A program made the position numbers and the translations under genes. The notes below the pieces were generated by a model. The model searched no databases. It saw nothing but the letters and a program-made list of their open reading frames with translations, and was not told the DNA's origin. From contig NZ_CP158687.1 in NCBI RefSeq assembly GCF_040580765.1, positions 1,054,001 through 1,118,000 on the forward strand: DNA of 64,000 nt, in the 5' to 3' direction. The stretch is from Lentibacter algarum. GTDB lineage: Bacteria; Pseudomonadota; Alphaproteobacteria; Rhodobacterales; Rhodobacteraceae. Of the stretch, positions 1 through 64,000 are shown in pieces (the first letter of the stretch is position 1; every line of letters starts with the position of its first letter).

Positions 1-547
1 CGGAACCGACCCCGATGGGCCAGCTGGCGGGCGTCACGTCTATCGCCAGCATCTCTTGAATTTCGTCAATGATTTCAAAGGTATCGCGGCTCTCGCGGTC
101 CATCTTGTTACAGAAGGTCAGGATCGGAAGGTCGCGTAGGCGGCAGACTTCAAAGAGCTTTTGGGTCTGGCTTTCAACGCCCTTCGCGCCGTCGATAACC
201 ATCACCGCAGCGTCGACTGCAGTAAGCGTGCGATAGGTGTCTTCAGAAAAGTCCGAGTGGCCGGGGGTGTCCACAAGATTGAATCGCAAGCCACTGAAAT
301 CAAATGACATTGCCGAGGCCGAGACAGAGATACCACGGTCCTTTTCCATCTGCATAAAGTCCGAGCGAGTGCGGCGGGCTTCGCCCTTGGCACGCACTTG
401 TCCGGCCATCTGGATGGCGCCACCATAGAGGAGGAATTTTTCCGTCAGCGTGGTTTTGCCAGCATCGGGGTGCGAGATGATCGCGAAGGTCCGACGACGG
501 GCAATTTCAGCGGGAAGCTTGGGGCGGTTTGAAAGGTCTGTAGCCAT
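1..547 (-). CDS. prfC: Peptide chain release factor 3 (RF3), N-terminal part; cut by the window edge
   Basis: RF3 is a translational GTPase that recycles RF1/RF2 from the ribosome after termination. The gene starts at 547 and runs off the left edge, leaving about 182 residues of the GTPase domain. The P-loop region reads [12 protein letters not shown]. The switch region has [13 protein letters not shown], followed by [12 protein letters not shown] (G3) and [11 protein letters not shown] (G4, NKMD). The stretch [14 protein letters not shown] region between G3 and G4 is of RF3/EF-G style, and the serine-rich switch fits RF3 rather than EF-G or TypA. The start ATG follows the family pattern MATDLSNRP, with the G1 motif about 25 residues in. 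Identification is firm; only the C-terminal domains are unseen. Confidence 0.95.
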
Positions 548-613
548 GAGCGCGCGTATAGGTAAGGAACGCGGCTTTGGCAAGAATGCTTGCGATTCTA
601 GGGGGGTGAAAAG

Positions 614-642
614 CGTGCACAAGGCGTGCACAACCCGTGCAC
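614..642. promoter_or_regulatory. Three CGTGCAC repeats spaced exactly 11 bp; candidate operator
   Basis: CGTGCAC occurs at 614-620, 625-631 and 636-642, one helical turn apart, and each contains the palindrome GTGCAC. The array lies between the divergent starts of prfC (547) and the BrnA-like gene (724). Ribbon-helix-helix antitoxins commonly autoregulate by binding such short phased repeats, so the BrnA-like protein is a reasonable candidate binder. That assignment is inference. Confidence 0.5.
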
Positions 643-723
643 CGCCCAAACGGGCGTTCGGCGGCCTTGGGAAAGGTTAATGCCTTGCTGTCAGTCTGCT
701 TCAAAACACCGTGAGGAGAGACC

Positions 724-1113
724 ATGACACAGGCGACGAGAGACAAGGCCGAGCGCGAAATGATGATGGAGCTGCGCGCGCTTCAGGAGACGCTCAAGGC
801 GGAGTGGATCGACACTGCGCTGCCCGAAGACTGGCACGGGCTAGAGGACAGGCCAATTGCCCGCGCCAAGACGCGGGTCACTGTGCGGCTGGATGCGGAT
901 ATGGTGCGCTGGTTTCGCAAAATTGGGCCAGGCTATGGCGCACGCATCAACCAGATATTGCGGCTCTACTGGCTTGGGCTTGCGTCAGGGAAGGTGCGGG
1001 GGCACTGGGACGACGCTTCCCATGTACCACGTTTTGAGCGGTATATGGAGGGCAAGATCGCACGCCAAATTGAACAGATGGAGCGGCGACGGGCTGCGGA
1101 GACAGAAGGCTAA
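724..1113 (+). CDS. BrnA/DUF4415-like ribbon-helix-helix protein without an adjacent toxin gene
   Basis: 129 residues. The middle of the protein, AKTRVTVRLDADMVRWFRKI followed by GARINQILRLYWL, matches the ribbon-helix-helix region of BrnA-type antitoxins: an arginine/threonine beta-strand, a hydrophobic helix, then N-Q-I-L. The N-terminal 45 residues and the basic, glutamate-rich C-terminus (QIEQMERRRAAE) are extra. The start ATG is preceded by GAGGAGAG at 712-719. No BrnT-like toxin lies on either side, so this is either an orphan antitoxin or a stand-alone regulator. It stops 4 bp into the convergent Hint-domain gene. The fold is fairly sure; the biological role is not. Confidence 0.75.
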   Translation: MTQATRDKAEREMMMELRALQETLKAEWIDTALPEDWHGLEDRPIARAKTRVTVRLDADMVRWFRKIGPGYGARINQILRLYWLGLASGKVRGHWDDASHVPRFERYMEGKIARQIEQMERRRAAETEG

Positions 1114-2114
1114 CCGCCGCGGGACGCGAGCAGTAGCAACTTGGCTGCATCGGGGCGGTTTAACAGATTGGCTCCGACTTCAAACTCGCCATGATTGCGG
1201 GCAGCATGGCCTGCGAGTGTTCCGCTGAGGGTTTCGGCGACATGGTCGGGCAGGGCGGAGCGGGTGCGCGGATCAATCAGCAGGGTCTCGGCGGCGATGC
1301 CTTCAGCGAAGACAATTTGATGGTTCTCAAAGAGGATTTGAAAGTAGTCGACAAACCCGCCTTCCTGAACAAAAACGCTCTCGCCGTTGACGAGGTGGCG
1401 CGCCTTAAGCAGCACTTCTGCACGGCCTGCTCCGAGCTTGTCTTCGCGCTGGTAGACAAAGAGGCGGTGGTCTGGGGAGACGAGAAGATCGTTCTCGTTG
1501 TGAAGCGTGCCCTTTGTGATCATCACAGGGGCGAAATCACCTATCGCGCGGACGGTGTGATGACCGATCCAGCGGATTTCTTGTGGGCCATCGTCCCGTG
1601 TGAGGAGTTTGTCTCCGATTTTGAGGGCTTCGACGGCGCGTTGTTCGCCTGTGGCAAGGCTCAGGCGTGTGCCGCGTGTGAAGGAGACACAGGCCACCTG
1701 AGCAAAGCGCAGAGGGGCGTTTTCTGCATCTATTCCGACGAGGCGATAGTCTTCTTTTGGCTCAAGCGGTGCGAGGGGCATCGCATAGACCTGAGCAACA
1801 TGGCCTTCATCATTGACCTCAACCAGAAGGAGCACTTCGATGGCTTGGCTTTGGGCATCCATCAGGGTGATGCAGCTGTCGAGCACAACGGTTGCGCCGA
1901 TTTTGCCTATTTGAGTGTTGTCGCCAATGCGGAAGTGCCCGTTTTCCAACGCGTGTAGACCAAGGCGAAGGGGGGCAGCTTCGGCCGCGAGCTGATAATA
2001 ATCGTCAAGCATGAGATCGGCGGCAAAGCTCAAGTTATCGCCAAAGTTGGCTCCGCCTGAGACTGGCATCATGGGCGCAGGATAGACTTGCAGGGCTTGG
2101 GCCGTTTCACTCAT
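1110..2114 (-). CDS. Hint domain-containing protein
   Basis: 334 residues. A Hint (Hedgehog/intein) module occupies roughly residues 140-290. It opens at VACVSFTRGTRLSLATG, which has the Cys-Phe entry usual for these modules, followed by VEALKIGDKLLTRDDG and later SPDHRLFV with its conserved histidine. Bacterial Hint_2 proteins of this size are common in Roseobacters; self-processing activity is plausible but not shown. The first 130 residues are acidic and secreted-protein-like with no clear signal peptide. I place the start at ATG 2114 (MSETAQ) rather than the upstream GTG at 2126. Function is unknown beyond the domain. Confidence 0.8.
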   Translation of the reverse strand: MSETAQALQVYPAPMMPVSGGANFGDNLSFAADLMLDDYYQLAAEAAPLRLGLHALENGHFRIGDNTQIGKIGATVVLDSCITLMDAQSQAIEVLLLVEVNDEGHVAQVYAMPLAPLEPKEDYRLVGIDAENAPLRFAQVACVSFTRGTRLSLATGEQRAVEALKIGDKLLTRDDGPQEIRWIGHHTVRAIGDFAPVMITKGTLHNENDLLVSPDHRLFVYQREDKLGAGRAEVLLKARHLVNGESVFVQEGGFVDYFQILFENHQIVFAEGIAAETLLIDPRTRSALPDHVAETLSGTLAGHAARNHGEFEVGANLLNRPDAAKLLLLASRGG

Positions 2115-2256
2115 AATCTTGAACACTCTTCACGCGGGGAACACTGCAAAACGCTAGTATAGGATTGGGGCAAAAGCGCGGCAAGTCTGCGTCTCTGCTC
2201 TGGCCTTTGAGGGTGTTTTGGGGTTTTGTGCGGGCGAACAATTAGGAGAGTGCGAC

Positions 2257-3036
2257 ATGGACTTGGGAATTGCTGGTAAGAAGGCGCTTGTTTGCGCATC
2301 ATCCAAGGGCTTGGGCCGTGGCTGCGCCGAGGCGCTGGCCGAAGCGGGCGTGAACCTTGTTATGAACGCGCGTGGCGCGGAGGTTTTGGAAGCTGTTGCT
2401 GCTGATATTGCTGGGAAATATGGTGTTGAAGTTACCACTGTGGCGGCGGATGTGACCACCGAAGAGGGGCGTGCAAAAGTGCTCGCCGCGGCGGGGGATG
2501 TGGACATCCTTGTGACCAATGCAGGCGGCCCACCTCCAGGCATGTGGACCGACTGGGGCCGCGACGATTTTGTTGCGGCGCTGGATGCAAATATGCTGAC
2601 GCCAATTGCTTTGATGCAGGCCCTCGTGCCGCACATGCAAGCGCAAGGCTGGGGCCGTGTTGTGAACATCACCAGCCAGTCTGTGAAAGCGCCTATTCCT
2701 GTGCTGGGCTTGTCAAACTCAGCGCGTGCAGGGCTGACAGGCTTTGTGGCGGGTACGGCGCGTCAGGTTGCGCCATCTGGTGTCACGATCAACAACTTGC
2801 AGCCCGGGATTCACGCTACAGATCGTGCGGTTTCGCTGGATGCGGGGGTGGCGAGTGCGCAGGGTATCAGTTCTGAGGAGGCGCAAAAGCAGCGCGAGGC
2901 GACCATTCCGACGCGGCGCTACGGCACGGCGGAAGAGTTTGGCGCAACATGTGCATTCCTGTGCTCTCAGCACGCGGGTTTTATCGTTGGTCAGAATATT
3001 TTGCTGGATGGCGGTGCTGTTAACTCCACCATGTAA
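2257..3036 (+). CDS. SDR-family protein lacking the catalytic Tyr and Lys
   Basis: 259 residues, the usual length of a classical short-chain dehydrogenase/reductase. The Rossmann entry is CASSKGLGRGCAEALAEAG and the structural motif is VTNAGGPPPG (NAGG). The active-site stretch reads SQSVKAPIPVLGLSNSARAG: where classical enzymes have Tyr-x-x-x-Lys, this one has Leu-Gly-Leu-Ser-Asn, so both catalytic residues are absent. A known SDR subgroup (BKR-like SDR-like) has the same loss, with Ser-Asn followed by Ala-Arg. The C-terminus (GFIVGQNILLDGGAV) is normal. GGAG at 2244 precedes ATG 2257. The fold is certain; oxidoreductase activity is doubtful. Confidence 0.88.
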   Translation: MDLGIAGKKALVCASSKGLGRGCAEALAEAGVNLVMNARGAEVLEAVAADIAGKYGVEVTTVAADVTTEEGRAKVLAAAGDVDILVTNAGGPPPGMWTDWGRDDFVAALDANMLTPIALMQALVPHMQAQGWGRVVNITSQSVKAPIPVLGLSNSARAGLTGFVAGTARQVAPSGVTINNLQPGIHATDRAVSLDAGVASAQGISSEEAQKQREATIPTRRYGTAEEFGATCAFLCSQHAGFIVGQNILLDGGAVNSTM

Positions 3037-3053
3037 GAGTTTGTTATAAATAT

Positions 3054-3731
3054 TTATTTGCGCGCTGGTGGCTTGGGAATTAGCTTCTGGCGCGCAAGTG
3101 TTTTTATGATCTCGATTCCGAAAGATTCATTGCCGTGTTTGCCGTCTTCATGGGCGAATTTGGCAGGGAGTGTGCCTGATTTATCCGCAAGATCGGTGTT
3201 TGGGTCATAGAGCGGCAGGCCGCGGTCGCGGATGAGCTGGCTTAGGGCGTCATTGAGAGCGTGCAGCAGTGGGTTGTCTTCAAATTGGGGCGGAGTCACG
3301 ACAACGAGTGGCGCGCTTGCTGCTATGCTTGCGAGGCCATCAAGCGCCTCTGCGCGTGCGTCTTCGAGCCAAGCGGTGAGAAAGGCAGGCGAGAGGAGGG
3401 TTTCGGCGGATCTGGAGGGCACGTGGCTGAGGCCAAGTTTGTTCAAGCGCATTTCGGTGAGGAATTGCGAGCTATGATAGCCGATGCTCGCTACGACGGG
3501 CGTGCCAGATGTGAGAGGGGTGGCGCTACCGACTGCCTTGGCTAAACTCTCGATCTTTTGGCGGGCTCGAAAGCGTTTTGAGGACAGGGATCCGTCTGCT
3601 TGCAGGCGCATGACCCCGTCGCGCCATGCCGCGGCGGAAGTGGCGAAGCTGATGCAGTCATATCCAAAAGCCTTGGCCCCAAGGGCGAGTGCGCGGGCGT
3701 GGCTGTCCCCGACGACAATCAGCCGACTCAT
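3054..3731 (-). CDS. SGNH-like hypothetical protein paired with a GSCFA protein
   Basis: 225 residues. The protein opens MSRLIVVGDSHARALALG; GDSHA resembles block I (GDS) of SGNH/GDSL hydrolases. A possible block V is weak (FAHEDGKHGNESFG near residue 205, with Asp and His). The start at 3731 is chosen because ATGA there overlaps the stop of the upstream gene by 4 bp, indicating translational coupling. The partner is a GSCFA protein, a family often tied to cell-surface polysaccharide or acyl-group chemistry. A role as a surface-glycan esterase is only a hypothesis. Confidence 0.7.
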   Translation of the reverse strand: MSRLIVVGDSHARALALGAKAFGYDCISFATSAAAWRDGVMRLQADGSLSSKRFRARQKIESLAKAVGSATPLTSGTPVVASIGYHSSQFLTEMRLNKLGLSHVPSRSAETLLSPAFLTAWLEDARAEALDGLASIAASAPLVVVTPPQFEDNPLLHALNDALSQLIRDRGLPLYDPNTDLADKSGTLPAKFAHEDGKHGNESFGIEIIKTLARQKLIPKPPARK

Positions 3732-4804
3732 GCTTTGGCGCCCTGATCGAGCAAGATTTCTTCGCATGCGAGCTCTTCTGCGGCAGCCTCGGCAGCGACA
3801 CCTGCGCGGCGGCGGGCTTCGGCCTCATCTTTTGGCAGTTGGGATTTTGAAAATCGCATGCCACGAAAGAAGTGTTCCATCACCAGCGCGACGCCTTCTG
3901 GCGCGACCGAGCGCATATTGGGCGCAAAAAACTGGGCGCGGGTCGGGGGCGCTGCAATGATTTCGTAACTTGGGAAATAGTCTATGTCTTTGGCCATTTC
4001 AGAGAGATCACCCGCGACGGCGCGCAAGACGGACTTGGAATACTGGGTCGCGAGCAGAACGTGATGGCCAGTCGCTGTGGCGGTGAGCGGTACCGGGGAG
4101 ACCGTAAGCAGGATTTTGATCTCAGGATTGAGGGCGCGCAATCCGCGGACAGCGGATTTCATCGATTTCATGATCTGGGGGTAGCGGTAATTGACGAAGC
4201 TGTGTTGGGCTGCGTCATAGGAGCCTGCGAGAGTTCCGGGGCAGAGCGCGTAGGGCTGGCCTGTTTCGGCGTGCTCAAAACCTTCGGTGAGACCCATGGT
4301 GAAGACAAAGACTTGGGCTTCGCGAACAGAGCGGCCAAAGGCGCGGGCCGTGTTCTGAAGCATTTCGAGGCAGTCTGCTTGGGAGTCGAACCCTTCAGGC
4401 TCTATTGCTGGCCGCAGAGAGTCGCGGAAGCGGCCTTCATTCTCCCATATCTCGATGGCGGCGCAACGCTCGGGCTTTTGGGCCAATGCGACCCAAAGCT
4501 CTAGCATCCGTGCCGTATAAATATTGGCGGTGCGGGAGGAGTAAACGCCATAGCCAAAGCGTGCGGCAACCTCTGTTGTGGCTGAGGCGGGGGCAGGTTC
4601 TGCATTGACCCAGGGTTTTCCGTTGGCTTGCACCGCACGAGAGATGTGCTGGGCAAAGCAGCTGCCGTAGGTTGCGAATGCGGCGTTTGTGGGGAGCTTC
4701 CATTTTGAGCGGAAGAGGCCGTCATAGCCCCATATGCCAGTTTCTGCGACAGCTGTTCGCCAGAACGCCGACGGGGGCTGTGAAGAATAGGGGGTATCAC
4801 TCAT
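3728..4804 (-). CDS. GSCFA domain-containing protein
   Basis: 358 residues. The name-giving motif appears as ATYGSCFAQHISRAVQ near residue 45. A second conserved block, VFTMGLTEGFEH, lies near residue 170, followed by KILLTVSPVPLTATATG near residue 230. GSCFA proteins are SGNH-like and the catalytic serine is expected in the GSCFA motif. The gene starts at 4804 and is coupled to the downstream SGNH-like gene by a 4-bp overlap. The substrate is unknown; an acyl-esterase or glycan-decorating role is inferred from the family only. Confidence 0.85.
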   Translation of the reverse strand: MSDTPYSSQPPSAFWRTAVAETGIWGYDGLFRSKWKLPTNAAFATYGSCFAQHISRAVQANGKPWVNAEPAPASATTEVAARFGYGVYSSRTANIYTARMLELWVALAQKPERCAAIEIWENEGRFRDSLRPAIEPEGFDSQADCLEMLQNTARAFGRSVREAQVFVFTMGLTEGFEHAETGQPYALCPGTLAGSYDAAQHSFVNYRYPQIMKSMKSAVRGLRALNPEIKILLTVSPVPLTATATGHHVLLATQYSKSVLRAVAGDLSEMAKDIDYFPSYEIIAAPPTRAQFFAPNMRSVAPEGVALVMEHFFRGMRFSKSQLPKDEAEARRRAGVAAEAAAEELACEEILLDQGAKA

Positions 4805-5074
4805 AAACTGGCCTCAACTTTTGGAGCAGTTTCCGACATGGACCAAGCGCGGTCAAGCGGAGCGTAAGGCAAGAGAGAGGTTTGAGCGATGAGCAAGCTT
4901 TGGCAGGGCTCGTTGCGAAAGGAAGAATTGTCCCAAATCGTTAATTTTAGTATGATGAGGGGAGAATGTCGGTGGCGGGGCAGGCGCGCTTGGTATGGCT
5001 GTTTCAGCTGCGAGCCAGGCTGCGTCAATAAGTTATTCATTGAAAAGAATATGACGGTATACAAACGCGAATAA

Positions 5075-5090
5075 ATTCAATATTGTGAAT
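5075..5090. promoter_or_regulatory. Palindrome ATTCA-N6-TGAAT in front of soxC; candidate ArsR-type operator
   Basis: The 314-bp gap 4805-5118 has no convincing gene. Its last 80 bp are A+T-rich and hold ATTCAATATTGTGAAT, a perfect 5+5 dyad 29 bp before the soxC start, plus a second TTCATTGAAAAGAA stretch at about 5036-5049. In Paracoccus the ArsR-family SoxR represses sox transcription by binding between sox genes, so this dyad is a natural candidate site. No soxR gene is in the window, so the regulator would act from elsewhere. Confidence 0.4.
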
Positions 5091-5118
5091 AAGACCAAAA
5101 ACAGGGAGGCGAGATTCG

Positions 5119-6396
5119 ATGTCAGAAAGCTCGGGAATTAAGGCGCCATCGCGCCGCGCTTTTTTGAAAGCAGCGGCGGCGTCTGTACCAGTGGCGGCAG
5201 TGGCCGGCACGGCGCATGCGGATGATCCATTGATTACAGAAGTGCAGGAATGGGCCTCGGGCCTTGGAGCAGGGGTGGACGAGACACCTTATGGCCTGCC
5301 AATTCAGTATGAAGGCGATGTTATTCGCCGCACTGTAGAGTGGCTGACGGCTGATCAGATCAGCTCGATCAACTTCACGCCGATCCACGCATTGGACGGT
5401 ACGATCACCCCGCAGGGCTGTGCGTTTGAACGCCATCACTCAGGTGCGATCGAGCTGAAGAAAGAAGATTATCGTTTGATGATCAACGGGTTGGTCGACC
5501 AACCTTTGGTTTTCACATACGAAGATCTCGAGCGTTTCCCACGTGAGAACCACGTGTATTTCTGCGAATGCGCGGCAAATACTGGCATGGAGTGGGCTGG
5601 CGCCCAACTGAATGGCGCACAGTATACCCACGGTATGATCCACAACATGGAATACACGGGTGTGAGCTTGCGCACGTTGCTTGAAGAAGCTGGCCTTGAT
5701 GCGGCAGGTGACCTTAAGGACAAGTGGGTTTATGTGGAGGGCGCGGATGCGAGTTCCAACGGCCGCTCAATCCCTATGGAAAAAGCTCTGGATGACTGCC
5801 TTGTGGCCTTTAAGGCCAACGGCGAGGCTCTGCGTATGGAGCACGGTTATCCTGTGCGCCTTTGCGTTCCTGGCTGGGAAGGCAACATGTGGGTCAAGTG
5901 GCTGCGCCGTATCGAAGTGACGGAAGCCGCTGTAGAAAGCCGCGAAGAGACATCAAAATACACTGACACGCTTGCCGACGGCACGAGCCGCAAGTGGACA
6001 TGGGAGATGGATGCGAAATCTATCATCACAAGCCCGAGCCCGCAGATGCCGATCAAACACGGCAAGGGCCCGTTGGTTATCACCGGTTTGGCATGGTCGG
6101 GCCGTGGCGCGATTACGCGTGTGGATGTGTCCAAGGATGGCGGCAAGACGTGGGAAACTGCGCGCTTGGCCAAGCCTGGCGAGAAAATGGCGCTGTCGCG
6201 CTTTTATCTAGATACAACATGGGATGGGGAGGAGATGTTCCTTCAGGCCCGTGCTATGGACGAGACAGGCTATGTTCAGCCGACAAAAGACGAGCTGCGC
6301 GAAGTGCGCGGCGAAAACTCGATCTATCACAACAACTCAATCCAGACTTGGTGGGTTCAGCCAAACGGGGAGGCAGACAATGTCGAAGTATCTTAA
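5119..6396 (+). CDS. soxC: Sulfane dehydrogenase subunit SoxC (molybdenum protein)
   Basis: 425 residues. SoxC is the molybdopterin subunit of periplasmic SoxCD, which oxidises the sulfane sulfur bound to SoxYZ, giving six electrons per thiosulfate. A Tat signal (PSRRAFLKAAAASVPVAA) ends near residue 34 at AHA. The sulfite-oxidase-type fold follows, with GAIELKKEDYRLMINGLV and the Cys-bearing molybdenum site YFCECAANTGMEW around residue 150. The Mo-cofactor dimerisation domain occupies about residues 290-410 (SGRGAITRVDVSKDGGKTW). It overlaps soxD by 17 bp. The usual upstream soxXYZAB genes are not here; the next gene to the left is the GSCFA gene. Confidence 0.95.
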   Translation: MSESSGIKAPSRRAFLKAAAASVPVAAVAGTAHADDPLITEVQEWASGLGAGVDETPYGLPIQYEGDVIRRTVEWLTADQISSINFTPIHALDGTITPQGCAFERHHSGAIELKKEDYRLMINGLVDQPLVFTYEDLERFPRENHVYFCECAANTGMEWAGAQLNGAQYTHGMIHNMEYTGVSLRTLLEEAGLDAAGDLKDKWVYVEGADASSNGRSIPMEKALDDCLVAFKANGEALRMEHGYPVRLCVPGWEGNMWVKWLRRIEVTEAAVESREETSKYTDTLADGTSRKWTWEMDAKSIITSPSPQMPIKHGKGPLVITGLAWSGRGAITRVDVSKDGGKTWETARLAKPGEKMALSRFYLDTTWDGEEMFLQARAMDETGYVQPTKDELREVRGENSIYHNNSIQTWWVQPNGEADNVEVS

Positions 6397-7423
6397 ACTG
6401 ACAGTTGCGGCCCTTGCGCTGGCTGCGGCGAGCCCTGCGGCTGCTGAGAAGCTCGGCCTTGGCCGCGTGGCAACAGACGCCGAAGTCGCGGCGTGGAACA
6501 AGGACATCCACCCCGATGGCTCTGGCTTGCCAGAGGGTTCGGGCGATGTCTGGACCGGTGAAGAAGTCTTTGCTGAGCAGTGTGGCGTTTGCCACGGTGA
6601 CTTTGCTGAAGGTGTGGGCAACTGGCCCAAGCTTGCCGGCGGTGCTGGCACGCTAGACCACAAAGATCCATTGAAAACAGTTGGCTCATATTGGCCATAC
6701 CTTTCAACGACTTGGGACTATGTGAACCGCTCAATGCCGTTTGGCGCAGCGCAAACGCTGAGCAATGATGAAGTCTACGCGATCGTGGCTTATATCCTCT
6801 TCTCCAATGATCTTGTCGATGATGATTTTGTGCTCTCAAAAGAGACATTTCTGGATGTAGAGATGCCAAACGCGGGCGGGTTTATCATTGATGATCGCCG
6901 CACGTCAGAGGCGCATTTTGTGCGTGAGCCCTGCATGACGGACTGTAAAGATACAGTCGAGATCACCAGAAACGTTGTGTTCAAAGGCGACCCCAATTCA
7001 CCTGATGATCCCGAAGCTGAGCCCGCAGCGGCTGAAGCTGCCGTCGAAGAAGCTGCAACAGAAGAGGCTGCGGCCGAACCTGTTGTAGAAGAAGCGGCGC
7101 TGGACATGGAGCTTGTCGCAAAGGGCGAGAAAGTCTTCAAAAAGTGCAAAGCTTGCCACCAAGTGGGCGAAGGCGCGAAGAACAAGACAGGTCCGGTCCT
7201 GAACGGTGTTGTCGGCGCGAAGCTTGGTCATATCGATGGGTTCAAATACTCAAAGACATTGGCTGAGATGGGCGAAAGCGGAATGGTCTGGGATGAGGCG
7301 AATATGACGGCCTTCCTGACCAAGCCAAAAGACTTTGTGAATAAGACTAAAATGTCTTTCGCAGGTCTGAAGAAGGAAGACGATATTCGCGCTGTGACCG
7401 AATATCTGAAATCTTTCCCCTAA
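6380..7423 (+). CDS. soxD: Sulfane dehydrogenase subunit SoxD (diheme cytochrome c)
   Basis: 347 residues. SoxD is the electron-accepting cytochrome partner of SoxC. The start ATG 6380 lies inside soxC behind GGGGAGGC and gives a Sec signal (KLTVAALALAAASPAAA). Two cytochrome c modules are visible: CGVCH near residue 72 and CKACH near residue 257. Between them is an Ala/Glu-rich linker of about 35 residues (around 215-245). The C-terminal module is the familiar GEKVFKKCKACHQVG type. Tight overlap with soxC implies co-translation. Confidence 0.95.
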   Translation: MSKYLKLTVAALALAAASPAAAEKLGLGRVATDAEVAAWNKDIHPDGSGLPEGSGDVWTGEEVFAEQCGVCHGDFAEGVGNWPKLAGGAGTLDHKDPLKTVGSYWPYLSTTWDYVNRSMPFGAAQTLSNDEVYAIVAYILFSNDLVDDDFVLSKETFLDVEMPNAGGFIIDDRRTSEAHFVREPCMTDCKDTVEITRNVVFKGDPNSPDDPEAEPAAAEAAVEEAATEEAAAEPVVEEAALDMELVAKGEKVFKKCKACHQVGEGAKNKTGPVLNGVVGAKLGHIDGFKYSKTLAEMGESGMVWDEANMTAFLTKPKDFVNKTKMSFAGLKKEDDIRAVTEYLKSFP

Positions 7424-7434
7424 GACTTACCAAT

Positions 7435-7463
7435 GGGGGCGCATTTTCTTGCGCCCCCGTTTT
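7435..7463 (+). terminator. Hairpin and T-rich tail between soxD and the thioredoxin gene
   Basis: A perfect 9-bp stem, GGGGGCGCA (7435-7443) and TGCGCCCCC (7450-7458), with a 6-base loop is followed by GTTTTGT. It could end or attenuate the soxCD transcript, so that the thioredoxin-soxE-soxF genes are expressed less or from their own promoter. Confidence 0.7.
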
Positions 7464-7519
7464 GTCTCAGAATGATTCTGTGGCATGCTGCGTAGCAGGA
7501 ACCTTTGGGAGGAGGGGAT

Positions 7520-8113
7520 ATGCTTACGAGACGGCAGTTTACATTTGCGGGAGCGGCGGCCTTCGGGGCCGCACGGACGGGCTTTGCCGCTGAGGTGGGC
7601 GACGACGGCCTGCACAAACAACCTTGGTTTTTAGATACATTCCTTGAGCTGGGCGATGATCTCGCTGCGGCGGCTGATAACGGACGTCATTTGATGATCC
7701 TTTATGAGCAGAACGGCTGCCCTTATTGCCGTGAGCTGCATGAAGTGAATTTTGCGCGCAGTGAGCTGAGCGACTACATCAAGGCGCATTATGACGTTAT
7801 TCAGCTGGATATGTTTGGGGCGCGTGAGGTTCTCGACTTTGACGGGCAAGCGCTTGAAGAGCGGGATCTCGCCGCGAAGTGGGGGGTGAACTTCACGCCC
7901 ACGACGATTTTGATGCACAATTCTAACGCAGGTGCTGTCAGCGTCAGTGAGGCTCAGAGCTTTCGCATGCCCGGCTATTTGAAACCGTTTCATTATCTTT
8001 CGTCCCTTGAGTTTGTGGCGGAGAAGAAATTTGAGGAGCAAACTTTCCAACGCTATTTGCAGGACAAGTTTGCGGAATTGGAGGCACAGGGGATTGATCC
8101 AGACGTTTGGTAA
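7520..8113 (+). CDS. SoxW-like periplasmic thioredoxin
   Basis: 197 residues. A Tat-type leader (LTRRQFTFAGAAAFGAART) is followed by a thioredoxin fold whose redox motif is NGCPYCRELHEVNF near residue 70. The cis-proline region is WGVNFTPTTILMHN. The GCPYC-type centre is that of SoxW/SoxS, the periplasmic thiol-disulfide proteins that keep Sox proteins such as SoxY reduced. In the Paracoccus-type cluster soxS and soxW lie upstream of soxXYZAB; here the gene sits between soxD and soxE. ATG 7520 is used because GGAGGAGG lies just before it; a TTG at 7505 is inside that ribosome-binding site. The symbol is withheld because soxW and soxS cannot be separated by eye. Confidence 0.85.
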   Translation: MLTRRQFTFAGAAAFGAARTGFAAEVGDDGLHKQPWFLDTFLELGDDLAAAADNGRHLMILYEQNGCPYCRELHEVNFARSELSDYIKAHYDVIQLDMFGAREVLDFDGQALEERDLAAKWGVNFTPTTILMHNSNAGAVSVSEAQSFRMPGYLKPFHYLSSLEFVAEKKFEEQTFQRYLQDKFAELEAQGIDPDVW

Positions 8114-8795
8114 GGCGTTGGCTTTTGCTGCACTTGCGAGTGCTGCGGGGGCTGAAGAGATTGGAGATGCGGAGCGTGGCGCTAAGGTGTTTCACCAATG
8201 CACATCCTGTCATCAGATCGGCTATGGGGCGGAGCACCGTGTAGGGCCGCATCTAAACGGGGTTTTTGGCCGTGCTGCCGCAGTTTTTGCGGAAGATTAC
8301 AAATATTCCAAGGGGTTGCGGCGTGAAGGCGAGAATGGGCTTGTTTGGGATTTTCGCACGCTTGATGCCTATATCGAAAATCCTAAAGCGCTTGTGAGCG
8401 GCACCCGGATGAACTTTCGTGGGATAAAGAACCCTGAAATGCGTGCGGATCTTTTGGCTTATATGCGCAGCTTTTCGGCCAGCCCTGCCGATATTCCAGA
8501 GGCGCAGCCAACGGGTGTTCCAAGGGAGGTTGAGCTGGAGCCAGAAATTCTCGCGCTGGTTGGAGACCCCGAGTACGGCGAATATTTGGCCAGCGAATGC
8601 TCCACTTGCCATCAAAGCAGTGGTGGCGACGATGGTATCCCATCGATTACGCAATGGCCTGATGAGGACTTTGTGGTGGCGATGCATGCTTACAAACGCA
8701 AGATTAGGCCACACCCTGTGATGCAGATGATGGCGGGACGGTTGACAGACGAGGAGATTGCCGCGCTGGCGGCATACTTTAAGAACCTAGAATAA
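8094..8795 (+). CDS. soxE: SoxE, diheme cytochrome c partner of SoxF; TTG start
   Basis: 233 residues if started at TTG 8094. SoxE is the cytochrome c subunit of the flavocytochrome c type SoxEF complex. Heme motifs are CTSCH (near residue 42) and CSTCH (near residue 168). The TTG start inside the end of the thioredoxin gene gives a clean signal peptide (MIQTFGKALAFAALASAAGA), and a GGAGG lies about 10 bp upstream; any ATG further upstream would add a basic, non-signal extension. The overlap of 20 bp with the preceding gene suggests coupled translation. Confidence 0.88.
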   Translation: MIQTFGKALAFAALASAAGAEEIGDAERGAKVFHQCTSCHQIGYGAEHRVGPHLNGVFGRAAAVFAEDYKYSKGLRREGENGLVWDFRTLDAYIENPKALVSGTRMNFRGIKNPEMRADLLAYMRSFSASPADIPEAQPTGVPREVELEPEILALVGDPEYGEYLASECSTCHQSSGGDDGIPSITQWPDEDFVVAMHAYKRKIRPHPVMQMMAGRLTDEEIAALAAYFKNLE

Positions 8796-8824
8796 ATAAC
8801 TGTTTTCAAAGGGAGGAAACGAAA

Positions 8825-10093
8825 ATGAAACTCAACAGAAGAGCCTTTATCGGGACAGGTGCGGCGGCTGCCACACTTTTAAGCGCGCCGCATGTGCGCG
8901 CCGCTGGCGGCGGCGCGGGCAAAGTGATTGTGATTGGTGGTGGTGCGGGGGGCGCAACCGCTGCGCGCTATCTGGCCCGCGACAGCAAGGGCGAGATTGA
9001 TGTCACGCTGATCGAGCCGAGCCGTGCCTACTACACCTGCTTTTTCTCCAACCTTTATATCGGTGGCTTTCGCGAGCTGAGCTCGATTGGCCACTCTTAT
9101 GGCGGATTGGCGAACGAAGGGGTCAATGTGGTCCATGACTGGGCGATTGATGTTGATCGCGCGGCGAAGACAGTGAATCTCGCAGGTGGGGCTGTCTTGC
9201 CTTACGACAAGCTGATCCTCAGCCCAGGTATCGATTTTGTCGACGGCGCTGTTCCCGGCTGGGACGTGAGCAAGCAAAACAAGATGCCACATGCCTATAA
9301 GGCGGGGTCACAGTCTGAGCTTCTCAAAGCGCAGGTCGAGGCGATGCCTGAAGGTGGGATCTTTGCGATGGTTGCGCCGCCAAACCCCTATCGTTGCCCT
9401 CCTGGCCCGTATGAGCGGGTGAGCATGGTCGCGCATGTCTTGAAGAACATTAACCCGACCGCCAAGATTATCGTGGCGGACCCCAAGGAAAAGTTCTCAA
9501 AGCAGGGGCTGTTTCAGGAAGGCTGGAACAATCACTACAGCGGGATGGTTGACTGGATCGGCGCCGAGTTCGGGGGTGGCAATGTCGAAGTCAATGCGGA
9601 CGACATGACTGTCAGTATTGATGGAGAAGTGACCAAAGTGGACGCATGCAATGTCATTCCTGCGATGAAAGCGGGACGGATTTGCGAAATTGCGGGTGTC
9701 AACGAAGGCAATTGGGCTCCTGTGATTGGTCATACAATGCAGAGCCGCGTGGATGAGAACGTCTATGTGCTGGGTGATGCGACCAACCAAGGCGATATGC
9801 CTAAGTCGGGCTTCTCGGCGAATTCGCAGGCCAAAGTGTGTGCGATGGCGGTGCGTGGAGCATTGACGGGAAGTAAAGTCTTCCCTGCGAAGTTCTCCAA
9901 CACCTGCTGGAGCCTGATTGACACTGATGATGGCGTTAAAGTGGGCGCGACCTATGAGGCGACAGATGAAAAGATCGCCAAAGTTGATGGGTTTGTCAGC
10001 CAGACAGGTGAAGATGCAGCACTGCGTAAGGCGACTTATGAGGAAAGCATCGGCTGGTACGCGGGGATCACCGCGGATATGTTTGGGGCTTGA
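8825..10093 (+). CDS. soxF: SoxF, flavoprotein of flavocytochrome c sulfide dehydrogenase type
   Basis: 422 residues. A Tat signal (NRRAFIGTGAAAATLLSAP) leads to the FAD-binding motif VIVIGGGAGGATAARYL. The redox-active cysteines of the FCSD family are probably in YYTCFFSNLYIGG (near residue 77) and in the C-terminal NTCWSLI; PNPYRCPPGPYERVSM carries another conserved FCSD block. The C-terminal FCSD flavin-binding domain covers about residues 350-415. With SoxE it would oxidise sulfide or help reactivate the Sox carrier. It is the last gene of the run soxC to soxF. Confidence 0.93.
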   Translation: MKLNRRAFIGTGAAAATLLSAPHVRAAGGGAGKVIVIGGGAGGATAARYLARDSKGEIDVTLIEPSRAYYTCFFSNLYIGGFRELSSIGHSYGGLANEGVNVVHDWAIDVDRAAKTVNLAGGAVLPYDKLILSPGIDFVDGAVPGWDVSKQNKMPHAYKAGSQSELLKAQVEAMPEGGIFAMVAPPNPYRCPPGPYERVSMVAHVLKNINPTAKIIVADPKEKFSKQGLFQEGWNNHYSGMVDWIGAEFGGGNVEVNADDMTVSIDGEVTKVDACNVIPAMKAGRICEIAGVNEGNWAPVIGHTMQSRVDENVYVLGDATNQGDMPKSGFSANSQAKVCAMAVRGALTGSKVFPAKFSNTCWSLIDTDDGVKVGATYEATDEKIAKVDGFVSQTGEDAALRKATYEESIGWYAGITADMFGA

Positions 10094-10103
10094 ATGAGGC
10101 TTG

Positions 10104-10187
10104 GTCGGAGCGTGCTGCGCACGCTCCGACCCGATGGGGGGAGCTCTGCTCCCCCCAATGATTCAAAAGCGTACTCGCTTTTGAATC
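10104..10187 (+). repeat. Three perfect hairpins in series
   Basis: Directly after soxF are three back-to-back perfect inverted repeats: 12-bp arms at 10104-10115/10119-10130, 10-bp arms at 10135-10144/10148-10157, and 12-bp arms at 10160-10171/10176-10187. Their loops have 3, 3 and 4 bases. A C-run and then ATATTTTTGGAAAGAAAAA follow. The first alone could terminate soxF transcription; three in series is more than a terminator needs and resembles an intergenic palindromic repeat unit. The convergent glxA-like gene ends at 10239. Confidence 0.75.
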
Positions 10188-10238
10188 CCCCCCTCGGGAT
10201 ATTTTTGGAAAGAAAAAGGGCGCGCTGCAGGGATGCGG

Positions 10239-11252
10239 TTAGCTCCAGCTCACGCGGTAGCTGCGCGGTGTGCGATTGTAGCGTTCTTTGAAGCGTTTGG
10301 TGAAGTGGTTGGAGGAGGAAAACCCTGTGGCCACAGCAACGTCTGCCACAGTCATGTTGGTTTCTTTTAGGTAAGCGAGCGCGCGGGCGAGGCGGATTTC
10401 GAGATAGCAATGCATCGGCGGCTGGCCGATATGGCGTAGAAAAAGGCGCTCGATCTGGCGGCGGGAGACGCCAAGTTCGGAACAGATATCAGACATTGAG
10501 AGCGGGTCTTCGACCTCGGCGCGCATGAGATCAAGCGCGGCCAGCAAGTGTGGGTTACGTGAGCCGATGGCAGCGCTGGAGGCCGTTGTCTGAGAAGATT
10601 TGGAACTGGTGGCGCGGCCATGTAGGCACATATCGGCAACCACAGCGGCAAGTTTGGGGCCGTGGCGGCGTTCCATGAGGGCGAGCATCATGTCGATGCT
10701 GGCATTGCCGCCGCCGCATGTGATCAGGCCTTTGTCGATTTCATAGAGGCGGTCTGTGGGTGTGAGATCAGGATAATCTTCGCGAAAGCGTTGCTGATTT
10801 TCCCAGTGGAGCGTGAAGTACTGATCTTTGATAAGGCCTGTGGCCGCGAGTGCAAAGCTGCCTGTGCAAATGCCGCCGAATTTACGTCCAAAGCGCGATT
10901 CGCGGCGGATCCACGACAAGACGGGCTTGGAAATATTGCGCTCGGGTTCAACTCCGCCGCAGACAAAACAATATGCCCCTGAGGGCAGGCTCTCGAGCGG
11001 TTTGTCTGGGGTAATGCGCATGCCGTTGGAGCATGTTACAGGGGCGCCTGTCTCGGAGAGGGTGTACCAGTTGTAGAGCGGCTTTTCCGTGATCTGGTTG
11101 GCAATGCGAAGTGGCTCGATCGCTGCGGCGACGGCGAGCATTGTTGTTTTGGGCAGGAGCAGAAAGTGAAAGGTGTCGGTGACGCCATCAAACTCTACAT
11201 CAAAATGCGCCGAGGAACCTTTTTCGACAAAGGAGCGAGGGCTATCGGACAT
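10239..11252 (-). CDS. GlxA-family transcriptional regulator (DJ-1/PfpI-like domain plus AraC helix-turn-helix)
   Basis: 337 residues. The N-terminal DJ-1/PfpI-like sensor domain spans roughly residues 25-200, with the class motif FGGICTGSFALAATGLI and CGGGNASIDMMLALME. The C-terminal AraC domain (about 240-335) contains SMSDICSELGVSRRQIERLF and the second helix-turn-helix MTVADVAVATGFSSSNHFTKRF. GlxA-type regulators often control catabolism of quaternary amines or amino acids, but no such genes adjoin it. The start at 11252 is chosen for the AAAGGAG just upstream; earlier in-frame starts would lack one. Confidence 0.9.
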   Translation of the reverse strand: MSDSPRSFVEKGSSAHFDVEFDGVTDTFHFLLLPKTTMLAVAAAIEPLRIANQITEKPLYNWYTLSETGAPVTCSNGMRITPDKPLESLPSGAYCFVCGGVEPERNISKPVLSWIRRESRFGRKFGGICTGSFALAATGLIKDQYFTLHWENQQRFREDYPDLTPTDRLYEIDKGLITCGGGNASIDMMLALMERRHGPKLAAVVADMCLHGRATSSKSSQTTASSAAIGSRNPHLLAALDLMRAEVEDPLSMSDICSELGVSRRQIERLFLRHIGQPPMHCYLEIRLARALAYLKETNMTVADVAVATGFSSSNHFTKRFKERYNRTPRSYRVSWS

Positions 11253-11440
11253 TTTTGCTCCTTTCAGAAGGGGGTGAGCAAGCATAATGTGCTGCCTTAT
11301 ACCAATTGCGGCCAGTTTCAAGCAAGCTGATCAAGGGAATTCGAGGCAAACGGCCTTGCAGCCCTTGGTGCGCGCCACTAAGACTCTGTTAGCAATGGTC
11401 CGATATGGATCAGGTGAGATGTAAAAGCAGGCAGGATAAG

Positions 11441-12079
11441 ATGACAGACCCGTATGAAACTTACATGAACACGCTTGTGCCGATGGTTGTTGAGCAAACA
11501 AGCCGCGGCGAGCGCGCCTATGACATCTTTTCGCGCCTTCTCAAGGAGCGGATTATCTTTCTGAACGGCCCCGTGCATGACGGCATGAGCAGCTTGATTG
11601 TGGCGCAGCTTTTGCACCTTGAGGCGGAAAACCCCTCAAAAGAGATCAGCATGTATATCAACTCGCCAGGTGGTGTGGTGACGAGCGGTCTGTCGATTTA
11701 TGACACGATGCAATATATCAAGCCAAAGGTCAGTACGCTGGTGATCGGGCAGGCGGCGAGCATGGGCTCGCTTTTGCTGACCGCGGGCGAGAAGGGTATG
11801 CGCTTTAGCTTGCCGAACTCACGCGTGATGGTGCACCAGCCCTCTGGTGGCTATCAGGGGCAGGCTTCAGACATTATGATCCATGCCGAAGAAACGCTGA
11901 AACTCAAGCGCCGATTGAACGAGATTTATGTGCATCACACTGGGCAGAAACTGGCCGATGTGGAAGCCGCATTGGAGCGCGATAAGTTTATGAGCCCTGA
12001 AGAGGCGAAAGACTGGGGATTGATCGACGAGATCGTTACCAACCGCGAAAAATCTGGCGAGGCTGACGCTAAGGCGTAA
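11441..12079 (+). CDS. clpP: ATP-dependent Clp protease proteolytic subunit
   Basis: 212 residues. ClpP forms the tetradecameric serine protease barrel fed by ClpX or ClpA. The catalytic serine lies in [11 protein letters not shown] near residue 103, and the histidine in [13 protein letters not shown] near residue 128. The N-terminal loop and [13 protein letters not shown] are typical. Start ATG 11441 (MTDPYET) fits the family; a 12-codon extension to 11405 is unlikely. clpX follows 126 bp downstream, the usual order. Confidence 0.97.
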
Positions 12080-12205
12080 GGCCGCCTTTGCGTGAATTTG
12101 AGATTGTGGCGCGGCGCGGGCTGACCTAAGCTGTGCCGTACCAGACGAAGCGGCAGGGCACTTTGGCCTCACCCGTGCAAGACGAAGGCCAGAAAGGGCA
12201 AACTG

Positions 12206-13471
12206 ATGGCGACTAATTCCGGCGGCGACAGCAAGAATACGCTTTACTGCAGCTTTTGCGGCAAGAGCCAGCATGAGGTGCGTAAGCTGATTGCGGGGCC
12301 GACTGTATTCATCTGTGATGAATGCGTTGAGCTGTGCATGGATATCATTCGCGAAGAAACCAAAGGCAGCAGCCTGAAGTCAAGCGAAGGGGTTCCGACG
12401 CCACAAGAAATTTGCGGTGTGCTTGATGACTATGTGATTGGTCAGGCGATGGCCAAGCGTGTGCTCTCTGTGGCCGTGCACAACCATTACAAACGCCTCA
12501 ATCACGCCCAGAAGGGCGGGGATATCGAGCTGTCCAAGTCTAACATTTTGCTGATTGGGCCGACAGGCTGCGGTAAAACCTTGTTGGCGCAGACGCTGGC
12601 GCGTATTTTGGATGTTCCGTTTACCATGGCGGATGCGACCACGCTGACCGAAGCGGGCTATGTGGGCGAAGATGTTGAAAACATCATTCTGAAGCTTCTG
12701 CAAAGCTCCGAGTATAACGTGGAGAAGGCGCAGCGCGGGATTGTTTATATCGACGAGGTCGACAAGATCACTCGCAAATCTGAAAACCCCTCGATCACGC
12801 GCGATGTGAGCGGTGAAGGCGTGCAACAGGCGCTTCTCAAGCTCATGGAAGGCACGGTTGCTTCTGTGCCTCCACAGGGCGGTCGCAAGCATCCCCAGCA
12901 GGAATTCCTGCAAGTGGATACGACCAACATCCTGTTTATCTGTGGTGGGGCTTTTGCAGGTCTTGACCGGATCATCAAACAGCGCGGCAAGGGCTCGGCC
13001 ATGGGCTTTGGCGCGGATGTGCGCGACGAGAGCATGGTTGGAATTGGCGAGACGTTCAAATCACTTGAGCCAGAAGATCTGCTCAAGTTTGGTCTGATCC
13101 CCGAGTTTGTCGGGCGTCTGCCCGTTTTGGCGACGCTGGAAGACTTGGACGAGGATGCGCTTGTCACGATTCTCACCGAGCCGAAGAACGCGCTTGTGAA
13201 GCAATACCAGCGCCTGTTTGAGCTGGAAGATGCGCAGCTGACCTTTACTGACGATGCGTTGAGCGCGATTGCGCGCCGTGCGATTGAACGTAAGACAGGC
13301 GCGCGCGGCTTGCGCTCGATCCTTGAGGATATTCTGCTTAACACGATGTTTGATTTGCCTGCGCTTGAGAATGTGCAGGAAGTTGTTGTGAATGAAGAGG
13401 CTGTCATCTCTGATGCACAACCGCTCATCATTTATGCGGATCAAAAGAAAAAGGAAGGCGCGGCGAGCTAA
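12206..13471 (+). CDS. clpX: ATP-dependent Clp protease ATP-binding subunit ClpX
   Basis: 421 residues, the normal length. The N-terminal C4 zinc finger is [10 protein letters not shown]...CDEC. Walker A is [10 protein letters not shown], Walker B is VYIDEVDKI, and the sensor/arginine region is [10 protein letters not shown] near the end. ClpX unfolds substrates and passes them to ClpP. It is followed by a clear terminator. Confidence 0.97.
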
Positions 13472-13496
13472 GCGCAACCGCCTGAGCGAGACAGAG

Positions 13497-13536
13497 AAAA
13501 GCCCCGTTGGTGTGAAGCCAGCGGGGCTTTTCTTTT
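13497..13536 (+). terminator. Terminator after clpX
   Basis: AAAAGCCCCG (13497-13506) pairs with CGGGGCTTTT (13522-13531), and CTTTT follows. The symmetrical A and T tracts allow it to serve both clpX and the convergent gene that ends at 13535. Confidence 0.88.
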
Positions 13537-15301
13537 AGGCTTCTGTGAAGTTGTCACCCAGTAGAGCTGAGACATCCGCGGGTGAGAAATTTTCCCAAAT
13601 CTCGGGGCTGGGGGCGAGAAAGCCGCCTATCAGGAGCGCATCTTGGAGGGCGGGGAAGTCTATCTCGCCGACAGCGTGGCGCGCTTTGCGCTCGCCTTTG
13701 GGCATCCAATTTCGGATCAGCGCATCAACACTGAGGGCAGTGACGCCAGCGAAGGCTTTGAGATGCGCTTCGATATAGTCCGTGGCCGAGGAGCGGCGGC
13801 GCACGATGATGGCGAGTTTTTGTGCGGGGCCCATGACCATGGCCGCGAGGTGAATGGCGGAGCCTTCTGCCGCTATGATATGGCTGGCGGCTTTGTAGCG
13901 CGCTATTTGTGTTGCGATATCATGCTCTTGAGGGTGAAAGACCTCATAACCCTGAGCCTCCAAGTGACGCTCCAGCGCCTCTTCGCCAACCAGAGAGCCT
14001 TTGCGAAACTCGAATTTGGAGCGTGAGATGTAGAGCTTCTCAGGCCCACTGGCGGGCACAGTCGCGCCAAATCTCTCCGCCATGAAGGCGCGGAACTCTG
14101 GTGTGCCACTTGAAATAGCACCAAGACCAAAGCCTTGCCCCGGCACGATGAGCCGCTCCACACGCATTGGTTCTGTCGCTATTTTGACGGGCAGGCCGGG
14201 GGCGAGCTCTTCAAAAAATTTCCATTGCCAGCGTTTGATCAGGCCTGCGTTGCGCGGGCGTTTGGGCGTGAAAAGAATGCCACTGAGCTCGCTTTCATGG
14301 GCGTCGAGTGCCCAAAGGCGGGGCGTGCTTTCGGCTAGAAAATGTCCGAAGTGAAGCCAGAGTGGGCCGCCCCAAAGCCAAGTGCCTTCGAGCGCCTTGG
14401 GAGTGTCTGACGGCATCGCTGGGGGCAATGTGAGCGCGCGATCACGGCGCCAGAGTGCGCCTTGGGCGACGTAATTGCCTGCACGATCCAGCACGCCTGT
14501 CGCTTGGACGAGGCCTGCCTCAATCGGCGGGACGATGAGCGCGTCTTCAAGTGTTGTGATCTTGCGCGACCAGCCATCGTCAGGCAGGGGCGGGGCATTG
14601 GGCACATCCGGACCGCGCAGGCACGTCCAGACGAGGCGGGTGCTGACGGAATTGTCTTTGGAAAAGCCCGCGTTGCGCAGGATCGTCTTGCACTCTTTCA
14701 TGCCCTCCTTGCCGTAACTCTCGGGGTGAAACTCCAGCACGATAGCGCGCAAGCCTGTTAAGTCGGCGTGGCGTAGAAACTCCAACTCACCCCCTTCGAT
14801 ATCCATCAAAAGGACTGTTGGCTGAAAGCTTGTGCGCAGCTCTTCATAGCGCGCTGTCGGGATGGTGACGGCTTCTGTTTCGCGTTTGTCTGTGTCTGTG
14901 AGGGATGAGCCGAGGAAGCTGTTGCGCAGAAAAAACTCAACAGTTTCAGGCGGCTCCGGGTCTGTGAGCAGCACTTTGTTGTGAAGTTTGATCTTGGTTT
15001 TGATCTTGTTGAGCGCATAGAGCGCTTCGATGTGGGGGATCATGTTTGGATTGGCCTCAAAAGAGACCATCGCTTCGGGGCGGGCGTTGAGCTGTGTGAC
15101 AGCGCCAACTATCCCGAGGCCTGCGCCCATCTCGATCACGCGGTCGGAAGGACCAACGACGGAGAGTGCACCAGCGATCTCTTGGCCTTCATAGCGGGCC
15201 TCATTGATGCGTGCGATGCGTGTTTCGTTGAGGAACGGAGAAGGTGGAACCTTGACGCCCATACATTCGGCGACATGTGTCGGGGGGGATTGAACTGTCA
15301 T
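13535..15301 (-). CDS. Fusion of FkbM-type methyltransferase and GT61-type glycosyltransferase
   Basis: 588 residues from ATG 15301. The N-terminal part (about 10-230) is a FkbM-family SAM methyltransferase: RVIEMGAGLGIVGAV is the SAM loop, VSFEANPNMIPHIEALY the acidic position, and VLLMDIEGGELEFLR the conserved metal/acid motif. The C-terminal part (about 310-530) is a GT61/DUF563 glycosyltransferase, with LWGGPLWLHFGHFLAESTPR, KLYISRSKFEFRKGS and HIIAAEGSAIHLAAMV. Both families make and decorate surface polysaccharides, so a single chain that adds a sugar and methylates it is plausible. The ORF could start 14 codons earlier, but no ribosome-binding site supports that. Confidence 0.85.
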   Translation of the reverse strand: MTVQSPPTHVAECMGVKVPPSPFLNETRIARINEARYEGQEIAGALSVVGPSDRVIEMGAGLGIVGAVTQLNARPEAMVSFEANPNMIPHIEALYALNKIKTKIKLHNKVLLTDPEPPETVEFFLRNSFLGSSLTDTDKRETEAVTIPTARYEELRTSFQPTVLLMDIEGGELEFLRHADLTGLRAIVLEFHPESYGKEGMKECKTILRNAGFSKDNSVSTRLVWTCLRGPDVPNAPPLPDDGWSRKITTLEDALIVPPIEAGLVQATGVLDRAGNYVAQGALWRRDRALTLPPAMPSDTPKALEGTWLWGGPLWLHFGHFLAESTPRLWALDAHESELSGILFTPKRPRNAGLIKRWQWKFFEELAPGLPVKIATEPMRVERLIVPGQGFGLGAISSGTPEFRAFMAERFGATVPASGPEKLYISRSKFEFRKGSLVGEEALERHLEAQGYEVFHPQEHDIATQIARYKAASHIIAAEGSAIHLAAMVMGPAQKLAIIVRRRSSATDYIEAHLKAFAGVTALSVDALIRNWMPKGERKARHAVGEIDFPALQDALLIGGFLAPSPEIWENFSPADVSALLGDNFTEA

Positions 15302-15477
15302 AATGTGCTGCCCAGCATCTTTTGTTTTATGCAAAGCTAGCAAATTGGCCGCTCCAGAGCTACGAATTTGAGCGAATGCGCGCTAAGTTTTGCAAAGCGA
15401 GGCGCAAATGGCGCAAGCGAGGCTGGACCTTGGTCTTAAATTGGGCCATATCAGAAGCAAGTTTTGCGGAGGCTCTC

Positions 15478-15861
15478 ATGGGCATTTTGAAATCTATCCT
15501 GCGAGTTGCCACATGGTGGAACGGCTCGACGCTCAACACCCAGCTCTATACGTGGCGCAAGGGAAAACGCGTGGGCGAAGACAGCCAAGGCAATGTCTAT
15601 TACACAAGCCGTGACGGCAAACGCCGTTGGGTTATGTTTAACGGCACGGTTGAGGCGAGCCGCATTGATGCGAACTGGCATGGCTGGTTGCACCACACGT
15701 TTAAAGAGACGCCGACTGATGCGCCTCTTCCACATAAGGCGTGGGAAAAGCCACATGAGCCAAACCATACAGGTACGCCTCTTGCCTATGTTCCCGAAGG
15801 GTCTTTGCGCCGCGCAGAACCGAAAGAACGCCGTGATTATGAGGCTTGGGCTCCTGAATAG
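15478..15861 (+). CDS. NADH:ubiquinone oxidoreductase accessory subunit NDUFA12 (B17.2-like)
   Basis: 127 residues. NDUFA12 is an accessory subunit of respiratory complex I shared by mitochondria and alphaproteobacteria. Diagnostic stretches are [42 protein letters not shown] and [22 protein letters not shown] 15478 follows GCGGAGG and gives the usual MGILK start. It precedes mlaD by 13 bp. Confidence 0.94.
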
Positions 15862-15874
15862 GGGCGGATTGTAA

Positions 15875-16330
15875 ATGTCTGAAAACACAACAGAAGTATT
15901 GGTTGGTGGTGCGGTTTTGGCGGCTGCTGTGGCGTTTGTGCTTTATACGGGGCAAGCCACAGGATTTGCTGGTCAGGGCGCGGGCTATCCGCTTTCGGCT
16001 TCGTTTCGATCACTTGAGGGCGTGACTGTAGGTACGGATGTGCGCCTTGCAGGTGTCAAAGTCGGCACTGTGACAGGGGTCACTCTGAACCCAGAGACGT
16101 ATCGCGCAGACACGACATTGAGCGTGGTATCTGGCGTTGAGATCCCAGACGACAGCGCTGTGATTGTGAGCCAAGAGGGGCTGTTGGGCGGTAACTTTGT
16201 TGAGATCATGCCGGGCGGATCGCCATTCTTCTATGAAGAAGGCGATGAAATTCTCGATACTCAGGGATCAGTTTCGCTTATTTCATTGCTTCTCAAGTTT
16301 GTAGCTGGAGACTCGGGGGCCTCTGAATGA
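15875..16330 (+). CDS. mlaD: MlaD, phospholipid-transport substrate-binding protein
   Basis: 151 residues. An N-terminal membrane anchor (LVGGAVLAAAVAFVLY) is followed by a single MCE domain: SFRSLEGVTVGTDVRLAGVK and VSQEGLLGGNFVEIMPGG. MlaD is the periplasmic face of the MlaFEDB ABC complex that maintains outer-membrane lipid asymmetry. The other mla genes are not in the window. The next gene overlaps its stop by 4 bp (ATGA). Confidence 0.94.
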   Translation: MSENTTEVLVGGAVLAAAVAFVLYTGQATGFAGQGAGYPLSASFRSLEGVTVGTDVRLAGVKVGTVTGVTLNPETYRADTTLSVVSGVEIPDDSAVIVSQEGLLGGNFVEIMPGGSPFFYEEGDEILDTQGSVSLISLLLKFVAGDSGASE

Positions 16331-16686
16331 AGCGCTTGGGCATCGCTTTGGCGCTGTTTTTGGCGGGCTCTGCTGTCTCTGCGGAACAAGTTAGCCTTGG
16401 GTCTGGCGCGATTTTACGCGGGCTTGATAAGGTTAACGGCAAGACCAGTGATCTTGATATGGCCAATGGCACTTCTGTCGAATTTGGCCGCCTGATCGTT
16501 TCGTTGGGCGAGTGCCGCTACCCCGAAGGGAACCCGTCGGGCGACGCTTATGCATTTTTGACAATTCGCGAGACAGGTAAGCCTGATTTGATCTTCTCTG
16601 GTTGGATGGTTGCCTCATCGCCTGCGCTGAGTGCGCTGGACCATGCGCGTTATGATGTTTGGGTAACCCGCTGCAAGACGCAGTAG
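16327..16686 (+). CDS. DUF2155 domain-containing secreted protein
   Basis: 119 residues with a Sec signal (KRLGIALALFLAGSAVSA). The body contains AILRGLDKVNGKTSDLDM, FGRLIVSLGECRYPEGNP, DAYAFLTIRETG and [25 protein letters not shown], the conserved core of DUF2155. Function is unknown, but in alphaproteobacteria it is regularly found beside NDUFA12 and mlaD, as here. Its last 37 bp overlap the convergent aat gene. Two cysteines, one near the C-terminus, could form a disulfide. Confidence 0.9.
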   Translation: MKRLGIALALFLAGSAVSAEQVSLGSGAILRGLDKVNGKTSDLDMANGTSVEFGRLIVSLGECRYPEGNPSGDAYAFLTIRETGKPDLIFSGWMVASSPALSALDHARYDVWVTRCKTQ

Positions 16687-17285
16687 GGGTCCTGCTCTAA
16701 GCTCACAGAAAACAGATCGGCATGATGCGTGAGCGCTTCGGCGAGCTGTGTGCGATAGCTCGCACGACTGATTTCGAGGCCACCGAGGCTTGCGAGATGA
16801 GGCGTGAGAAACTGTGTATCAAAGAGTGTAAAACCTGCGCGCGAAAGATGATCTACGAGATGGGCGAGAGCGAGTTTGCTACCGCCTGTTGCACGGCTGA
16901 ACATGCTTTCACCAAAAAAGGCGCTGCCCAGAGTGATGCCGTAAGTTCCGCCGATCAGCGCGCCATCCTGCCATATTTCGAAGGAATGGGCAAAGCCTCG
17001 GGCGTGAAGCTCTGTAAAAACGGCCTCAATCTCGGCGTTGATCCACGTGTCTTCGCGATCAGCGCAGGCCAGTATAACACCGCTAAAGTTTTGATTTATT
17101 GCAGGGGTATAGCCGCCTTTTTTCATCTGTTTCGCTAGGCTGCGTGAGATGTGAAAGCCGTTTAAAGGAAGTATGCCGCGCTCGCGCGGATCGACCCAGA
17201 AGATGTCAGGATTGTTTCGGCCCTCGGACATAGGAAAAACGCCCGAAGCATAGGCATGTAGCACAACTTCGGGCGTGAGGGTCAT
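16650..17285 (-). CDS. aat: Leucyl/phenylalanyl-tRNA-protein transferase
   Basis: 211 residues. Aat adds Leu or Phe to proteins with N-terminal Arg or Lys, marking them for ClpAP through the N-end rule. Family signatures are [46 protein letters not shown] and [18 protein letters not shown]. It is coupled by a 4-bp overlap to accC upstream, an arrangement frequent in alphaproteobacteria. Confidence 0.96.
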
Positions 17286-18634
17286 GCCTCGGCAAGGTTT
17301 GTTTCGAGCCAGTGCTCCAACCAGTGGATGTTGTATCCGCCTGAGAGGACGTCTTCTTCCTGCAAGAGTGCGTGAAAGAGCGGCACTGTGGTGTCGACAC
17401 CATCGACGATCAGCTCGCCAAGTGCACGGTTAAGACGTGCAAGCGCTTCTGGGCGGTCGCGTCCGTGAACGATGAGCTTGCCGATGAGGCTATCGTAATA
17501 GGGTGGGATCGAATAGCCGTCGTAGAGTGCGCTATCCATGCGCACACCAAGGCCGCCTGGCGCGTGGAACTGCGTGATCTTACCCGGGCAGGGCGTGAAA
17601 TTGGGCAGTTTTTCTGCGTTGATGCGCACCTCGATAGCGTGGCCGTTGATCTTCAGATCTTCTTGCGTGAAGGACATAGGCTGGCCTTCTGCAACGCGGA
17701 TTTGTTCGCGTACAAGATCAACGCCAAAGATGGCTTCTGTCACGGGATGCTCGACTTGCAGGCGGGTGTTCATCTCAATGAAATAGAACTCGCCGTTTTC
17801 GTAGAGAAACTCGATCGTGCCCGCGCCGATATAGTTGATATCAGCCATGGCGTCGGCACAGACTTTGCCGATTTTGGCGCGCTCTTCAGGGGAAATTGAG
17901 GGGCCAGGCGCCTCTTCAAAAACCTTCTGGTGGCGGCGCTGGAGCGAGCAGTCGCGCTCGCCAAGGTGAACGGCGCGTCCTTTGCCATCACCAAACACCT
18001 GAATTTCGATGTGGCGGGGCGTTGTAAGGTATTTCTCTATATAGACTTCGTCATTGCCGAAATTGGATTTGCCCTCGGCGCGAGCTGTCTGGAAAGCAGA
18101 GGGCATATCTGAGGCGGTTTGCGCCACTTTCATGCCTTTGCCGCCGCCACCAGCTGTGGCTTTGATGATCACGGGGTAGCCAATCTCTTCGCCGATGCGC
18201 TGCGCATCTTCGAGCGTGGCGACGCCGCCGTCAGAGCCGGGCACAACGGGTACGCCAAGCTTGATCATGGTTTCTTTGGCGGTGATTTTGTCGCCCATGA
18301 CGCGGATGTGTTCGGCTGTTGGGCCGATGAAGATCAGGTCGTGATCCTCGACGATTTGCACGAAATTGGCGTTTTCAGACAGAAAGCCATAGCCAGGATG
18401 GATCGCTTGCGCGCCTGTGATTTCACAGGCGGCAATGATCGCTGGGATGGAGAGATAGCTCTCTGTGCCAGCAGGCGGGCCGATGCAGACGCTTTCATCG
18501 GCCATGCGTACGTGCATGGCGTCTGCGTCTGCTGTGGAGTGAACGGCGACCGACTGAATGCCCATTTCGCGGCAGGCGCGAATGACCCTCAGGGCGATCT
18601 CACCGCGGTTGGCGATAAGGACTTTTTCAATCAT
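17282..18634 (-). CDS. accC: Acetyl-CoA carboxylase, biotin carboxylase subunit
   Basis: 450 residues. It carboxylates biotin on AccB using ATP and bicarbonate, the first half of malonyl-CoA formation. Visible landmarks are the N-terminal [20 protein letters not shown], the ATP-grasp glycine loop [35 protein letters not shown], and [16 protein letters not shown]. Length and motif order are normal. It sits 9 bp after accB. Confidence 0.97.
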
Positions 18635-18643
18635 GTCAGAGCC

Positions 18644-19135
18644 TTATTCGATAATCATCAGGGGTGTTCCGAACTCGACAGCATCGCCATCGGAGACCAG
18701 AATACGCTTGACCGTGCCCGATTTGGGGGCCGGAATGTGGTTCATGGTTTTCATGGCTTCCACGATCAGCAGGGTGTCGCCTTCGTTGACTTGCTGGCCG
18801 ACTGAGACAAACGACGGTGCGCTTGGCTCTGGCTGAAGATAGATCGTTCCGACCATAGGCGAGTTAACAGCGCCCGGGTGGCTGGAAGGGTCTTCGGCGG
18901 GGGTAGCCGCCGCAGGGGCGGCCGCAGCAGCCGCAACAGGGGCCGCAGCCGCAACGGGAGCAGCAACATGCTGAACCACTTCTGTTTTGCGGCTCACGCG
19001 AACATTCAGGCTGTCATTGTCGCCATATTCGCGTTTTACGTTGAGTTCGGTGAGATCGTTCTCGCCGAGGATTTTCGCCAGTGCCTCGATAAAGGCCACA
19101 TCGGTGTCATGAGTTCCGTCTTTTTTTGTCATCAT
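18644..19135 (-). CDS. accB: Acetyl-CoA carboxylase biotin carboxyl carrier protein
   Basis: 163 residues. The C-terminal biotinyl domain carries the modification site [10 protein letters not shown]. It is preceded by a long Ala/Pro-rich hinge (about residues 58-80), the flexible arm that lets biotin travel between AccC and the transferase. The N-terminus ([20 protein letters not shown]) is standard. It is the first gene of accB-accC-aat. Two adjacent ATGs at 19135 and 19132 are both usable. Confidence 0.96.
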
Positions 19136-19272
19136 GTCCTCAGGTATTGGCTCCGCGGTTTACGAAGCGTCAGGATTTGGGGCCTTATAGGCGAAGTGAG
19201 CGGGCGTGAAAAGCCGCATATCTGCCCGCATGTTTGAAGCTTTTGAGCCATAATGCGAGGGGAAACTGCGGC

Positions 19273-19824
19273 TCATAGTGGCATGCCTGAGAGTTTGGCC
19301 ACCAGTTCGGCCAATTTACGGGCGCGAAACTTCTCTTGTAGGCGAGCGCGATAAACTTCGATTGTACGGTAGCTGAGGCCCAGTTCGCGGCCTATTTCCT
19401 TAGAGGTGAGACCACGGCAAGTCAAAATGGCGACTTCGCGCTCGCGCGTGGTGAGAGCGACAAGGGGGCGCTCTTGGGACAGATCAGCAAAGCTCCAGAC
19501 GCCACGTTTGAAGGGCGCATCGGGCGTGAGGCTTTGGCCACGCACTCGACACCAAAAAAGCGTGCCATCACGGCGGCGCATCACGCGTTCGTCGGCGTAG
19601 CGGCCTGTGGTGCGCATCGCCTCAAGTCCGCGCGCTCCAATGCGCTCATAGTCTTCACGGCTGGGATAGAGCGCCTCAAGGGGCGCGTCTATATAGCTTT
19701 GGGGAGCCCCGCCGAATATCTCTGCAAAGAGCGCGTTGGCGGATTTTATGATGCGGTTTTCCAAGATCACCAGCCCGATGGGCGCGTGGGTAAAGGCCAG
19801 ATCTGAGGGGGTATGCTGCGTCAT
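19273..19824 (-). CDS. PAS-LuxR type transcriptional regulator
   Basis: 183 residues from ATG 19824. An N-terminal PAS domain (about 8-115) has APIGLVILENRIIKSANALF and MRRRDGTLFWCRVRG. A C-terminal LuxR helix-turn-helix (about 118-180) contains LTTREREVAILTCRGLTSKE, the opening of the LuxR DNA-binding signature, then IGRELGLSYRTIEVYRARLQ. No receiver domain is present, so signal perception would be through PAS. It is divergent from the acyl-CoA ligase at 19932, with a 107-bp shared control region, so regulation of that operon is plausible. Confidence 0.87.
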   Translation of the reverse strand: MTQHTPSDLAFTHAPIGLVILENRIIKSANALFAEIFGGAPQSYIDAPLEALYPSREDYERIGARGLEAMRTTGRYADERVMRRRDGTLFWCRVRGQSLTPDAPFKRGVWSFADLSQERPLVALTTREREVAILTCRGLTSKEIGRELGLSYRTIEVYRARLQEKFRARKLAELVAKLSGMPL

Positions 19825-19931
19825 GTCACAAGAGTGCCCGCTTTTTAGGCGCGCAGCAAGAGCACGTAGAACTACGGCATTGCGGGCGCGCTTGGCTTGG
19901 TGCTGAATGTGTTCAAGTTTGGGAGGACGAC

Positions 19932-21452
19932 ATGAACATAGCTGAGTATCTTTACCGCACGGCTGCCTTGACGCCATCGCGGGAGGCGCTGTTTTGGGGC
20001 GAGACCTGCGTCGCGGATTATGATGCATTTTTGGAACGTGCGGGGCAAGTGGCGGCGTGGCTCGTGGCGCAAGGCTCAGGCAAGGGCTCACCTGTCGCGA
20101 TTTTCATGAAGAATCTGCCAGACTATCTCATTGTTCAATACGGGATATGGATGGCGGGAGCTGTGGCAGTGCCAATAAACGCGAAGCTTCACGGGCGTGA
20201 GGCTGCTTGGATTATTGACAATGCCGAGGCTGAAATTGTGTTTTGTGACACGGGCTTGGCGCTGTCGTTACTAGATGCGGGCACAGATGCAAGGCTGATG
20301 GATGTTCAGAGCGACGCTTATGAAGTGGTGCGCTCGACAGCGCCGCTTGCGCAGCCCGTGACCTGTGCGAATGATGATTTGGCGTGGCTGTTTTACACTT
20401 CGGGAACAACAGGGCGGCCCAAGGGCGTGATGATCACCCATCGGATGCTGCGTTCTATGGCGCTTTGTTACTTTGTTGATGCGGATCAGGTGCTGCCTGA
20501 AGATGCAGCGCTGTATGCGGCGCCGCTCAGTCATGGGGCTGGGATTTACAACATCATGCATGTGATGGTCGGTGCGCGCCATATCTGCCCGCTTTCAGGC
20601 GGGTTTGATGAGGCTGAAATCTTCGGATTGGCGGCTCATTTTGGGCGCGTGCATATGTTTGCTGCGCCGACAATGGTCAAGCGGATGACGCTGGCTGCCA
20701 AAGCGGCGGGTGTGAAGGGCGAGGGCTTGCGCAGTATCGTTTATGCAGGTGGCCCGATGTATAATGCCGACATCATCGAGGCGGTTGAGTATTTTGGCCC
20801 CGTTTTCTTGCAGATTTACGGGCAGGGCGAGTGTCCGATGGGCATATCTGCACTGTCTCGCCACGATGTGACGGACCGCAGCCACCCACGCTGGCGCGAG
20901 CGACTTGGCTCTGTGGGGCGCGCGCAATCTGCTGTTGAAGTCATGATCGGTGGGGCGGATGGCGTGGAACTTCCATGCGGCGAAGTCGGCGAGATCATGG
21001 TGCGCGGGGATACTGTTATGCCGGGCTATTGGAGGAACGCAGAGGCCAGCGCCAAGACGCTTGTAGACGGCTGGCTCATGACGGGAGACATGGGCAGCAT
21101 GGACGCTGACGGCTATATTACGATGCATGACCGTTCCAAGGATATGATCATTACAGGGGGGAGCAATGTCTACCCCCGCGAAGTGGAAGAAGTGCTTTTG
21201 GAGCTGCCTGATGTTGAGGAGGTCAGCGTTGTGGGGCGCGCGCATCCTGAGTGGGGCGAGGATGTTGTGGCCTTTGTTGTGATGGCGAAAGGGGCGGCGC
21301 TTGATCTAGCGGCTTTGGATGCGCAATGCCTTGAAAATATTGCACGATTTAAGAGGCCCAAGGATTATTATGCACTCGATGAATTGCCTAAGAACAACTA
21401 TGGCAAGGTGCTTAAGACCGAGTTGCGCAAGCGTCTGGAGGAAATGGGATGA
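19932..21452 (+). CDS. Class I adenylate-forming acyl-CoA ligase
   Basis: 506 residues. The AMP-binding P-loop is LFYTSGTTGRPKGVMIT. The hinge and adenosine contacts include IYGQGECPMG and GWLMTGDMGSMDADGYITMH, and the C-terminal catalytic lysine is in PKNNYGKVLKTELR. It activates a carboxylic acid to its CoA thioester; the chain type cannot be read from sequence. It overlaps bdhA by 4 bp (ATGA), so its product may feed or drain the 3-hydroxybutyrate pool. Confidence 0.9.
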   Translation: MNIAEYLYRTAALTPSREALFWGETCVADYDAFLERAGQVAAWLVAQGSGKGSPVAIFMKNLPDYLIVQYGIWMAGAVAVPINAKLHGREAAWIIDNAEAEIVFCDTGLALSLLDAGTDARLMDVQSDAYEVVRSTAPLAQPVTCANDDLAWLFYTSGTTGRPKGVMITHRMLRSMALCYFVDADQVLPEDAALYAAPLSHGAGIYNIMHVMVGARHICPLSGGFDEAEIFGLAAHFGRVHMFAAPTMVKRMTLAAKAAGVKGEGLRSIVYAGGPMYNADIIEAVEYFGPVFLQIYGQGECPMGISALSRHDVTDRSHPRWRERLGSVGRAQSAVEVMIGGADGVELPCGEVGEIMVRGDTVMPGYWRNAEASAKTLVDGWLMTGDMGSMDADGYITMHDRSKDMIITGGSNVYPREVEEVLLELPDVEEVSVVGRAHPEWGEDVVAFVVMAKGAALDLAALDAQCLENIARFKRPKDYYALDELPKNNYGKVLKTELRKRLEEMG

Positions 21453-22252
21453 GTGATCTCAGCGGAAAGACAGCCTTTGTGACAGGATCTGTGCAGGGGA
21501 TTGGTCTTGCGATTGCCAAAGCCCTCGGCGGAGCGGGTGCGCGCGTGGCACTACACGGTTTGGCCACGGCAGAAGAGGGCGAAGCAGCTTGCGCGGCCGT
21601 AAGGGCGGCAGGAGCAGCGGATGTTCAGTTTTTCCGGGGGGATATGCGCGATGTCAGTGCAATTGATGCACTTGTAAATAATGTGCGCGCATGGGGCCCT
21701 GTTGATATTCTGGTTAACAATGCGGGTATTCAGCATACAGCGCCTTTGGCAGACATGCCGCGCGACACATGGGAGGCGATTCTGGCGATCAACCTGTCGG
21801 CGGCGTTTCACACAATGCAGGCTTTTATGCCTGATATGGCGGCACGCGGCTTTGGGCGGGTTATCAATATCGCTTCTGTCCATGGGCTTGTCGCAAGCAA
21901 GGATAAGGCGCCCTATGTGGCAGCAAAGTTTGGACTGGTGGGCTTGAGCCGAGTTGCAGCGCTAGAATATGCGAGCGCAGGAACCAAAGCGAGTGGTGGT
22001 GTGACTGTGAACTGTATTGCACCAGGCTGGACCGAGACGGCAATCATTCAGCCACAGATTGAGGCAAGGGCCGCGCATCACGGCGGGAACCGTGACGCAG
22101 GCATCGCGGAGCTTTTGGGCGAAAAGCAACCTTCGTTGCGCACCTCGGACCCAGAAGAGATTGGTGCGCTCGCGCTCTGGCTTTGTGAGCGAGTTGCCCA
22201 CAATGTGACAGGCACAACCATCCCAGTGGATGGCGGCTGGACTGCGCAATAG
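21449..22252 (+). CDS. 3-hydroxybutyrate dehydrogenase (SDR family)
   Basis: 267 residues. It carries a full classical SDR set: TGSVQGIGLAIA, NNAGIQHTAPL, the catalytic serine in INIASVHGLVAS and Tyr-Lys in APYVAAKFGLVG. The segment HTAPLADMPRDTWEAILAIN and the C-terminal GTTIPVDGGWTAQ are typical of D-3-hydroxybutyrate dehydrogenases, which interconvert 3-hydroxybutyrate and acetoacetate in polyhydroxybutyrate turnover. The loop RAAHHGGNRDAGIAELLGEKQPS fits that family. Translationally coupled to the acyl-CoA ligase. Confidence 0.87.
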   Translation: MSDLSGKTAFVTGSVQGIGLAIAKALGGAGARVALHGLATAEEGEAACAAVRAAGAADVQFFRGDMRDVSAIDALVNNVRAWGPVDILVNNAGIQHTAPLADMPRDTWEAILAINLSAAFHTMQAFMPDMAARGFGRVINIASVHGLVASKDKAPYVAAKFGLVGLSRVAALEYASAGTKASGGVTVNCIAPGWTETAIIQPQIEARAAHHGGNRDAGIAELLGEKQPSLRTSDPEEIGALALWLCERVAHNVTGTTIPVDGGWTAQ

Positions 22253-22255
22253 TGG

Positions 22256-22564
22256 CTATTCTTTTTTCTGCTCTTCCTGAAGCTGGGCAAGCTCTTGGGA
22301 GAGACGCATCTCAATGAGATAGGCGGCTGTCGACGTACCAACGGGCAGGCTTCGGCGGGGGGGAGCAGCCTCTTTGGGCGGACTTTCCAGCATAATACGT
22401 GTCGTGCTTGTGGCCGTGCTTTGTTGTACTGCGCTTCGCAGCTCGGTCTTGGCCACGGCAGGCGCGGCACTTTGGACCTGAGATTGCGCGAGGCGCTCGC
22501 TCATTGCGGTTGCTGTTGCGCTGCGTGTTTGGGACGCGGCGCCGAGACTTTCTACCAAGGACAT
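22256..22564 (-). CDS. Hypothetical protein, Ser/Ala-rich
   Basis: 102 residues, no recognised domain. It is rich in Ser, Ala and Gln in the first 65 residues (MSLVESLGAASQTRSATATA) and ends in a charged helix, AAYLIEMRLSQELAQLQEEQ. No signal peptide or membrane segment is visible. The start is preceded by a 255-bp gap that contains the acs terminator, so it would need its own promoter. It could be a small cytosolic or phasin-like protein given the neighbouring 3-hydroxybutyrate gene, but that is only a guess. Confidence 0.5.
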   Translation of the reverse strand: MSLVESLGAASQTRSATATAMSERLAQSQVQSAAPAVAKTELRSAVQQSTATSTTRIMLESPPKEAAPPRRSLPVGTSTAAYLIEMRLSQELAQLQEEQKKE

Positions 22565-22762
22565 TTTTGGCTCCGATCATGGAGCCCCCACCACGAACAA
22601 ATATCTGCCTGAAATCCTAACAGAGGGTTAAGAATGCTGGGTTGACTAAAATCCTGTCGAGTTTGGGGCGCAATCGGATTTTGAGGCACTGGTACGACGT
22701 CGGGTTTTGCTCCAAGATATTTTGAAGCAGAGATAGGGCGTCTTAAGGACTTGCTTTTTAAC

Positions 22763-22800
22763 AAAAAAACCGCGCTGAGGCGTGGGCCTCGCGCGGTTTT
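22763..22800 (-). terminator. Terminator after acs (minus strand)
   Basis: AAAACCGCGC (22766-22775) and GCGCGGTTTT (22791-22800) form a 10-bp stem; read in the acs direction it ends in a run of seven T. Inner GAGG/CCTC pairing makes it longer. Confidence 0.88.
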
Positions 22801-22819
22801 ACGTTCGTGTGAGCGATTT

Positions 22820-24766
22820 TTAGGCGCGGTTCATTCTGTTTTCGATCAGTTCTTCCACAACTGAAGGATCCGCGAGTGTCGAGATATCACCCAACGCGCC
22901 ATAATCATTTTCAGCGATCTTGCGCAGAATACGGCGCATGATTTTGCCTGAACGGGTCTTTGGTAGCCCTGGTGCCCATTGGATGAGATCAGGGGAGGCG
23001 ATGGGGCCGATTTCTTGACGAACCCAGTTGCGAAGCTCTTTACGAAGCTCCTCAGTAGGCTCTGCATCATTCATTAGCGTGACATAGCAATAGATGCCTT
23101 GGCCTTTGATCTCATGCGGATAACCGACCACGGCAGCTTCGGCGACGGCGGCGTGAGCGACGAGGGCGCTTTCCACTTCGGCTGTGCCCATGCGGTGGCC
23201 TGATACGTTGATGACGTCATCGACGCGGCCAGTGATCCAGTAGTCGCCATCATCGTCGCGTTTGCAGCCGTCACCAGCGAAGTAGTAGCCTTTGTAGTCA
23301 GAGAAGTAGGTCTTTTCAAAGCGCTCATGATCGCCCCAGACTGTGCGCATCTGGCCAGGCCAGCTGTCTTTCATACAGAGCACGCCTTCTGTGGGGAAGG
23401 TGTCGATCTCTTCACCAGATGTTGGCTCAAGCACGACAGGCTGGACGCCGAAGAAGGGCTTCATCGCCGCGCCTGGCTTTGTCGCGTGCGCGCCGGGCAG
23501 GGGGGTCATCATGTGGCCGCCAGTCTCGGTCTGCCACCACGTGTCAACGATGGGGCAGCGGCCGCCGCCGACGACATCATTGTACCAGTTCCAAGCTTCG
23601 GGGTTGATTGGCTCACCGACCGTGCCGAGGACTTTGAGGCTGCTGAGGTCACATTTCTCAACGAATTCATTGCCTTGTCCCATAAGGGCGCGCAGAGCCG
23701 TTGGGGCTGTGTAGAATTGGTTGACCTTGTGCTTCTCGCAAACCTGCCAGAAACGGGAGGCGTCTGGGTAGGTTGGGGTGCCTTCAAACATCAGCGTTGT
23801 TGCGCCGTTCGCAAGCGGCCCATAAACGATGTAGCTGTGGCCCGTGACCCAGCCGACATCGGCTGTGCACCAGTAGATGTCGCCATCGTGATAATCAAAG
23901 GTGATCTCTTGGGTCATAGAGGCCCATACCAGATAGCCGCCAGAACAGTGGACCACGCCTTTTGGCTGACCCGTGGAGCCTGATGTATAGAGGATGAAGA
24001 GGGGATCTTCTGCGTTCATCTCCTCGGGAGGGCAGTCGGCGGAGACTTTGGCAATTTCTTCGTGGTACCAAAAATCAAGCCCATCACGCCAAGCGACCTG
24101 ATCGCCTGTGCGTTTGACGACGAGGCATTTGACGTCATCAACATCATGCAAGAGCGCTTGGTTGACGTTGTCTTTGAGCTTGGTCTTGCGGCCACCGCGA
24201 GGAGCGTGGTCCGCTGTGATCACGACTTTGGCTTGGCAGCCATTGACGCGCGCGCCGAGAGCATCAGGCGAGAAGCCCGCAAAGACGATCGAGTGGATTG
24301 CACCGATGCGTGCGCAGGCGAGCATGGCATAGGCCGCTTCTGGAATCATCGGCATGTAGATGATGACGCGGTCACCCTTGCTGACACCCATATTCTTGAG
24401 AACATTGGCCATTTTGCCAACGTGGCCGTGTAGTTCGGTATAGGTGATGTGTTGGGCAGGCTCGTTGGGATCATCTGGTTCAAAGATGATCGCTGTTTGG
24501 CTGCCGCGGGTGGCGAGGTGACGGTCGACGCAGTTTGCGGCGATATTGAGGGTTCCGTCCTCGAACCATTTGATGTCGATATTGCCCGGCTCAAAGGAGA
24601 CGTTTTTCACTTTGGTGAAGGGTTTGATCCAGTCCAAACGCTTGCCGTGCTCGGCCCAGAAGGCGTCTGGGTTGTTTACGGATGCAGCATACATCTCGTC
24701 ATATTTGGCGGCGTCAACGTGGGCGTTGGCGGCCATGGAAGCGGAAGGGGCGTAAGTTTTGGACAT
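22820..24766 (-). CDS. acs: Acetyl-CoA synthetase
   Basis: 648 residues, the normal Acs length. It converts acetate, ATP and CoA to acetyl-CoA. The P-loop is [15 protein letters not shown]; other landmarks are [36 protein letters not shown], and the regulatory/catalytic lysine in [16 protein letters not shown], which is the site acetylated by protein acetyltransferases in this family. ATG 24766 (MSKTYAP) is used; the ORF extends further but without family similarity. It lies 85 bp after livF on the same strand and before a strong terminator, so it seems to be the last gene of the liv operon. Confidence 0.97.
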
Positions 24767-24851
24767 AGCGGTTTCCCATTTGTCGTTGTGTTGGGGCTCT
24801 TGGTGGCCCGCCTGTTGCGAAATGGTCTGACAGGCGGGCCGGGGAGAGGCC

Positions 24852-25607
24852 TTAGATGGCGAGATACTCGGCGCGCAGCTCGGCGTTCTCGAGCACTTCT
24901 GCGGCAGATCCGTCAAAGACGATTCCGCCTGTGTCAAGAATCACAGCGCGATCAGCGAGCTCTAGCGCACGTACGGCGTTTTGTTCGACGAGGATCGTTG
25001 TGATACCTTGCTCTTTGATGATGCGCAGGGTTTTTTCGATCTCGTCCACAATCACTGGCGCGAGGCCTTCATATGGCTCATCAAGCAGAAGCACCTTGAT
25101 GTCGCGTGCAAGAGCGCGTGCGACGGCGAGCATCTGTTGTTCACCACCAGAGAGCGTAACACCCTCTTGTTTGCGGCGCTCTTTGAGGCGTGGGAAAAGC
25201 TCATAAAGACGATCAAGCGACCAGCCGATGGGCGGAGCAATCTGGGCAAGCTGCAGGTTTTCCTCAACCGTCAAGCCGGGAATGATGCAGCGGTCTTCTG
25301 GAACGAGGCCAATACCCGCTTGAGCCGCTTGGTAGCTTGACATGTTGTGAAGTGGCTGGTGGTCCAGCCAGATTTCACCATGTGTTACTTGCGGTGCGTC
25401 CATGCGCGCAATAGAGCGCAGGGTCGACGTTTTGCCAGCGCCGTTGCGACCGAGGAGGGCGAGAATTTCGCCTTCATGGACGTTGAAGCTGATGTTTTGA
25501 ACAATATAGCTTTCGCCATAATAGCTTTCCATGCCCCAGACCGAGAGATAGGCGGGGGCGGTTTCAGCAAAGTTTTTGCCTTTGGAGAAGTCGGGCTTCA
25601 CATTCAT
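24852..25607 (-). CDS. Branched-chain-type ABC transporter ATPase (LivF-like)
   Basis: 251 residues. Walker A is [16 protein letters not shown], signature [15 protein letters not shown], Walker [14 protein letters not shown], and the switch histidine is replaced by Gln in [20 protein letters not shown], as in LivF. It is the second nucleotide-binding subunit of a hydrophobic amino acid/amide uptake complex. The N-terminal extension of about 25 residues ([20 protein letters not shown]) is longer than usual for LivF. Order: substrate-binding protein, LivH, LivM, LivG, LivF, then acs. Confidence 0.93.
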
Positions 25608-25619
25608 CTGAGTTCTCCT

Positions 25620-26375
25620 TTATGCCGCTTCGCCGAGGTACGCTTCGCGCACTTTCGGGTGGCCTTTGATGTTTTCTGGGTGATCTTCGACCAGGGGTGT
25701 GCCCTGTGCCAGAACGGTGATCCGGTCTGCCAATGAGAAGACCACGTGCATATCGTGTTCGATGATTGCGATTGTGATATCGCGCTCTTCTTTGATCTGC
25801 TTCAGAAGGTCGATGGTGTTGTTCGTGTCGGCGCGCGCCATGCCTGCTGTCGGCTCATCGAGCAACAGAAGGCGAGGCTCTTGGCTGAGGCACATTGCGA
25901 TTTCGAGGCGGCGTTTGTCGCCACGAGACATCGAAGAGGCTTGCATGCCACGCTTATCGGCTAGACCCATGTCTTCGAGCATCGCCTCTGCTTTTTCGAC
26001 AATGTCTTTTTCGCTCATCATGCCTTCAATTGCGTGCATGCGGAATGCACCATCACGCTTTGCAAACACTGGGATCATCATGTTTTCCATAACGGTGAGA
26101 TCTGAAAAGATCTCTGGCGTCTGGAACACACGAGAGATGCCCATCTGATTGATTTCAAAAGGCTTGCGACCGAGTACCGACTGACCGTCGAACATAACGG
26201 AGCCTGTGTCGGGGATAAGTTTTCCGACAAAGACGTTGAGCAGGGTGGACTTGCCCGCGCCGTTAGGGCCGATGATCGCGTGGCAGGTGTTCTCTGCCAC
26301 GCTGAGGTTTACATCGTTCAACGCTTGCAGACCACCGAAGCGCTTGCCGACGTTCTTGACTTCAAGAATTCCCAT
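25620..26375 (-). CDS. Branched-chain-type ABC transporter ATPase (LivG-like)
   Basis: 251 residues. Walker A is IIGPNGAGKSTLLNVFVG; Walker B is LLLLDEPTAGMARADTN; the H-loop is IAIIEHDMHVVFSLADRITV. The signature region reads SMSRGDKRRLEIAMCL, so the usual LSxG is SRGD-like, a small departure seen in some LivG proteins. The sequence ending (GHPKVREAYLGEAA) is the standard LivG tail. It lies 11 bp after livM. Confidence 0.93.
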   Translation of the reverse strand: MGILEVKNVGKRFGGLQALNDVNLSVAENTCHAIIGPNGAGKSTLLNVFVGKLIPDTGSVMFDGQSVLGRKPFEINQMGISRVFQTPEIFSDLTVMENMMIPVFAKRDGAFRMHAIEGMMSEKDIVEKAEAMLEDMGLADKRGMQASSMSRGDKRRLEIAMCLSQEPRLLLLDEPTAGMARADTNNTIDLLKQIKEERDITIAIIEHDMHVVFSLADRITVLAQGTPLVEDHPENIKGHPKVREAYLGEAA

Positions 26376-26386
26376 TGGAGCTTTCC

Positions 26387-27580
26387 TTATTCTGCAGGTG
26401 TTGATTGAGCGGTGTCTTCGGACGCGTCTTTGCGCTTGAAGAGCTTCGCGATGCGTTGTCCGCCTTCGACAAGTCCGCCTGGCAAGAAGATAACCACGAG
26501 CATGAAGATAATGCCGAGGGTCAGGTGCCAGCCTTTGCCGATGAACGGGTAGATCAGCGTAATGATGAAGTCTTCAAGCCCATCGGGCAGGAAGGCAAAC
26601 CATGTGTGCAGGATGTCTGAGTTGATCTTGGAGAGGATATTCTCCATGTATTTGATCAAGCCTGCGCCAAGTACTGGGCCGATAAGTGTCCCTGCGCCGC
26701 CGAGGATTGTCATCAGAACAACTTCACCTGAGGCAGTCCAGAACATACGCTCCGGGCCCACCTGGGTATCCATCGCAACCATAAGACCGCCTGCAAGACC
26801 AGCGTACATGCCCGAGATAACAAAGGCTGCGAGCGTGTAGGGGCGGGCATTAAGGCCTGTGTAGTTCATGCGCTGTTGGTTTGATTTGACCGCGCGGAGC
26901 ATGAGGCCGAAAGGCGAGCGGAAGATGCGAATAGCGAGGTAGAAGGCCACAAGCATTACGATGGCTGCGAGGTAGTAGCCCGCGTTGAACGTAAAGAGCC
27001 AGCTGCCAAGCGAGAGTTCAGCACTAGAGCTCATGTTCAGGCCAAAGATATTGGCACGAGCCTGTTCTCCGGCCTCCAGAGCGCCATCAAGGATGCGCGC
27101 ATCGGCGAGCTTGAGTTGGAGACCTGTTTCACCGCCTGTGATCGGAGTGAGAACTGAATAGGCCATCGCAAAGGACATTTGTGCAAATGCGAGGGTCAGG
27201 ATCGAGAAGTAGATGCCTGAGCGACGCAAGCTGACGTAGCCGACGACGAGGGCAAAGATACCTGCGATCACAACCGCCATGATCATAGCTGGGATCACAT
27301 TCGTTGTGAGCAGCTTCATCATCCAGATCGCGGCGTAGGAGCCGACACCGAGGAAGGCGGCGTGTCCGAAGCTGAGGTAGCCTGTCAGGCCGAACAGGAT
27401 GTTAAACCCGATTGCGAAGATCCCGAAGATCACGAAACGCTGCATCAAGTCGGGATAGCCCGCATTGAACTGGGCGAGGCCCGAGCCTTCAGGGAAGGGG
27501 TTGAGGATGAACGGTGCGAGCATTGTAAGGCACGCCACGATCAGTAGGAGATTAAAGTCTTTTTTGTCTAGTCCGAGCAT
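26387..27580 (-). CDS. Branched-chain-type ABC transporter permease (LivM-like)
   Basis: 397 residues with about ten hydrophobic segments. LivM signatures include [40 protein letters not shown] and [18 protein letters not shown] loop of roughly 60 residues around positions 130-190 is longer than in E. coli LivM. Its C-terminal tail is charged. It forms the membrane channel with the LivH-like protein 3 bp upstream. Confidence 0.93.
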
Positions 27581-27583
27581 GGC

Positions 27584-28615
27584 TTAGTCCTCCATCACGC
27601 CTTTGCGACCCATAAGGCCACGTGGACGCGTGAGTAGAATGATGATTGCGACCAGATAGATAATGATCTGGTTCAGGCCTGGGAGGTATTCGAGCACTTG
27701 TGCCATAGAGGCGATGCTTTCGAGGATACCGAGCAGGAAGCCTGCGAGCACAGCGCCGGGCAGTGAGCCCATACCGCCCACAACAACCACAACGAAGCTA
27801 AGGACAAGGAAGTCCATGCCCATGTGATAGTTAGGCGAGTTGATTGGCGCATACATAACGCCCGCAAGCCCCGCCACGGCGGCCGCTATGCCGAACATGA
27901 TGGTGAAGCGTTTGTCGATGTTGATGCCGAGCAGGCCGACTGTTTCGCGGTCAGCCATACCAGCGCGCACAACCATACCGAAGGTGGTGAACTGCAGGAA
28001 GGCGAACACAGCACCGATGATCACGGCGGCGAAGGCGAAGTATACGAGGCGCCAGTAAGGGTAGATGATCGTGTTTGCCTCAAAGCCCAGCAGCGCGCCG
28101 AAGTCAAAGCTGCCTGCAAAGACCGCAGGAGCGGGTGTCGGGATCGGGTTTGCACCGTAGTAGTATTTGATCACCTCTTGCAAAACGATCGCGAGGCCGA
28201 ACGTCACAAGGATTTGGTCAGCATGGGGACGCTTGTAGAAGTGCTTGATCAAGCCGCGCTCCATGGCATAGCCCACGAAGAGCATGACAGGGACCGTGAA
28301 CAAGAGTGACAGTGGAACCGCCCAGTCGATTATGGCATCGCCTGTGGTCTGTCCGAACCAGTCGTAAATGTGTGGCACCTCGACTTTGAGCGGGTTGCCC
28401 AGGAAGTCTTTCTTGGTCTCGTCGATGACGGTGTGGGACCACGTGAGAATGCGTGAAAACGTGACGGCGCAAAATGCGCCGATCATGAACAATGCGCCGT
28501 GCGCAAAGTTGACAACGCCAAGCGTGCCAAAAATTAGTGTCAGGCCCAGCGCGATTAGCGCGTAGGCGGAGCCCTTGTCGAGCCCGTTCAGAATCTGCAG
28601 AACGATTGCGTCCAT
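27584..28615 (-). CDS. Branched-chain-type ABC transporter permease (LivH-like)
   Basis: 343 residues, eight or so membrane segments. It begins LNGLDKGSAYALIALGLTLI, followed by FGTLGVVNFAHGALFMIGAF, the hallmark of LivH. The block VVVVGGMGSLPGAVLAGFLL is also conserved. A hydrophilic insertion (about residues 60-105, ETKKDFLGNPLKVEVPHIYD) sits between the second and third membrane segments. It is separated from the substrate-binding protein gene by a stable hairpin. Confidence 0.93.
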   Translation of the reverse strand: MDAIVLQILNGLDKGSAYALIALGLTLIFGTLGVVNFAHGALFMIGAFCAVTFSRILTWSHTVIDETKKDFLGNPLKVEVPHIYDWFGQTTGDAIIDWAVPLSLLFTVPVMLFVGYAMERGLIKHFYKRPHADQILVTFGLAIVLQEVIKYYYGANPIPTPAPAVFAGSFDFGALLGFEANTIIYPYWRLVYFAFAAVIIGAVFAFLQFTTFGMVVRAGMADRETVGLLGINIDKRFTIMFGIAAAVAGLAGVMYAPINSPNYHMGMDFLVLSFVVVVVGGMGSLPGAVLAGFLLGILESIASMAQVLEYLPGLNQIIIYLVAIIILLTRPRGLMGRKGVMED

Positions 28616-28665
28616 TGTCCCACCCCGGATGTGTTTGGAGAGCCCCTTGACGTGAGGCAGAAGGA

Positions 28666-28691
28666 TTAGGGCGAGCCGAAGCTCGCCCTAA
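28666..28691 (-). promoter_or_regulatory. Hairpin with TTCG tetraloop between the binding-protein and permease genes
   Basis: TTAGGGCGAGC and GCTCGCCCTAA are perfect arms around a 4-base loop that reads TTCG on the minus strand, an exceptionally stable RNA loop. No T-run follows, so it is more likely an mRNA stabiliser or attenuator. This would keep the binding protein more abundant than the permeases, as is common for ABC importers. Confidence 0.7.
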
Positions 28692-28705
28692 AATGATAGG
28701 AGCTA

Positions 28706-30052
28706 TTAAGCGCCTGAGTTACATGTGCCGAGTGAGCCGCCAGCGAACTGGGGGTGATCAGGGGCATAAGTAACTTGATCAACAGGTGTGACTTCAACGA
28801 TTTCGAGAAGGTCAAACTCTGATGTTGGGTTCTCTTTACCCTTCACGACGAGAACGTCTTTGAAGCACTGGTGATCTTCAGCACGGTAAAGTGTCTTGCC
28901 GTTGCCCATACCGTCAAACTCAAAGCCTTCAAGCGCTTCGACAACGCCACAAGGGTTGAACGTACCGGCACGCTCACAAGCATCTGCATAGAGCAGGGCT
29001 TGTACGTAGCATGTGTGAGCAGCCTGTGAGGGCGGGAAGCCATACTTTTCGCCGAAGGACTTAACGAATGCTTTTGAGCCTTCGTCTGTCAGTGACCAGT
29101 GCCAGTTTGTTGAGCCGAAGATGCCCTTAACGTTGGCGCCAGCACCCTTCGCCATCAGGCGTGAGTAGAGCGGAACGACGATTTCGAAGTTCTTGCCGTT
29201 AACTTGCTTGTCACGCAGGCCGAACTGAACCGCGTTTGTCAGCGAGTTTACCATGTTCCCGCCGTAGTGGTTCAGAACGAGAACGTCTGCGCCCGACTGG
29301 AGAACAGGTGCGATGTAGCTTGAGAAGTCTGTTTGTGTCAGCGGTGTTTTGACCGCGTTCACTGTTTCCCAGCCCATGGCTTCTGTTGACGACTTAACAG
29401 CTTCTTCTGTGGTGTAACCCCAGTTGTAGTCTGCTGTCAGGTGGTAGGCTTTACGGTCTGAGCCGTACATTTTCTGAAGTACGGGCGCGAGAGCTGCGCC
29501 TGACATGTAAGAGTTGAAGAAGTGGCGGAAGCCATTTGCCTTCTTGTCTTTACCTGTCGTGTCGTTTGAGTGCGTCAGGCCTGCCATGAAGATAACGCCT
29601 GCTTCTTGGCAGAGCGCTTGAACAGCAACAGCAACACCTGAAGACGAACCGCCTGTGATCATCACAGCGCCGTCTTTTTCAATCATTGACTTTGCAGAGG
29701 CGCGGGCCGCGTCAGACTTTGTCTGCGTGTCGCCTGTGACATATTCGACTTTCTTGCCGAGGATGCCGTTGCCTTTGAGGGCTTTCGAGCTGAACGTGTT
29801 CATCAAGCCGCCATCGCCGCCACCGTTGAGGTGTTCGACCGCAAGTTCGTAGGCGCGCAGTTCGTCGGCACCTTCGTCTGCGTATGGGCCTGACTGTGGA
29901 ACGTTAAAACCAAGTGTGACTGTGCCACCCTTTGGCTCGTTCATGTAGGCAGCAGCCGATGAGGCTGTAAAGATTGTGGGCATTGCGACGCCAGCGCCGA
30001 GATAGGCACTCGTCTTAAGCACGCCACGACGTGTAAAGTTGGATGTGGACAT
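28706..30052 (-). CDS. ABC transporter substrate-binding protein (type 1 periplasmic fold)
   Basis: 448 residues. A twin-arginine leader (NFTRRGVLKTSAYLGAGVAM) with an AAA-type cleavage region precedes a Peripla_BP_6-type fold: TVTLGFNVPQSGPYADEGAD, GAVMITGGSSSGVAVAVQAL, YHLTADYNWGYTTEEAVKSS and VLVLNHYGGNMVNSLTNAVQ. The ligand class is amino acids, amides, urea or short carboxylates; sequence alone does not decide. Co-transcription with acs and divergence from an ScfR-type regulator favour a ligand that yields acetate or acetyl-CoA, which is inference. Confidence 0.9.
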   Translation of the reverse strand: MSTSNFTRRGVLKTSAYLGAGVAMPTIFTASSAAAYMNEPKGGTVTLGFNVPQSGPYADEGADELRAYELAVEHLNGGGDGGLMNTFSSKALKGNGILGKKVEYVTGDTQTKSDAARASAKSMIEKDGAVMITGGSSSGVAVAVQALCQEAGVIFMAGLTHSNDTTGKDKKANGFRHFFNSYMSGAALAPVLQKMYGSDRKAYHLTADYNWGYTTEEAVKSSTEAMGWETVNAVKTPLTQTDFSSYIAPVLQSGADVLVLNHYGGNMVNSLTNAVQFGLRDKQVNGKNFEIVVPLYSRLMAKGAGANVKGIFGSTNWHWSLTDEGSKAFVKSFGEKYGFPPSQAAHTCYVQALLYADACERAGTFNPCGVVEALEGFEFDGMGNGKTLYRAEDHQCFKDVLVVKGKENPTSEFDLLEIVEVTPVDQVTYAPDHPQFAGGSLGTCNSGA

Positions 30053-30178
30053 AGATTCCTCCCGTTACGATTGATGGGGAAGAGCCTCCTCCTGCGCTCC
30101 CCCACAGGCACGTTTGTGCAAATACAATATGCATGAGCGACCGAAAATTACGCAACAAGGCATTTTGACATAACAAAA

Positions 30179-30222
30179 GTTTTGTAAATTACTGAACAGA
30201 GCATTTGCGCGTTTTGTAAATT
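30179..30222. promoter_or_regulatory. Two identical 12-bp repeats, GTTTTGTAAATT, 32 bp apart; candidate ScfR operator
   Basis: GTTTTGTAAATT occurs at 30179-30190 and 30211-30222, three helical turns apart, in the 218-bp gap between the divergent binding-protein gene and the XRE regulator. ScfR-family regulators such as RamB bind A+T-rich motifs of similar length near their own gene and near acetate genes, so these are good candidate sites. Confidence 0.6.
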
Positions 30223-30270
30223 TGTTTATGTTGCGATGCAGAAACATGTTGAAACTATGAGAGAATTGCC

Positions 30271-31584
30271 ATGGCCACGCGCACACTTGCCGGCAGTCGC
30301 ATCAGAGAGCGGCGCATTGCTCAGGGGCTGAGACAGGCCGATTTGGCCCTAGATGTGGGCATATCTCCCTCTTATCTTAATCTAATTGAGCACAACCGCC
30401 GTAGAATCGGAGGCAAGCTGCTACAGTCTTTGGCGCACCGACTTGAGGTTGATCCTTCGCTTTTGGCGGAGGGGGCAGAGCAAGAAGTGATTGCTCGGCT
30501 TGGCAACGTGGCGGCGCGGCTCGGGGAAGAGATTGGCGTAGCTTCGAGCGCGGATTTTGCAAACCGGTTTCCAGGTTGGGCCAATCTTGTGATCCGCGCG
30601 GGGCGGCGTATTGATGAACTTGAGCGCAATGTTGAGACGCTGACAGACCGCCTGACCCATGATCCTCACTTGGCGGCAACGCTGCATGAGGTTCTGTCGA
30701 CTGTGACGGCGATCCGCTCGACGGCCTCTATTTTGTCAGACACCCGAGAGATTGAACCAGAGTGGCGCGACCGTTTCCACCGAAACATCAATGAAGATGC
30801 AGGTCGTCTTGCAGACCGAGCGCAAGCTTTGGTCGGGTTTCTGGATGGCGCCAGCGATACCCAGAGCGAAGTTGGCTCGCCACAAGAAGAGGTGGCCGGA
30901 TTTTTGAGTGCCTACGGGTGGCACTTTCCCGCTCTTGAAGAGGGGCGTGCGGGTGCGGTTGAGAGCTATTTGAGCGGTGCAGTGCAAATAAAATCGTCCA
31001 GCGCGCTGGCGATCGCTGGAAAATACCTTGATTGTTACGTGGAGGATGCCGAGCGTATGCCGCTTGCCACAATCCGTGCAGCGATTGAACAACAAGGGCC
31101 TGATCCTTTGCGGCTCTCCACTCTTTTGGGGCAGGATCTGGCCAGTGTCATGCGCCGCTTGGCGACATTGCCCGAGCATGGCTTTGGGCTTGTTGTCTGC
31201 GATGCATCAGGGACAATGTTGTATCGCAAGCCAACCGATGGGTTTTCTATACCACGATTTGGGGCGCTTTGCCCGCTCTGGCCCTTGTTTCAAGCCTTGA
31301 GCCGTCCAATGATGCCTTTGTCGCAGCGGGTCTTGATGCCTGGCCGAGGTGGGATGAGTGAGGCGCTCTTTGATACCTATGCAGTGGCGCAAGCTGTCTT
31401 GAGCACGGACTATGGGGCGGATCCGCTTTTAGAGGCGACGATGCTGATTGCGCCTGCTAATCTGGAGGGGCAGGGGCAAGGACGTGAAAGCGCTGGACGG
31501 TTGATCGGTGCGAGCTGTCGTATTTGTCCGCGAGAGAGCTGCGCGGCAAGGCGCGAACCCTCGATTGTTTCGGTTCGCTTTTAA
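30271..31584 (+). CDS. XRE-family short-chain fatty acyl-CoA regulator (ScfR type)
   Basis: 437 residues. The N-terminal XRE helix-turn-helix is SRIRERRIAQGLRQADLALD followed by VGISPSYLNLIEHNRRRIGG. The remainder has the layout of the ScfR family (RamB/PrpR relatives), ending in a cysteine-bearing tail IGASCRICPRESCAARREP that may bind a metal. Known members sense short-chain acyl-CoAs and control acetate, propionate or glyoxylate genes. Divergence from the transporter-acs operon supports such a role. ATG 30271 gives the expected N-terminus. Confidence 0.85.
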   Translation: MATRTLAGSRIRERRIAQGLRQADLALDVGISPSYLNLIEHNRRRIGGKLLQSLAHRLEVDPSLLAEGAEQEVIARLGNVAARLGEEIGVASSADFANRFPGWANLVIRAGRRIDELERNVETLTDRLTHDPHLAATLHEVLSTVTAIRSTASILSDTREIEPEWRDRFHRNINEDAGRLADRAQALVGFLDGASDTQSEVGSPQEEVAGFLSAYGWHFPALEEGRAGAVESYLSGAVQIKSSSALAIAGKYLDCYVEDAERMPLATIRAAIEQQGPDPLRLSTLLGQDLASVMRRLATLPEHGFGLVVCDASGTMLYRKPTDGFSIPRFGALCPLWPLFQALSRPMMPLSQRVLMPGRGGMSEALFDTYAVAQAVLSTDYGADPLLEATMLIAPANLEGQGQGRESAGRLIGASCRICPRESCAARREPSIVSVRF

Positions 31585-31697
31585 GGCCGCGATGCATTGA
31601 ACTCGCGTTCTGCTTTTGACAGGCGCACCTTTTGTGGTGATAAAGGTTCTACCCCAGCGATAACCCGCGCGGGGGGCGTCAGGGGAGGGACGATAAT

Positions 31698-32066
31698 ATG
31701 GGGAAAACCGTGGTTCTGGTCGAAGATGAACCGAACATCATTGAGGCAATAAGTTTTATTTTGTCTCGGGATGGGTGGGGAGTGCATACACACTCTAACG
31801 GAGATACCGCGCTGGCGGCACTGGAAAGCAAAGCACCTGATTTGATAGTGCTGGATGTAATGCTGCCGGGGCGCAGCGGGTTTGATATTTTACGCGATAT
31901 TCGAAGTCATAAGACGCTTGGTGAGACGCCTGTCATGATGCTGACTGCGCGGGGACAAACAAAAGACCGAGAGCGCGCGATGGAACTGGGTGCAAGTCTC
32001 TTTATGACCAAGCCGTTTTCAAACTCTGACGTTTTGGCCGCTGTGCGAGAGCTCGCGGGCGCGTGA
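31698..32066 (+). CDS. Single-domain response regulator
   Basis: 122 residues, receiver domain only. Acidic pocket VLVEDEPN, phosphoacceptor Asp in DLIVLDVMLPGRSG (residue 54), Thr in MMLTARGQ, and Lys in FMTKPFSNSD. With no output domain it must act through protein contacts or as a phosphorelay step. It is coupled (GTGA overlap) to a small membrane protein, which is coupled to the histidine kinase. Confidence 0.93.
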   Translation: MGKTVVLVEDEPNIIEAISFILSRDGWGVHTHSNGDTALAALESKAPDLIVLDVMLPGRSGFDILRDIRSHKTLGETPVMMLTARGQTKDRERAMELGASLFMTKPFSNSDVLAAVRELAGA

Positions 32067-32401
32067 CAGAGCGTGCTGCCTCAACGGCGACACTGGCCGC
32101 GAAACCTTCTCTGAGCTCTGCGCGGCGCAGGCCGTCAGAGGGCCAGCTCTTCTTGCCAAAAGACACATATCGCGAGCGGCGTGCTGTGGATGCGATTCGA
32201 TTGTGGCCCATCTTGGGCGTGATTTGCTTTGTATTGCCGATCATTTGGACAGGCGCTGCCAAAAGTAATGTCGGCGCAATGGGTTATCTCTTTAGTGTAT
32301 GGGCTGTGATGATCTTGGGTGGCGCGCTTTTGAGCCGACGCTTGCGTGGTGAGGCGGATGCACAGTCCGCCAACGCTCTTAAAGAAGACGCAGAACTTTG
32401 A
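32063..32401 (+). CDS. Small two-helix membrane protein between response regulator and kinase
   Basis: 112 residues from GTG 32063, which overlaps the previous stop. A basic N-terminal half (about 45 residues) is followed by two hydrophobic segments, LWPILGVICFVLPIIW and AMGYLFSVWAVMILGGALL, then an acidic tail. No known domain. Overlaps on both ends show it is part of the kinase operon; it may anchor or modulate the kinase. Confidence 0.75.
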   Translation: MTERAASTATLAAKPSLSSARRRPSEGQLFLPKDTYRERRAVDAIRLWPILGVICFVLPIIWTGAAKSNVGAMGYLFSVWAVMILGGALLSRRLRGEADAQSANALKEDAEL

Positions 32402-35079
32402 ATACCGCCGTCAATATTCTAGCGCTCATTTGCGCAGCCTATGCTGCGCTCTTGTTCTTTGTTGCATTTATGGCCGAGCGGGCCGCCAAACGCGGGCGGG
32501 GGCGCTGGCTTCAGTCGCCGATCGTCTACACGCTTTCGCTTTCGATCTACTGTACCGCCTGGACATTTTACGGGGCAGTCGGGTTTGCTGCGCGCTCTGG
32601 GCTTGAGTATTTGACGATTTACATTGGCCCGAGCCTTGTGATGATTGGCTGGTGGTGGGTGTTGCGCAAGCTGGTGCGAGTCGGCCGTGCGCAGCGGATC
32701 ACTTCGATTGCTGATCTTATTTCCAACCGCTTTGGGAAATCCAACACACTGGCTGTGATGATCACCTTGATGGCTGTTGCAGGGACCACGCCATATATTG
32801 CACTTCAATTGCAGTCGGTCACGTTGTCGTTTTCTGCGTTTGCAGCGGCTGGGCCAGGCGATGCGGGCCCCACCTTGGGAAACAGCGAGGCCACAGCATT
32901 TTGGGTCGCCACTGGGCTAGCGCTTTTTACTGTGCTGTTTGGCACGCGTAATCTTGATGTGAACGAGCGCCACCATGGGGTTGTGATGGCGATTGCGCTT
33001 GAGGCTGTCGTCAAGCTGTTGGCGCTTCTAGCTGTTGGTGTGTTCGTCGTCTGGGGGCTTGGGGGCGGGCTGACCAAAGTGATTTCTCAGATTGAAGCCA
33101 GCGAGATTGCCACATGGGAGATTGCACCCTCTCGGTGGGTTGCGCTTACCGCGCTGTCTGCGGCGGCATTTTTGACGCTGCCAAGGATGTTTCAGGTCTT
33201 GGTTGTGGAAAATGACGATGAGCGTCACCTGCGCTTTGCCGCTTGGGCCTTCCCGACCTATCTTTTGTTGATCAGTCTGTTCATTGTGCCGATCGCTGTT
33301 GTTGGGCGCAGTATTCTGCCTGAGGGGACAAATCCTGATCTTTATGTTCTGTCGATCCCGCTGACGTCAGGAAATACGGGACTTGCCGTGATGTCTTTTC
33401 TGGGTGGGTTTTCCTCAGCCACCTCGATGGTGATTGTTGCGGCCATTGCGCTCTCGACGATGGTGTCCAACCATATCGTGATGCCGATCTGGTTGCGGCT
33501 GATGGGCGGCGGAGCCCTTATGTCAGGGGATTTGCGAAATGTGGTGCTGCTGTCGCGGCGGTTCTCGATCATTGGCGTCGTATTTTTGGGCTATGTTTAT
33601 TATCGCGTCTCTGGCGGCGGGGCGGCTCTGGCTGCGATTGGTCTTGTGTCTTTTGCAGGGGTATCGCAGTTTTTGCCGGCTTTGCTGGGGGGGTTGTTTT
33701 GGCGTGGCTCAACCCGAAACGGTGCGGTGGCGGGTCTTCTTTTGGGCTTTTCCATCTGGATTTGGACGATGTTTTTGCCAAGCTTTGGGCCTGATGCGGC
33801 GCTCTCGGCGTCTGTCTTTTCTGAAGGTCCTTGGGGCATCGGTGCACTCAGACCGCAAGCTTTGTTTGGATTTGAGGGATTGGATCCGCTTGTACACGCG
33901 GTTTTTTGGAGTCTTAGTCTGAATACTTTGGCATTTATTGTCGTATCTCTCGTGAGCTTTCCCGCGCCGCTCGAACGCTTGCAGGGCGCGCAGATTGTCG
34001 ATGTGTTTCGACACTCAACACGTGGGCAGCGCTGGCGCGGTGGGATGGTGCAAAGTGAAGATCTGTTGCTTATGGCGCAGCGGATCATTGGTGCAACTCA
34101 AGCGCAGAGTCTGTTTCGACGCGTGGCGCGTGCGCAGGGGCTTGAAGGCTATTTGCCAGAACCAACACCTGAGTTTCTCAACCAGTTGGAGCGCGAATTG
34201 TCTGGCTCTGTTGGCGCCGCAACCGCGCATGCCATGGTTGGACAGATTGTTGGCGGTGCGGCTGTCTCAGTGGATGATCTGATCGCTGTGGCGGATGAGG
34301 CGGCGCAAATCATGGAGTATTCGAGCCAGCTTGAAGCCAAATCCGAAGAACTCATCCGTACGGCGCGACAGCTTCGAGAAGCAAACGAAAAGCTGACCGA
34401 GCTTTCGCATCAGAAAGATGCGTTTTTAAGCCAGATCAGCCATGAGCTGCGCACGCCTATGACATCGATCCGTGCGTTTTCTGAAATTTTGCGCGATGGG
34501 GAAGGGCTGACAAGCCAAGAACAGAGCAAATACAGTTCAATCATTAATAGTGAGTCAGTGCGTCTCACGCGTCTTTTGGACGATCTTCTTGATTTGAGCG
34601 TTCTGGAAAATGGCCAAGTCTCGATGAATGTTGAGCAAGGCCCACTCGTTGATGTCCTAGATCGGGCGGTGTCTGCTGTCGGGCTGTCTGGGAAGCTAGA
34701 GATCGTGCGGCGGCGGGAGCGAGAACAGGTTGTGCTCAATACAGATCTTGACCGTCTAAGCCAAGTTTTCATCAATCTGATTGCCAATGCTCAAAAGTAC
34801 TGTGCCGCGCCTAATCCGACTCTCAAGATCATTGCACGGGCGAAAGACGGGCGCTTGAATGTCGACTTTGTGGATAATGGAACAGGGATCACGCGCGACG
34901 ACCAGCGGGTTATTTTTGAGAAATTCTCCCGTTTAGGTGATGATCGAGAGAGTGGAGCGGGGCTTGGTCTTGCGATTTGTCGTGAGGTTATGGAGCGTCT
35001 TGGCGGCACAATTAGCTATTTGCCCGGGCAGGGTGGGACCGCGTTTAGGGTGTCTTTACCTCTAGGCGAAAAAGGCTGA
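32398..35079 (+). CDS. Sensor histidine kinase with SLC5 transporter and STAC domains (CrbS-like)
   Basis: 893 residues from TTG 32398, coupled by a 4-bp overlap. The first about 520 residues are a sodium:solute symporter (SLC5) domain with some thirteen membrane segments. Next, about 560-625, is a region with the STAC-domain look: LLMAQRIIGATQAQSLFRRV, then LSGSVGAATAHAMV. The kinase core follows: H-box LSQISHELRTPMTSIRAFSE, N-box FINLIANAQKYC, G1 VDFVDNGTGI and G2 GAGLGLAI. SLC5-STAC kinases include CrbS, which with CrbR controls acs in Vibrio and Pseudomonas, and CbrA. Location near acs fits an acetate role, but the receiver partner here is a single domain, unlike CrbR. Confidence 0.88.
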   Translation: MNTAVNILALICAAYAALLFFVAFMAERAAKRGRGRWLQSPIVYTLSLSIYCTAWTFYGAVGFAARSGLEYLTIYIGPSLVMIGWWWVLRKLVRVGRAQRITSIADLISNRFGKSNTLAVMITLMAVAGTTPYIALQLQSVTLSFSAFAAAGPGDAGPTLGNSEATAFWVATGLALFTVLFGTRNLDVNERHHGVVMAIALEAVVKLLALLAVGVFVVWGLGGGLTKVISQIEASEIATWEIAPSRWVALTALSAAAFLTLPRMFQVLVVENDDERHLRFAAWAFPTYLLLISLFIVPIAVVGRSILPEGTNPDLYVLSIPLTSGNTGLAVMSFLGGFSSATSMVIVAAIALSTMVSNHIVMPIWLRLMGGGALMSGDLRNVVLLSRRFSIIGVVFLGYVYYRVSGGGAALAAIGLVSFAGVSQFLPALLGGLFWRGSTRNGAVAGLLLGFSIWIWTMFLPSFGPDAALSASVFSEGPWGIGALRPQALFGFEGLDPLVHAVFWSLSLNTLAFIVVSLVSFPAPLERLQGAQIVDVFRHSTRGQRWRGGMVQSEDLLLMAQRIIGATQAQSLFRRVARAQGLEGYLPEPTPEFLNQLERELSGSVGAATAHAMVGQIVGGAAVSVDDLIAVADEAAQIMEYSSQLEAKSEELIRTARQLREANEKLTELSHQKDAFLSQISHELRTPMTSIRAFSEILRDGEGLTSQEQSKYSSIINSESVRLTRLLDDLLDLSVLENGQVSMNVEQGPLVDVLDRAVSAVGLSGKLEIVRRREREQVVLNTDLDRLSQVFINLIANAQKYCAAPNPTLKIIARAKDGRLNVDFVDNGTGITRDDQRVIFEKFSRLGDDRESGAGLGLAICREVMERLGGTISYLPGQGGTAFRVSLPLGEKG

Positions 35080-35156
35080 ACAGCCCTTATTAATCTCGTT
35101 TGATAAGAAGATGGTAACGGATTGGCGCTAGACCCGAGGGACACACACCGCAAAGA

Positions 35157-36293
35157 ATGGCGGCGGAGGCTATGGGCGAAATCAGTGCAAATGACGTTTT
35201 GCGCCGAAAGGCGCGGGCAGGGCTCGAAGAGCGCAAAGCGCGGTTGATGTCGGCTGCGCGCGCGATGCGTCTGTCTTTGTCGCGTGCGGCTGAAACATTG
35301 TTTGAGTTGGCTGTGAGTGTCTCTGATGTCTTCGAAGAGCAGCTGAGCCAAGAAGCCCTAATGCGCTCGGTTGAGGCGGAAATGCTGTTTGTTTTGCTGG
35401 ATGGACCGCAGGGCGCATTGGGTGTCATGGGGATCGATCTGCCGTTGGTAAACGGCATCGTTGAGAAACAGACAATTGGACGTGTCAGTGAGCGTGTCGG
35501 TGCAAGCCGTGCTGCCACTGCGACGGATGCGGCACTGATTGCCCCTTATATTACGCGGGTTCTTGAAGGCATGAGCGAGGAACTCAGCATAAAAGATCGT
35601 GCGCTGACCGAAGGGTTTGCATTTGGCGCACGCATTGAAAGCAAGCGGCACCTGGGTCTTTTGCTGGAGGTTCCTGACTATCGAGTACTGCGGGCGCAGA
35701 TTGAGCTTGAAAGTGGTGTGAAGCGGGGTGAATTGGTTCTGTGTCTGCCGATCGGTACCCCAGAGAGCGTGAACGCGACACAGGTAAAGGCGGCCTCCAA
35801 AACGGCTGAGACGCAGGACGTTAGGCGGCTGCGCGATGGAGCGTTGATGGAAGCCAGAGCGGTTGTACGCGCTGTGATTCACCGTCGCCAAATGACATTG
35901 GGTGAACTCTCCAATTTGAAGGTTGGGGAGCAGCTTCGCTTTGGAGCGGGGGCTTTGGCGCGGGTCGAACTTGATATGGGTGTCGGGGCCACGAGCTTGG
36001 GCCCTTGTAAGCTGGGCAAGCAAGACGGGATGCGCGCTTTGAAGTTGCAGTTTGGCGCTAGAGCGCAGATCAAGACACCGTTTGAGCCTATGGGGGAGAC
36101 AGATGTTTGGCTGGCGGAGGATGCCTTGCAGGAGGCGTATTCAGGTTTGTCAGCGAAATCGCCGATGCAACCAATCACCGTCGATGATTTGCCTGACCTA
36201 AGCGATTTGCCAGGGTTTGAGGCGGAGGGGGGCACGACAGATCCTTTTGAGCAACTCAGCGGGCTAGAGGAAGATGTTTCACAAGTAGGCTGA
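35157..36293 (+). CDS. FliM/FliN-type flagellar motor switch C-terminal domain protein
   Basis: 378 residues. Residues about 230-310 fit the FliMN_C (SpoA) fold: RRQMTLGELSNLKVGEQLRF, then LDMGVGATSLGPCKLGKQDG. The preceding 200 residues resemble the FliM middle domain only loosely (TDAALIAPYITRVLEGMSEE). The tail is acidic (DLPDLSDLPGFEAE). It stands alone without flagellar genes, as in several Roseobacters, and may be a motor accessory protein. The start is either 35157 or 35172; neither has a well-placed ribosome-binding site. Its 3' end overlaps the convergent gene by 15 bp. Confidence 0.72.
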   Translation: MAAEAMGEISANDVLRRKARAGLEERKARLMSAARAMRLSLSRAAETLFELAVSVSDVFEEQLSQEALMRSVEAEMLFVLLDGPQGALGVMGIDLPLVNGIVEKQTIGRVSERVGASRAATATDAALIAPYITRVLEGMSEELSIKDRALTEGFAFGARIESKRHLGLLLEVPDYRVLRAQIELESGVKRGELVLCLPIGTPESVNATQVKAASKTAETQDVRRLRDGALMEARAVVRAVIHRRQMTLGELSNLKVGEQLRFGAGALARVELDMGVGATSLGPCKLGKQDGMRALKLQFGARAQIKTPFEPMGETDVWLAEDALQEAYSGLSAKSPMQPITVDDLPDLSDLPGFEAEGGTTDPFEQLSGLEEDVSQVG

Positions 36294-38381
36294 GGTGCCT
36301 TGGCCAGGTTTTGTGAAGCTTTCACCATTTTTGATCATGTCTCGCAGCCGATCAGGTTCTGCAAAGAATTCTGGGCGCAGGGGCTTGAGCCTGCGCAGAG
36401 ACATTTGAAAACTGGTAAGTCCCATGGCTTCAGCCTCAAAGAAGGGGCCGCCATAATCTGGCGTAAAACCAAGTGTTGCGGTTGCTATCTGATCCAGCTC
36501 CCACGGCGTTGCCACTATGCCTGCTTCGATCAAGCGTGATCCAGCTGCATAGAGTGCGACTGTCGCAAGAAGCGCCACTTCGTTCCCTCTTGGGGGCTCG
36601 GGGGGGGGGCCATAACCCGTCTGGCTAATTTGGCTGCGCCAATGGGCAACCGTCTTATAGGCTTCCTCTGTGAGTTTGCTACGTGATGGATCAAAAGCTG
36701 ATGTGCCTTTGCCGCCCTCAAAGCCAGCCTTGAGAAATGCCGCATTGAGGCCTGGGGCAGCGCTTTCCAAAACATCGCCAAAAAACGCGTTTATCCGAAA
36801 CGGTTGGGCGCGCTGGCCCTCGGCGTTTTGTGCGGCATAGGGCTTTACCCGACAGGGCAAGGCGGCATCTACGTCCTCTGGACGCGCGCCTTGTGCCACG
36901 GCTTCTTCGGCTGCGAGACATAGCGCCGTAAAGAGGCGCGAAGAGACCAAGCCGTTTTGGGCAGCCTGAAATGAGGGCGTGATTCCGAGACGCCTGAGCG
37001 CGGATAACATCGGCGCTTGATGACGCTCTGTGCGCGCAAACTCAGGCTTTAGCGCAATTTCCGCAAGTTCTCCGCTGCCGATGTCTGGGTGAAGTTGCAG
37101 GGCGGCGACTTTCGGCGTCATCAACTCGCTGAACTCAGCTGCACCGCTGCGCATCCCTGACGTGAGCAGAAGGACTGTGTTCTCGGCACAATGTGCTTTG
37201 ATTTGTTTGATTAAGCCGCTGATCTCATTGAATGCGTTTCCACCCGTCTGTGTGGCGCACTCAATGACAAAGTCAGATGATTTTAGACTTTCAAACCCAG
37301 CCCCTTCGGACAGTAAATTCATACTCGTTTCGACTTGGCTGACTGGCAGCATCCTGCGGGCAACGCGTCTTCTCAACTCTTCTTCAATGACGTTCTGGAA
37401 GGCGGCAAAACTTTCGTTTGCTAAGGTGATAATCTGGACAGGCAGTTTTGCGCGCATGGCGTGGAGGGTGATGCTGCGAGCTTGTTTGCCTGTCCCTACG
37501 AGGGTGAGACTGGCTGGCGCAGGGGTGTTCGGATGACCGCGCAGGCCCGCGAGCTTTGCCGCGCGGCGATAGGTCTTGCTGCGTGACAGGTGTGTTTGTT
37601 GGAGATCTTCATTCTGGATGCCTGCAAACCGTAGCGCTGCGCTTTTCGGTAGGAGCTGAATGGCTTCCAAAGCTGCAAGGGCTGCCTCTTTTTGCGCAGA
37701 CGCCACTGTTGGGTTGGAGCGCTCTTGGCGCATGGCATTTATTTCGGCTTGATAGCGGATTGGGTCCGCCAGCGCAGGGGTGCGTTTCTTTGGGGTTGCG
37801 TAGAGGTTTCGTGCAAGCTCGGCCGCCTCACCAACGACGTTTTGAACGACGACTTTATCGAAGAGTGGCGCGAGATGGGGTTGGGAGATGGGAATGTCTG
37901 CTAGGGTTTCGAGAAGTTTGATGCTGTAGCGCGGGCCGAGTGTTGTTGTGAGGGTGTAGATGGCCGCTGCACTCGGAAGTTGTCCGAGCTGAAGGCTTGG
38001 CAGGCAAACACGGCTGGCATGATGAATAACACGCGCCTGAGCGGCGAGGGCAAGCTCAAGCCCTGCATCGGCAATACGTCCGCGCAATGCGGCTACGACA
38101 GGCATTGGCGCATTGCTGATTAGGGTGGTGAGCACATCAAGGCTTGGGCTAGCTTGGCCAAGCTGGCGCTCAGCTAAGGGCAGGTCAATATCGAACGCCG
38201 CGCCTTCACCTGTGATAACGATTGCGTCAATATCAGGTGTTGTGAAGATCTCTGAGAGCACGGTCTCAAGCTCGGCGCGTAAACTTTGGGAAAATCTGCC
38301 TGCGGCAGGGCGTGTGAGGGTTAAAACGGCGACATGATTGCCTATTTTAGTTGAGATAAATGCACTTGGCGGGCGTATCAC
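36279..38381 (-). CDS. Degenerate FadJ/FadB-like multifunctional fatty-acid oxidation protein
   Basis: 700 residues, GTG start at 38381 behind GGAACGGAG. The layout is that of FadB/FadJ: crotonase (1-190), NAD-binding 3-hydroxyacyl-CoA dehydrogenase (about 290-470) and C-terminal helical repeats (about 480-690). Several key residues are lost. In the crotonase part the usual A-x-GGG-x-E is RIADAGLELALAA. The dinucleotide loop reads LVGTGKQARSITL, without the third glycine of GxGxxG. A histidine remains at LQLHPDIG, where enzymes have HFFNP. The reading frame is intact over 2.1 kb, so the gene is probably expressed with an altered or non-catalytic role. Confidence 0.8.
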   Translation of the reverse strand: MIRPPSAFISTKIGNHVAVLTLTRPAAGRFSQSLRAELETVLSEIFTTPDIDAIVITGEGAAFDIDLPLAERQLGQASPSLDVLTTLISNAPMPVVAALRGRIADAGLELALAAQARVIHHASRVCLPSLQLGQLPSAAAIYTLTTTLGPRYSIKLLETLADIPISQPHLAPLFDKVVVQNVVGEAAELARNLYATPKKRTPALADPIRYQAEINAMRQERSNPTVASAQKEAALAALEAIQLLPKSAALRFAGIQNEDLQQTHLSRSKTYRRAAKLAGLRGHPNTPAPASLTLVGTGKQARSITLHAMRAKLPVQIITLANESFAAFQNVIEEELRRRVARRMLPVSQVETSMNLLSEGAGFESLKSSDFVIECATQTGGNAFNEISGLIKQIKAHCAENTVLLLTSGMRSGAAEFSELMTPKVAALQLHPDIGSGELAEIALKPEFARTERHQAPMLSALRRLGITPSFQAAQNGLVSSRLFTALCLAAEEAVAQGARPEDVDAALPCRVKPYAAQNAEGQRAQPFRINAFFGDVLESAAPGLNAAFLKAGFEGGKGTSAFDPSRSKLTEEAYKTVAHWRSQISQTGYGPPPEPPRGNEVALLATVALYAAGSRLIEAGIVATPWELDQIATATLGFTPDYGGPFFEAEAMGLTSFQMSLRRLKPLRPEFFAEPDRLRDMIKNGESFTKPGQGTSAYL

Positions 38382-38475
38382 AGCGATGCTCCGTTCCTTT
38401 AATAAACTGAGTTTGCCGCCCTACGCTGCTATTGGCAAGCTTTAGCGTCCCTTTGGAAAAGGTTGACGAGAGTGT

Positions 38476-38505
38476 TTGACATATAGCATATTTTGAATAT
38501 ATTAT
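38476..38505 (+). promoter_or_regulatory. Promoter TTGACA-N18-TATTAT with A+T-rich dyad, before the persulfide dioxygenase gene
   Basis: TTGACA at 38476-38481 and TATTAT at 38500-38505 form a near-consensus sigma70 promoter with an 18-bp spacer. The spacer and flank (ATATAGCATATTTTGAATATATTATAT) are A+T-rich and partly self-complementary, like the BigR/YgaV (ArsR-family) operators that control persulfide dioxygenase operons. No ArsR gene is next to it. Confidence 0.6.
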
Positions 38506-38539
38506 ATGGCAGACACCAAGACTGGCCAAGGAGGGCAAG

Positions 38540-39403
38540 ATGAAAGCCGAAGTAAAAGGGTTTTTTGACGACGCGACCAACACGATTTCCTATGTGGTGA
38601 AAGACCCTTCGGGAAGCGCTTGCGCGATCATCGATTCTGTTTTGGACTTTGACTATGCCTCTGGGCGCACAGATACGCGATCGGCGGATGCGGTGATTGC
38701 ATATGTTGAGCAAGAAGGTCTCAAAGTGGAATGGCTTCTCGAAAGCCATGTGCATGCTGATCACCTCTCGGCTGCGCCCTATTTGCAGGAGCGTGTGGGC
38801 GGCAAGATCGGAATTGGCGCGCAGATTGTTGCTGTGCAAGATACCTTTGGCAAGGTGTTCAACGAAGGCACAGAGTTTCAGCGGGATGGCAGCCAATTTG
38901 ACCAGCTGTTTCAAGAAGGCGATAGCTTTCAGATCGGGCAGTTGCGCGGCGATGTCTTGCACACACCCGGGCACACGCCCGCTTGCATGACATATGTGAT
39001 CAGTGACGCTGCCTTCGTCGGCGACACACTCTTCATGCCCGACTTTGGGACCGCACGTTGCGACTTTCCTGGTGGGTCGTCGGATGTTCTCTTTGAATCT
39101 GTACAGAAAATTCTCAGCTTGCCTGAGGAGACACGCATTTTTGTGGGACATGATTACAAAGCTCCCGGGCGCGACGAGTTTGCTTGGGAGACAACTGTGG
39201 GCGAGCAAAAAGCGGCCAACATCCATGTGGGTGAAGGGCGTTCAAAGGGCGAGTTTGTAAAAATGCGCGATGAGCGGGATGCAACATTGGCGATGCCAAA
39301 GCTGATCATTCCGTCGTTGCAGGTTAATATGCGAGCAGGGCAGATGCCGCCTGCGGACGAGCAGGGGGACGTCTTTTTGAAAGTTCCCGTCAACAAAATA
39401 TAG
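38540..39403 (+). CDS. Metallo-beta-lactamase-fold persulfide dioxygenase (ETHE1/Blh type)
   Basis: 287 residues. The zinc/iron motif is LLESHVHADHLSAAPYL (HxHxDH). Further metal ligands are in HTPGHTPACM, FVGDTLFMPDFGTARCDFPG and FVGHDYKAPG, the pattern of ETHE1-like persulfide dioxygenases, which oxidise glutathione persulfide to sulfite. It heads an operon with two YeeE/YedE proteins and a TIGR01244 protein, the classic Blh detoxification set. ATG 38540 is behind AAGGAGGGC. Confidence 0.92.
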   Translation: MKAEVKGFFDDATNTISYVVKDPSGSACAIIDSVLDFDYASGRTDTRSADAVIAYVEQEGLKVEWLLESHVHADHLSAAPYLQERVGGKIGIGAQIVAVQDTFGKVFNEGTEFQRDGSQFDQLFQEGDSFQIGQLRGDVLHTPGHTPACMTYVISDAAFVGDTLFMPDFGTARCDFPGGSSDVLFESVQKILSLPEETRIFVGHDYKAPGRDEFAWETTVGEQKAANIHVGEGRSKGEFVKMRDERDATLAMPKLIIPSLQVNMRAGQMPPADEQGDVFLKVPVNKI

Positions 39404-39474
39404 CTCTCATAGGCGAGACAAGATATTGGCTCATGCGAACGGGCCAAACCAACAGGACAAAAGGAAACGTGAAA

Positions 39475-39900
39475 ATGGAACCAGATTGGATCTGGGGGCT
39501 CGGTGGCGGGCTTCTTATCGGACTTGGCGGTGCAGTGCTGCTGTGGGGCAATGGGCGGATCATGGGCGCCAGTGGCATCCTTGGTGGCTTGGTTGACGGA
39601 ACCGGGCGCCATGATTGGCTTGAGCGGCTCGCGTTCCTCGCCGGCACATTTCTGATGCCTTTGGTACTCTATCCGCTTTTCACGAAGGTCGACACACATA
39701 TCAGCCAAAGCGCAGTCGTGCTTGTTGTGGCGGGTCTCTTGGTGGGAGTCGGAACGCGTGTGGCCAATGGCTGTACGTCAGGGCACGGCGTGTGTGGGAT
39801 TTCGCGGCTTTCGCTTCGCGGGATCATGGCAACCTTGTTTTACCTGCTTGCTGGCGGGGTGAGCGTTTTGCTCTTTCGTCATGTTTGGGAGGTGATCTGA
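39475..39900 (+). CDS. YeeE/YedE-family sulfur-compound transporter, first half
   Basis: 141 residues with four hydrophobic segments. The family motif is VANGCTSGHGVCGISRLSLR, whose cysteine lies in the conduction path of YeeE-type thiosulfate transporters. The first segment, GLGGGLLIGLGGAVLLWGNGR, is also conserved. ATG 39475 follows AAAGGAAA. It overlaps its partner by 1 bp (TGATG). Two half-size proteins probably form one transporter. Confidence 0.92.
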   Translation: MEPDWIWGLGGGLLIGLGGAVLLWGNGRIMGASGILGGLVDGTGRHDWLERLAFLAGTFLMPLVLYPLFTKVDTHISQSAVVLVVAGLLVGVGTRVANGCTSGHGVCGISRLSLRGIMATLFYLLAGGVSVLLFRHVWEVI

Positions 39901-40328
39901 TGCGGGTTCTGTTTTCACTTTTGTCAGGCGCGCTCTTTGGTGCTGGCCTGTTTATTTCTGGAATGACCGACACGAGCAAGGTCCAAGGTTGGCTCGATAT
40001 CTTCGGGAACTGGGATCCGACACTGGCCTTTGTCCTTGGTGGTGCGATTGTACCCATGTTTATCGCTTGGCGGCTCACGAAGGGGCGGCGCCCAGTCACT
40101 GCGGCGCAGTTTCCTCCGCAACCGCCTGTGGAGATTGATCGACGTTTGGCCTTTGGATCGCTTCTGTTCGGGGCAGGGTGGGGTCTTGCTGGGCTTTGTC
40201 CGGGCCCTGCGATTGCCTCGCTTGGCTATGGCGGGACTTTTCATTGGGTGTTTTTTGCTGCGATGCTCGTCGGCATGTGGCTTACGCCGTACATTTTGCG
40301 CTTTGTTCAGCGCCCAACTGCTGCATAA
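39900..40328 (+). CDS. YeeE/YedE-family sulfur-compound transporter, second half
   Basis: 142 residues, four hydrophobic segments. Family features are SGALFGAGLFISGMTDTSKV, with the conserved SGM, and GAGWGLAGLCPGPAIASLGY, with the conserved Cys-Pro-Gly. It is the complementary half to the gene before it. The pair would move thiosulfate or a related sulfur species across the inner membrane, matching the neighbouring persulfide enzymes. Confidence 0.92.
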   Translation: MRVLFSLLSGALFGAGLFISGMTDTSKVQGWLDIFGNWDPTLAFVLGGAIVPMFIAWRLTKGRRPVTAAQFPPQPPVEIDRRLAFGSLLFGAGWGLAGLCPGPAIASLGYGGTFHWVFFAAMLVGMWLTPYILRFVQRPTAA

Positions 40329-40340
40329 AAGGAGCCTGAC

Positions 40341-40751
40341 ATGGTTCATCAAGTGACTGACACCTATTTTGTATCTCCCCAGATCACTCCGGAGGCGATG
40401 GCTCAATTGGCTGAGCACGGCTTTAGTGATGTGATTTGCAACCGTCCTGACAGCGAGATTGGCCCTGAGCTTCAGCATGATGTGATGGAACAAGCAGCGA
40501 AAGCTGCGGGACTTGCTTTTCACTTTCATCCACTGGTGCACCAAAGCCTTCTGGAGACGTCTAATTCTGAGCGCCAACGTGACATTCTTGCTCATGCTGA
40601 GGGCAAGGTTTTGGCCTACTGTGCCTCAGGCAACCGGAGTTCTGTTGTCTGGGCGCTTGGGCAAGCGGGTGTGTTGCCTGCCGACCAGATTATCGATGCG
40701 GCTGCTGGAGCAGGGTATGATCTGAGCCAGCTGCGCCCGATGCTTGGATAG
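40341..40751 (+). CDS. TIGR01244-family sulfur transferase/phosphatase-like protein
   Basis: 136 residues. The protein-tyrosine-phosphatase-like loop CASGNRSSVVWAL has the C-x5-R core at about residue 94. The opening VTDTYFVSPQITPEAMAQLA and ICNRPDSE are family marks (DUF442, the extra domain of Blh). In Blh systems this domain is fused to or beside the persulfide dioxygenase. It ends the four-gene sulfide-detoxification operon. Confidence 0.9.
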   Translation: MVHQVTDTYFVSPQITPEAMAQLAEHGFSDVICNRPDSEIGPELQHDVMEQAAKAAGLAFHFHPLVHQSLLETSNSERQRDILAHAEGKVLAYCASGNRSSVVWALGQAGVLPADQIIDAAAGAGYDLSQLRPMLG

Positions 40752-40760
40752 GCATCAAGA

Positions 40761-40976
40761 TTAGCCCAGAAGCACGCCTGCGACCACGCAGCCAAGGCCC
40801 AAGGCTGATAGACCCAGTGCGCCCAAGTTCCATGGCAAAACAGCCTGAACGCGGGCGCGCAGGGCTTCATCTGATAGGTTTTCACGGCGCGCGGCGTTGA
40901 CCTTGAAGATCGACCAAATGAGGCCGACGAGGCCCAAGACAGTCAGGGCTGCGCCTGTATAAACGAGGTATTCCAT
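40761..40976 (-). CDS. Small two-helix membrane protein
   Basis: 71 residues: YTGAALTVLGLVGLIWSIF, a basic/acidic loop (KVNAARRENLSDEALRARVQ), then GLSALGLGCVVAGVLLG. It starts behind GGAGTG and is convergent to the sulfur operon, ending 9 bp from it. No recognised family; reading frame and start look genuine. Confidence 0.7.
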   Translation of the reverse strand: MEYLVYTGAALTVLGLVGLIWSIFKVNAARRENLSDEALRARVQAVLPWNLGALGLSALGLGCVVAGVLLG

Positions 40977-41108
40977 GGGGCACTCCTTTGCTTGGAAGAG
41001 CGCCTAGCGCATGATTGGGCGTACGGCAAGGGAAACACCTTGCAGGACGGGCAGCGGGGCGCTAGCAAGGCAGCCTAAAGACAGCAAAGCCAGACTGGAG
41101 AGCACGCT

Positions 41109-41366
41109 ATGGACGACACTTCAACACCATCGAGTTACCGTGTGACCGCAGACGAGCTGCGCCAGTTTATCGAGCGCTTCGAGCGGCTTGAGGCAGAGAA
41201 AAAAGACATCGCTGAGCAGCAAAAAGAAGTCATGGCTGAGGCGAAAGCCCGCGGTTATGACACAAAAGTGCTGCGCAAGGTTGTTGCTTTGCGCAAGCGC
41301 GACGCGGACGATATTGCCGAAGAAGAAGCCATGCTTGAAATGTATAAAGAAGCATTGGGTATGTAA
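41109..41366 (+). CDS. GapR-family DNA-binding protein (DUF2312)
   Basis: 85 residues. GapR of Caulobacter is a small coiled-coil protein that binds overtwisted DNA ahead of polymerases. Diagnostic stretches are [40 protein letters not shown] and [14 protein letters not shown]. Full length and nearly invariant in alphaproteobacteria. Confidence 0.95.
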
Positions 41367-41383
41367 GCGCTTCGGCCAGTCTC

Positions 41384-42259
41384 TCAGGGCGCGATGTAGT
41401 TCACGCCTGGGATACGGCTAATTTCAAAGACGTCTTCATCATAAATATCGCTGAGCTCATCAACGAGGGCCTCTGTCCATCCGGGCAGATCGAGCTCCTC
41501 CTCGATCATGTCGTCTCGGCCAAATTTATCTAAAAACGCCGAGATCACGCGGCGTTTTTGCATTTCTGATAGATCGACGTTGTCTGCTAGATATGCGCGA
41601 AAACGCTTCATGCCTTCAGATGTCATGATCTCAGAGATCAGATCAAAGCCGCCTTTTATTTTTTCATTTGGATTTATCCCCGCGAGCTCGCGGATCACTT
41701 GCCCCCAGATGAGGGGCGTGTCTTCATTACACCAGACAGTAAGTGAGACATTCGGATTGTTTTCGCGGATGCGATAGATCAGGTCGGACCAGCGCAGATC
41801 GCGGGGGTCTGCACCGAAAGTCATATCGGCAAAGTCTTCAAACTTTGTGCGCCGAAACTGTGCTGGCAAGTAAGTTGCTGGATTGCAGATGCCTAGGAAA
41901 ACTTCGATGTCGTCGCCCTCAAACAGCTCTGAAAGAAGCTGCACGCGCTCATGACCTTTGTCATAAAATTGCCCTCCGCGCAGCGCCATGTTGGGCACGC
42001 AGAAGAAGTTCTCATTGGACAGTAGAAGGCGTTCGCAGTTTTCTTCCTCAAGAATGGCTTCGATCATAATATCGCGCGCATCTGGGCTTGGCGCGTTTTC
42101 ATGCATGGCCAGAAGCGTCTGGTGCAAGAGTTTACGATAGCGGCTCGGGGGGGGGACATTGACACCAAGATTGGAAAAGTCGGGGCGGTTTTTGAGCAGG
42201 CATTTGATGATACGATCTTCATCGGTATTGTGTGCGCCAGCGTGAAAGACGATTTGCAT
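41384..42259 (-). CDS. Hypothetical protein
   Basis: 291 residues, acidic, no signal peptide or membrane segment. The opening MQIVFHAGAHNTDEDRIIKC looks faintly like the nucleotide loop region of sulfotransferase-like proteins found in Roseobacters, but the usual G-x-x-K-T/S is missing (GAHNTDEDR). Other features: VFLGICNPATYLPAQFRR and SLTVWCNEDTPLIWGQVIRE. I do not assign a function. It is a single gene, convergent with gapR. Confidence 0.7.
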   Translation of the reverse strand: MQIVFHAGAHNTDEDRIIKCLLKNRPDFSNLGVNVPPPSRYRKLLHQTLLAMHENAPSPDARDIMIEAILEEENCERLLLSNENFFCVPNMALRGGQFYDKGHERVQLLSELFEGDDIEVFLGICNPATYLPAQFRRTKFEDFADMTFGADPRDLRWSDLIYRIRENNPNVSLTVWCNEDTPLIWGQVIRELAGINPNEKIKGGFDLISEIMTSEGMKRFRAYLADNVDLSEMQKRRVISAFLDKFGRDDMIEEELDLPGWTEALVDELSDIYDEDVFEISRIPGVNYIAP

Positions 42260-42369
42260 GGACGGCCCTTACTTTTTAACTCACCTTCTGCTTCTCTTTT
42301 TAGCGCAGGTTTATGTCTAATATACGGTCTTTTCTGGACAGTTAAACCTCAATCGGGCATGAGCAGAGC

Positions 42370-44031
42370 ATGGATAAAGCGCTCTCTTCTGCAAAGCCGC
42401 AGTCGCGGCTGAAGCCCGACCCTTGGTCAGCCACGGCCTTGTTGATTTCTTTGGTGGTGCTCGCGCCTATTGTGGCGGTGGGTACGCTGGCGCTCTTTCC
42501 AAGCGAGAACATATGGCCCCATCTCCTCGCAACCACTTTGCCGCGCTACTTGGGTAATACGCTCGTTTTGATGGCAGGCGTGGGGCTGTTGGCGGCGCTT
42601 GTCGGGACAGGTGCGGCATGGCTGATTGCGCGTTACGAATTTCCTCTGGCACGCTGGTTTGAGTGGCTTTTGCTTTTGCCCTTGGCTGTGCCAGCCTATG
42701 TGGGGGCCTACGCGCTTGTGGATCTTCTGGAGTACGCAGGTCCTGTGCAAACGGCGTTGCGAGCGGCCTTCGGTTGGGAAAGCGCGCGCGACTACTGGTT
42801 CCCAGAGATCCGCTCGCTCGGCTCGGCCATCATTGTGCTCGCAGCTGCGCTTTATCCCTACGTTTATCTACTCGCACGCGCGGCGTTTCATGAGCAGTCA
42901 GGGGCGAGTGAAGAGGTGGCTATGTCACTCGGGCAGGGCGCTTTGCGGCGGCTCAGACGGATCGGTCTGCCTCTCGCGCGGCCTGCTGTAGCGGCAGGCA
43001 CGGCGATCGTGATGATGGAAGCGGTCAATGATTTTGGGACTGTCGACTATTTTGCCGTACAAACCTTAACGACAGGTATTTTTAGCACGTGGCTCGAGGG
43101 CAATAATGCAGGTGGCGCGGCACAGATTGCCTGTGTTGTGCTGCTCTTGGTTATATGTCTCGTGACACTGGAAAAGATTTCGCGGCGCAAGGCCCGTTTC
43201 TTTAACCAAGGCGGACGGCATAGGGCGATTTCACGCAAGCGGTTACGGGGCGGCTGGGCGCTCTTGGCCACGTTGGGCTGTGCTTTGCCATTTACCGTTG
43301 GGTTTCTGATCCCTGCGGGGACCATCCTGATCCATGCGCTTGCACGAGCCGAACTCTGGGCAGACCCTGCGCTTTATAAGGCAGCATGGAACACGGTGGT
43401 TGTTGGCTCCTTGGCTGCCTTTCTCACCGTGACGGGGGGCCTTCTGCTCGTCTATGGTGTGCGGCTCTCAGGGCGTACGCTGCCGCGCCTCCTGCAGCCT
43501 ATCACGACGATTGGGTATGCTGCTCCAGGGGCTGTATTGGCGGTTGGTATTTTGCTGCCCTTGGCAACGTTTGACAATGCAATGGCTGATTTCGTTCTTG
43601 GGCTGACGGGTTTTGATCCAGGGCTGATTCTGACTGGCTCGTCGTTTGCATTGGTGCTGGCCTACTTTGTGCGATTCTTTGCAATTGGGCAGGGGGCTGC
43701 AGATGCGGCGCTAGAGCGGGTTTCGCCCTCGCTCTCAATGGCTGCGCGCTCTTTGGGGCGGCGTCAGGGGCAAGTTTTAAAAGAAGTTTATATGCCTCTG
43801 ATCAAAGGCTCTGTTGGCTCGGCGCTTTTGCTGGTTTTTGTGGATTGTGTGAAAGAGTTGCCTGCGACTCTGCTTTTGAGGCCCTTCAATTACGACACTT
43901 TGGCGACGCGGGTTCATGATCAAGCGAGCTTGGAGAACCTTTCTGACGCCGCGCCAGCAGCTATTTTTATCATAGTTGTAAGCCTTTTTGCAGTGATCTT
44001 GCTCGCACGCGCAAATAGGACAAATTTTTAG
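42370..44031 (+). CDS. Iron-type ABC transporter permease (FbpB/AfuB-like), two fused permease domains
   Basis: 553 residues and about twelve membrane segments. Two BPD_transp_1 modules each carry the loop that docks with the ATPase: EEVAMSLGQGALRRLRRIGL (near 180) and SMAARSLGRRQGQVLKEVYM (near 455). The first also has the hallmark MMEAVNDFGTVDYFAVQTLT, which is typical of ferric iron FbpB permeases. Binding-protein and ATPase genes are not adjacent in the window. It lies 40 bp before tRNA-Thr. Confidence 0.93.
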   Translation: MDKALSSAKPQSRLKPDPWSATALLISLVVLAPIVAVGTLALFPSENIWPHLLATTLPRYLGNTLVLMAGVGLLAALVGTGAAWLIARYEFPLARWFEWLLLLPLAVPAYVGAYALVDLLEYAGPVQTALRAAFGWESARDYWFPEIRSLGSAIIVLAAALYPYVYLLARAAFHEQSGASEEVAMSLGQGALRRLRRIGLPLARPAVAAGTAIVMMEAVNDFGTVDYFAVQTLTTGIFSTWLEGNNAGGAAQIACVVLLLVICLVTLEKISRRKARFFNQGGRHRAISRKRLRGGWALLATLGCALPFTVGFLIPAGTILIHALARAELWADPALYKAAWNTVVVGSLAAFLTVTGGLLLVYGVRLSGRTLPRLLQPITTIGYAAPGAVLAVGILLPLATFDNAMADFVLGLTGFDPGLILTGSSFALVLAYFVRFFAIGQGAADAALERVSPSLSMAARSLGRRQGQVLKEVYMPLIKGSVGSALLLVFVDCVKELPATLLLRPFNYDTLATRVHDQASLENLSDAAPAAIFIIVVSLFAVILLARANRTNF

Positions 44032-44071
44032 CTTGCACAGGCGAGAATCCTGCCTTAAATCCCCCCGCAGT

Positions 44072-44147
44072 GCCCCTATAGCTCAGCTGGTAGAGCAATT
44101 GATTTGTAATCAATAGGTCCGCGGTTCGAGTCCGTGTGGGGGCACCA
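44072..44147 (+). tRNA. tRNA-Thr (anticodon TGT)
   Basis: A 76-base cloverleaf with encoded CCA. The acceptor GCCCCTA pairs with TGGGGGC, with one wobble pair. The D-arm is GCTCAGCTGGTAGAGC, the anticodon stem-loop TTGATTTGTAATCAA and the T-arm GCGGTTCGAGTCCGT. The anticodon TGT reads Thr codons ACA/ACG. Its 3' end is the left attachment site of the element that follows. Confidence 0.97.
44132..44147 (+). repeat. Left attachment repeat (attL) in the tRNA-Thr 3' end
   Basis: CCGTGTGGGGGCACCA, the last 16 bases of tRNA-Thr, is repeated exactly and in the same direction at 56527-56542. Integration of tyrosine-integrase elements at a tRNA 3' end leaves this signature: the tRNA is kept whole and a fragment marks the far end. 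Confidence 0.9.
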
Positions 44148-44203
44148 GTAATCACTTAAAAATAAGAAAAACCACGTGTCTACAGTGGGTTGGACCATTG
44201 TTT

Positions 44204-44221
44204 GGGACCGCTTTTGGGACC
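44204..44221 (+). repeat. Paired GGGACC boxes near attL; candidate integrase arm sites
   Basis: GGGACCGCTTTTGGGACC lies 57 bp inside attL. Almost the same string in the same direction occurs 64 bp before attR (56446-56463). Duplicated boxes at both ends, set in from the crossover sites, are what integrase arm-binding sites look like. Confidence 0.6.
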
Positions 44222-44306
44222 AGTCGGTCGTGTTTTTTGCGTGATTTGTCACAGATGGACCTACCTGGCGCTTGAAACGCGTCATGATTGAGCTGACAGT
44301 TAGCTC

Positions 44307-45602
44307 ATGGATAAGACTATGCCCAAACTCCCAGCCTATGTTTTTCGCAGAGCGAATGGCTCTTACCGATACAAACGCAACGTGCCCAAGAAGTTGGTTG
44401 GGTTGATTGGCAAGGCCACGTTGTATCGCCAGCTGGGGGAGAGCTACGCGGAAGCTATGCGGAACCTGCCAAAGGTCCACAGTGAGATTGAGAAACTGTT
44501 TCGGGATGAAGCTCACATGCCATCCAGTGAGCGCGCTTTGGCGATCATCCGAGGGGCCCTTGGCAGTGAGGTTGCTGAGCAGGTCCTAGCAGGGCAGGTG
44601 GTGGAGTACAGTCAAGAGGACTACGCTCTGAACGAGTTGGCCAAAGAGATTGCTGGTAAGCTCTCTGAAGACATCGTCACGCAGATCTACACGGGGCGCT
44701 TGAAACAGCCAGCGCTGACGCTTCAAAAGGCACTTGGTGAGTATCAGGCATACAAGACAGAAGATGCGGGGGAGAGCCGTGAGCTGGAGCTGCGGGTTGC
44801 GAGGGCCCTGAAGGATCTGGGAGCCGCGATCGGAAAGCAGAGAGTGGCGCAAACACCTTTGGGTGAGATTACGCGGGCAGACGCAAACGCCCTTCGAGAC
44901 TATCTGCTTGAGCGTATGAAGCCTAGCTCGGTGCATCGATATATCACCGTTGTCAGGGCTGCGGTGAACTACGTGATTACCGAACACAGCCTCAACATCC
45001 CCAACGTCTTCAATGGTCTGCGCATCAAAGGAGCTTCGGCGAGCGTTGAGGACAGGTTGCCCTTGAATGATCATGATCTTGCAATGGTTGCCCCAAACTT
45101 TGAGGATGACCCTGTGGCTCAGGCGCTGTTCGTCACCTTGACCGATACCGGTGCACGTCTCTCTGAAATCACAGGCCTTGAGGTAAGAGATGTTGATTTG
45201 CAACAGCGCTCCATCACGATCAGACCTAATGGGATCAGACAACTCAAAACCAAGGGCTCCCAACGAACCCTCCCGCTGAGCCAGAGGGCCCTAGAGTTGC
45301 TCCAGGGGCATCGGAGAGGGAAGGGGGATAGTGACCCAATCTTTGCAGAATACTCTCGTCCTCGTGGCAGAGATGCGGCCTCAGCGATGATGATGAAGCG
45401 CCTTCGCAGGAGTATCACCGACAAGAAGCTGACCATGCACAGCCTTCGCCACCGCATGAAGGACAAGCTGCGCAACACAGGCTGTCCAGAGGCCATCTCG
45501 CTGGCCATCCTCGGTCACAGCACCAACACAGTCGCTGCCAACTACGGCTCAGGCTACGCGCTGGAGGTTATGCGAGAGCATATGGAGAAGGTGTGGCAAT
45601 GA
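44307..45602 (+). CDS. Tyrosine-type integrase 1
   Basis: 431 residues. The N-terminal arm-binding/core-binding part (1-230) includes AYVFRRANGSYRYKRNVPKK. The catalytic domain (about 250-425) has the first Arg in LTDTGARLSEITGL, the box-II HSLRHRMKDKL, then LGHSTNTVAANYG and the nucleophile Tyr in NYGSGY. It directly follows the tRNA it presumably targets. Its stop overlaps the polymerase-like gene (ATGA), so the two are made together. Start ATG 44307; ATG 44319 is also possible. Confidence 0.93.
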   Translation: MDKTMPKLPAYVFRRANGSYRYKRNVPKKLVGLIGKATLYRQLGESYAEAMRNLPKVHSEIEKLFRDEAHMPSSERALAIIRGALGSEVAEQVLAGQVVEYSQEDYALNELAKEIAGKLSEDIVTQIYTGRLKQPALTLQKALGEYQAYKTEDAGESRELELRVARALKDLGAAIGKQRVAQTPLGEITRADANALRDYLLERMKPSSVHRYITVVRAAVNYVITEHSLNIPNVFNGLRIKGASASVEDRLPLNDHDLAMVAPNFEDDPVAQALFVTLTDTGARLSEITGLEVRDVDLQQRSITIRPNGIRQLKTKGSQRTLPLSQRALELLQGHRRGKGDSDPIFAEYSRPRGRDAASAMMMKRLRRSITDKKLTMHSLRHRMKDKLRNTGCPEAISLAILGHSTNTVAANYGSGYALEVMREHMEKVWQ

Positions 45603-46909
45603 CGGAGCCACAGGATATTTTTTGCAAAGACAAAGCCCGAGCATTCAACCCGTTCTTGTGTGCGAGCAACGATAAGCTGAAGACACTGATCAGAGAAGTC
45701 CAAACACAGCTGGAGGGTTATGAGGCCTTCCACAAGAGCCGCAAGCGTGCTCGCAGGGCGGTTGATCAGATCACCTATGAGCGCACCCTTGAGGCGATCC
45801 TGTGTGACCTCTGTGCTGTTGCTCTTGAGCGAGAACACAACTGTCTCCACCTGCCGCTGAGCAACAAAGTCCTGAGATCAAAGTCCCGGTACAAGGGAAC
45901 AGCCTTGGGCAAGACCCTACCAGACCTCTTGACCATGATGTCAGCACCAGAGATGGACTTTTTGCTGATCGAGAAGGGACACAGCACCTTTGAGGTGGTC
46001 GATGATGATCTGAACGTGGCCTTTGTGGGAGGACGACAAACCATCCTGATGCCAGGCCCCAAGCTGCTCTCTCGGATTGAACGCTACGCGATCACAAGAG
46101 ATGACCTCAGCCAGGCAGCTGAAGAGGAAGTGGTGATCCTGCGATCTCCCAAGCGTCACGCGAACAGCATTGCAGAGTATGAGGACTACGAGGACGATCA
46201 GACCACCCTGGCTCTGCGGGACCAAATGAGGGACATCAACGCCTGGCTCCACGCAGCAGACATTACTTGCAGCCATCTTCAGGTGAACTCAGCACAACGC
46301 CGTCTGCGCCGCATCTTCAACAACTCAGACTTTGCCCAAGGTGGTAGGCTCTATGGCGGCTTCTGGCAGGCCATGTTCTCAGGCGAACGTCAGGAACACA
46401 TCCGTATCAACCAGGATGCTGTGGTGGAGTTGGACTACGGCCAAATGAGCCTCTTGCTCTTGTATGCTGAGGCTCAAGCACAAGAACAACTGCCCTCAGG
46501 GGACCTTTATGACCTCACAGAGTATGGCATCCCAGTGATCTGTCGCCCAGGTATCAAGAAGGTGATGCAGGCGATCATCAACAGTCCGGCGCTCCCCAAA
46601 AGGCTGCCCAAGGGAGCTCGCAAGTACGTCCCGTCACGGATCAGCATGAGAGAGCTCCTCACCGCTGTGGAGCAGAAGCACCCGGCAATCTTCCCCTTGA
46701 TGACCTCAGGCCTAGGCATGCAGCTCTTCCGCACGGAGGCGGATATCCTTGTGGGGGTTCTGGAAGCCCTCAGGTGCCAGGGTATTGTTGCGCTGCCCAT
46801 CCATGATGCTGTTCTTGTTGCTGAAGCAGACAAAGGCACAACGATGAGGATCATGAAGGAGGTCTTCAAGGATCACACCGGGATCACCCCTCAGGTCAGC
46901 CTGGGGTAG
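45599..46909 (+). CDS. Divergent family-A DNA polymerase-like palm protein, no exonuclease domain
   Basis: 436 residues, coupled to integrase 1 by ATGA at 45599. Three blocks in the right order and spacing resemble a family-A polymerase palm: VVELDYGQMSLLLLYAEAQA near residue 280 (motif A, DYSQIEL-like), RPGIKKVMQAIINSPALPKR near 318 (motif B, R-x3-K), and VALPIHDAVLVAEADKG near 402 (motif C, HD). Before motif A are RLRRIFNNSDFAQGGRLYGG and FWQAMFSGERQEHIRINQDA, a stretch shared with integrase-linked hypothetical proteins known to me in alphaproteobacteria (that memory is not checked). No 3'-5' or 5'-3' exonuclease part is visible. It may be the element's replicase or a repair/priming polymerase. 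Structural comparison would settle this. Confidence 0.6.
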   Translation: MTEPQDIFCKDKARAFNPFLCASNDKLKTLIREVQTQLEGYEAFHKSRKRARRAVDQITYERTLEAILCDLCAVALEREHNCLHLPLSNKVLRSKSRYKGTALGKTLPDLLTMMSAPEMDFLLIEKGHSTFEVVDDDLNVAFVGGRQTILMPGPKLLSRIERYAITRDDLSQAAEEEVVILRSPKRHANSIAEYEDYEDDQTTLALRDQMRDINAWLHAADITCSHLQVNSAQRRLRRIFNNSDFAQGGRLYGGFWQAMFSGERQEHIRINQDAVVELDYGQMSLLLLYAEAQAQEQLPSGDLYDLTEYGIPVICRPGIKKVMQAIINSPALPKRLPKGARKYVPSRISMRELLTAVEQKHPAIFPLMTSGLGMQLFRTEADILVGVLEALRCQGIVALPIHDAVLVAEADKGTTMRIMKEVFKDHTGITPQVSLG

Positions 46910-47693
46910 GGCCTGCAAGCCCACCGCTGGTGTCCCTCTCGGCAAGACGAGAGGAAGACCCGCAGAAGCTACCCTCAAGGATATGAGGGCTACCTGTAAG
47001 GCTAGGTGTTGTTGTGTGTGGGTAAAAGAAGAACAGAAGAACAATACCACCCTAGGATAGATCCTAAGGGGGTCCTCCAACCCTCCTCATATAGGGGACC
47101 CGTATGGAGCCCCCCAAAGTATACCCAAGGATCAATGATCTGTAACACCGTCGAGAACGTCACCCTGTATCCCGGCACACCCCCAGCAAGCACCTGAGAG
47201 AAGCTCACAAGACCTCCCCACAGGGAGATCCAAGGACTGGCCCTAGAGGGTGAGTGTGGCTGTGATGAATAACAGAAGAACAATAACACCTAAGGGGCCC
47301 CTAACAGGCACCTGAGGGGAACCCTGGGAGGGGACCCTACGCGCTCTCCACCTAGGGGGCCCGTAAGAGCTGGGGGTACACCCAAAAGCAAAATATGTGC
47401 CTGGATACTTGGATGCTTGGATAGTTGGTACAGCGCCGACCGTTGCCACTGTAGCACCTTGGGGGGCGATAAAGGCACACCTTTTATGAGTTGAAAGTGC
47501 CTGGAGAGTTGGAGAGTTCACTCCTAGAGCGCTGATATTGCGCCATAATCTACTCTCCAACGAGGCGCGTGCGCTTGGAGAGTTGTTGGCGAGTTGCGGT
47601 GTTACTTTGGCGAGTTGGGCTGTCTCAAGCCCCCCGCAAAAACTGAGGAGATCCTCGCATCTATGGTGATCACAATCATCATGGAGACCGATC
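46910..47693. other. 784-bp non-coding region with hairpins and repeats; candidate replication origin
   Basis: No convincing gene is seen. It begins with two perfect hairpins: 46935-46954 (7-bp stem, loop GCAAGA) and 46972-46989 (6-bp stem). A 15-bp direct repeat AACAGAAGAACAATA occurs at 47032-47046 and 47271-47285, each followed by CACC and then a C/T/A/G-rich segment (CCTAGG or CCTAAGG). Then come the 8-bp iterons described separately. The position next to a polymerase-like gene, together with this structure, suggests an origin or a control region. Confidence 0.5.
47402..47615. repeat. Iteron-like 8-bp repeats TGGNNAGT
   Basis: Eight direct units and one inverted unit are seen: TGGATACT, TGGATGCT, TGGATAGT in tandem (47402-47425); TGGAGAGT twice in tandem (47502-47517); ACTCTCCA, the inverted unit (47552-47559); TGGAGAGT (47576-47583); TGGCGAGT (47587-47594) and TGGCGAGT (47608-47615). 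Such clustered near-identical units are typical of Rep-binding iterons. Confidence 0.6.
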
Positions 47694-47924
47694 ATGTTTA
47701 CGACCTTTACGGCCCTTGTTCTTGCAGGGGGCGGGCTTCGGCTTGTCCTGCAGTGGCAGCTGAAGCGACGCTGGGACATCTCACTGGCAGTACCCCAGGC
47801 TCTGGCGGGGGCGCTTGTTGTTCTGGCGGGACTGCCTGAGTTCCTCAAGCCCTTGCCCTTTCCAGTGCCGCTGAGCCTCACTCTTGGCCTGCTGCTGCCT
47901 GACCTTCTGCTGAGGAGGGGCTGA
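47694..47924 (+). CDS. Small membrane protein of the element
   Basis: 76 residues: FTTFTALVLAGGGLRLVLQW, then QALAGALVVLAGLPEF and PVPLSLTLGLLLPDLLLRRG. Three hydrophobic stretches and short loops give it a holin-like look, but no lysis genes are near. The stop is 1 base before the next ATG, suggesting coupling. No recognised family. Confidence 0.55.
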   Translation: MFTTFTALVLAGGGLRLVLQWQLKRRWDISLAVPQALAGALVVLAGLPEFLKPLPFPVPLSLTLGLLLPDLLLRRG

Positions 47925-47925
47925 G

Positions 47926-48126
47926 ATGGATCAGCACAGACCCCCCATCACGCCAGGCTGCACAGTGCTGCTTGCTGGCTTTGATGACATCCCTGAGCAT
48001 GCGTTCCTGGTGGAGGAGGTCTTTGAGGACCTCATCACTGGGACAGCCCTCACAGGACCTCTCTCTGGGGAGTACGGAGAACCAGACATTGCGTTGGTTC
48101 TTCGGGTCCTTCCTGGACCAAACTAG
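47926..48126 (+). CDS. Small acidic protein of the element
   Basis: 66 residues: MDQHRPPITPGCTVLLAGFD, then DIPEHAFLVEEVFEDLITGT and LSGEYGEPDIALVLRVLPGP. It resembles small phage or plasmid proteins with a single beta-rich fold, but I recognise no family. It begins GAGATGG right after the previous stop, and is followed by a 108-bp gap before integrase 2. Confidence 0.55.
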   Translation: MDQHRPPITPGCTVLLAGFDDIPEHAFLVEEVFEDLITGTALTGPLSGEYGEPDIALVLRVLPGPN

Positions 48127-48234
48127 CCCAAGCAGGCGTCAGGGAAGGGCTTAGTCCCTGACGCATGTTGTTCTGCATCACAAAACCCAACCCACACCCC
48201 ACAAGCGGGGCAATTGCCCCAGAAAGGAGACGTC

Positions 48235-49509
48235 ATGTCGCCACAGATCAAATACGCCTACAAGAGGCACAACACCTGGGTCTACCGCAGAACCTACCCC
48301 AAGGCTCTGCAGCCCATCCTCGGCAGCGCCCTCAAGCAATCCCTCAAGACCAGCGATGCCACCCAAGCCAAGACCCGTGTGGCTGAGCTCAACCAAACCT
48401 TTACAACTCTCATCAAGGAGGCTCAGGCCCATGCCGCTGCTACCTCTCTCACCGCTACTCCCACTGATACCCTCACTGCTGGCCAAGCTCCTCGACTGGG
48501 GGTTACTCGCCCTCGATATCAGCGTGCTCGTCTTGTGGGGGATGGGCTGGTAGCGGAGCTGGCTCAAGCCTACCTTGCTGAGGCCTCTCAGCGCCTACGT
48601 CCTGGCAGTTACAAGTCGGTGCGCTTTGCGCTGGAGTTGCTCTGCTCGCATCTGGGTCAGCAGCAGGTAGGAGCGCTGACCCAAGCACAAGGTCGGGAGG
48701 TCCTGGGCTACATCACCCAGCTCTCTCCCAACGTGCGCAAGTACAGGGAGGGGAAGGAGGCCATCTTGCCAGAGCTTGCAACTCTCTCCCGGGAGCAGGA
48801 GAGCACCACGCTGGCACCCCAGACCCAGGCGCGTATCCTGAAGCAGATGTCCCAGTTCCTTGACTGGTGCGTTGGGGAAGGGGAGCTGCACTCAAACCCC
48901 TGGGCAGCCCTCAAGGTCAAAGACAAGCCAGAGGTCCATCCCCACGGAATGCTGAGTGATGAGCAGGTGCGTATCCTCCTCAGTGCCAAGGACAGAGTCC
49001 TGCACAGTGCTCTGCTCTTCGGGTTGCTCACAGGTATGCGCTCAGGCGAAATCTGCGGGCTCATGGCGGAGGATGTCACAGCCAAGGGCAACCTGGGGCG
49101 CTTCATCAGCATCAAGCCCAACAGGGTGCGTTTGCTGAAGTCCAAGGCAGCAGAGCGGGAGGTGCCGCTGCATGGTATCCTCGAGAACCTGCTGGACACG
49201 GCACTGCCAACGTCAGGAAGGCTCTTTCCGCACCTCAGCGTGGACAGGGTGGTGAAGCGCTACGCTTACCTGCGCAGGCGTCACCCAGAGCTCAGCGGCA
49301 CGGTGTTCCACTCCACCCGCAAGTGGTTCATCACCCAGTGCGAGCGCACAGGGGTCCCCGAGCACTTCACCGCAAGCCTCGTGGGTCATCACTCTGCGAG
49401 GTCGGCCAATAAGCTGACCTATGGCCTCTACTCCGCAGGTATATCCGATGCGCAGAAGCGGGAGATCGTTGAAGGGGTGAGGGTGCCAGACTGGGAGGGC
49501 GTCCCATGA
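48235..49509 (+). CDS. Tyrosine-type integrase 2
   Basis: 424 residues from ATG 48235, which follows AAAGGAGA. The N-terminus QIKYAYKRHNTWVYRRTYPK is the standard arm/core-binding opening of this integrase group. The catalytic domain (about 245-415) has Arg in LLTGMRSGEICGLM, Lys in LLKSKAAEREVPL, VFHSTRKWFITQCE (H-x-x-R), ASLVGHHSARSANKLTYG and Tyr in GLYSAG. It overlaps the next small gene by ATGA. Having its own integrase type distinct from integrase 1 suggests it once belonged to another element or has a recombination-directing role. Confidence 0.92.
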   Translation: MSPQIKYAYKRHNTWVYRRTYPKALQPILGSALKQSLKTSDATQAKTRVAELNQTFTTLIKEAQAHAAATSLTATPTDTLTAGQAPRLGVTRPRYQRARLVGDGLVAELAQAYLAEASQRLRPGSYKSVRFALELLCSHLGQQQVGALTQAQGREVLGYITQLSPNVRKYREGKEAILPELATLSREQESTTLAPQTQARILKQMSQFLDWCVGEGELHSNPWAALKVKDKPEVHPHGMLSDEQVRILLSAKDRVLHSALLFGLLTGMRSGEICGLMAEDVTAKGNLGRFISIKPNRVRLLKSKAAEREVPLHGILENLLDTALPTSGRLFPHLSVDRVVKRYAYLRRRHPELSGTVFHSTRKWFITQCERTGVPEHFTASLVGHHSARSANKLTYGLYSAGISDAQKREIVEGVRVPDWEGVP

Positions 49510-49706
49510 ACGGCTCCCGTGAGGCAGACCCGAACCTTATCCTTGATATCGAGGCCTTCGAGTAACGGGCCGCCATCGCACAGTATGATGAGGGGCTGAC
49601 ACTTGATGAGGCGGAAGACCTTGCCGCTCAGGACCAAGGCTTTGGCAGTGCCGCAGACTACTGGCACTGGCTGGCCACTTACGTCGCCAACCGAGGGTTC
49701 ACCTAG
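49506..49706 (+). pseudogene. Small integrase-coupled gene interrupted by one in-frame TAA
   Basis: ATG 49506 overlaps the integrase 2 stop. The frame reads MNGSREADPNLILDIEAFE, then TAA at 49563-49565, then continues open for 46 codons as RAAIAQYDEGLTLDEAEDLA and AQDQGFGSAADYWHWLATYV to a TAG at 49704-49706. Small proteins with the pattern E-R-A-A-I-x-x-Y/F-D-x-G-L-x-x-x-E-A-E are widespread beside alphaproteobacterial integrases (recalled, not checked). One substitution, for example GAA to TAA, would explain the stop. Confidence 0.7.
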
Positions 49707-49721
49707 GCCAACCAAAATAAA

Positions 49722-49777
49722 CCCCGTCCGGCTGCTCTATGCGAGTGGTCGGGCGGGGGATGTAAACCTATTTTTTT
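49722..49777 (+). terminator. Weak terminator-like hairpin after the integrase 2 genes
   Basis: CCCCGTCCG (49722-49730) pairs with CGGGCGGGG (49750-49758), including one G-T pair. A run of seven T starts 13 bases later (49771), which is far for an intrinsic terminator. The remaining sequence to 50003 shows nothing else. Confidence 0.4.
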
Positions 49778-50003
49778 GAGATGCAGGCTGCTCGGACGGC
49801 AAACCTGCGAGAGGCAAGTCACAACGACCCAATAGCAGACGTTTGTTGGCATCAAGACGGAGAGCAGCTTTGCGGACTTTGCTACCTTTTGCTTATGCCT
49901 CTATTGCGGACGCAGAAACCTTTCGCAAATGCGGTATGAAACGCGCGGCGACGCGGCAGATTTCTCCAAACCGGCCGTTCAAGAGCAGCAAACCCGCAGG
50001 ATT

Positions 50004-50888
50004 TCAGGCCCGCCTCTCGCTGCGATCATTTTCAGCCCGCAACCAGTCCAAGAATGCCTCTGCGCCCTGAGACATCGGCTGATCCGTGAAAATGACAAAG
50101 TAACCAGCGTTTTCAACTCTGACATCGGACAAGCGGACAAGCGTGCCGTCGTCAATTTCTGGCGCGATCAGATCATCCCAAAGCGCCAACCCCTGACCAT
50201 CCACCACCGCCTGAACGCGGCTGTTTGAGTCAGGAACCGTCAAGCTGGACCGGCTGGGTGCGTACGGCAGCCCTGCAGCTTTGTGCCAGGCGCGCCACCC
50301 CGCATCGCCGGAGCTGTCACCCAAGAGCGGAAGCTGCCTGACCGCTTCGGGCAATCCAAGCTGCCTTACCTGCTCAGCAACTGCACGGCTGGCGGTTGGC
50401 ACAGCAGGCAGGGACAGAAGAAGTTCGCTCTTATGACCCTCCCAGCCGTCAATTCCCCAGAGGATTGCCATGTCGACTTTGACCGATCTCATCATGTCGA
50501 CGGAATTGATCGGTTCGATCCGCAGGCTGATACCGGGATTGGCCTCAAAAAAGCGGGTGAGCCTTGGCGACAGCCAGCGTGAAGAGAAGTAGGTCAGCGC
50601 GCCAACGGTCACGGCACCTGAGACAGTGCCACGCAGGTCTTCGATTTCACGGTCGATCTGGCTCAGGGCCGTTTGGGACACATGCCACAATCTGCGCCCT
50701 TCTTCTGTCAGTCCCAGTTTTGCGTGCGTGCGCTCGAACAGACGAAAGCCTAGCTCGGCTTCAAGCTTGTTGATTTGGTAACTGATCGACCCTTTCGACT
50801 GATGCACCTCGTCCGCCGCCTTGGTCATCGACAGAGTGCGGGCAACGGCATCAAAGATCTTGAGGGCATCATAAGAACGAAAGCGCAT
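50004..50888 (-). CDS. LysR-type transcriptional regulator (GcvA-like)
   Basis: 294 residues. The N-terminal helix-turn-helix is DAVARTLSMTKAADEVHQSK followed by GSISYQINKLEAELGFRLFE. The effector domain begins at about residue 90 (GAVTVGALTYFSSRWLSPRL). It matches the GcvA-like LysR subgroup, which has no close tie to one ligand. It is divergent from the four-gene catabolic operon at 51041 and, as usual for LysR proteins, probably controls it in response to the substrate. Confidence 0.92.
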   Translation of the reverse strand: MRFRSYDALKIFDAVARTLSMTKAADEVHQSKGSISYQINKLEAELGFRLFERTHAKLGLTEEGRRLWHVSQTALSQIDREIEDLRGTVSGAVTVGALTYFSSRWLSPRLTRFFEANPGISLRIEPINSVDMMRSVKVDMAILWGIDGWEGHKSELLLSLPAVPTASRAVAEQVRQLGLPEAVRQLPLLGDSSGDAGWRAWHKAAGLPYAPSRSSLTVPDSNSRVQAVVDGQGLALWDDLIAPEIDDGTLVRLSDVRVENAGYFVIFTDQPMSQGAEAFLDWLRAENDRSERRA

Positions 50889-50919
50889 GAATATTGTCTA
50901 ACTTTTTCGAACGACTTGT

Positions 50920-50937
50920 GCAAATCATTAGATTTGC
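50920..50937. promoter_or_regulatory. Perfect palindrome GCAAATC-ATTA-GATTTGC; candidate LysR operator
   Basis: A 7+7 dyad with 4-base spacer sits 32 bp outside the LysR start and about 100 bp before the catabolic operon. The position fits a recognition site for the divergent LysR regulator. Confidence 0.6.
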
Positions 50938-51040
50938 GCTGAGCGCAGTTGGTCCAATATCACTAACTCAATGCGTGGCACCCATCTGTCCTTGTCGAAG
51001 ATCACCCGCAGGCGTCTAACAACTCTGAACGGTGAACAAT

Positions 51041-52252
51041 ATGACAACTGACCTTTCCCACTTCCGCTTCGTCGCCAAAGCTCTCCCCAATCAGGGCGCG
51101 CGACCCCGCGAATTGGCCCGCACCATGCCGGCCCATCCGCTGAGCTACATGGAACTGCCATATGATCCCGAATACACGCTCTATAACTTGCGCCTGACGC
51201 CAGAAAAGCTGGACACGGCCACGGATGACGAGATGTATTGGGCCGTGCGCACCAATGTCATTTTCCGCCACACCGGCGAATTGCCAATCGAGATTAGCGG
51301 GCCGGATTCTGAGGCCCTGCTGAACAAGGTTTTCACCCGGAGTGTCAGCAAGGTGAAGCCGGGGCGCTGTTCCTATCAGTTTGCCTGCTATCACGACGGC
51401 GGCATGATCACCGACGGGGTGCTGTTGCGGTTGTCGCAGGACAGGTTCTGGATGGCGCAGGCCGACGGCGACCTATTCAGCTGGTACAAGGCCCACGCCG
51501 AAGGGCTAGACGTGAAAATCCACGACCCGAATGTCTGGGTAAGCCAGATTCAAGGCCCACGGTCGCTGGACTTGCTGGCTGCTGTGCTGGACGGCCCCAT
51601 GCCCGATCCTTTCCGCTATTTCGACTGCGCCGAGGTTTCCATCGCGGGGCAGACCTGCTGGATTAGCCGCTCGGGCTTCACCAATGAACTGGGCTGGGAA
51701 GTCTACATGTTACCCGACACCGACATCCCCGCCATCGGTGACAAGATCATGGAGGCAGGTGCTGCCTTCGGCATTCTGCTGACCGGAACACCAGTATTCC
51801 GCGCGCGGCGGATCGAGGCAGGGTTGCTCAATGCCGGCTCGGATTTCGGGGCGGAGACGACGCCGTTTGAGGCAGGGCTTGGCGGATTTGTCGAATTTGA
51901 TGATCGCGATTTTGTTGGCCGCAAAGCGCTGGAGGCATCTGACAAATCCTGCCGCACCTGGGGCATGCGGGTCACCGGCGGTGTCGCACAGCTTGGCCGC
52001 GTCATCACCATTGATGGCGAAGAGGTCGGCCGGGTCTGTTCTTCGGGCTATTCGCCCTATCAGGGCTGCGGTGTCTGCATCGTGCGCATGGATGTCCTTG
52101 CACAGGGTTCGGGCACAAAGGTGGACGTGCTTTGCGCTGATGGTTCCACCCAGAGCGGTGAGCTCTGCACCCTGCCGATGTATGATGCGGACCGCCTGAT
52201 ACCACGCGGCAAGCTGGTGGACATCCCCACAAGCCCAATAGCGGCGGAATAA
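51041..52252 (+). CDS. GcvT/DmdA-family protein (probable tetrahydrofolate-dependent methyl or aminomethyl transferase)
   Basis: 403 residues from ATG 51041. The GcvT fold is visible: NVIFRHTGELPIEISGPDSE, GGMITDGVLLRLSQDRFWM, VWVSQIQGPRSLDLLAAVL, SRSGFTNELGWEVYM and RARRIEAGLLNAGSDFG. The family uses tetrahydrofolate to take a methyl or aminomethyl group from glycine-cleavage protein, dimethylglycine, DMSP (DmdA) or aromatic methoxy groups (LigM/DesA). It is about the length of DmdA and much shorter than LigM. Which substrate applies cannot be told by eye; operon context suggests an O-, N- or S-demethylation before CoA activation. It is followed by the CoA ligase after 2 bp. Confidence 0.75.
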   Translation: MTTDLSHFRFVAKALPNQGARPRELARTMPAHPLSYMELPYDPEYTLYNLRLTPEKLDTATDDEMYWAVRTNVIFRHTGELPIEISGPDSEALLNKVFTRSVSKVKPGRCSYQFACYHDGGMITDGVLLRLSQDRFWMAQADGDLFSWYKAHAEGLDVKIHDPNVWVSQIQGPRSLDLLAAVLDGPMPDPFRYFDCAEVSIAGQTCWISRSGFTNELGWEVYMLPDTDIPAIGDKIMEAGAAFGILLTGTPVFRARRIEAGLLNAGSDFGAETTPFEAGLGGFVEFDDRDFVGRKALEASDKSCRTWGMRVTGGVAQLGRVITIDGEEVGRVCSSGYSPYQGCGVCIVRMDVLAQGSGTKVDVLCADGSTQSGELCTLPMYDADRLIPRGKLVDIPTSPIAAE

Positions 52253-52254
52253 CC

Positions 52255-53859
52255 ATGTATGACCTAGCGCTCCTCACCTCCCATGCTCCGGCCCAGTCCG
52301 ACATGAAGACGCACGAGATCACCATCGGCGCATTGCTGCGCGAGGTTACTGTCGCGCGGCCTGATGCAGAGGCCCTTGTGGAAGTCAGGCAGGACGGATC
52401 GACAGGGCGGCGTTGGACTTACGCCGAACTGCTGGCCGACTCCGAGCGGCTGGCCATGGCGCTCTCCACCCGGTTTGCGCCCGGCGAGCGGGTGGTCATC
52501 TGGTCGCCCAACAGCCCCGAATGGGTCCTGATGGAATATGCCTGCGCGCTGTCCGGGCTGGTGCTGGTTACTGCGAACCCGGCCTTTCAGGCGCGGGAGT
52601 TGGCCTATGTGCTGGAACAATCCGGCGCGGTCGCCTTGTTTCTTGTCGAAGAATTTCGCGGCAACCCGATGGGCCGGATCGGGGCTGAGATGTCGGCGAA
52701 TATTTCAACGGTGCGCGAAGTCACTGACATGGAAAGCACAGCGCTTTACGCACAAGGGGCGCGACCGCCTGCTGTGCCCGACGTCGCCCCGACCGATGCC
52801 GCGATGATCCAGTACACGTCCGGCACCACTGGCTTTCCCAAAGGGGCGGTGCTCAGCCATCGCGGGCTGGTCAACAATGCACGCTTCTACGCGTCCCGCT
52901 GCGGCGCGACCAAGGCGACCACCTGGGTAAACATCATGCCGATGTTTCACACCTCGGGCTGCGGTATGGTTACGCTTGGTTGCCTGCAGGCGGGGTGCCG
53001 CATGGTGCTGATCAATCTGTTTGATCCGGATGTTGTGCTTGACCGGTTGGAAGCGAACGGCGCGGACATCATCCTTGGCGTGCCGACCATGGTGGTGGCC
53101 TTGCTCGATGCACAAGAGGCGTGTCCGCGAGACCTGTCGGCCCTGAAGCTCGTCAGCTGCGGCGGCTCGATGGTGGCCCCCGAACTGGTGCGAAGGGTGC
53201 AAGTGCTGATGGGGGCAGGTTTCTCAACCCTATACGGGCAGACCGAACACAGTCCGGTGATCACACAACATCATCTGGACGACAGCATCGACGACATCTG
53301 CAACACGGCTGGCCAGGCAGTGGCGCAGACCGAGGTCTCGATCCGCAGCGTCGTTAACAATAGTGCTGTCGCCGTCGGAGAGGTCGGGGAAATCTGTGCC
53401 CGCGGCCCCTGCGTCATGCTGGAATACAACGACAACCCCAAGGCCACGTCCGAGACCGTCGACGCGATGGGTTGGCTGCACACGGGCGATCTGGGCCGGA
53501 TGGATGCGCGCGGCTACGTCACCGTGACGGGACGGGTCAAGGAAATGATCATCCGGGGTGGCGAGAACCATTTTCCGGCCGAGATCGAGAACTGCCTGTT
53601 GGAACATGGCTGCGTGGTCGAGGTCGCCGTTGTCGGCCTGCCGGACCCGAAATGGGGTGAGGTCATCGGCGCGTTCATCCGCGGCACAGGACCACTCGAC
53701 AAGGGCGCGCTGCATGCTCATTGCCGCGCAAACATATCCCCGCAGAAAACCCCGAATGTTTGGGTGCTGGTCGAAGACTTCCCCCTGACCGGCTCGGGAA
53801 AAATCCAGAAATTTGTTCTCCGCGATCGTTTCGTCGCCGGGGAATATTCTGAACTCTGA
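52255..53859 (+). CDS. Acyl-CoA ligase of the cargo operon
   Basis: 534 residues. The P-loop is IQYTSGTTGFPKGAVLSHRG, hinge GWLHTGDLGRMDARGYVTVT, and catalytic lysine LTGSGKIQKFVLR. The middle stretch NIMPMFHTSGCGMVTLGCLQ is common to medium-chain and aromatic acid ligases. It could activate the acid made by the GcvT-like step (DmdB-like), or a methoxy-aromatic acid. The start may be 52255 or Met at 52303 (MKTHEITIG), which is more family-like. It is separated from the GcvT-like gene by only 2 bp. Confidence 0.88.
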   Translation: MYDLALLTSHAPAQSDMKTHEITIGALLREVTVARPDAEALVEVRQDGSTGRRWTYAELLADSERLAMALSTRFAPGERVVIWSPNSPEWVLMEYACALSGLVLVTANPAFQARELAYVLEQSGAVALFLVEEFRGNPMGRIGAEMSANISTVREVTDMESTALYAQGARPPAVPDVAPTDAAMIQYTSGTTGFPKGAVLSHRGLVNNARFYASRCGATKATTWVNIMPMFHTSGCGMVTLGCLQAGCRMVLINLFDPDVVLDRLEANGADIILGVPTMVVALLDAQEACPRDLSALKLVSCGGSMVAPELVRRVQVLMGAGFSTLYGQTEHSPVITQHHLDDSIDDICNTAGQAVAQTEVSIRSVVNNSAVAVGEVGEICARGPCVMLEYNDNPKATSETVDAMGWLHTGDLGRMDARGYVTVTGRVKEMIIRGGENHFPAEIENCLLEHGCVVEVAVVGLPDPKWGEVIGAFIRGTGPLDKGALHAHCRANISPQKTPNVWVLVEDFPLTGSGKIQKFVLRDRFVAGEYSEL

Positions 53860-53874
53860 CAGACAGGAACTGCC

Positions 53875-55308
53875 ATGCAAGACGCATCCAAACACTATAT
53901 CAACGGCCAATGGGTCGCCTCGGTCGACGGGCGCGAAATGGCGGTTGAGAACCCGTCTACTGAAGAGAAGATCGCCACGATCACTTTGGGTGGCGTCGCA
54001 GATTCTGACGCGGCCGTCGCCGCAGCCAAGGCAGCTTTCCCGGCCTGGGCGGCAACAGATCCTTTGGGCCGGATCGCCGTACTGGAACGGTTGATGGAGG
54101 TCTACAAATCGCGGGCCGAAGACATGGCACAGGCCATCAGCGTTGAGATAGGCGCACCTATTGCGCTTGCAAGAACTACACAGGTCGGTGCCGGGGCGGG
54201 GCATCTCAAGAACACCATTCGGGCGGCCAAGGCTTTCGCCTTTGAGCGTCCCCTTGGGGAGCACGCGCCCAGCGACATGATCCTTTACGAGCCGGTCGGT
54301 GTCTGCGCCCTGATCACCCCGTGGAACTGGCCGATGAACCAGGTGATGCTGAAGGTCGCCCCGGCGCTGGCGGCAGGCTGCACGGTGGTGCTGAAACCAT
54401 CGGAACTGTCGCCGCTCAGCGCCATTCTGCTTGCCGAGATGATTGATGAGGCAGGTTTCTCGCCCGGTGTGTTCAATCTTGTGAACGGAGATGGCACTGG
54501 CGTTGGCACGCATCTCACCGCGCACCCGGATGTGGATATGGTCAGCTTCACCGGGTCCACCCCTGCAGGTGTCGCGATCAGCAAGGCCGCTGCGGATACC
54601 GTCAAGCGCGTCAGTCTGGAACTGGGCGGCAAGGGGGCCAACATCATCTTCGCCGATGCCGATGAAAAGGCCGTTACGCGCGGCGTGCGTCATTGTTTCA
54701 ACAACTCGGGCCAGTCCTGCAACGCGCCGACCCGCATGCTGGTGGAACGCGGGGTCTATGACCAAGCCGTTGAAACCGCCCGTACGATAGCCGAGAAAAC
54801 AGAGGTCGGACCAGCGGATATCGAAGGTCGCCAGATCGGGCCAGTTGTGTCGGAATTGCAGTTCAACAAGATCCAATATCTGATCAAGAGCGGCATTGAC
54901 GAACACGCCACGCTGGTCGCAGGTGGCCTTGGCCGCCCTGTGGGGCTGAATCGAGGCCACTTCGTGCGCCCCACGATCTTTGCAGATGTCACGCCGGACA
55001 TGACGATCTGGAAGGAAGAAATCTTTGCGCCGGTTCTTGTGATGACACCGTTTGACACCGAAGAGGAGGCCATCGCGCTTGCCAATGACACGCACTATGG
55101 TCTGACGAATTATGTTCAGACTGCCGACAAAACACGCGCTCGTCGGGTGGCGCGCGGGCTGCGGTCCGGTATGGTTGAGATGAACGGAAAATTCGGCGGT
55201 GCGGGCTCGCCTTTCGGCGGCATGAAGCAGTCGGGCAATGGCCGTGAAGGTGGTGTCTGGGGTCTTGAGGAATTCCTTGAGGTCAAGGCCGTCAGCGATT
55301 GGGAGTGA
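53875..55308 (+). CDS. NAD(P)-dependent aldehyde dehydrogenase
   Basis: 477 residues. The catalytic cysteine is in FNNSGQSCNAPTRM near residue 281, and the general base Glu in VSLELGGKGANIIF near 247. The cofactor loop is SFTGSTPAGVAI, and ITPWNWPMNQVMLKVAPALA is the standard oxyanion/cofactor segment. It is like the CddD-type group of ALDHs acting on semialdehydes and aldehydes. In this operon it could oxidise acetaldehyde or an aromatic or C3 aldehyde released by the crotonase step. Confidence 0.92.
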   Translation: MQDASKHYINGQWVASVDGREMAVENPSTEEKIATITLGGVADSDAAVAAAKAAFPAWAATDPLGRIAVLERLMEVYKSRAEDMAQAISVEIGAPIALARTTQVGAGAGHLKNTIRAAKAFAFERPLGEHAPSDMILYEPVGVCALITPWNWPMNQVMLKVAPALAAGCTVVLKPSELSPLSAILLAEMIDEAGFSPGVFNLVNGDGTGVGTHLTAHPDVDMVSFTGSTPAGVAISKAAADTVKRVSLELGGKGANIIFADADEKAVTRGVRHCFNNSGQSCNAPTRMLVERGVYDQAVETARTIAEKTEVGPADIEGRQIGPVVSELQFNKIQYLIKSGIDEHATLVAGGLGRPVGLNRGHFVRPTIFADVTPDMTIWKEEIFAPVLVMTPFDTEEEAIALANDTHYGLTNYVQTADKTRARRVARGLRSGMVEMNGKFGGAGSPFGGMKQSGNGREGGVWGLEEFLEVKAVSDWE

Positions 55309-55310
55309 GC

Positions 55311-56156
55311 ATGGCAAAGGTTCTGTACGAGAAAGATGGCCGGATCGGGCGGATCACCCTGAACCGACCTGAAGTGATGAATGCGATCGACGATGATCTG
55401 CCGCGCGAACTGGCGGCGGCGGTTGCAGAGGCCGACCATGATCGCGACGTACACGTGATGGTCCTGTCCGGCGCAGGAAAGGCATTTTGCGCAGGCTACG
55501 ATCTGGCCCACTACGCGGCGGGCAACGGCCCCAACAAGGTGGTGCAGGACATGCCCTGGGACCCAATGCAGGATTTCCAGTTCATGTGGGCGAACACGCA
55601 GGCCTTCATGTCGCTCTTTCGGGCGATGAAGCCGGTGATCTGCAAGGTGCATGGACACGCCGTCGCGGGCGGATCAGATATTGCGCTCTGCGCAGACCTG
55701 ACTGTCATGGGCGACACCGCGCAAATCGGTTATATGCCAACACGTGTCTGGGGCTGCCCGACAACGGCGATGTGGGTGCACCGACTGGGGCCGGAAAAGG
55801 CCAAGCGCATGATGTTCACGGGTGACAAGATAACCGGCGTTGAAGCCGCAGAGATGGGACTGGTGCTGAAATCCGTGCCTGACGCTCAGCTCGATGCCGA
55901 AGTCGAGGCGCTGGCCGCCCGGATGGCATCCGTGCCGATCAACCAACTGGCCATGCAGAAGATGGTGATCAACGCGGCCGTTGAAGAAAAAATCAACCAG
56001 ACCCAGCGCATTGCCACAGTATTCGACGGCATCACCCGCCATTCACCCGAGGGCATGAATTTCAAAGCCCGCGTGGAGCAAGTCGGCTGGAAACAAGCGG
56101 TGCAGGAACGGGACGCCGGAACATTCGACTGGACCCGCAACAAACCCTTCGACTGA
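55311..56156 (+). CDS. Crotonase-fold enoyl-CoA hydratase-like protein
   Basis: 281 residues from ATG 55311, 2 bp after the ALDH gene and behind GGGAG. Oxyanion hole: MVLSGAGKAFCAGYDL and VHGHAVAGGSDIALCADL. At the two catalytic glutamates of canonical hydratases, it has Asp (GSDIAL) and no acid at the second position (IGYMPTRVWGCP), so hydration by the usual mechanism is uncertain. Other crotonase reactions (hydrolysis, isomerisation, C-C cleavage) remain possible. This argues against a straightforward DmdD (which has both Glu). Last gene of the cargo operon. Confidence 0.87.
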   Translation: MAKVLYEKDGRIGRITLNRPEVMNAIDDDLPRELAAAVAEADHDRDVHVMVLSGAGKAFCAGYDLAHYAAGNGPNKVVQDMPWDPMQDFQFMWANTQAFMSLFRAMKPVICKVHGHAVAGGSDIALCADLTVMGDTAQIGYMPTRVWGCPTTAMWVHRLGPEKAKRMMFTGDKITGVEAAEMGLVLKSVPDAQLDAEVEALAARMASVPINQLAMQKMVINAAVEEKINQTQRIATVFDGITRHSPEGMNFKARVEQVGWKQAVQERDAGTFDWTRNKPFD

Positions 56157-56445
56157 TAATTCGGGTACGGCAACCGAAATCAGTGCTTCGGCTTGATTGA
56201 CCAAATAGCGGTAAGGTTCCGCACAGTGTGAATGCGAGGTTGCAGATTTGCTGCGGCCTGCCGGAATGGCTGCATTCTTCTCTGCCATGCAGCGAGTAAA
56301 ATTCGGCAGTGCGGCGGGGAGGCGCGCTGCGAGCGCACGCAGCGAGAAAATCGAATTCACAGGATGGGCTCTCCACGGCCATTCGCTGCAACGTGCGCCA
56401 TGGTCTGCTTTAGCTCGAAAACCATAACGCCTTAGGCTTAAAATC

Positions 56446-56468
56446 GGGACCGCTTTCGGGACCGCTTT
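56446..56468 (+). repeat. GGGACC boxes near attR; candidate integrase arm sites
   Basis: GGGACCGCTTTCGGGACCGCTTT is nearly the same as 44204-44221, in the same orientation, and lies about 60 bp inside the right repeat. Its symmetric placement supports its role in integration or excision. Confidence 0.6.
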
Positions 56469-56526
56469 CCAAAAGTGAAAATAACATAAGTAATTGATAT
56501 AAATACACATTATATCTGCCTTTTTG

Positions 56527-56542
56527 CCGTGTGGGGGCACCA
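56527..56542 (+). repeat. Right attachment repeat (attR)
   Basis: CCGTGTGGGGGCACCA, identical to the last 16 bases of tRNA-Thr at 44132-44147. The preceding bases (TTTTTG) do not match the tRNA, so the duplicate stops exactly here. Confidence 0.9.
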
Positions 56543-56598
56543 CTTAATCCTAAAATTTATATTATTATCAATAACTTGATTGATTAATGGATTTTTTT

Positions 56599-56618
56599 AT
56601 CCACCCAATTATCCACCC
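56599..56618 (+). repeat. Two ATCCACCC repeats just outside attR
   Basis: ATCCACCC at 56599-56606 and 56611-56618, 12 bp apart and 57 bp right of attR. Their distance from the repeat mirrors that of the GGGACC boxes from attL. They may be arm sites of a second, different element that entered the same tRNA site. Confidence 0.45.
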
Positions 56619-57337
56619 TACGTATTTGGTTTTTGGCCAACACTTGTTCTGAATAACTTCCTGTGCAACGCGCGCCCGCATGCGCGTCAGTGTGTGCTGG
56701 TTAGCAATGAGGCTCGATGATAACGGGGCTGGTCTAATTCTTTGCCCACATTGCGCCGTACCGGTGTGCGTGTCGTACTTTTTCCCGTTTACGGAAATTC
56801 TGGCATAATGGGCGTTCACGCGCGGGCGCGCATGCGTGGAAGGGTAAACGACAACCCCTTAAGGCACCTTCTGTCGCTAAGATGACTAAATGGCGCGAAC
56901 CACTCGCAATAACGGTCCTGTCAGAGGACCCGCCAGCAAAAGTGTTGCTCGCTCCAGAAACCGGTTTCTAGCAACGCTCGTAAATAGCTTGCTAGCGCTC
57001 ATTTTTTGGGTTGCTATGAAGTCAGATGCTGCGAAAATTATGGGACGCAGAACCTACATCACGAAATTTGGAAGTAAGGGTGTTGGCGTACGCCTGAGCG
57101 CAAAACTGGTGGGGCATTCACATTGATATGAATGCGGAACAGTTGGCCAAAGCTGTGAGTTGAAATTGGGGTAAGGTAATGTGCCGCCGTACTTTGTCGT
57201 GCCAAGGCAAACGCCGCCCTCTGACACTGGCCTATCAGAATCTTACACCTTTTGTGTGGGGCCAGCTAACCGCTTTAGCCCTTGTGACAAAAAATCAATG
57301 GTAATCCCCCCATTTTTAATGGGGTCCGCCTGTAGAA

Positions 57338-58138
57338 CTACGCGGCGATTTTCAGTTTCATAGCGGGTGTGATGCCGCCGATGGCCATGTTGGGCCGGTC
57401 GTTGTTGTAAGTCCAGAGCCATTCGGTTGCTTGTTCTTGGGCCTCCTCGATAGTTTCAAAGATGTTCTGATCCAGCCATTCGTGGCGCACCGTGCGATTG
57501 TAGCGCTCGATGTAGGCGTTCTGTTGCGGCTTTCCTGGCTGGATGTATTCAATGTGAATGCCACGCGTCTCAGCCCATGATTTCAGCAGCCCACTGACAT
57601 ATTCTGGGCCGTTATCAACGCGGATTACCTCCGGCGCGCCGCGCCATTCGATGATCTGGTTCAGGCTGCGCACAACACGCACGGCGGGTAGCGAGAAGTC
57701 CACTTCAATGCCCAGGCCCTCTCGGTTGTAATCATCCAACACATTGAGGGTCCGGAACTTTCGCCCATCCGCCAGCTGATCCTGCATAAAGTCCATCGAC
57801 CATGTGTGGTTGGGGGCTTCCGGCACTGCCAGTTCATCCGGCTTGGGCCGTTTCAGCCGCTTACGCGGCCTGATACGCAGGTTCAGCTCCAACTCGCAGT
57901 AGATCCGGTACACGCGCTTGTGGTTCCATTCATAGCCTTTGACGTTGCGTAGATACAAAAAACACAACCCAAAGCCCCACGTCTTGCGATTGGCCGTCAG
58001 GCGTACCAACCAATCCGCGATCTCAGCATTCTCATCGTCAAACTTGCGCTCATAACGATAGCACGTTTCGCTGATCTCAAAGGCGCGGCACGCCAGCGCG
58101 ATGCTGACCTGTTTCGTTCTCACCGCGTTTACGGCCAT
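57338..58138 (-). CDS. IS3-family transposase OrfB (DDE integrase core)
   Basis: 266 residues. The DDE triad lies in [24 protein letters not shown], and [20 protein letters not shown]. The N-terminal part has [20 protein letters not shown], an HTH_21-like region. The C-terminus [20 protein letters not shown] is typical of IS407/IS511-type members. It lies in the -1 frame relative to OrfA, so the working transposase is probably the OrfAB fusion. Confidence 0.93.
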
Positions 58139-58158
58139 CTCGCGTCGCTGAGACGGCC

Positions 58159-58428
58159 TTACCGCTTTTTTTCAAGGGCTTCCTTCAGCAGATCATTCTG
58201 CATGCTCATCTCAGCATACATCCGCTTCAGACGACGGTTCTCAGCCTCCATCGCCTTCATTTGCGATACCATCGAAGCATCCATGCCGCCGAACTTCGCA
58301 CGCCATTTGTAAAAACTCGCACTGCTCATCCCATGTTCACGGCACAGCTCAGAGACAGGCACACCGCTCTCCGCTTGCTTCAAAATACCCATGATCTGCG
58401 CGTCGCTAAATCGTCCGTTCTTCATCAA
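58159..58428 (-). CDS. IS3-family transposase OrfA (helix-turn-helix)
   Basis: 89 residues. HTH_8-type DNA-binding domain: [20 protein letters not shown], then [20 protein letters not shown]. The C-terminus is a leucine-rich coiled coil ([20 protein letters not shown]). It ends in a slippery run that allows fusion with OrfB. Confidence 0.93.
58165..58171 (-). promoter_or_regulatory. Programmed -1 frameshift signal A AAA AAG
   Basis: On the minus strand, codons GAA AAA AAG end orfA, giving the heptamer A-AAA-AAG in the correct phase. A -1 slip here joins OrfA to the OrfB frame, the usual way IS3 elements make their active transposase. Confidence 0.8.
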
Positions 58429-58491
58429 AAATCTCCTCAGATATCATGCCGAGAAAATTCTACTGTTGAACACCACTAATTTGCGGGGGGA

Positions 58492-58626
58492 TTACCGCAT
58501 GGCAACCAGGTTCTCAAACACTGGTCGTTGTTGTGCATCAGCGATTGTGCCCGATGTTAGAAGAGCGGGAAGAAACAAAGCAGTGCTGCCAAGTAAAAAC
58601 TTCCGTCGAGAGAGTGCGGGTTCCAT
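58492..58626 (-). pseudogene. N-terminal fragment of a Tat-exported protein, cut off by the IS3 element
   Basis: 44 residues remain: MEPALSRRKFLLGSTALFLP, then ALLTSGTIADAQQRPVFENL and VAMR. The first part is a clear Tat signal (SRRKFLLGS). The stop codon TAA is supplied by the IS inverted repeat. A MerR/CueR-like operator lies about 45 bp upstream, so the lost gene was probably copper-inducible; a multicopper oxidase would fit, but the remaining piece is too short to prove it. Confidence 0.8.
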
Positions 58627-58671
58627 AAAGTACCTTCCAGATTTCAGTCGGTTTGTTTCGTTGACATACTA

Positions 58672-58701
58672 CATGGGGATTCCAGTTGGTGGAGGGTCAA
58701 G
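58672..58701 (-). promoter_or_regulatory. CueR/MerR-like operator-promoter before the truncated Tat gene
   Basis: Read on the minus strand: TTGACC, 19-bp spacer CTCCACCAACTGGAATCCC, then CATGTA. A 19-bp spacer containing the dyad TCCA-N5-TGGA is the hallmark of promoters activated by MerR-family metal regulators, and the CCTTCC-type core resembles CueR sites. It points at the disrupted gene starting at 58626. The rest of 58627-58896 has no gene. Confidence 0.55.
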
Positions 58702-58896
58702 TGCGACAAAATCGGCCATCTTCTGTAAAGCGATACCGAAGACCTACGACGCAGGCGCGCCCTAATAAGGCACGTATGCGTACGTCGCTTTCTCTCAAGC
58801 TGCGAGGCTCGTGTTCACTGTTCAAAGGATGTATGACGCCAAGGGGCCCAGTGTTTGGAGAATTAGCACTAGCGTGATTACTGGCTCTTAAAAAAC

Positions 58897-59409
58897 CTAA
58901 GGGAATATGTCGATAGGTGTTCCATCACGAACCATTGCGTAAATCTCTTCAATTTCCCAATTTGTGACAGCGATGCAACCTGCAGTCCAGTCAGGTTTGA
59001 TAGGGTCAATACCGGGTCTTTGCGCGCCATGGATAAAGATCTCACCACCTGGCTTGCGGCCTCGTTCTTTTGCATACGCTATGTCCGCCTCGTTGGGATA
59101 GGAAATTCCAACTGAAAGATGGAACAAGCTATTAGGATTACGTTTGTCGATGGTGTAGGCACCCTCAGGTGTTTTCCCGTCGCCTTCAAACTGTTTGTGT
59201 CCGACTGGTGCAAAACCCAAGTCAAAATCATAAGACTTCAGGACCTTCGAGTTATTGTAGAGATAGAGCTTTCGTTGGCCTTTGAACATCTGCAAGCGGG
59301 TAACTTCGGGGCCGTCATATTTGCGAAATTTATTTGCGCAAGCTGACAAAAAAGTAGCCAATGAACCAAATAGGAATAGGCGCCGCGTTGACCCAAAATT
59401 AGTTCTCAT
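58897..59409 (-). CDS. L,D-transpeptidase-family protein (YkuD domain)
   Basis: 170 residues. A twin-arginine/lipoprotein-like leader (STRRLFLFGSLATFLSAC) gives a probable lipobox LSAC. The YkuD domain has the motif IFIHGAQRPG (His) and the nucleophile Cys in DWTAGCIAVTNWEIEE. In this subgroup the usual Arg after GCI is Ala (GCIAVTN). These enzymes cross-link peptidoglycan or attach lipoproteins, and in several alphaproteobacteria they lie within metal-resistance clusters. Confidence 0.9.
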   Translation of the reverse strand: MRTNFGSTRRLFLFGSLATFLSACANKFRKYDGPEVTRLQMFKGQRKLYLYNNSKVLKSYDFDLGFAPVGHKQFEGDGKTPEGAYTIDKRNPNSLFHLSVGISYPNEADIAYAKERGRKPGGEIFIHGAQRPGIDPIKPDWTAGCIAVTNWEIEEIYAMVRDGTPIDIFP

Positions 59410-59485
59410 GCCTTGTTCCTTAACATTTATTTCTATTCAATTTGTGCAATTATATTTGACCTGTATTTATAGGTAGAGCGGATTG

Positions 59486-60163
59486 TTAGTCTTGGCCAGT
59501 CACCAGGCTTGCGGTGGGGCCTCGTTTCCATATTGCGGCTACGATTAAAGGAATGGATGTAATAAAGCCAAGCCCCAGTATGATCCACTCGGCTTTACCG
59601 AAGCCTCCCGACATTGCCTCTGCACCGAAATGCGCCAATAGAAAACTGGCAGGCAAAATGCCTGCCAGAGTAGCGACGAGAAAACGCCATAGGTGTAGCG
59701 AACTGAGCCCAGCGGCATAGCTCATTGCATCGAACGAGATGAAGGGTAAAAGCCGCGAACCGAAGACTGCCAGCATGAGGAAATTTTGCGATCCAAGAAA
59801 GTTAAATTTGGGCTTTCCGCTCAGCCAAAGTTCCACGTAGGAACGACCGAGGTTTCTAGCGATGATAAAGGCTGTAAGCGCACCCAATTCAGAGCCAATT
59901 GCAACATAAATTGCACCATAGAAGTGCCCAAAGGCAGCACCACTTACCAGAGCAATTGGTGCGCTTGGTATTGGACTGGCAACGATAGAGGCCGTCATTA
60001 GGGCGACTATTAAGAACGGGCCCCATGGGCCGGCAAAGGCGATCCAACGCTCAATCATTGCGCGGTCTACGGTGGGGAAGCAACCAAGCAACCAAGCAAG
60101 AAACAATATACTTGCGCCTAAAGCGACGGTGACAAAAAGAAAACGACGCCGATCTGTTTTCAT
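59486..60163 (-). CDS. TVP38/TMEM64-family (DedA-like) membrane protein
   Basis: 225 residues, five to six hydrophobic segments. The VTT-domain motifs are ALVSGAAFGHFYGAIYVAIG, SELGALTAFIIARNLGRSYV and VFGSRLLPFISFDAMSYAAG. Homologues are lipid-scramblase-like and are often found in selenium- or metal-related loci. It lies 76 bp after the L,D-transpeptidase on the same strand; the next gene right of it is the rhodanese. Confidence 0.9.
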   Translation of the reverse strand: MKTDRRRFLFVTVALGASILFLAWLLGCFPTVDRAMIERWIAFAGPWGPFLIVALMTASIVASPIPSAPIALVSGAAFGHFYGAIYVAIGSELGALTAFIIARNLGRSYVELWLSGKPKFNFLGSQNFLMLAVFGSRLLPFISFDAMSYAAGLSSLHLWRFLVATLAGILPASFLLAHFGAEAMSGGFGKAEWIILGLGFITSIPLIVAAIWKRGPTASLVTGQD

Positions 60164-60247
60164 CTAAAATTCCAAAAGTATGCGGCTACGCGTTTGCAGG
60201 ATGCCATCGTGACCTAAATGTCTACGATTAAACGTTCGGTGTTTCAT

Positions 60248-60748
60248 TCACACCAATTGCGAAGGTAGGTCTGATAAAGCGGCATCTATCTCTAAAATAG
60301 GCAGTCCAGAGGCGATCCATCCAGGCCCGCGAGCAGATCCAAGCATACCTTCCGAGACGTCGATGAAACCGCTATAATTTGCTTGGCGAAGGCTTCGCAT
60401 CACGCTTCCTGATCGGCCACCTGTTGCACAAATCAGGGCAATAGGCCGACCGTCTGCCAACGTGCGTGCTGCGAATAAGCGCTCCGAAAACCGAGCGTCG
60501 TGCAGGCTGATTGGCCAAGCTTTTTCAGCAACACCGGTTTTTGTCCACTCCCCCTGAGATCGAATATCAATCATCCTGATCAGGTCAGTTTGCAGCGCGT
60601 CATGAGCGTCTCCAACCGACCATATTTCGTAGGTTTGAGCGGCAAGCAATGTTGGAGTAGCGGCCATCGCCGCTAGCGATAAAAGTGCAGCGCGCCTACT
60701 TACTTGCGCTGCACTGTTTTCACTAGGTCTATTTCTTGTCGTCGCCAT
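60248..60748 (-). CDS. Rhodanese-like protein with Tat signal
   Basis: 166 residues. The Tat-type leader contains QVSRRAALLSLAAMAATPTL. The rhodanese domain includes LIRMIDIRSQGEWTKTGVAE, HDARFSERLF and the active-site loop ALICATGGRSGSVMRSLRQA, with the cysteine in place. It would bind or transfer sulfane sulfur in the periplasm. Its start overlaps the end of the EF-hand gene by 20 bp, so they are translated together. Confidence 0.9.
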   Translation of the reverse strand: MATTRNRPSENSAAQVSRRAALLSLAAMAATPTLLAAQTYEIWSVGDAHDALQTDLIRMIDIRSQGEWTKTGVAEKAWPISLHDARFSERLFAARTLADGRPIALICATGGRSGSVMRSLRQANYSGFIDVSEGMLGSARGPGWIASGLPILEIDAALSDLPSQLV

Positions 60749-61355
60749 GATGCTCTTTCGTCGAGGAATCCATACCTGCGCCGTTGCTCATTTTAGCCAT
60801 GCGCCCACCGGCAGCCATCATTTCTCCGGAGGAAACTTGCCCGTCGCCATTTGCGTCTAGATGCTGAAAGCGGTCAACCATCCGACTTTGCATTGCGGAT
60901 TTATGTAAGGCTTCAAATTCCTCAAGGTTCAAATTTCCGTCTTTGTCGGCGTCAAATTCTTTGAGTTTGGCATCCAAGTCCATGCTGCCGTCTATTCTGG
61001 CCTTTTGCCGCATCATACCCATCATGTCACTATCCATCATACCCATCATGTCAATGCTGCCATTTGCGCCGCCCCCCATGTGGTCCATGTCACCGCCCAT
61101 TTTGCCCTTCATGTGCATTTGCATCATCTGTTTCATCATGGACATCATGTCGCCGTTCATCATGTCCATACCGCCCTTATCGGAATTCGACCCCATCCGA
61201 GAGTGATCCATCTTGGGAGTATCGACCATCGAAGATTCGGCCGTTGTATCCGCTTCGGAGTTATCGTTTTGCTTGTGCCCCGTGTCTGCGAACGCTTGGA
61301 GTGTGAAGCCTGCTGAAATCAGGACACCCAACAACAAGATTTTCTTATTAGACAT
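60729..61355 (-). CDS. Met/His-rich EF-hand protein, probable periplasmic copper-binding protein
   Basis: 208 residues with a Sec signal (NKKILLLGVLISAGFTLQAF). Between residues 50 and 115 is a Met-rich stretch with many MM pairs, Asp and His (KGGMDMMNGDMMSMMKQMMQ); Met-rich motifs bind copper(I) or silver. Two EF-hand calcium loops follow: DADKDGNLNLEEFE and DANGDGQVSSGEMM. The tail is His-rich (EHHGDDKK). The combination fits the copper-island context. It is the upstream partner of the rhodanese gene. Confidence 0.88.
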   Translation of the reverse strand: MSNKKILLLGVLISAGFTLQAFADTGHKQNDNSEADTTAESSMVDTPKMDHSRMGSNSDKGGMDMMNGDMMSMMKQMMQMHMKGKMGGDMDHMGGGANGSIDMMGMMDSDMMGMMRQKARIDGSMDLDAKLKEFDADKDGNLNLEEFEALHKSAMQSRMVDRFQHLDANGDGQVSSGEMMAAGGRMAKMSNGAGMDSSTKEHHGDDKK

Positions 61356-61539
61356 TTTTAGCCCTTTCCATTTGCTCTCTTAGATATTGCGATGTGCGAG
61401 CTCTGGGTAAAGGCTTTGACAGGCGCTGAATTGTAAGGAAATGTCACGGCGCTTGATACATTTGGTGACAAACCAGCCCCTAACAGCACGTCCTTTTGCT
61501 TGATATGGGAAATGGACGCTAACCAAGAGGCAAAACCTG

Positions 61540-63540
61540 ATGACACCTGAAATCGGCCACTTTGCTTTGGCATTAGCACTTGCGATGGCGATTGTTCAAA
61601 GCGTGCTTCCTATTTGGGGTGCTAGTCGTGGCAATGTGCTTTGGATGCAATCCGCGCGCTGGTCTTCCCTAGGTCAGGTGATTTTCGTCGCCATCGGATT
61701 TGGCGCATTGATGCAGGCTTTTGTAACCAGTGACTTTACCGTCAAAAACGTTGTTAACAATTCGCATTCGTTGAAACCGTTGCTGTTTAAAGTAGCAGGC
61801 ACATGGGGTAGCCATGAAGGATCGCTTTTGCTGTGGGTTCTGATTTTGACCGTCTTTGGAGCTGCGGTATCCGTTTTTGGAGCCAACATTCCTGAAACGT
61901 TGAAGGCGCGAACCTTGTCTGTTCAGGCATGGATCAGCGTAGGCTTCATCACCTTCATGTTGTTCACTTCAAATCCGTTTGATCGGGTTTTTCCACCTCC
62001 GATGGATGGCCAAGACCTGAACCCATTGCTGCAAGACGTTGGCTTGGCGATGCATCCTCCGCTTTTGTATATTGGATATGTCGGCTTTTCGATCGTATTT
62101 GCGTTTGCTGTGGCCGCACTGATTGAAGGAAGGGTTGACGCCGCTTGGGCAAGGTGGGTGCGCCCCTGGACGCTTGCAGCGTGGATGAGTTTGACCGCAG
62201 GCATCGCGCTGGGTTCTTGGTGGGCTTATTATGAACTTGGCTGGGGTGGCTGGTGGTTCTGGGATCCGGTCGAAAACGTGAGCTTCATGCCGTGGCTCAT
62301 GGGAACGGCGCTTCTGCATTCTGCAATCGTTACAGAAAAAAGAGGTGCGTTCAAAAGTTGGACAATTCTGCTCGCAATTTTGACCTTCTCGTTATCGCTT
62401 CTGGGAACGTTTATTGTTAGATCAGGCTTGCTGACTTCTGTTCATGCATTTGCCGTCGATCCGGAGCGCGGGATGTATATTTTGGGCTTGCTCGCAGTTT
62501 CTATCGGTGGCTCGCTTGCGCTGTTCGCTTGGCGCGCTCCGATGTTGGAGGCGGGGGGATTGTTCAAACCGATCAGCCGCGAAGCGGGTTTATTGGTCAA
62601 CAACCTAATTCTTGCGACAGCAACCGGTGTGGTATTGTTAGGTACACTTTATCCCCTTTTCTACGAGGCTTTGACGGGCGGAGAGAAACTGTCCGTCGGG
62701 CCACCCTTCTTCAATTCTGCATTCATACCGTTGATGTTGCCCTTGGTTTTCGTAATGGGACTTGGGCCATATCTTTCGTGGAAGCGCGCAGACTTAGCGG
62801 GCGTCCTCCAGCGCCTGCGGTTTGTCGCGGTTCTATCAGTGCTAGCAACGTTGGCCGTTTGGTTTTTGACCGAAGGTGGTCCTGTTCTTGGTTATCTTTC
62901 AGTATTGCTTGCGATATGGCTTTTCGCCGCAACAGTCCGGGAATGGGCGATGCGTGTTCGATTGTTCGAAGTCCCGTTTCCAGAGTCACGCCGACGCATT
63001 CGTAACCTGCCGCGTTCCTCGCACGGAATGTCCATGGCGCATGCTGGCTTGGCCGTTGCTATGTTCGGTTTCATTGGGTCGAGTGTTTGGAAAACAGAAG
63101 AGGTTGTTTTTGTTAAGCCAGGAAGTGAAATTTCTATTTCTGGTTTCGACGTTACTTTTGAAGGTGTCGAACGCGCGCGGGGCCCCAACTACTTTGCAGA
63201 CCGTGGCAGTTTGACAGTCCGGCGCGACGACAAGTTTATCACGCAACTTTATCCTGAACGGCGCACATACCCTGTTGCGCAAAGTTCGACGACAGAAAGT
63301 GATATTCGCACAACATTTGCGGGTGATCTCTATACATCTATCGCAAACCCCGCATCCGAAGAAGCGGGAGCAGAAGGGGCGTGGACACTTCGCATTCTCT
63401 ACGAACCATTGGTAGTGTTCATCTGGATAGGCACAACGATGCTGGTTCTGGGAGGCGGGTTGTCGCTTTCTGATCGCCGCCTACGCATTGGGGCTCCACG
63501 GCGCAAAGCACCAGAACCAATAATCTCCCCGGCGGAATAA
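61540..63540 (+). CDS. ccmF: Cytochrome c maturation heme lyase CcmF/NrfE
   Basis: 666 residues, about fifteen membrane segments. The tryptophan-rich heme-handling region is GWGGWWFWDPVENVSFMPWL near residue 245, preceded by GSHEGSLLLWVLILTVFG and followed by GTFIVRSGLLTSVHAFAVDP. These are CcmF hallmarks. It transfers heme to apocytochromes with CcmG/CcmH. It lies next to, and would be co-transcribed with, ccmG at 63542. Because the surrounding genes look acquired, this may be a second, dedicated Ccm copy. Confidence 0.95.
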   Translation: MTPEIGHFALALALAMAIVQSVLPIWGASRGNVLWMQSARWSSLGQVIFVAIGFGALMQAFVTSDFTVKNVVNNSHSLKPLLFKVAGTWGSHEGSLLLWVLILTVFGAAVSVFGANIPETLKARTLSVQAWISVGFITFMLFTSNPFDRVFPPPMDGQDLNPLLQDVGLAMHPPLLYIGYVGFSIVFAFAVAALIEGRVDAAWARWVRPWTLAAWMSLTAGIALGSWWAYYELGWGGWWFWDPVENVSFMPWLMGTALLHSAIVTEKRGAFKSWTILLAILTFSLSLLGTFIVRSGLLTSVHAFAVDPERGMYILGLLAVSIGGSLALFAWRAPMLEAGGLFKPISREAGLLVNNLILATATGVVLLGTLYPLFYEALTGGEKLSVGPPFFNSAFIPLMLPLVFVMGLGPYLSWKRADLAGVLQRLRFVAVLSVLATLAVWFLTEGGPVLGYLSVLLAIWLFAATVREWAMRVRLFEVPFPESRRRIRNLPRSSHGMSMAHAGLAVAMFGFIGSSVWKTEEVVFVKPGSEISISGFDVTFEGVERARGPNYFADRGSLTVRRDDKFITQLYPERRTYPVAQSSTTESDIRTTFAGDLYTSIANPASEEAGAEGAWTLRILYEPLVVFIWIGTTMLVLGGGLSLSDRRLRIGAPRRKAPEPIISPAE

Positions 63541-63541
63541 T

Positions 63542-64000
63542 ATGAAACGTGCATTTGCAATTGTCCCACTTCTCGTTGCGGGTATTTTTGGTGGCTTCTT
63601 TTTGTGGGGCCTCAATCCTGAACGTGATCCTAACGGTATTCCTTCCGTTTTGATTTCCCAGCCTGTCCCTAAATTCAAGTTGGAGCCTGTTGAGGGACTT
63701 GAAACTTTGGGACTTTCAAAGGCGGATTTGACTGACAATTCTGGACCAGTCATCGTGAATGTCTTCGCATCGTGGTGTGTACCATGCCGCGCAGAGCACG
63801 AAGTTCTGACGAAACTGGTGGAACGTGATGGTCAACGGCTTTTTGGGATCAACTACAAGGACAAGCCCAAAGACGCTGTTCGTTGGCTCGAACAGCTTGG
63901 CAATCCATATGAGCGGATTGGCTCGGATATCACAGGTCGCGCAGGCATTGAATGGGGGATCTCGGGGGTTCCAGAAACGTTTATTGTCGGATCGGATGGG
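63542..64000 (+). CDS. Thiol-disulfide protein CcmG/DsbE, N-terminal part; cut by the window edge
   Basis: 153 residues visible. A membrane anchor (RAFAIVPLLVAGIFGGFFLW) is followed by a thioredoxin fold with VNVFASWCVPCRAEHEVLTK (WCVPC) near residue 78 and GINYKDKPKDAVRWLEQLGN, typical of DsbE/CcmG. It reduces apocytochrome cysteines for heme attachment. It starts 1 bp after the ccmF stop. Confidence 0.93.
   Translation, partial: MKRAFAIVPLLVAGIFGGFFLWGLNPERDPNGIPSVLISQPVPKFKLEPVEGLETLGLSKADLTDNSGPVIVNVFASWCVPCRAEHEVLTKLVERDGQRLFGINYKDKPKDAVRWLEQLGNPYERIGSDITGRAGIEWGISGVPETFIVGSDG

Follow-up and report, generated by a model that had tools for sequence, protein, structure and literature searches.

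A gene of Lentibacter algarum that overlaps an integrase gene and carries the motifs of a family-A polymerase within 436 aa raises the question of what so small an enzyme does beside a recombinase. The window analysed here is a stretch of 64,000 nucleotides (contig NZ_CP158687.1, positions 1,054,001 to 1,118,000), whose relevant features are collected in Table 1. Translation revealed the three motifs in the order DYGQMSLLLLYAEA, RPGIKKVMQAIINSP and LPIHDAVLV, and the start ATG of the polymerase ORF overlaps the stop codon of the tyrosine recombinase gene Int1 as ATGA, in agreement with a preliminary description of this DNA. The protein had zero matches in Pfam, NCBIfam and PADLOC, and its single match in PHROGs was phrog_4756, of function unknown (E 2.6e-26). 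A first protein search retrieved 828 homologues at E<=1e-3; when broader alignments served as queries, two subsequent searches yielded 577 and 624, the overlap between searches being unlisted. Among the matches listed (the best 120 per search), no Pfam domain was given for the polymerase homologues, proteins were called 'hypothetical' or 'uncharacterized' wherever the source named any, and several came from Planktomarina and other Rhodobacteraceae. The dN/dS values of the gene were 0.15-0.20 against five copies (L005 of the same genome, L009, L011, L013, and L014), with 0.19 for the sister copy L005; dS was saturated against four further copies (L015-L018). These values mark the polymerase ORF as a genuine gene subject to purifying selection.

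Table 1. Features of the polymerase gene and of its putative integrative element (window positions; residue counts refer to 57 aligned family sequences).
Feature	Position	Strand	Evidence or remark
tRNA-Thr (TGT), element insertion site	44072..44147	+	ARAGORN; Rfam tRNA E 1e-14
Candidate attL, final 16 tRNA bases, CCGTGTGGGGGCACCA	44132..44147	+	exact repeat at 56527-56542
Int1, tyrosine recombinase, 431 aa	44307..45602	+	PF00589 E 1.1e-16
TV-Pol/divPolA2-type polymerase, 436 aa	45599..46909	+	N-terminal domain ~20-180; palm and fingers ~175-436
Motif A catalytic Asp D279	46433..46435	+	D in 57/57; position computed from ORF
Motif B RxxxK (R316, K320)	46544..46558	+	each 57/57
Motif C His-Asp (H402, D403)	46802..46807	+	55/57
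Spacer with short direct repeats	46910..48213	+	e.g. 47028-47056 and 47267-47295
Conserved site CATATAGGGGACCCGTATGG, downstream of TV-Pol	47088..47107	+	
Degenerate second site copy	47349..47368	+	5 mismatches; similar second copies in L005, L009, L010, L013
Int2, second tyrosine recombinase, 424 aa	48235..49509	+	PF00589 E 7.1e-8; DUF6538 E 5e-11
Cargo: LysR-type regulator	50004..50888	-	NCBIfam LysR-type models; best below curated cut-off
Cargo: GcvT-fold demethylase-like enzyme	51032..52252	+	PF01571 E 1.5e-44
Cargo: acyl-CoA ligase	52255..53859	+	PF00501 E 6.8e-82
Cargo: aldehyde dehydrogenase	53875..55308	+	NCBIfam aldehyde dehydrogenase models; best below cut-off
Cargo: enoyl-CoA hydratase family	55308..56156	+	PF00378 E 5e-44
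Candidate attR, 16-bp repeat of tRNA-Thr end	56527..56542	+	exact repeat

Conservation of individual residues was determined in an alignment of 57 sequences of the polymerase family. D279, R250, R264, E277, D302, Y304, R316, and K320 were invariant, and H402 and D403 were present in all sequences except two, which had a proline and a gap. The residue that follows the His-Asp pair of motif C was serine (30 sequences), alanine (21) or glycine (4), never glutamate, and two sequences have a gap there. The preliminary description had taken the HDA of motif C, together with a supposedly shortened finger helix in motif B, as hints that the enzyme may not work as a conventional polymerase. Neither hint was borne out: S, A or G after His-Asp is the rule across the family, as is RxxxK in motif B, the gene is under purifying selection, and the motif B helix of the predicted model spans 16 residues (313-328) and bears R316 and K320, so that no shortening is evident.

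The reading as a family-A palm protein devoid of exonuclease did stand, since a palm, whose absence from the predicted fold would have spoken against it, was present both in the model and in its fold matches. No nuclease domain was matched in Pfam or NCBIfam (0 matches), and N-terminal domain plus polymerase core account for the 436 aa. In the model, a helix (201-219) precedes a beta-hairpin (strands 237-241 and 244-252) that contains the invariant R250, and the N-terminal part is a mixture of helices and strands. The highest Z values in the fold search corresponded to mitochondrial and T7 RNA polymerases, level with DNA polymerases, and near full-length matches were obtained with proteins of Rheinheimera and Aeromonas phages, among them the Barba31A protein (E 3.6e-18, 456 columns, TM 0.52). 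Profile comparison with host Pol I by hhalign was not significant (Prob 1.3% vs 2.7% for an integrase control). Sequence searches of PDB with single proteins gave no match in one case and a single chance match in the other, and a profile search of PDB gave three weak matches, the best of them to a winged helix (DP-2, in the N-terminal part; E 0.16).

These features identify the protein as a member of the TV-Pol/divPolA2 group and not as a new kind of polymerase; an undescribed family was considered and dropped in view of the descriptions in PMC2579912 and PMC11348598. TV-Pol was defined by Iyer, Abhiman, and Aravind in 2008 as a minimal superfamily-A polymerase of mobile elements with integrases or resolvases, originally spotted, in Loktanella vestfoldensis among others, next to a D5-like helicase, and was proposed to be a mobile-element primase-polymerase (PMC2579912). 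The window protein shares with it a minimal superfamily-A core lacking nucleases, with two palm aspartates (D279 and D403), a beta-hairpin with an absolutely conserved arginine (R250), and an aspartate plus RxxxK in the fingers (D302, R316, and K320). Three of the four catalytic-core features named for TV-Pol (PMC2579912) are thus found here, the fourth being a thumb of two antiparallel helices. The recombinase-linked mobile-element setting is also shared, as is the link to a D5-like helicase in Yoonia (formerly Loktanella) vestfoldensis, a carrier named in 2008. Unlike the TV-Pol loci described then, the window copy has no helicase gene and is flanked by two tyrosine recombinases, and its modelled N-terminal domain contains strands and helices, whereas an all-helical domain was predicted for a TV-Pol subset (PMC2579912). 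Our family profiles had no match in cyanophage LMM01, another named TV-Pol carrier (199 ORFs of at least 100 aa, in four stretches that cover the genome and show genes at their ends in part only), which indicates that TV-Pol as defined in 2008 is broader than the reach of the profiles used.

The phage members of the group were described in 2024 as divPolA2, in Rheinheimera barbaviruses and other phages (PMC11348598). According to the available part of that description, they combine a palm with an unrelated N-terminal globular domain, lack the exonuclease, and match Pol I as well as mitochondrial RNA polymerase in structure, as the window protein does. A tblastn search with a Desulfovibrio relative (P0126) retrieved 115 Rheinheimera phage records at E<=1e-3, and divPolA2 and the window polymerase belong to the same group. 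Their settings differ: divPolA2 resides in phage genomes that also encode a regular polymerase, the window protein in an integrative element. Barbaviruses encode a regular PolB besides divPolA2, in gene neighbourhoods that vary, and the authors consider divPolA2 not to be the replicative enzyme of these phages (PMC11348598). Bacterial PolA1, PolA2 and PolA3 share the superfamily-A palm; PolA1 has a 5'-3' exonuclease, PolA1-3 have a 3'-5' exonuclease domain that is either intact or vestigial, and the accessible part of the 2026 survey that defines PolA1, PolA2, PolA3, and PolA1-like contains no group resembling the window polymerase (PMC12926913). Unlike Pol I (PolA1), the window polymerase has no exonuclease domains and no HDE, which is present in host Pol I. 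The literature surveyed, in the parts available, apparently contains no enzyme assays of the TV-Pol/divPolA2 subgroup. The preliminary description, which knew of no function described for this group, is superseded on this point by the 2008 TV-Pol proposal (PMC2579912), a priming relative reported in 2020 (PMC7581432) and divPolA2 (PMC11348598).

The choice between ribo- and deoxyribonucleotides was approached through the residues of the sugar gate, whose positions were assigned by their spacing to the motifs with E381 and F433 of host Pol I as yardstick. Five residues after the motif A aspartate (E381 in the host enzyme), the 57 sequences have H (29), S (23), G (4), or N (1), and eight residues after the motif B arginine (F433) they have Q (27), L (21), or N (9). 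Twelve residues after the same arginine, where the motif B tyrosine of Pol I likewise excludes ribonucleotides (Y437 in the host), asparagine is found in 56 sequences and glutamine in one. The Glu and Phe of the Pol I sugar gate (E710 and F762 of E. coli) are therefore replaced in 57/57 sequences. These two residues exclude ribonucleotides in Pol I and are both retained in CCPol, as far as the available text of PMC7581432 goes, a clear difference from the window polymerase. Because the ribonucleotide-rejecting residues of Pol I are replaced family-wide, sugar choice in this family would be relaxed, and the polymerase can probably start strands with ribonucleotides. CCPol-MP, the related primase-polymerase shown to prime, and PolA-SSB are, like the window protein, exonuclease-free family-A polymerases of integrative elements (available parts of PMC7581432 and PMC10061031). 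CCPol, whose sequence is close to that of Pol I, is a proven primase only with its SSB-like partner MP (same sources); unlike it, the window polymerase has no recognizable gene for a small OB-fold partner beside it, the lone 81-aa ORF in the spacer being unnamed. No ribonucleotide-using family-A primase appeared in the literature surveyed, a partial coverage in which later papers on A-family primases may be missed.

The polymerase gene likely lies within an integrative element of ~12.5 kb, whose borders in the window are the end of a tRNA-Thr gene and a 16-bp repeat of that end. The order of features is tRNA-Thr, Int1, TV-Pol, a conserved 20-bp site, Int2, metabolic cargo, and the repeat; in 200 Markov sequences of equal length (38.8 kb), the longest match was 14. 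The spacer between polymerase and Int2 contains no helicase or partner gene, and its only plus-strand ORF of at least 80 aa is the unnamed one at 47594-47839. An alternative TTG start at 48214 would extend Int2 to 431 aa. NCBIfam matches of the GcvT-like cargo enzyme, to TMAO-demethylase (E 3.8e-55) and to DMSP-demethylase (E 3.2e-52), fell far short of the cut-offs of these models. The same tRNA-Thr hosts islands in two other genomes, which lack these genes and have tRNA-end repeats as borders. A weakness of the borders is that the tRNA-Thr repeat is just 16 bp long, and no clean empty insertion site was found among the genomes compared.

Comparison with a second locus of the same genome revealed how polymerase and helicase are distributed. 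Window positions 45380-49777 are 92.8% identical to that locus, whereas identity falls to ~64% in the alignable portion of the 5' part of Int1. The second copy is located at a tRNA-Leu gene, and an exact 29-bp repeat, which spans the tRNA end and recurs 9.7 kb away, marks its borders. Directly past this repeat lies a tandem element that has an Int1 and an Int2 of its own (58% and 93% identical to those of the window) and in which TV-Pol is replaced by an HNH protein and a D5-like protein of 571 aa (positions 4390-6102 of stretch L180; DUF5906, E 6.9e-18); no far border of this element was detected within the 19.5 kb searched. At five other tRNA-proximal loci, most of them represented by short stretches, no tRNA-end repeat of at least 15 bp was found. 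The loci L011 and L020 of Y. vestfoldensis carry the same polymerase (73% identical in L011, strain SKA53; frame broken in two in L020), and in both of them the interval from polymerase to Int2 encodes D5-like DUF5906 proteins along with HNH genes. The DUF5906 protein of L011 also matched a P4-type primase C-terminal (helicase) model, below cut-off (E 2e-12). Since the D5-like gene takes the place of TV-Pol in the tandem element and both genes occur together in Y. vestfoldensis, TV-Pol and the D5-like helicase are split between sister elements in the L. algarum genome.

The wider distribution of the polymerase family was examined through phrog_4756, which was found in 25/198 genomes of the bacterial family and 25/398 across the phylum (47 distinct genomes altogether), with four copies in the host genome. 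Neighbourhoods of ~8 kb on either side were inspected in 20 of the 47 genomes, picked by eye on long contigs (stretches L142 and L143 were shortened by contig ends). Recombinase profiles grown from the islands of this genome, and iterated on the same set, detected a recombinase near 16 of the 20 homologues (tyrosine in 15, serine in 11) vs 1 of 19 control stretches of these contigs. The search for D5-like helicases, whose profile was grown from two seeds, had no hit near any of the 20, so the pairing of TV-Pol with a D5 helicase is not general. The viral contigs searched contained one polymerase locus.

The window has a single copy of the 20-bp site CATATAGGGGACCCGTATGG, against an expectation of none. 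Its conservation was surveyed in 18 loci of the clade, of which L012 and L021 end within the polymerase gene and L019 has a partial gene only and no site. The remaining 15 comprise the window, L005, the second copies L010 and L020 (from the same genomes as others) and L120, with a partial polymerase gene, among others. In all of them the site lies downstream of the polymerase gene, at a distance of <=200 bases except for L122 (3.3 kb); L014 has four mismatches and the other 14 have 0-2. An 18-base pattern allowing up to two mismatches retrieved 18 sites in 14 of 394 family genomes, compared with 8 for the reversed control pattern. All seven exact sites are beside Int1 or TV-Pol of the clade and the sole one-mismatch site is between TV-Pol and Int2; of ten two-mismatch sites, two are by Int2 and eight by nothing related within the inspected 2-3 kb (up to 9 kb). 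The site is tied to the element and not to the polymerase gene, because in genome G013 two of three exact sites follow Int1 with no TV-Pol in the 14 kb inspected (the third follows a partial TV-Pol). In the nearly identical copies L011 and L020, the shared sequence ends four bases past the site and different cargo follows. The site may be an origin, a recombination site or both. A conserved RNA hairpin was discarded, as RNAfold structures vary between loci and Rfam has no match there; an ordinary attR was also discarded, the site being by eye unlike tRNA ends and the tRNA repeats being located elsewhere.

Altogether, we propose with moderate confidence that the protein is a TV-Pol-type primase-polymerase that primes and copies the excised island, with a helicase acting in trans. 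The preliminary description had suggested replication, priming or repair of an integrative element; the element context agrees, replication or priming is the best reading, and repair is left as a rival. Int1 would integrate the element at the tRNA-Thr end and excise it, and translational coupling with Int1 would lead to synthesis of the polymerase, which would initiate DNA strands on the excised element and extend them, perhaps from the conserved site or the repeats just 3' of its gene. A D5-family helicase would open the duplex; its gene is missing from the window element, and it could be supplied in trans by the sister element elsewhere in the genome. Several observations weigh against this proposal: the non-replicative view of divPolA2 in phages held by its authors (PMC11348598, in the part available), the SSB-like MP partner of CCPol, with no counterpart beside the window polymerase, the 0/20 D5-like neighbours, the non-significant hhalign result with Pol I, and the lack of an LMM01 match. 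A more specific version, with a split replication system of a polymerase island and a D5-like-helicase sister island, a ribonucleotide-using family-A primase and the 20-bp site as start of copying or point of cargo exchange, is rather doubtful.

A small, T7-like single-subunit RNA polymerase that transcribes the element genes from its own promoters seems unlikely to us, even though RNA polymerases are among the best fold matches and the Glu and Phe of the sugar gate are missing throughout the family. The available part of PMC11348598 raises the same possibility for divPolA2, and the N-terminal domain and the downstream site could form a promoter-binding pair. The links to a D5-like helicase in Y. 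vestfoldensis and to recombinases are, on the contrary, a replication-type context, and the site is downstream of the gene and present in G013 in two exact copies with no TV-Pol nearby.

The other main rival, equally unlikely, is that the enzyme fills gaps or repairs DNA, either in the host or when the element integrates or excises, without copying the element as a whole; the divPolA2 authors propose repair as one of its roles, the phages having a regular PolB too (PMC11348598, in the sections available). The overlap of the Int1 and TV-Pol genes and the absence of D5-like helicases near the 20 wider homologues would fit it. Tyrosine recombination, however, leaves no gaps, and the helicase link in Y. 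vestfoldensis suggests that longer stretches are copied. That the palm is catalytically dead and retained for DNA binding or regulation is very improbable. The HDE glutamate and two sugar-gate residues are missing family-wide, but both catalytic aspartates persist across the 57 sequences (D403 in 55), as do RxxxK and the hairpin arginine, and the gene is under purifying selection; T7 RNA polymerase and other superfamily-A enzymes likewise lack HDE.

As far as our searches go, the likely borders, the polymerase/helicase split, the site that accompanies the element and the replacement of the Pol I sugar-gate residues across the family are new. The analysis joins three lines that the literature surveyed, in the parts available, does not tie together, namely island TV-Pol, phage divPolA2 and phrog_4756, a family to which PHROGs assigns no function. 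The protein is a candidate primase on a Pol I fold minus the ribonucleotide-excluding residues and, if it works, would represent a minimal way of starting DNA strands. The data also provide likely borders for a type of small metabolic-gene island of marine Rhodobacteraceae.

An anti-phage defence gene was also considered and rejected, PADLOC being empty for the polymerase (P0001), Int1, Int2, and P0125 and giving a chance-level match for P0124 (E 0.0092). With regard to the cargo, positions 52754-56162 recur in Thalassobium R2A62 with 85.6% identity, in inverted order and beside Int2.

Alterations of the polymerase TV-Pol and of Int1, the tyrosine recombinase encoded 5′ of it, were found in several related loci. 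In L009, L010, L013 and L019, only the final 26-40 Int1 codons lie directly 5′ of TV-Pol, fused to other sequence. Additional Int1 pieces were located ~3-5 kb upstream of TV-Pol in L009 and L010, the two HTCC2083 copies, which share 99.9% identity across 5.2 kb. The TV-Pol frame is whole in one Yoonia vestfoldensis copy (L011) and is split into two pieces in the second (L020, 5992-7310).

Distant, longer paralogues of TV-Pol are encoded at two other places in the L. algarum genome. Other tyrosine recombinases occur close to both of them, and a serine recombinase is also present around the L001 paralogue. In the tandem element, situated beyond the sister copy, the polymerase gene is absent.

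Features of the window element, its right flank and other L. algarum loci
Feature	Location	Description
Short direct repeats	window 47397-47623	type TTGGAxAGTTGG; 5′ of Int2, the second tyrosine recombinase
Metabolic cargo	window 50004-56156	GcvT-like enzyme, CoA ligase, aldehyde dehydrogenase, hydratase
Insertion sequence	window 57299-58497	1.2 kb; DDE core domain; immediately right of element
TV-Pol paralogue	L001 721-2268	515 aa; motif C HDSF
TV-Pol paralogue	L002 1216-2649	477 aa; motif C HDSF
Tandem element	L180 1953-8486	at tRNA-Leu; Int1, D5-like helicase, HNH, Int2

The GcvT-like enzyme, the first of the cargo enzymes, matched both TMAO- and DMSP-demethylase models, with both matches far under the cut-offs. 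Judged by eye, the short repeats of the window appear iteron-like. Runs resembling them were also seen in L009 and L013.

The insertion sequence recurs with 100% identity at three further genomic places. In two related genomes (L096 and L097), the same tRNA-Thr is occupied by different islands, bordered by tRNA-end repeats spaced 13.5 and 4.6 kb, respectively.
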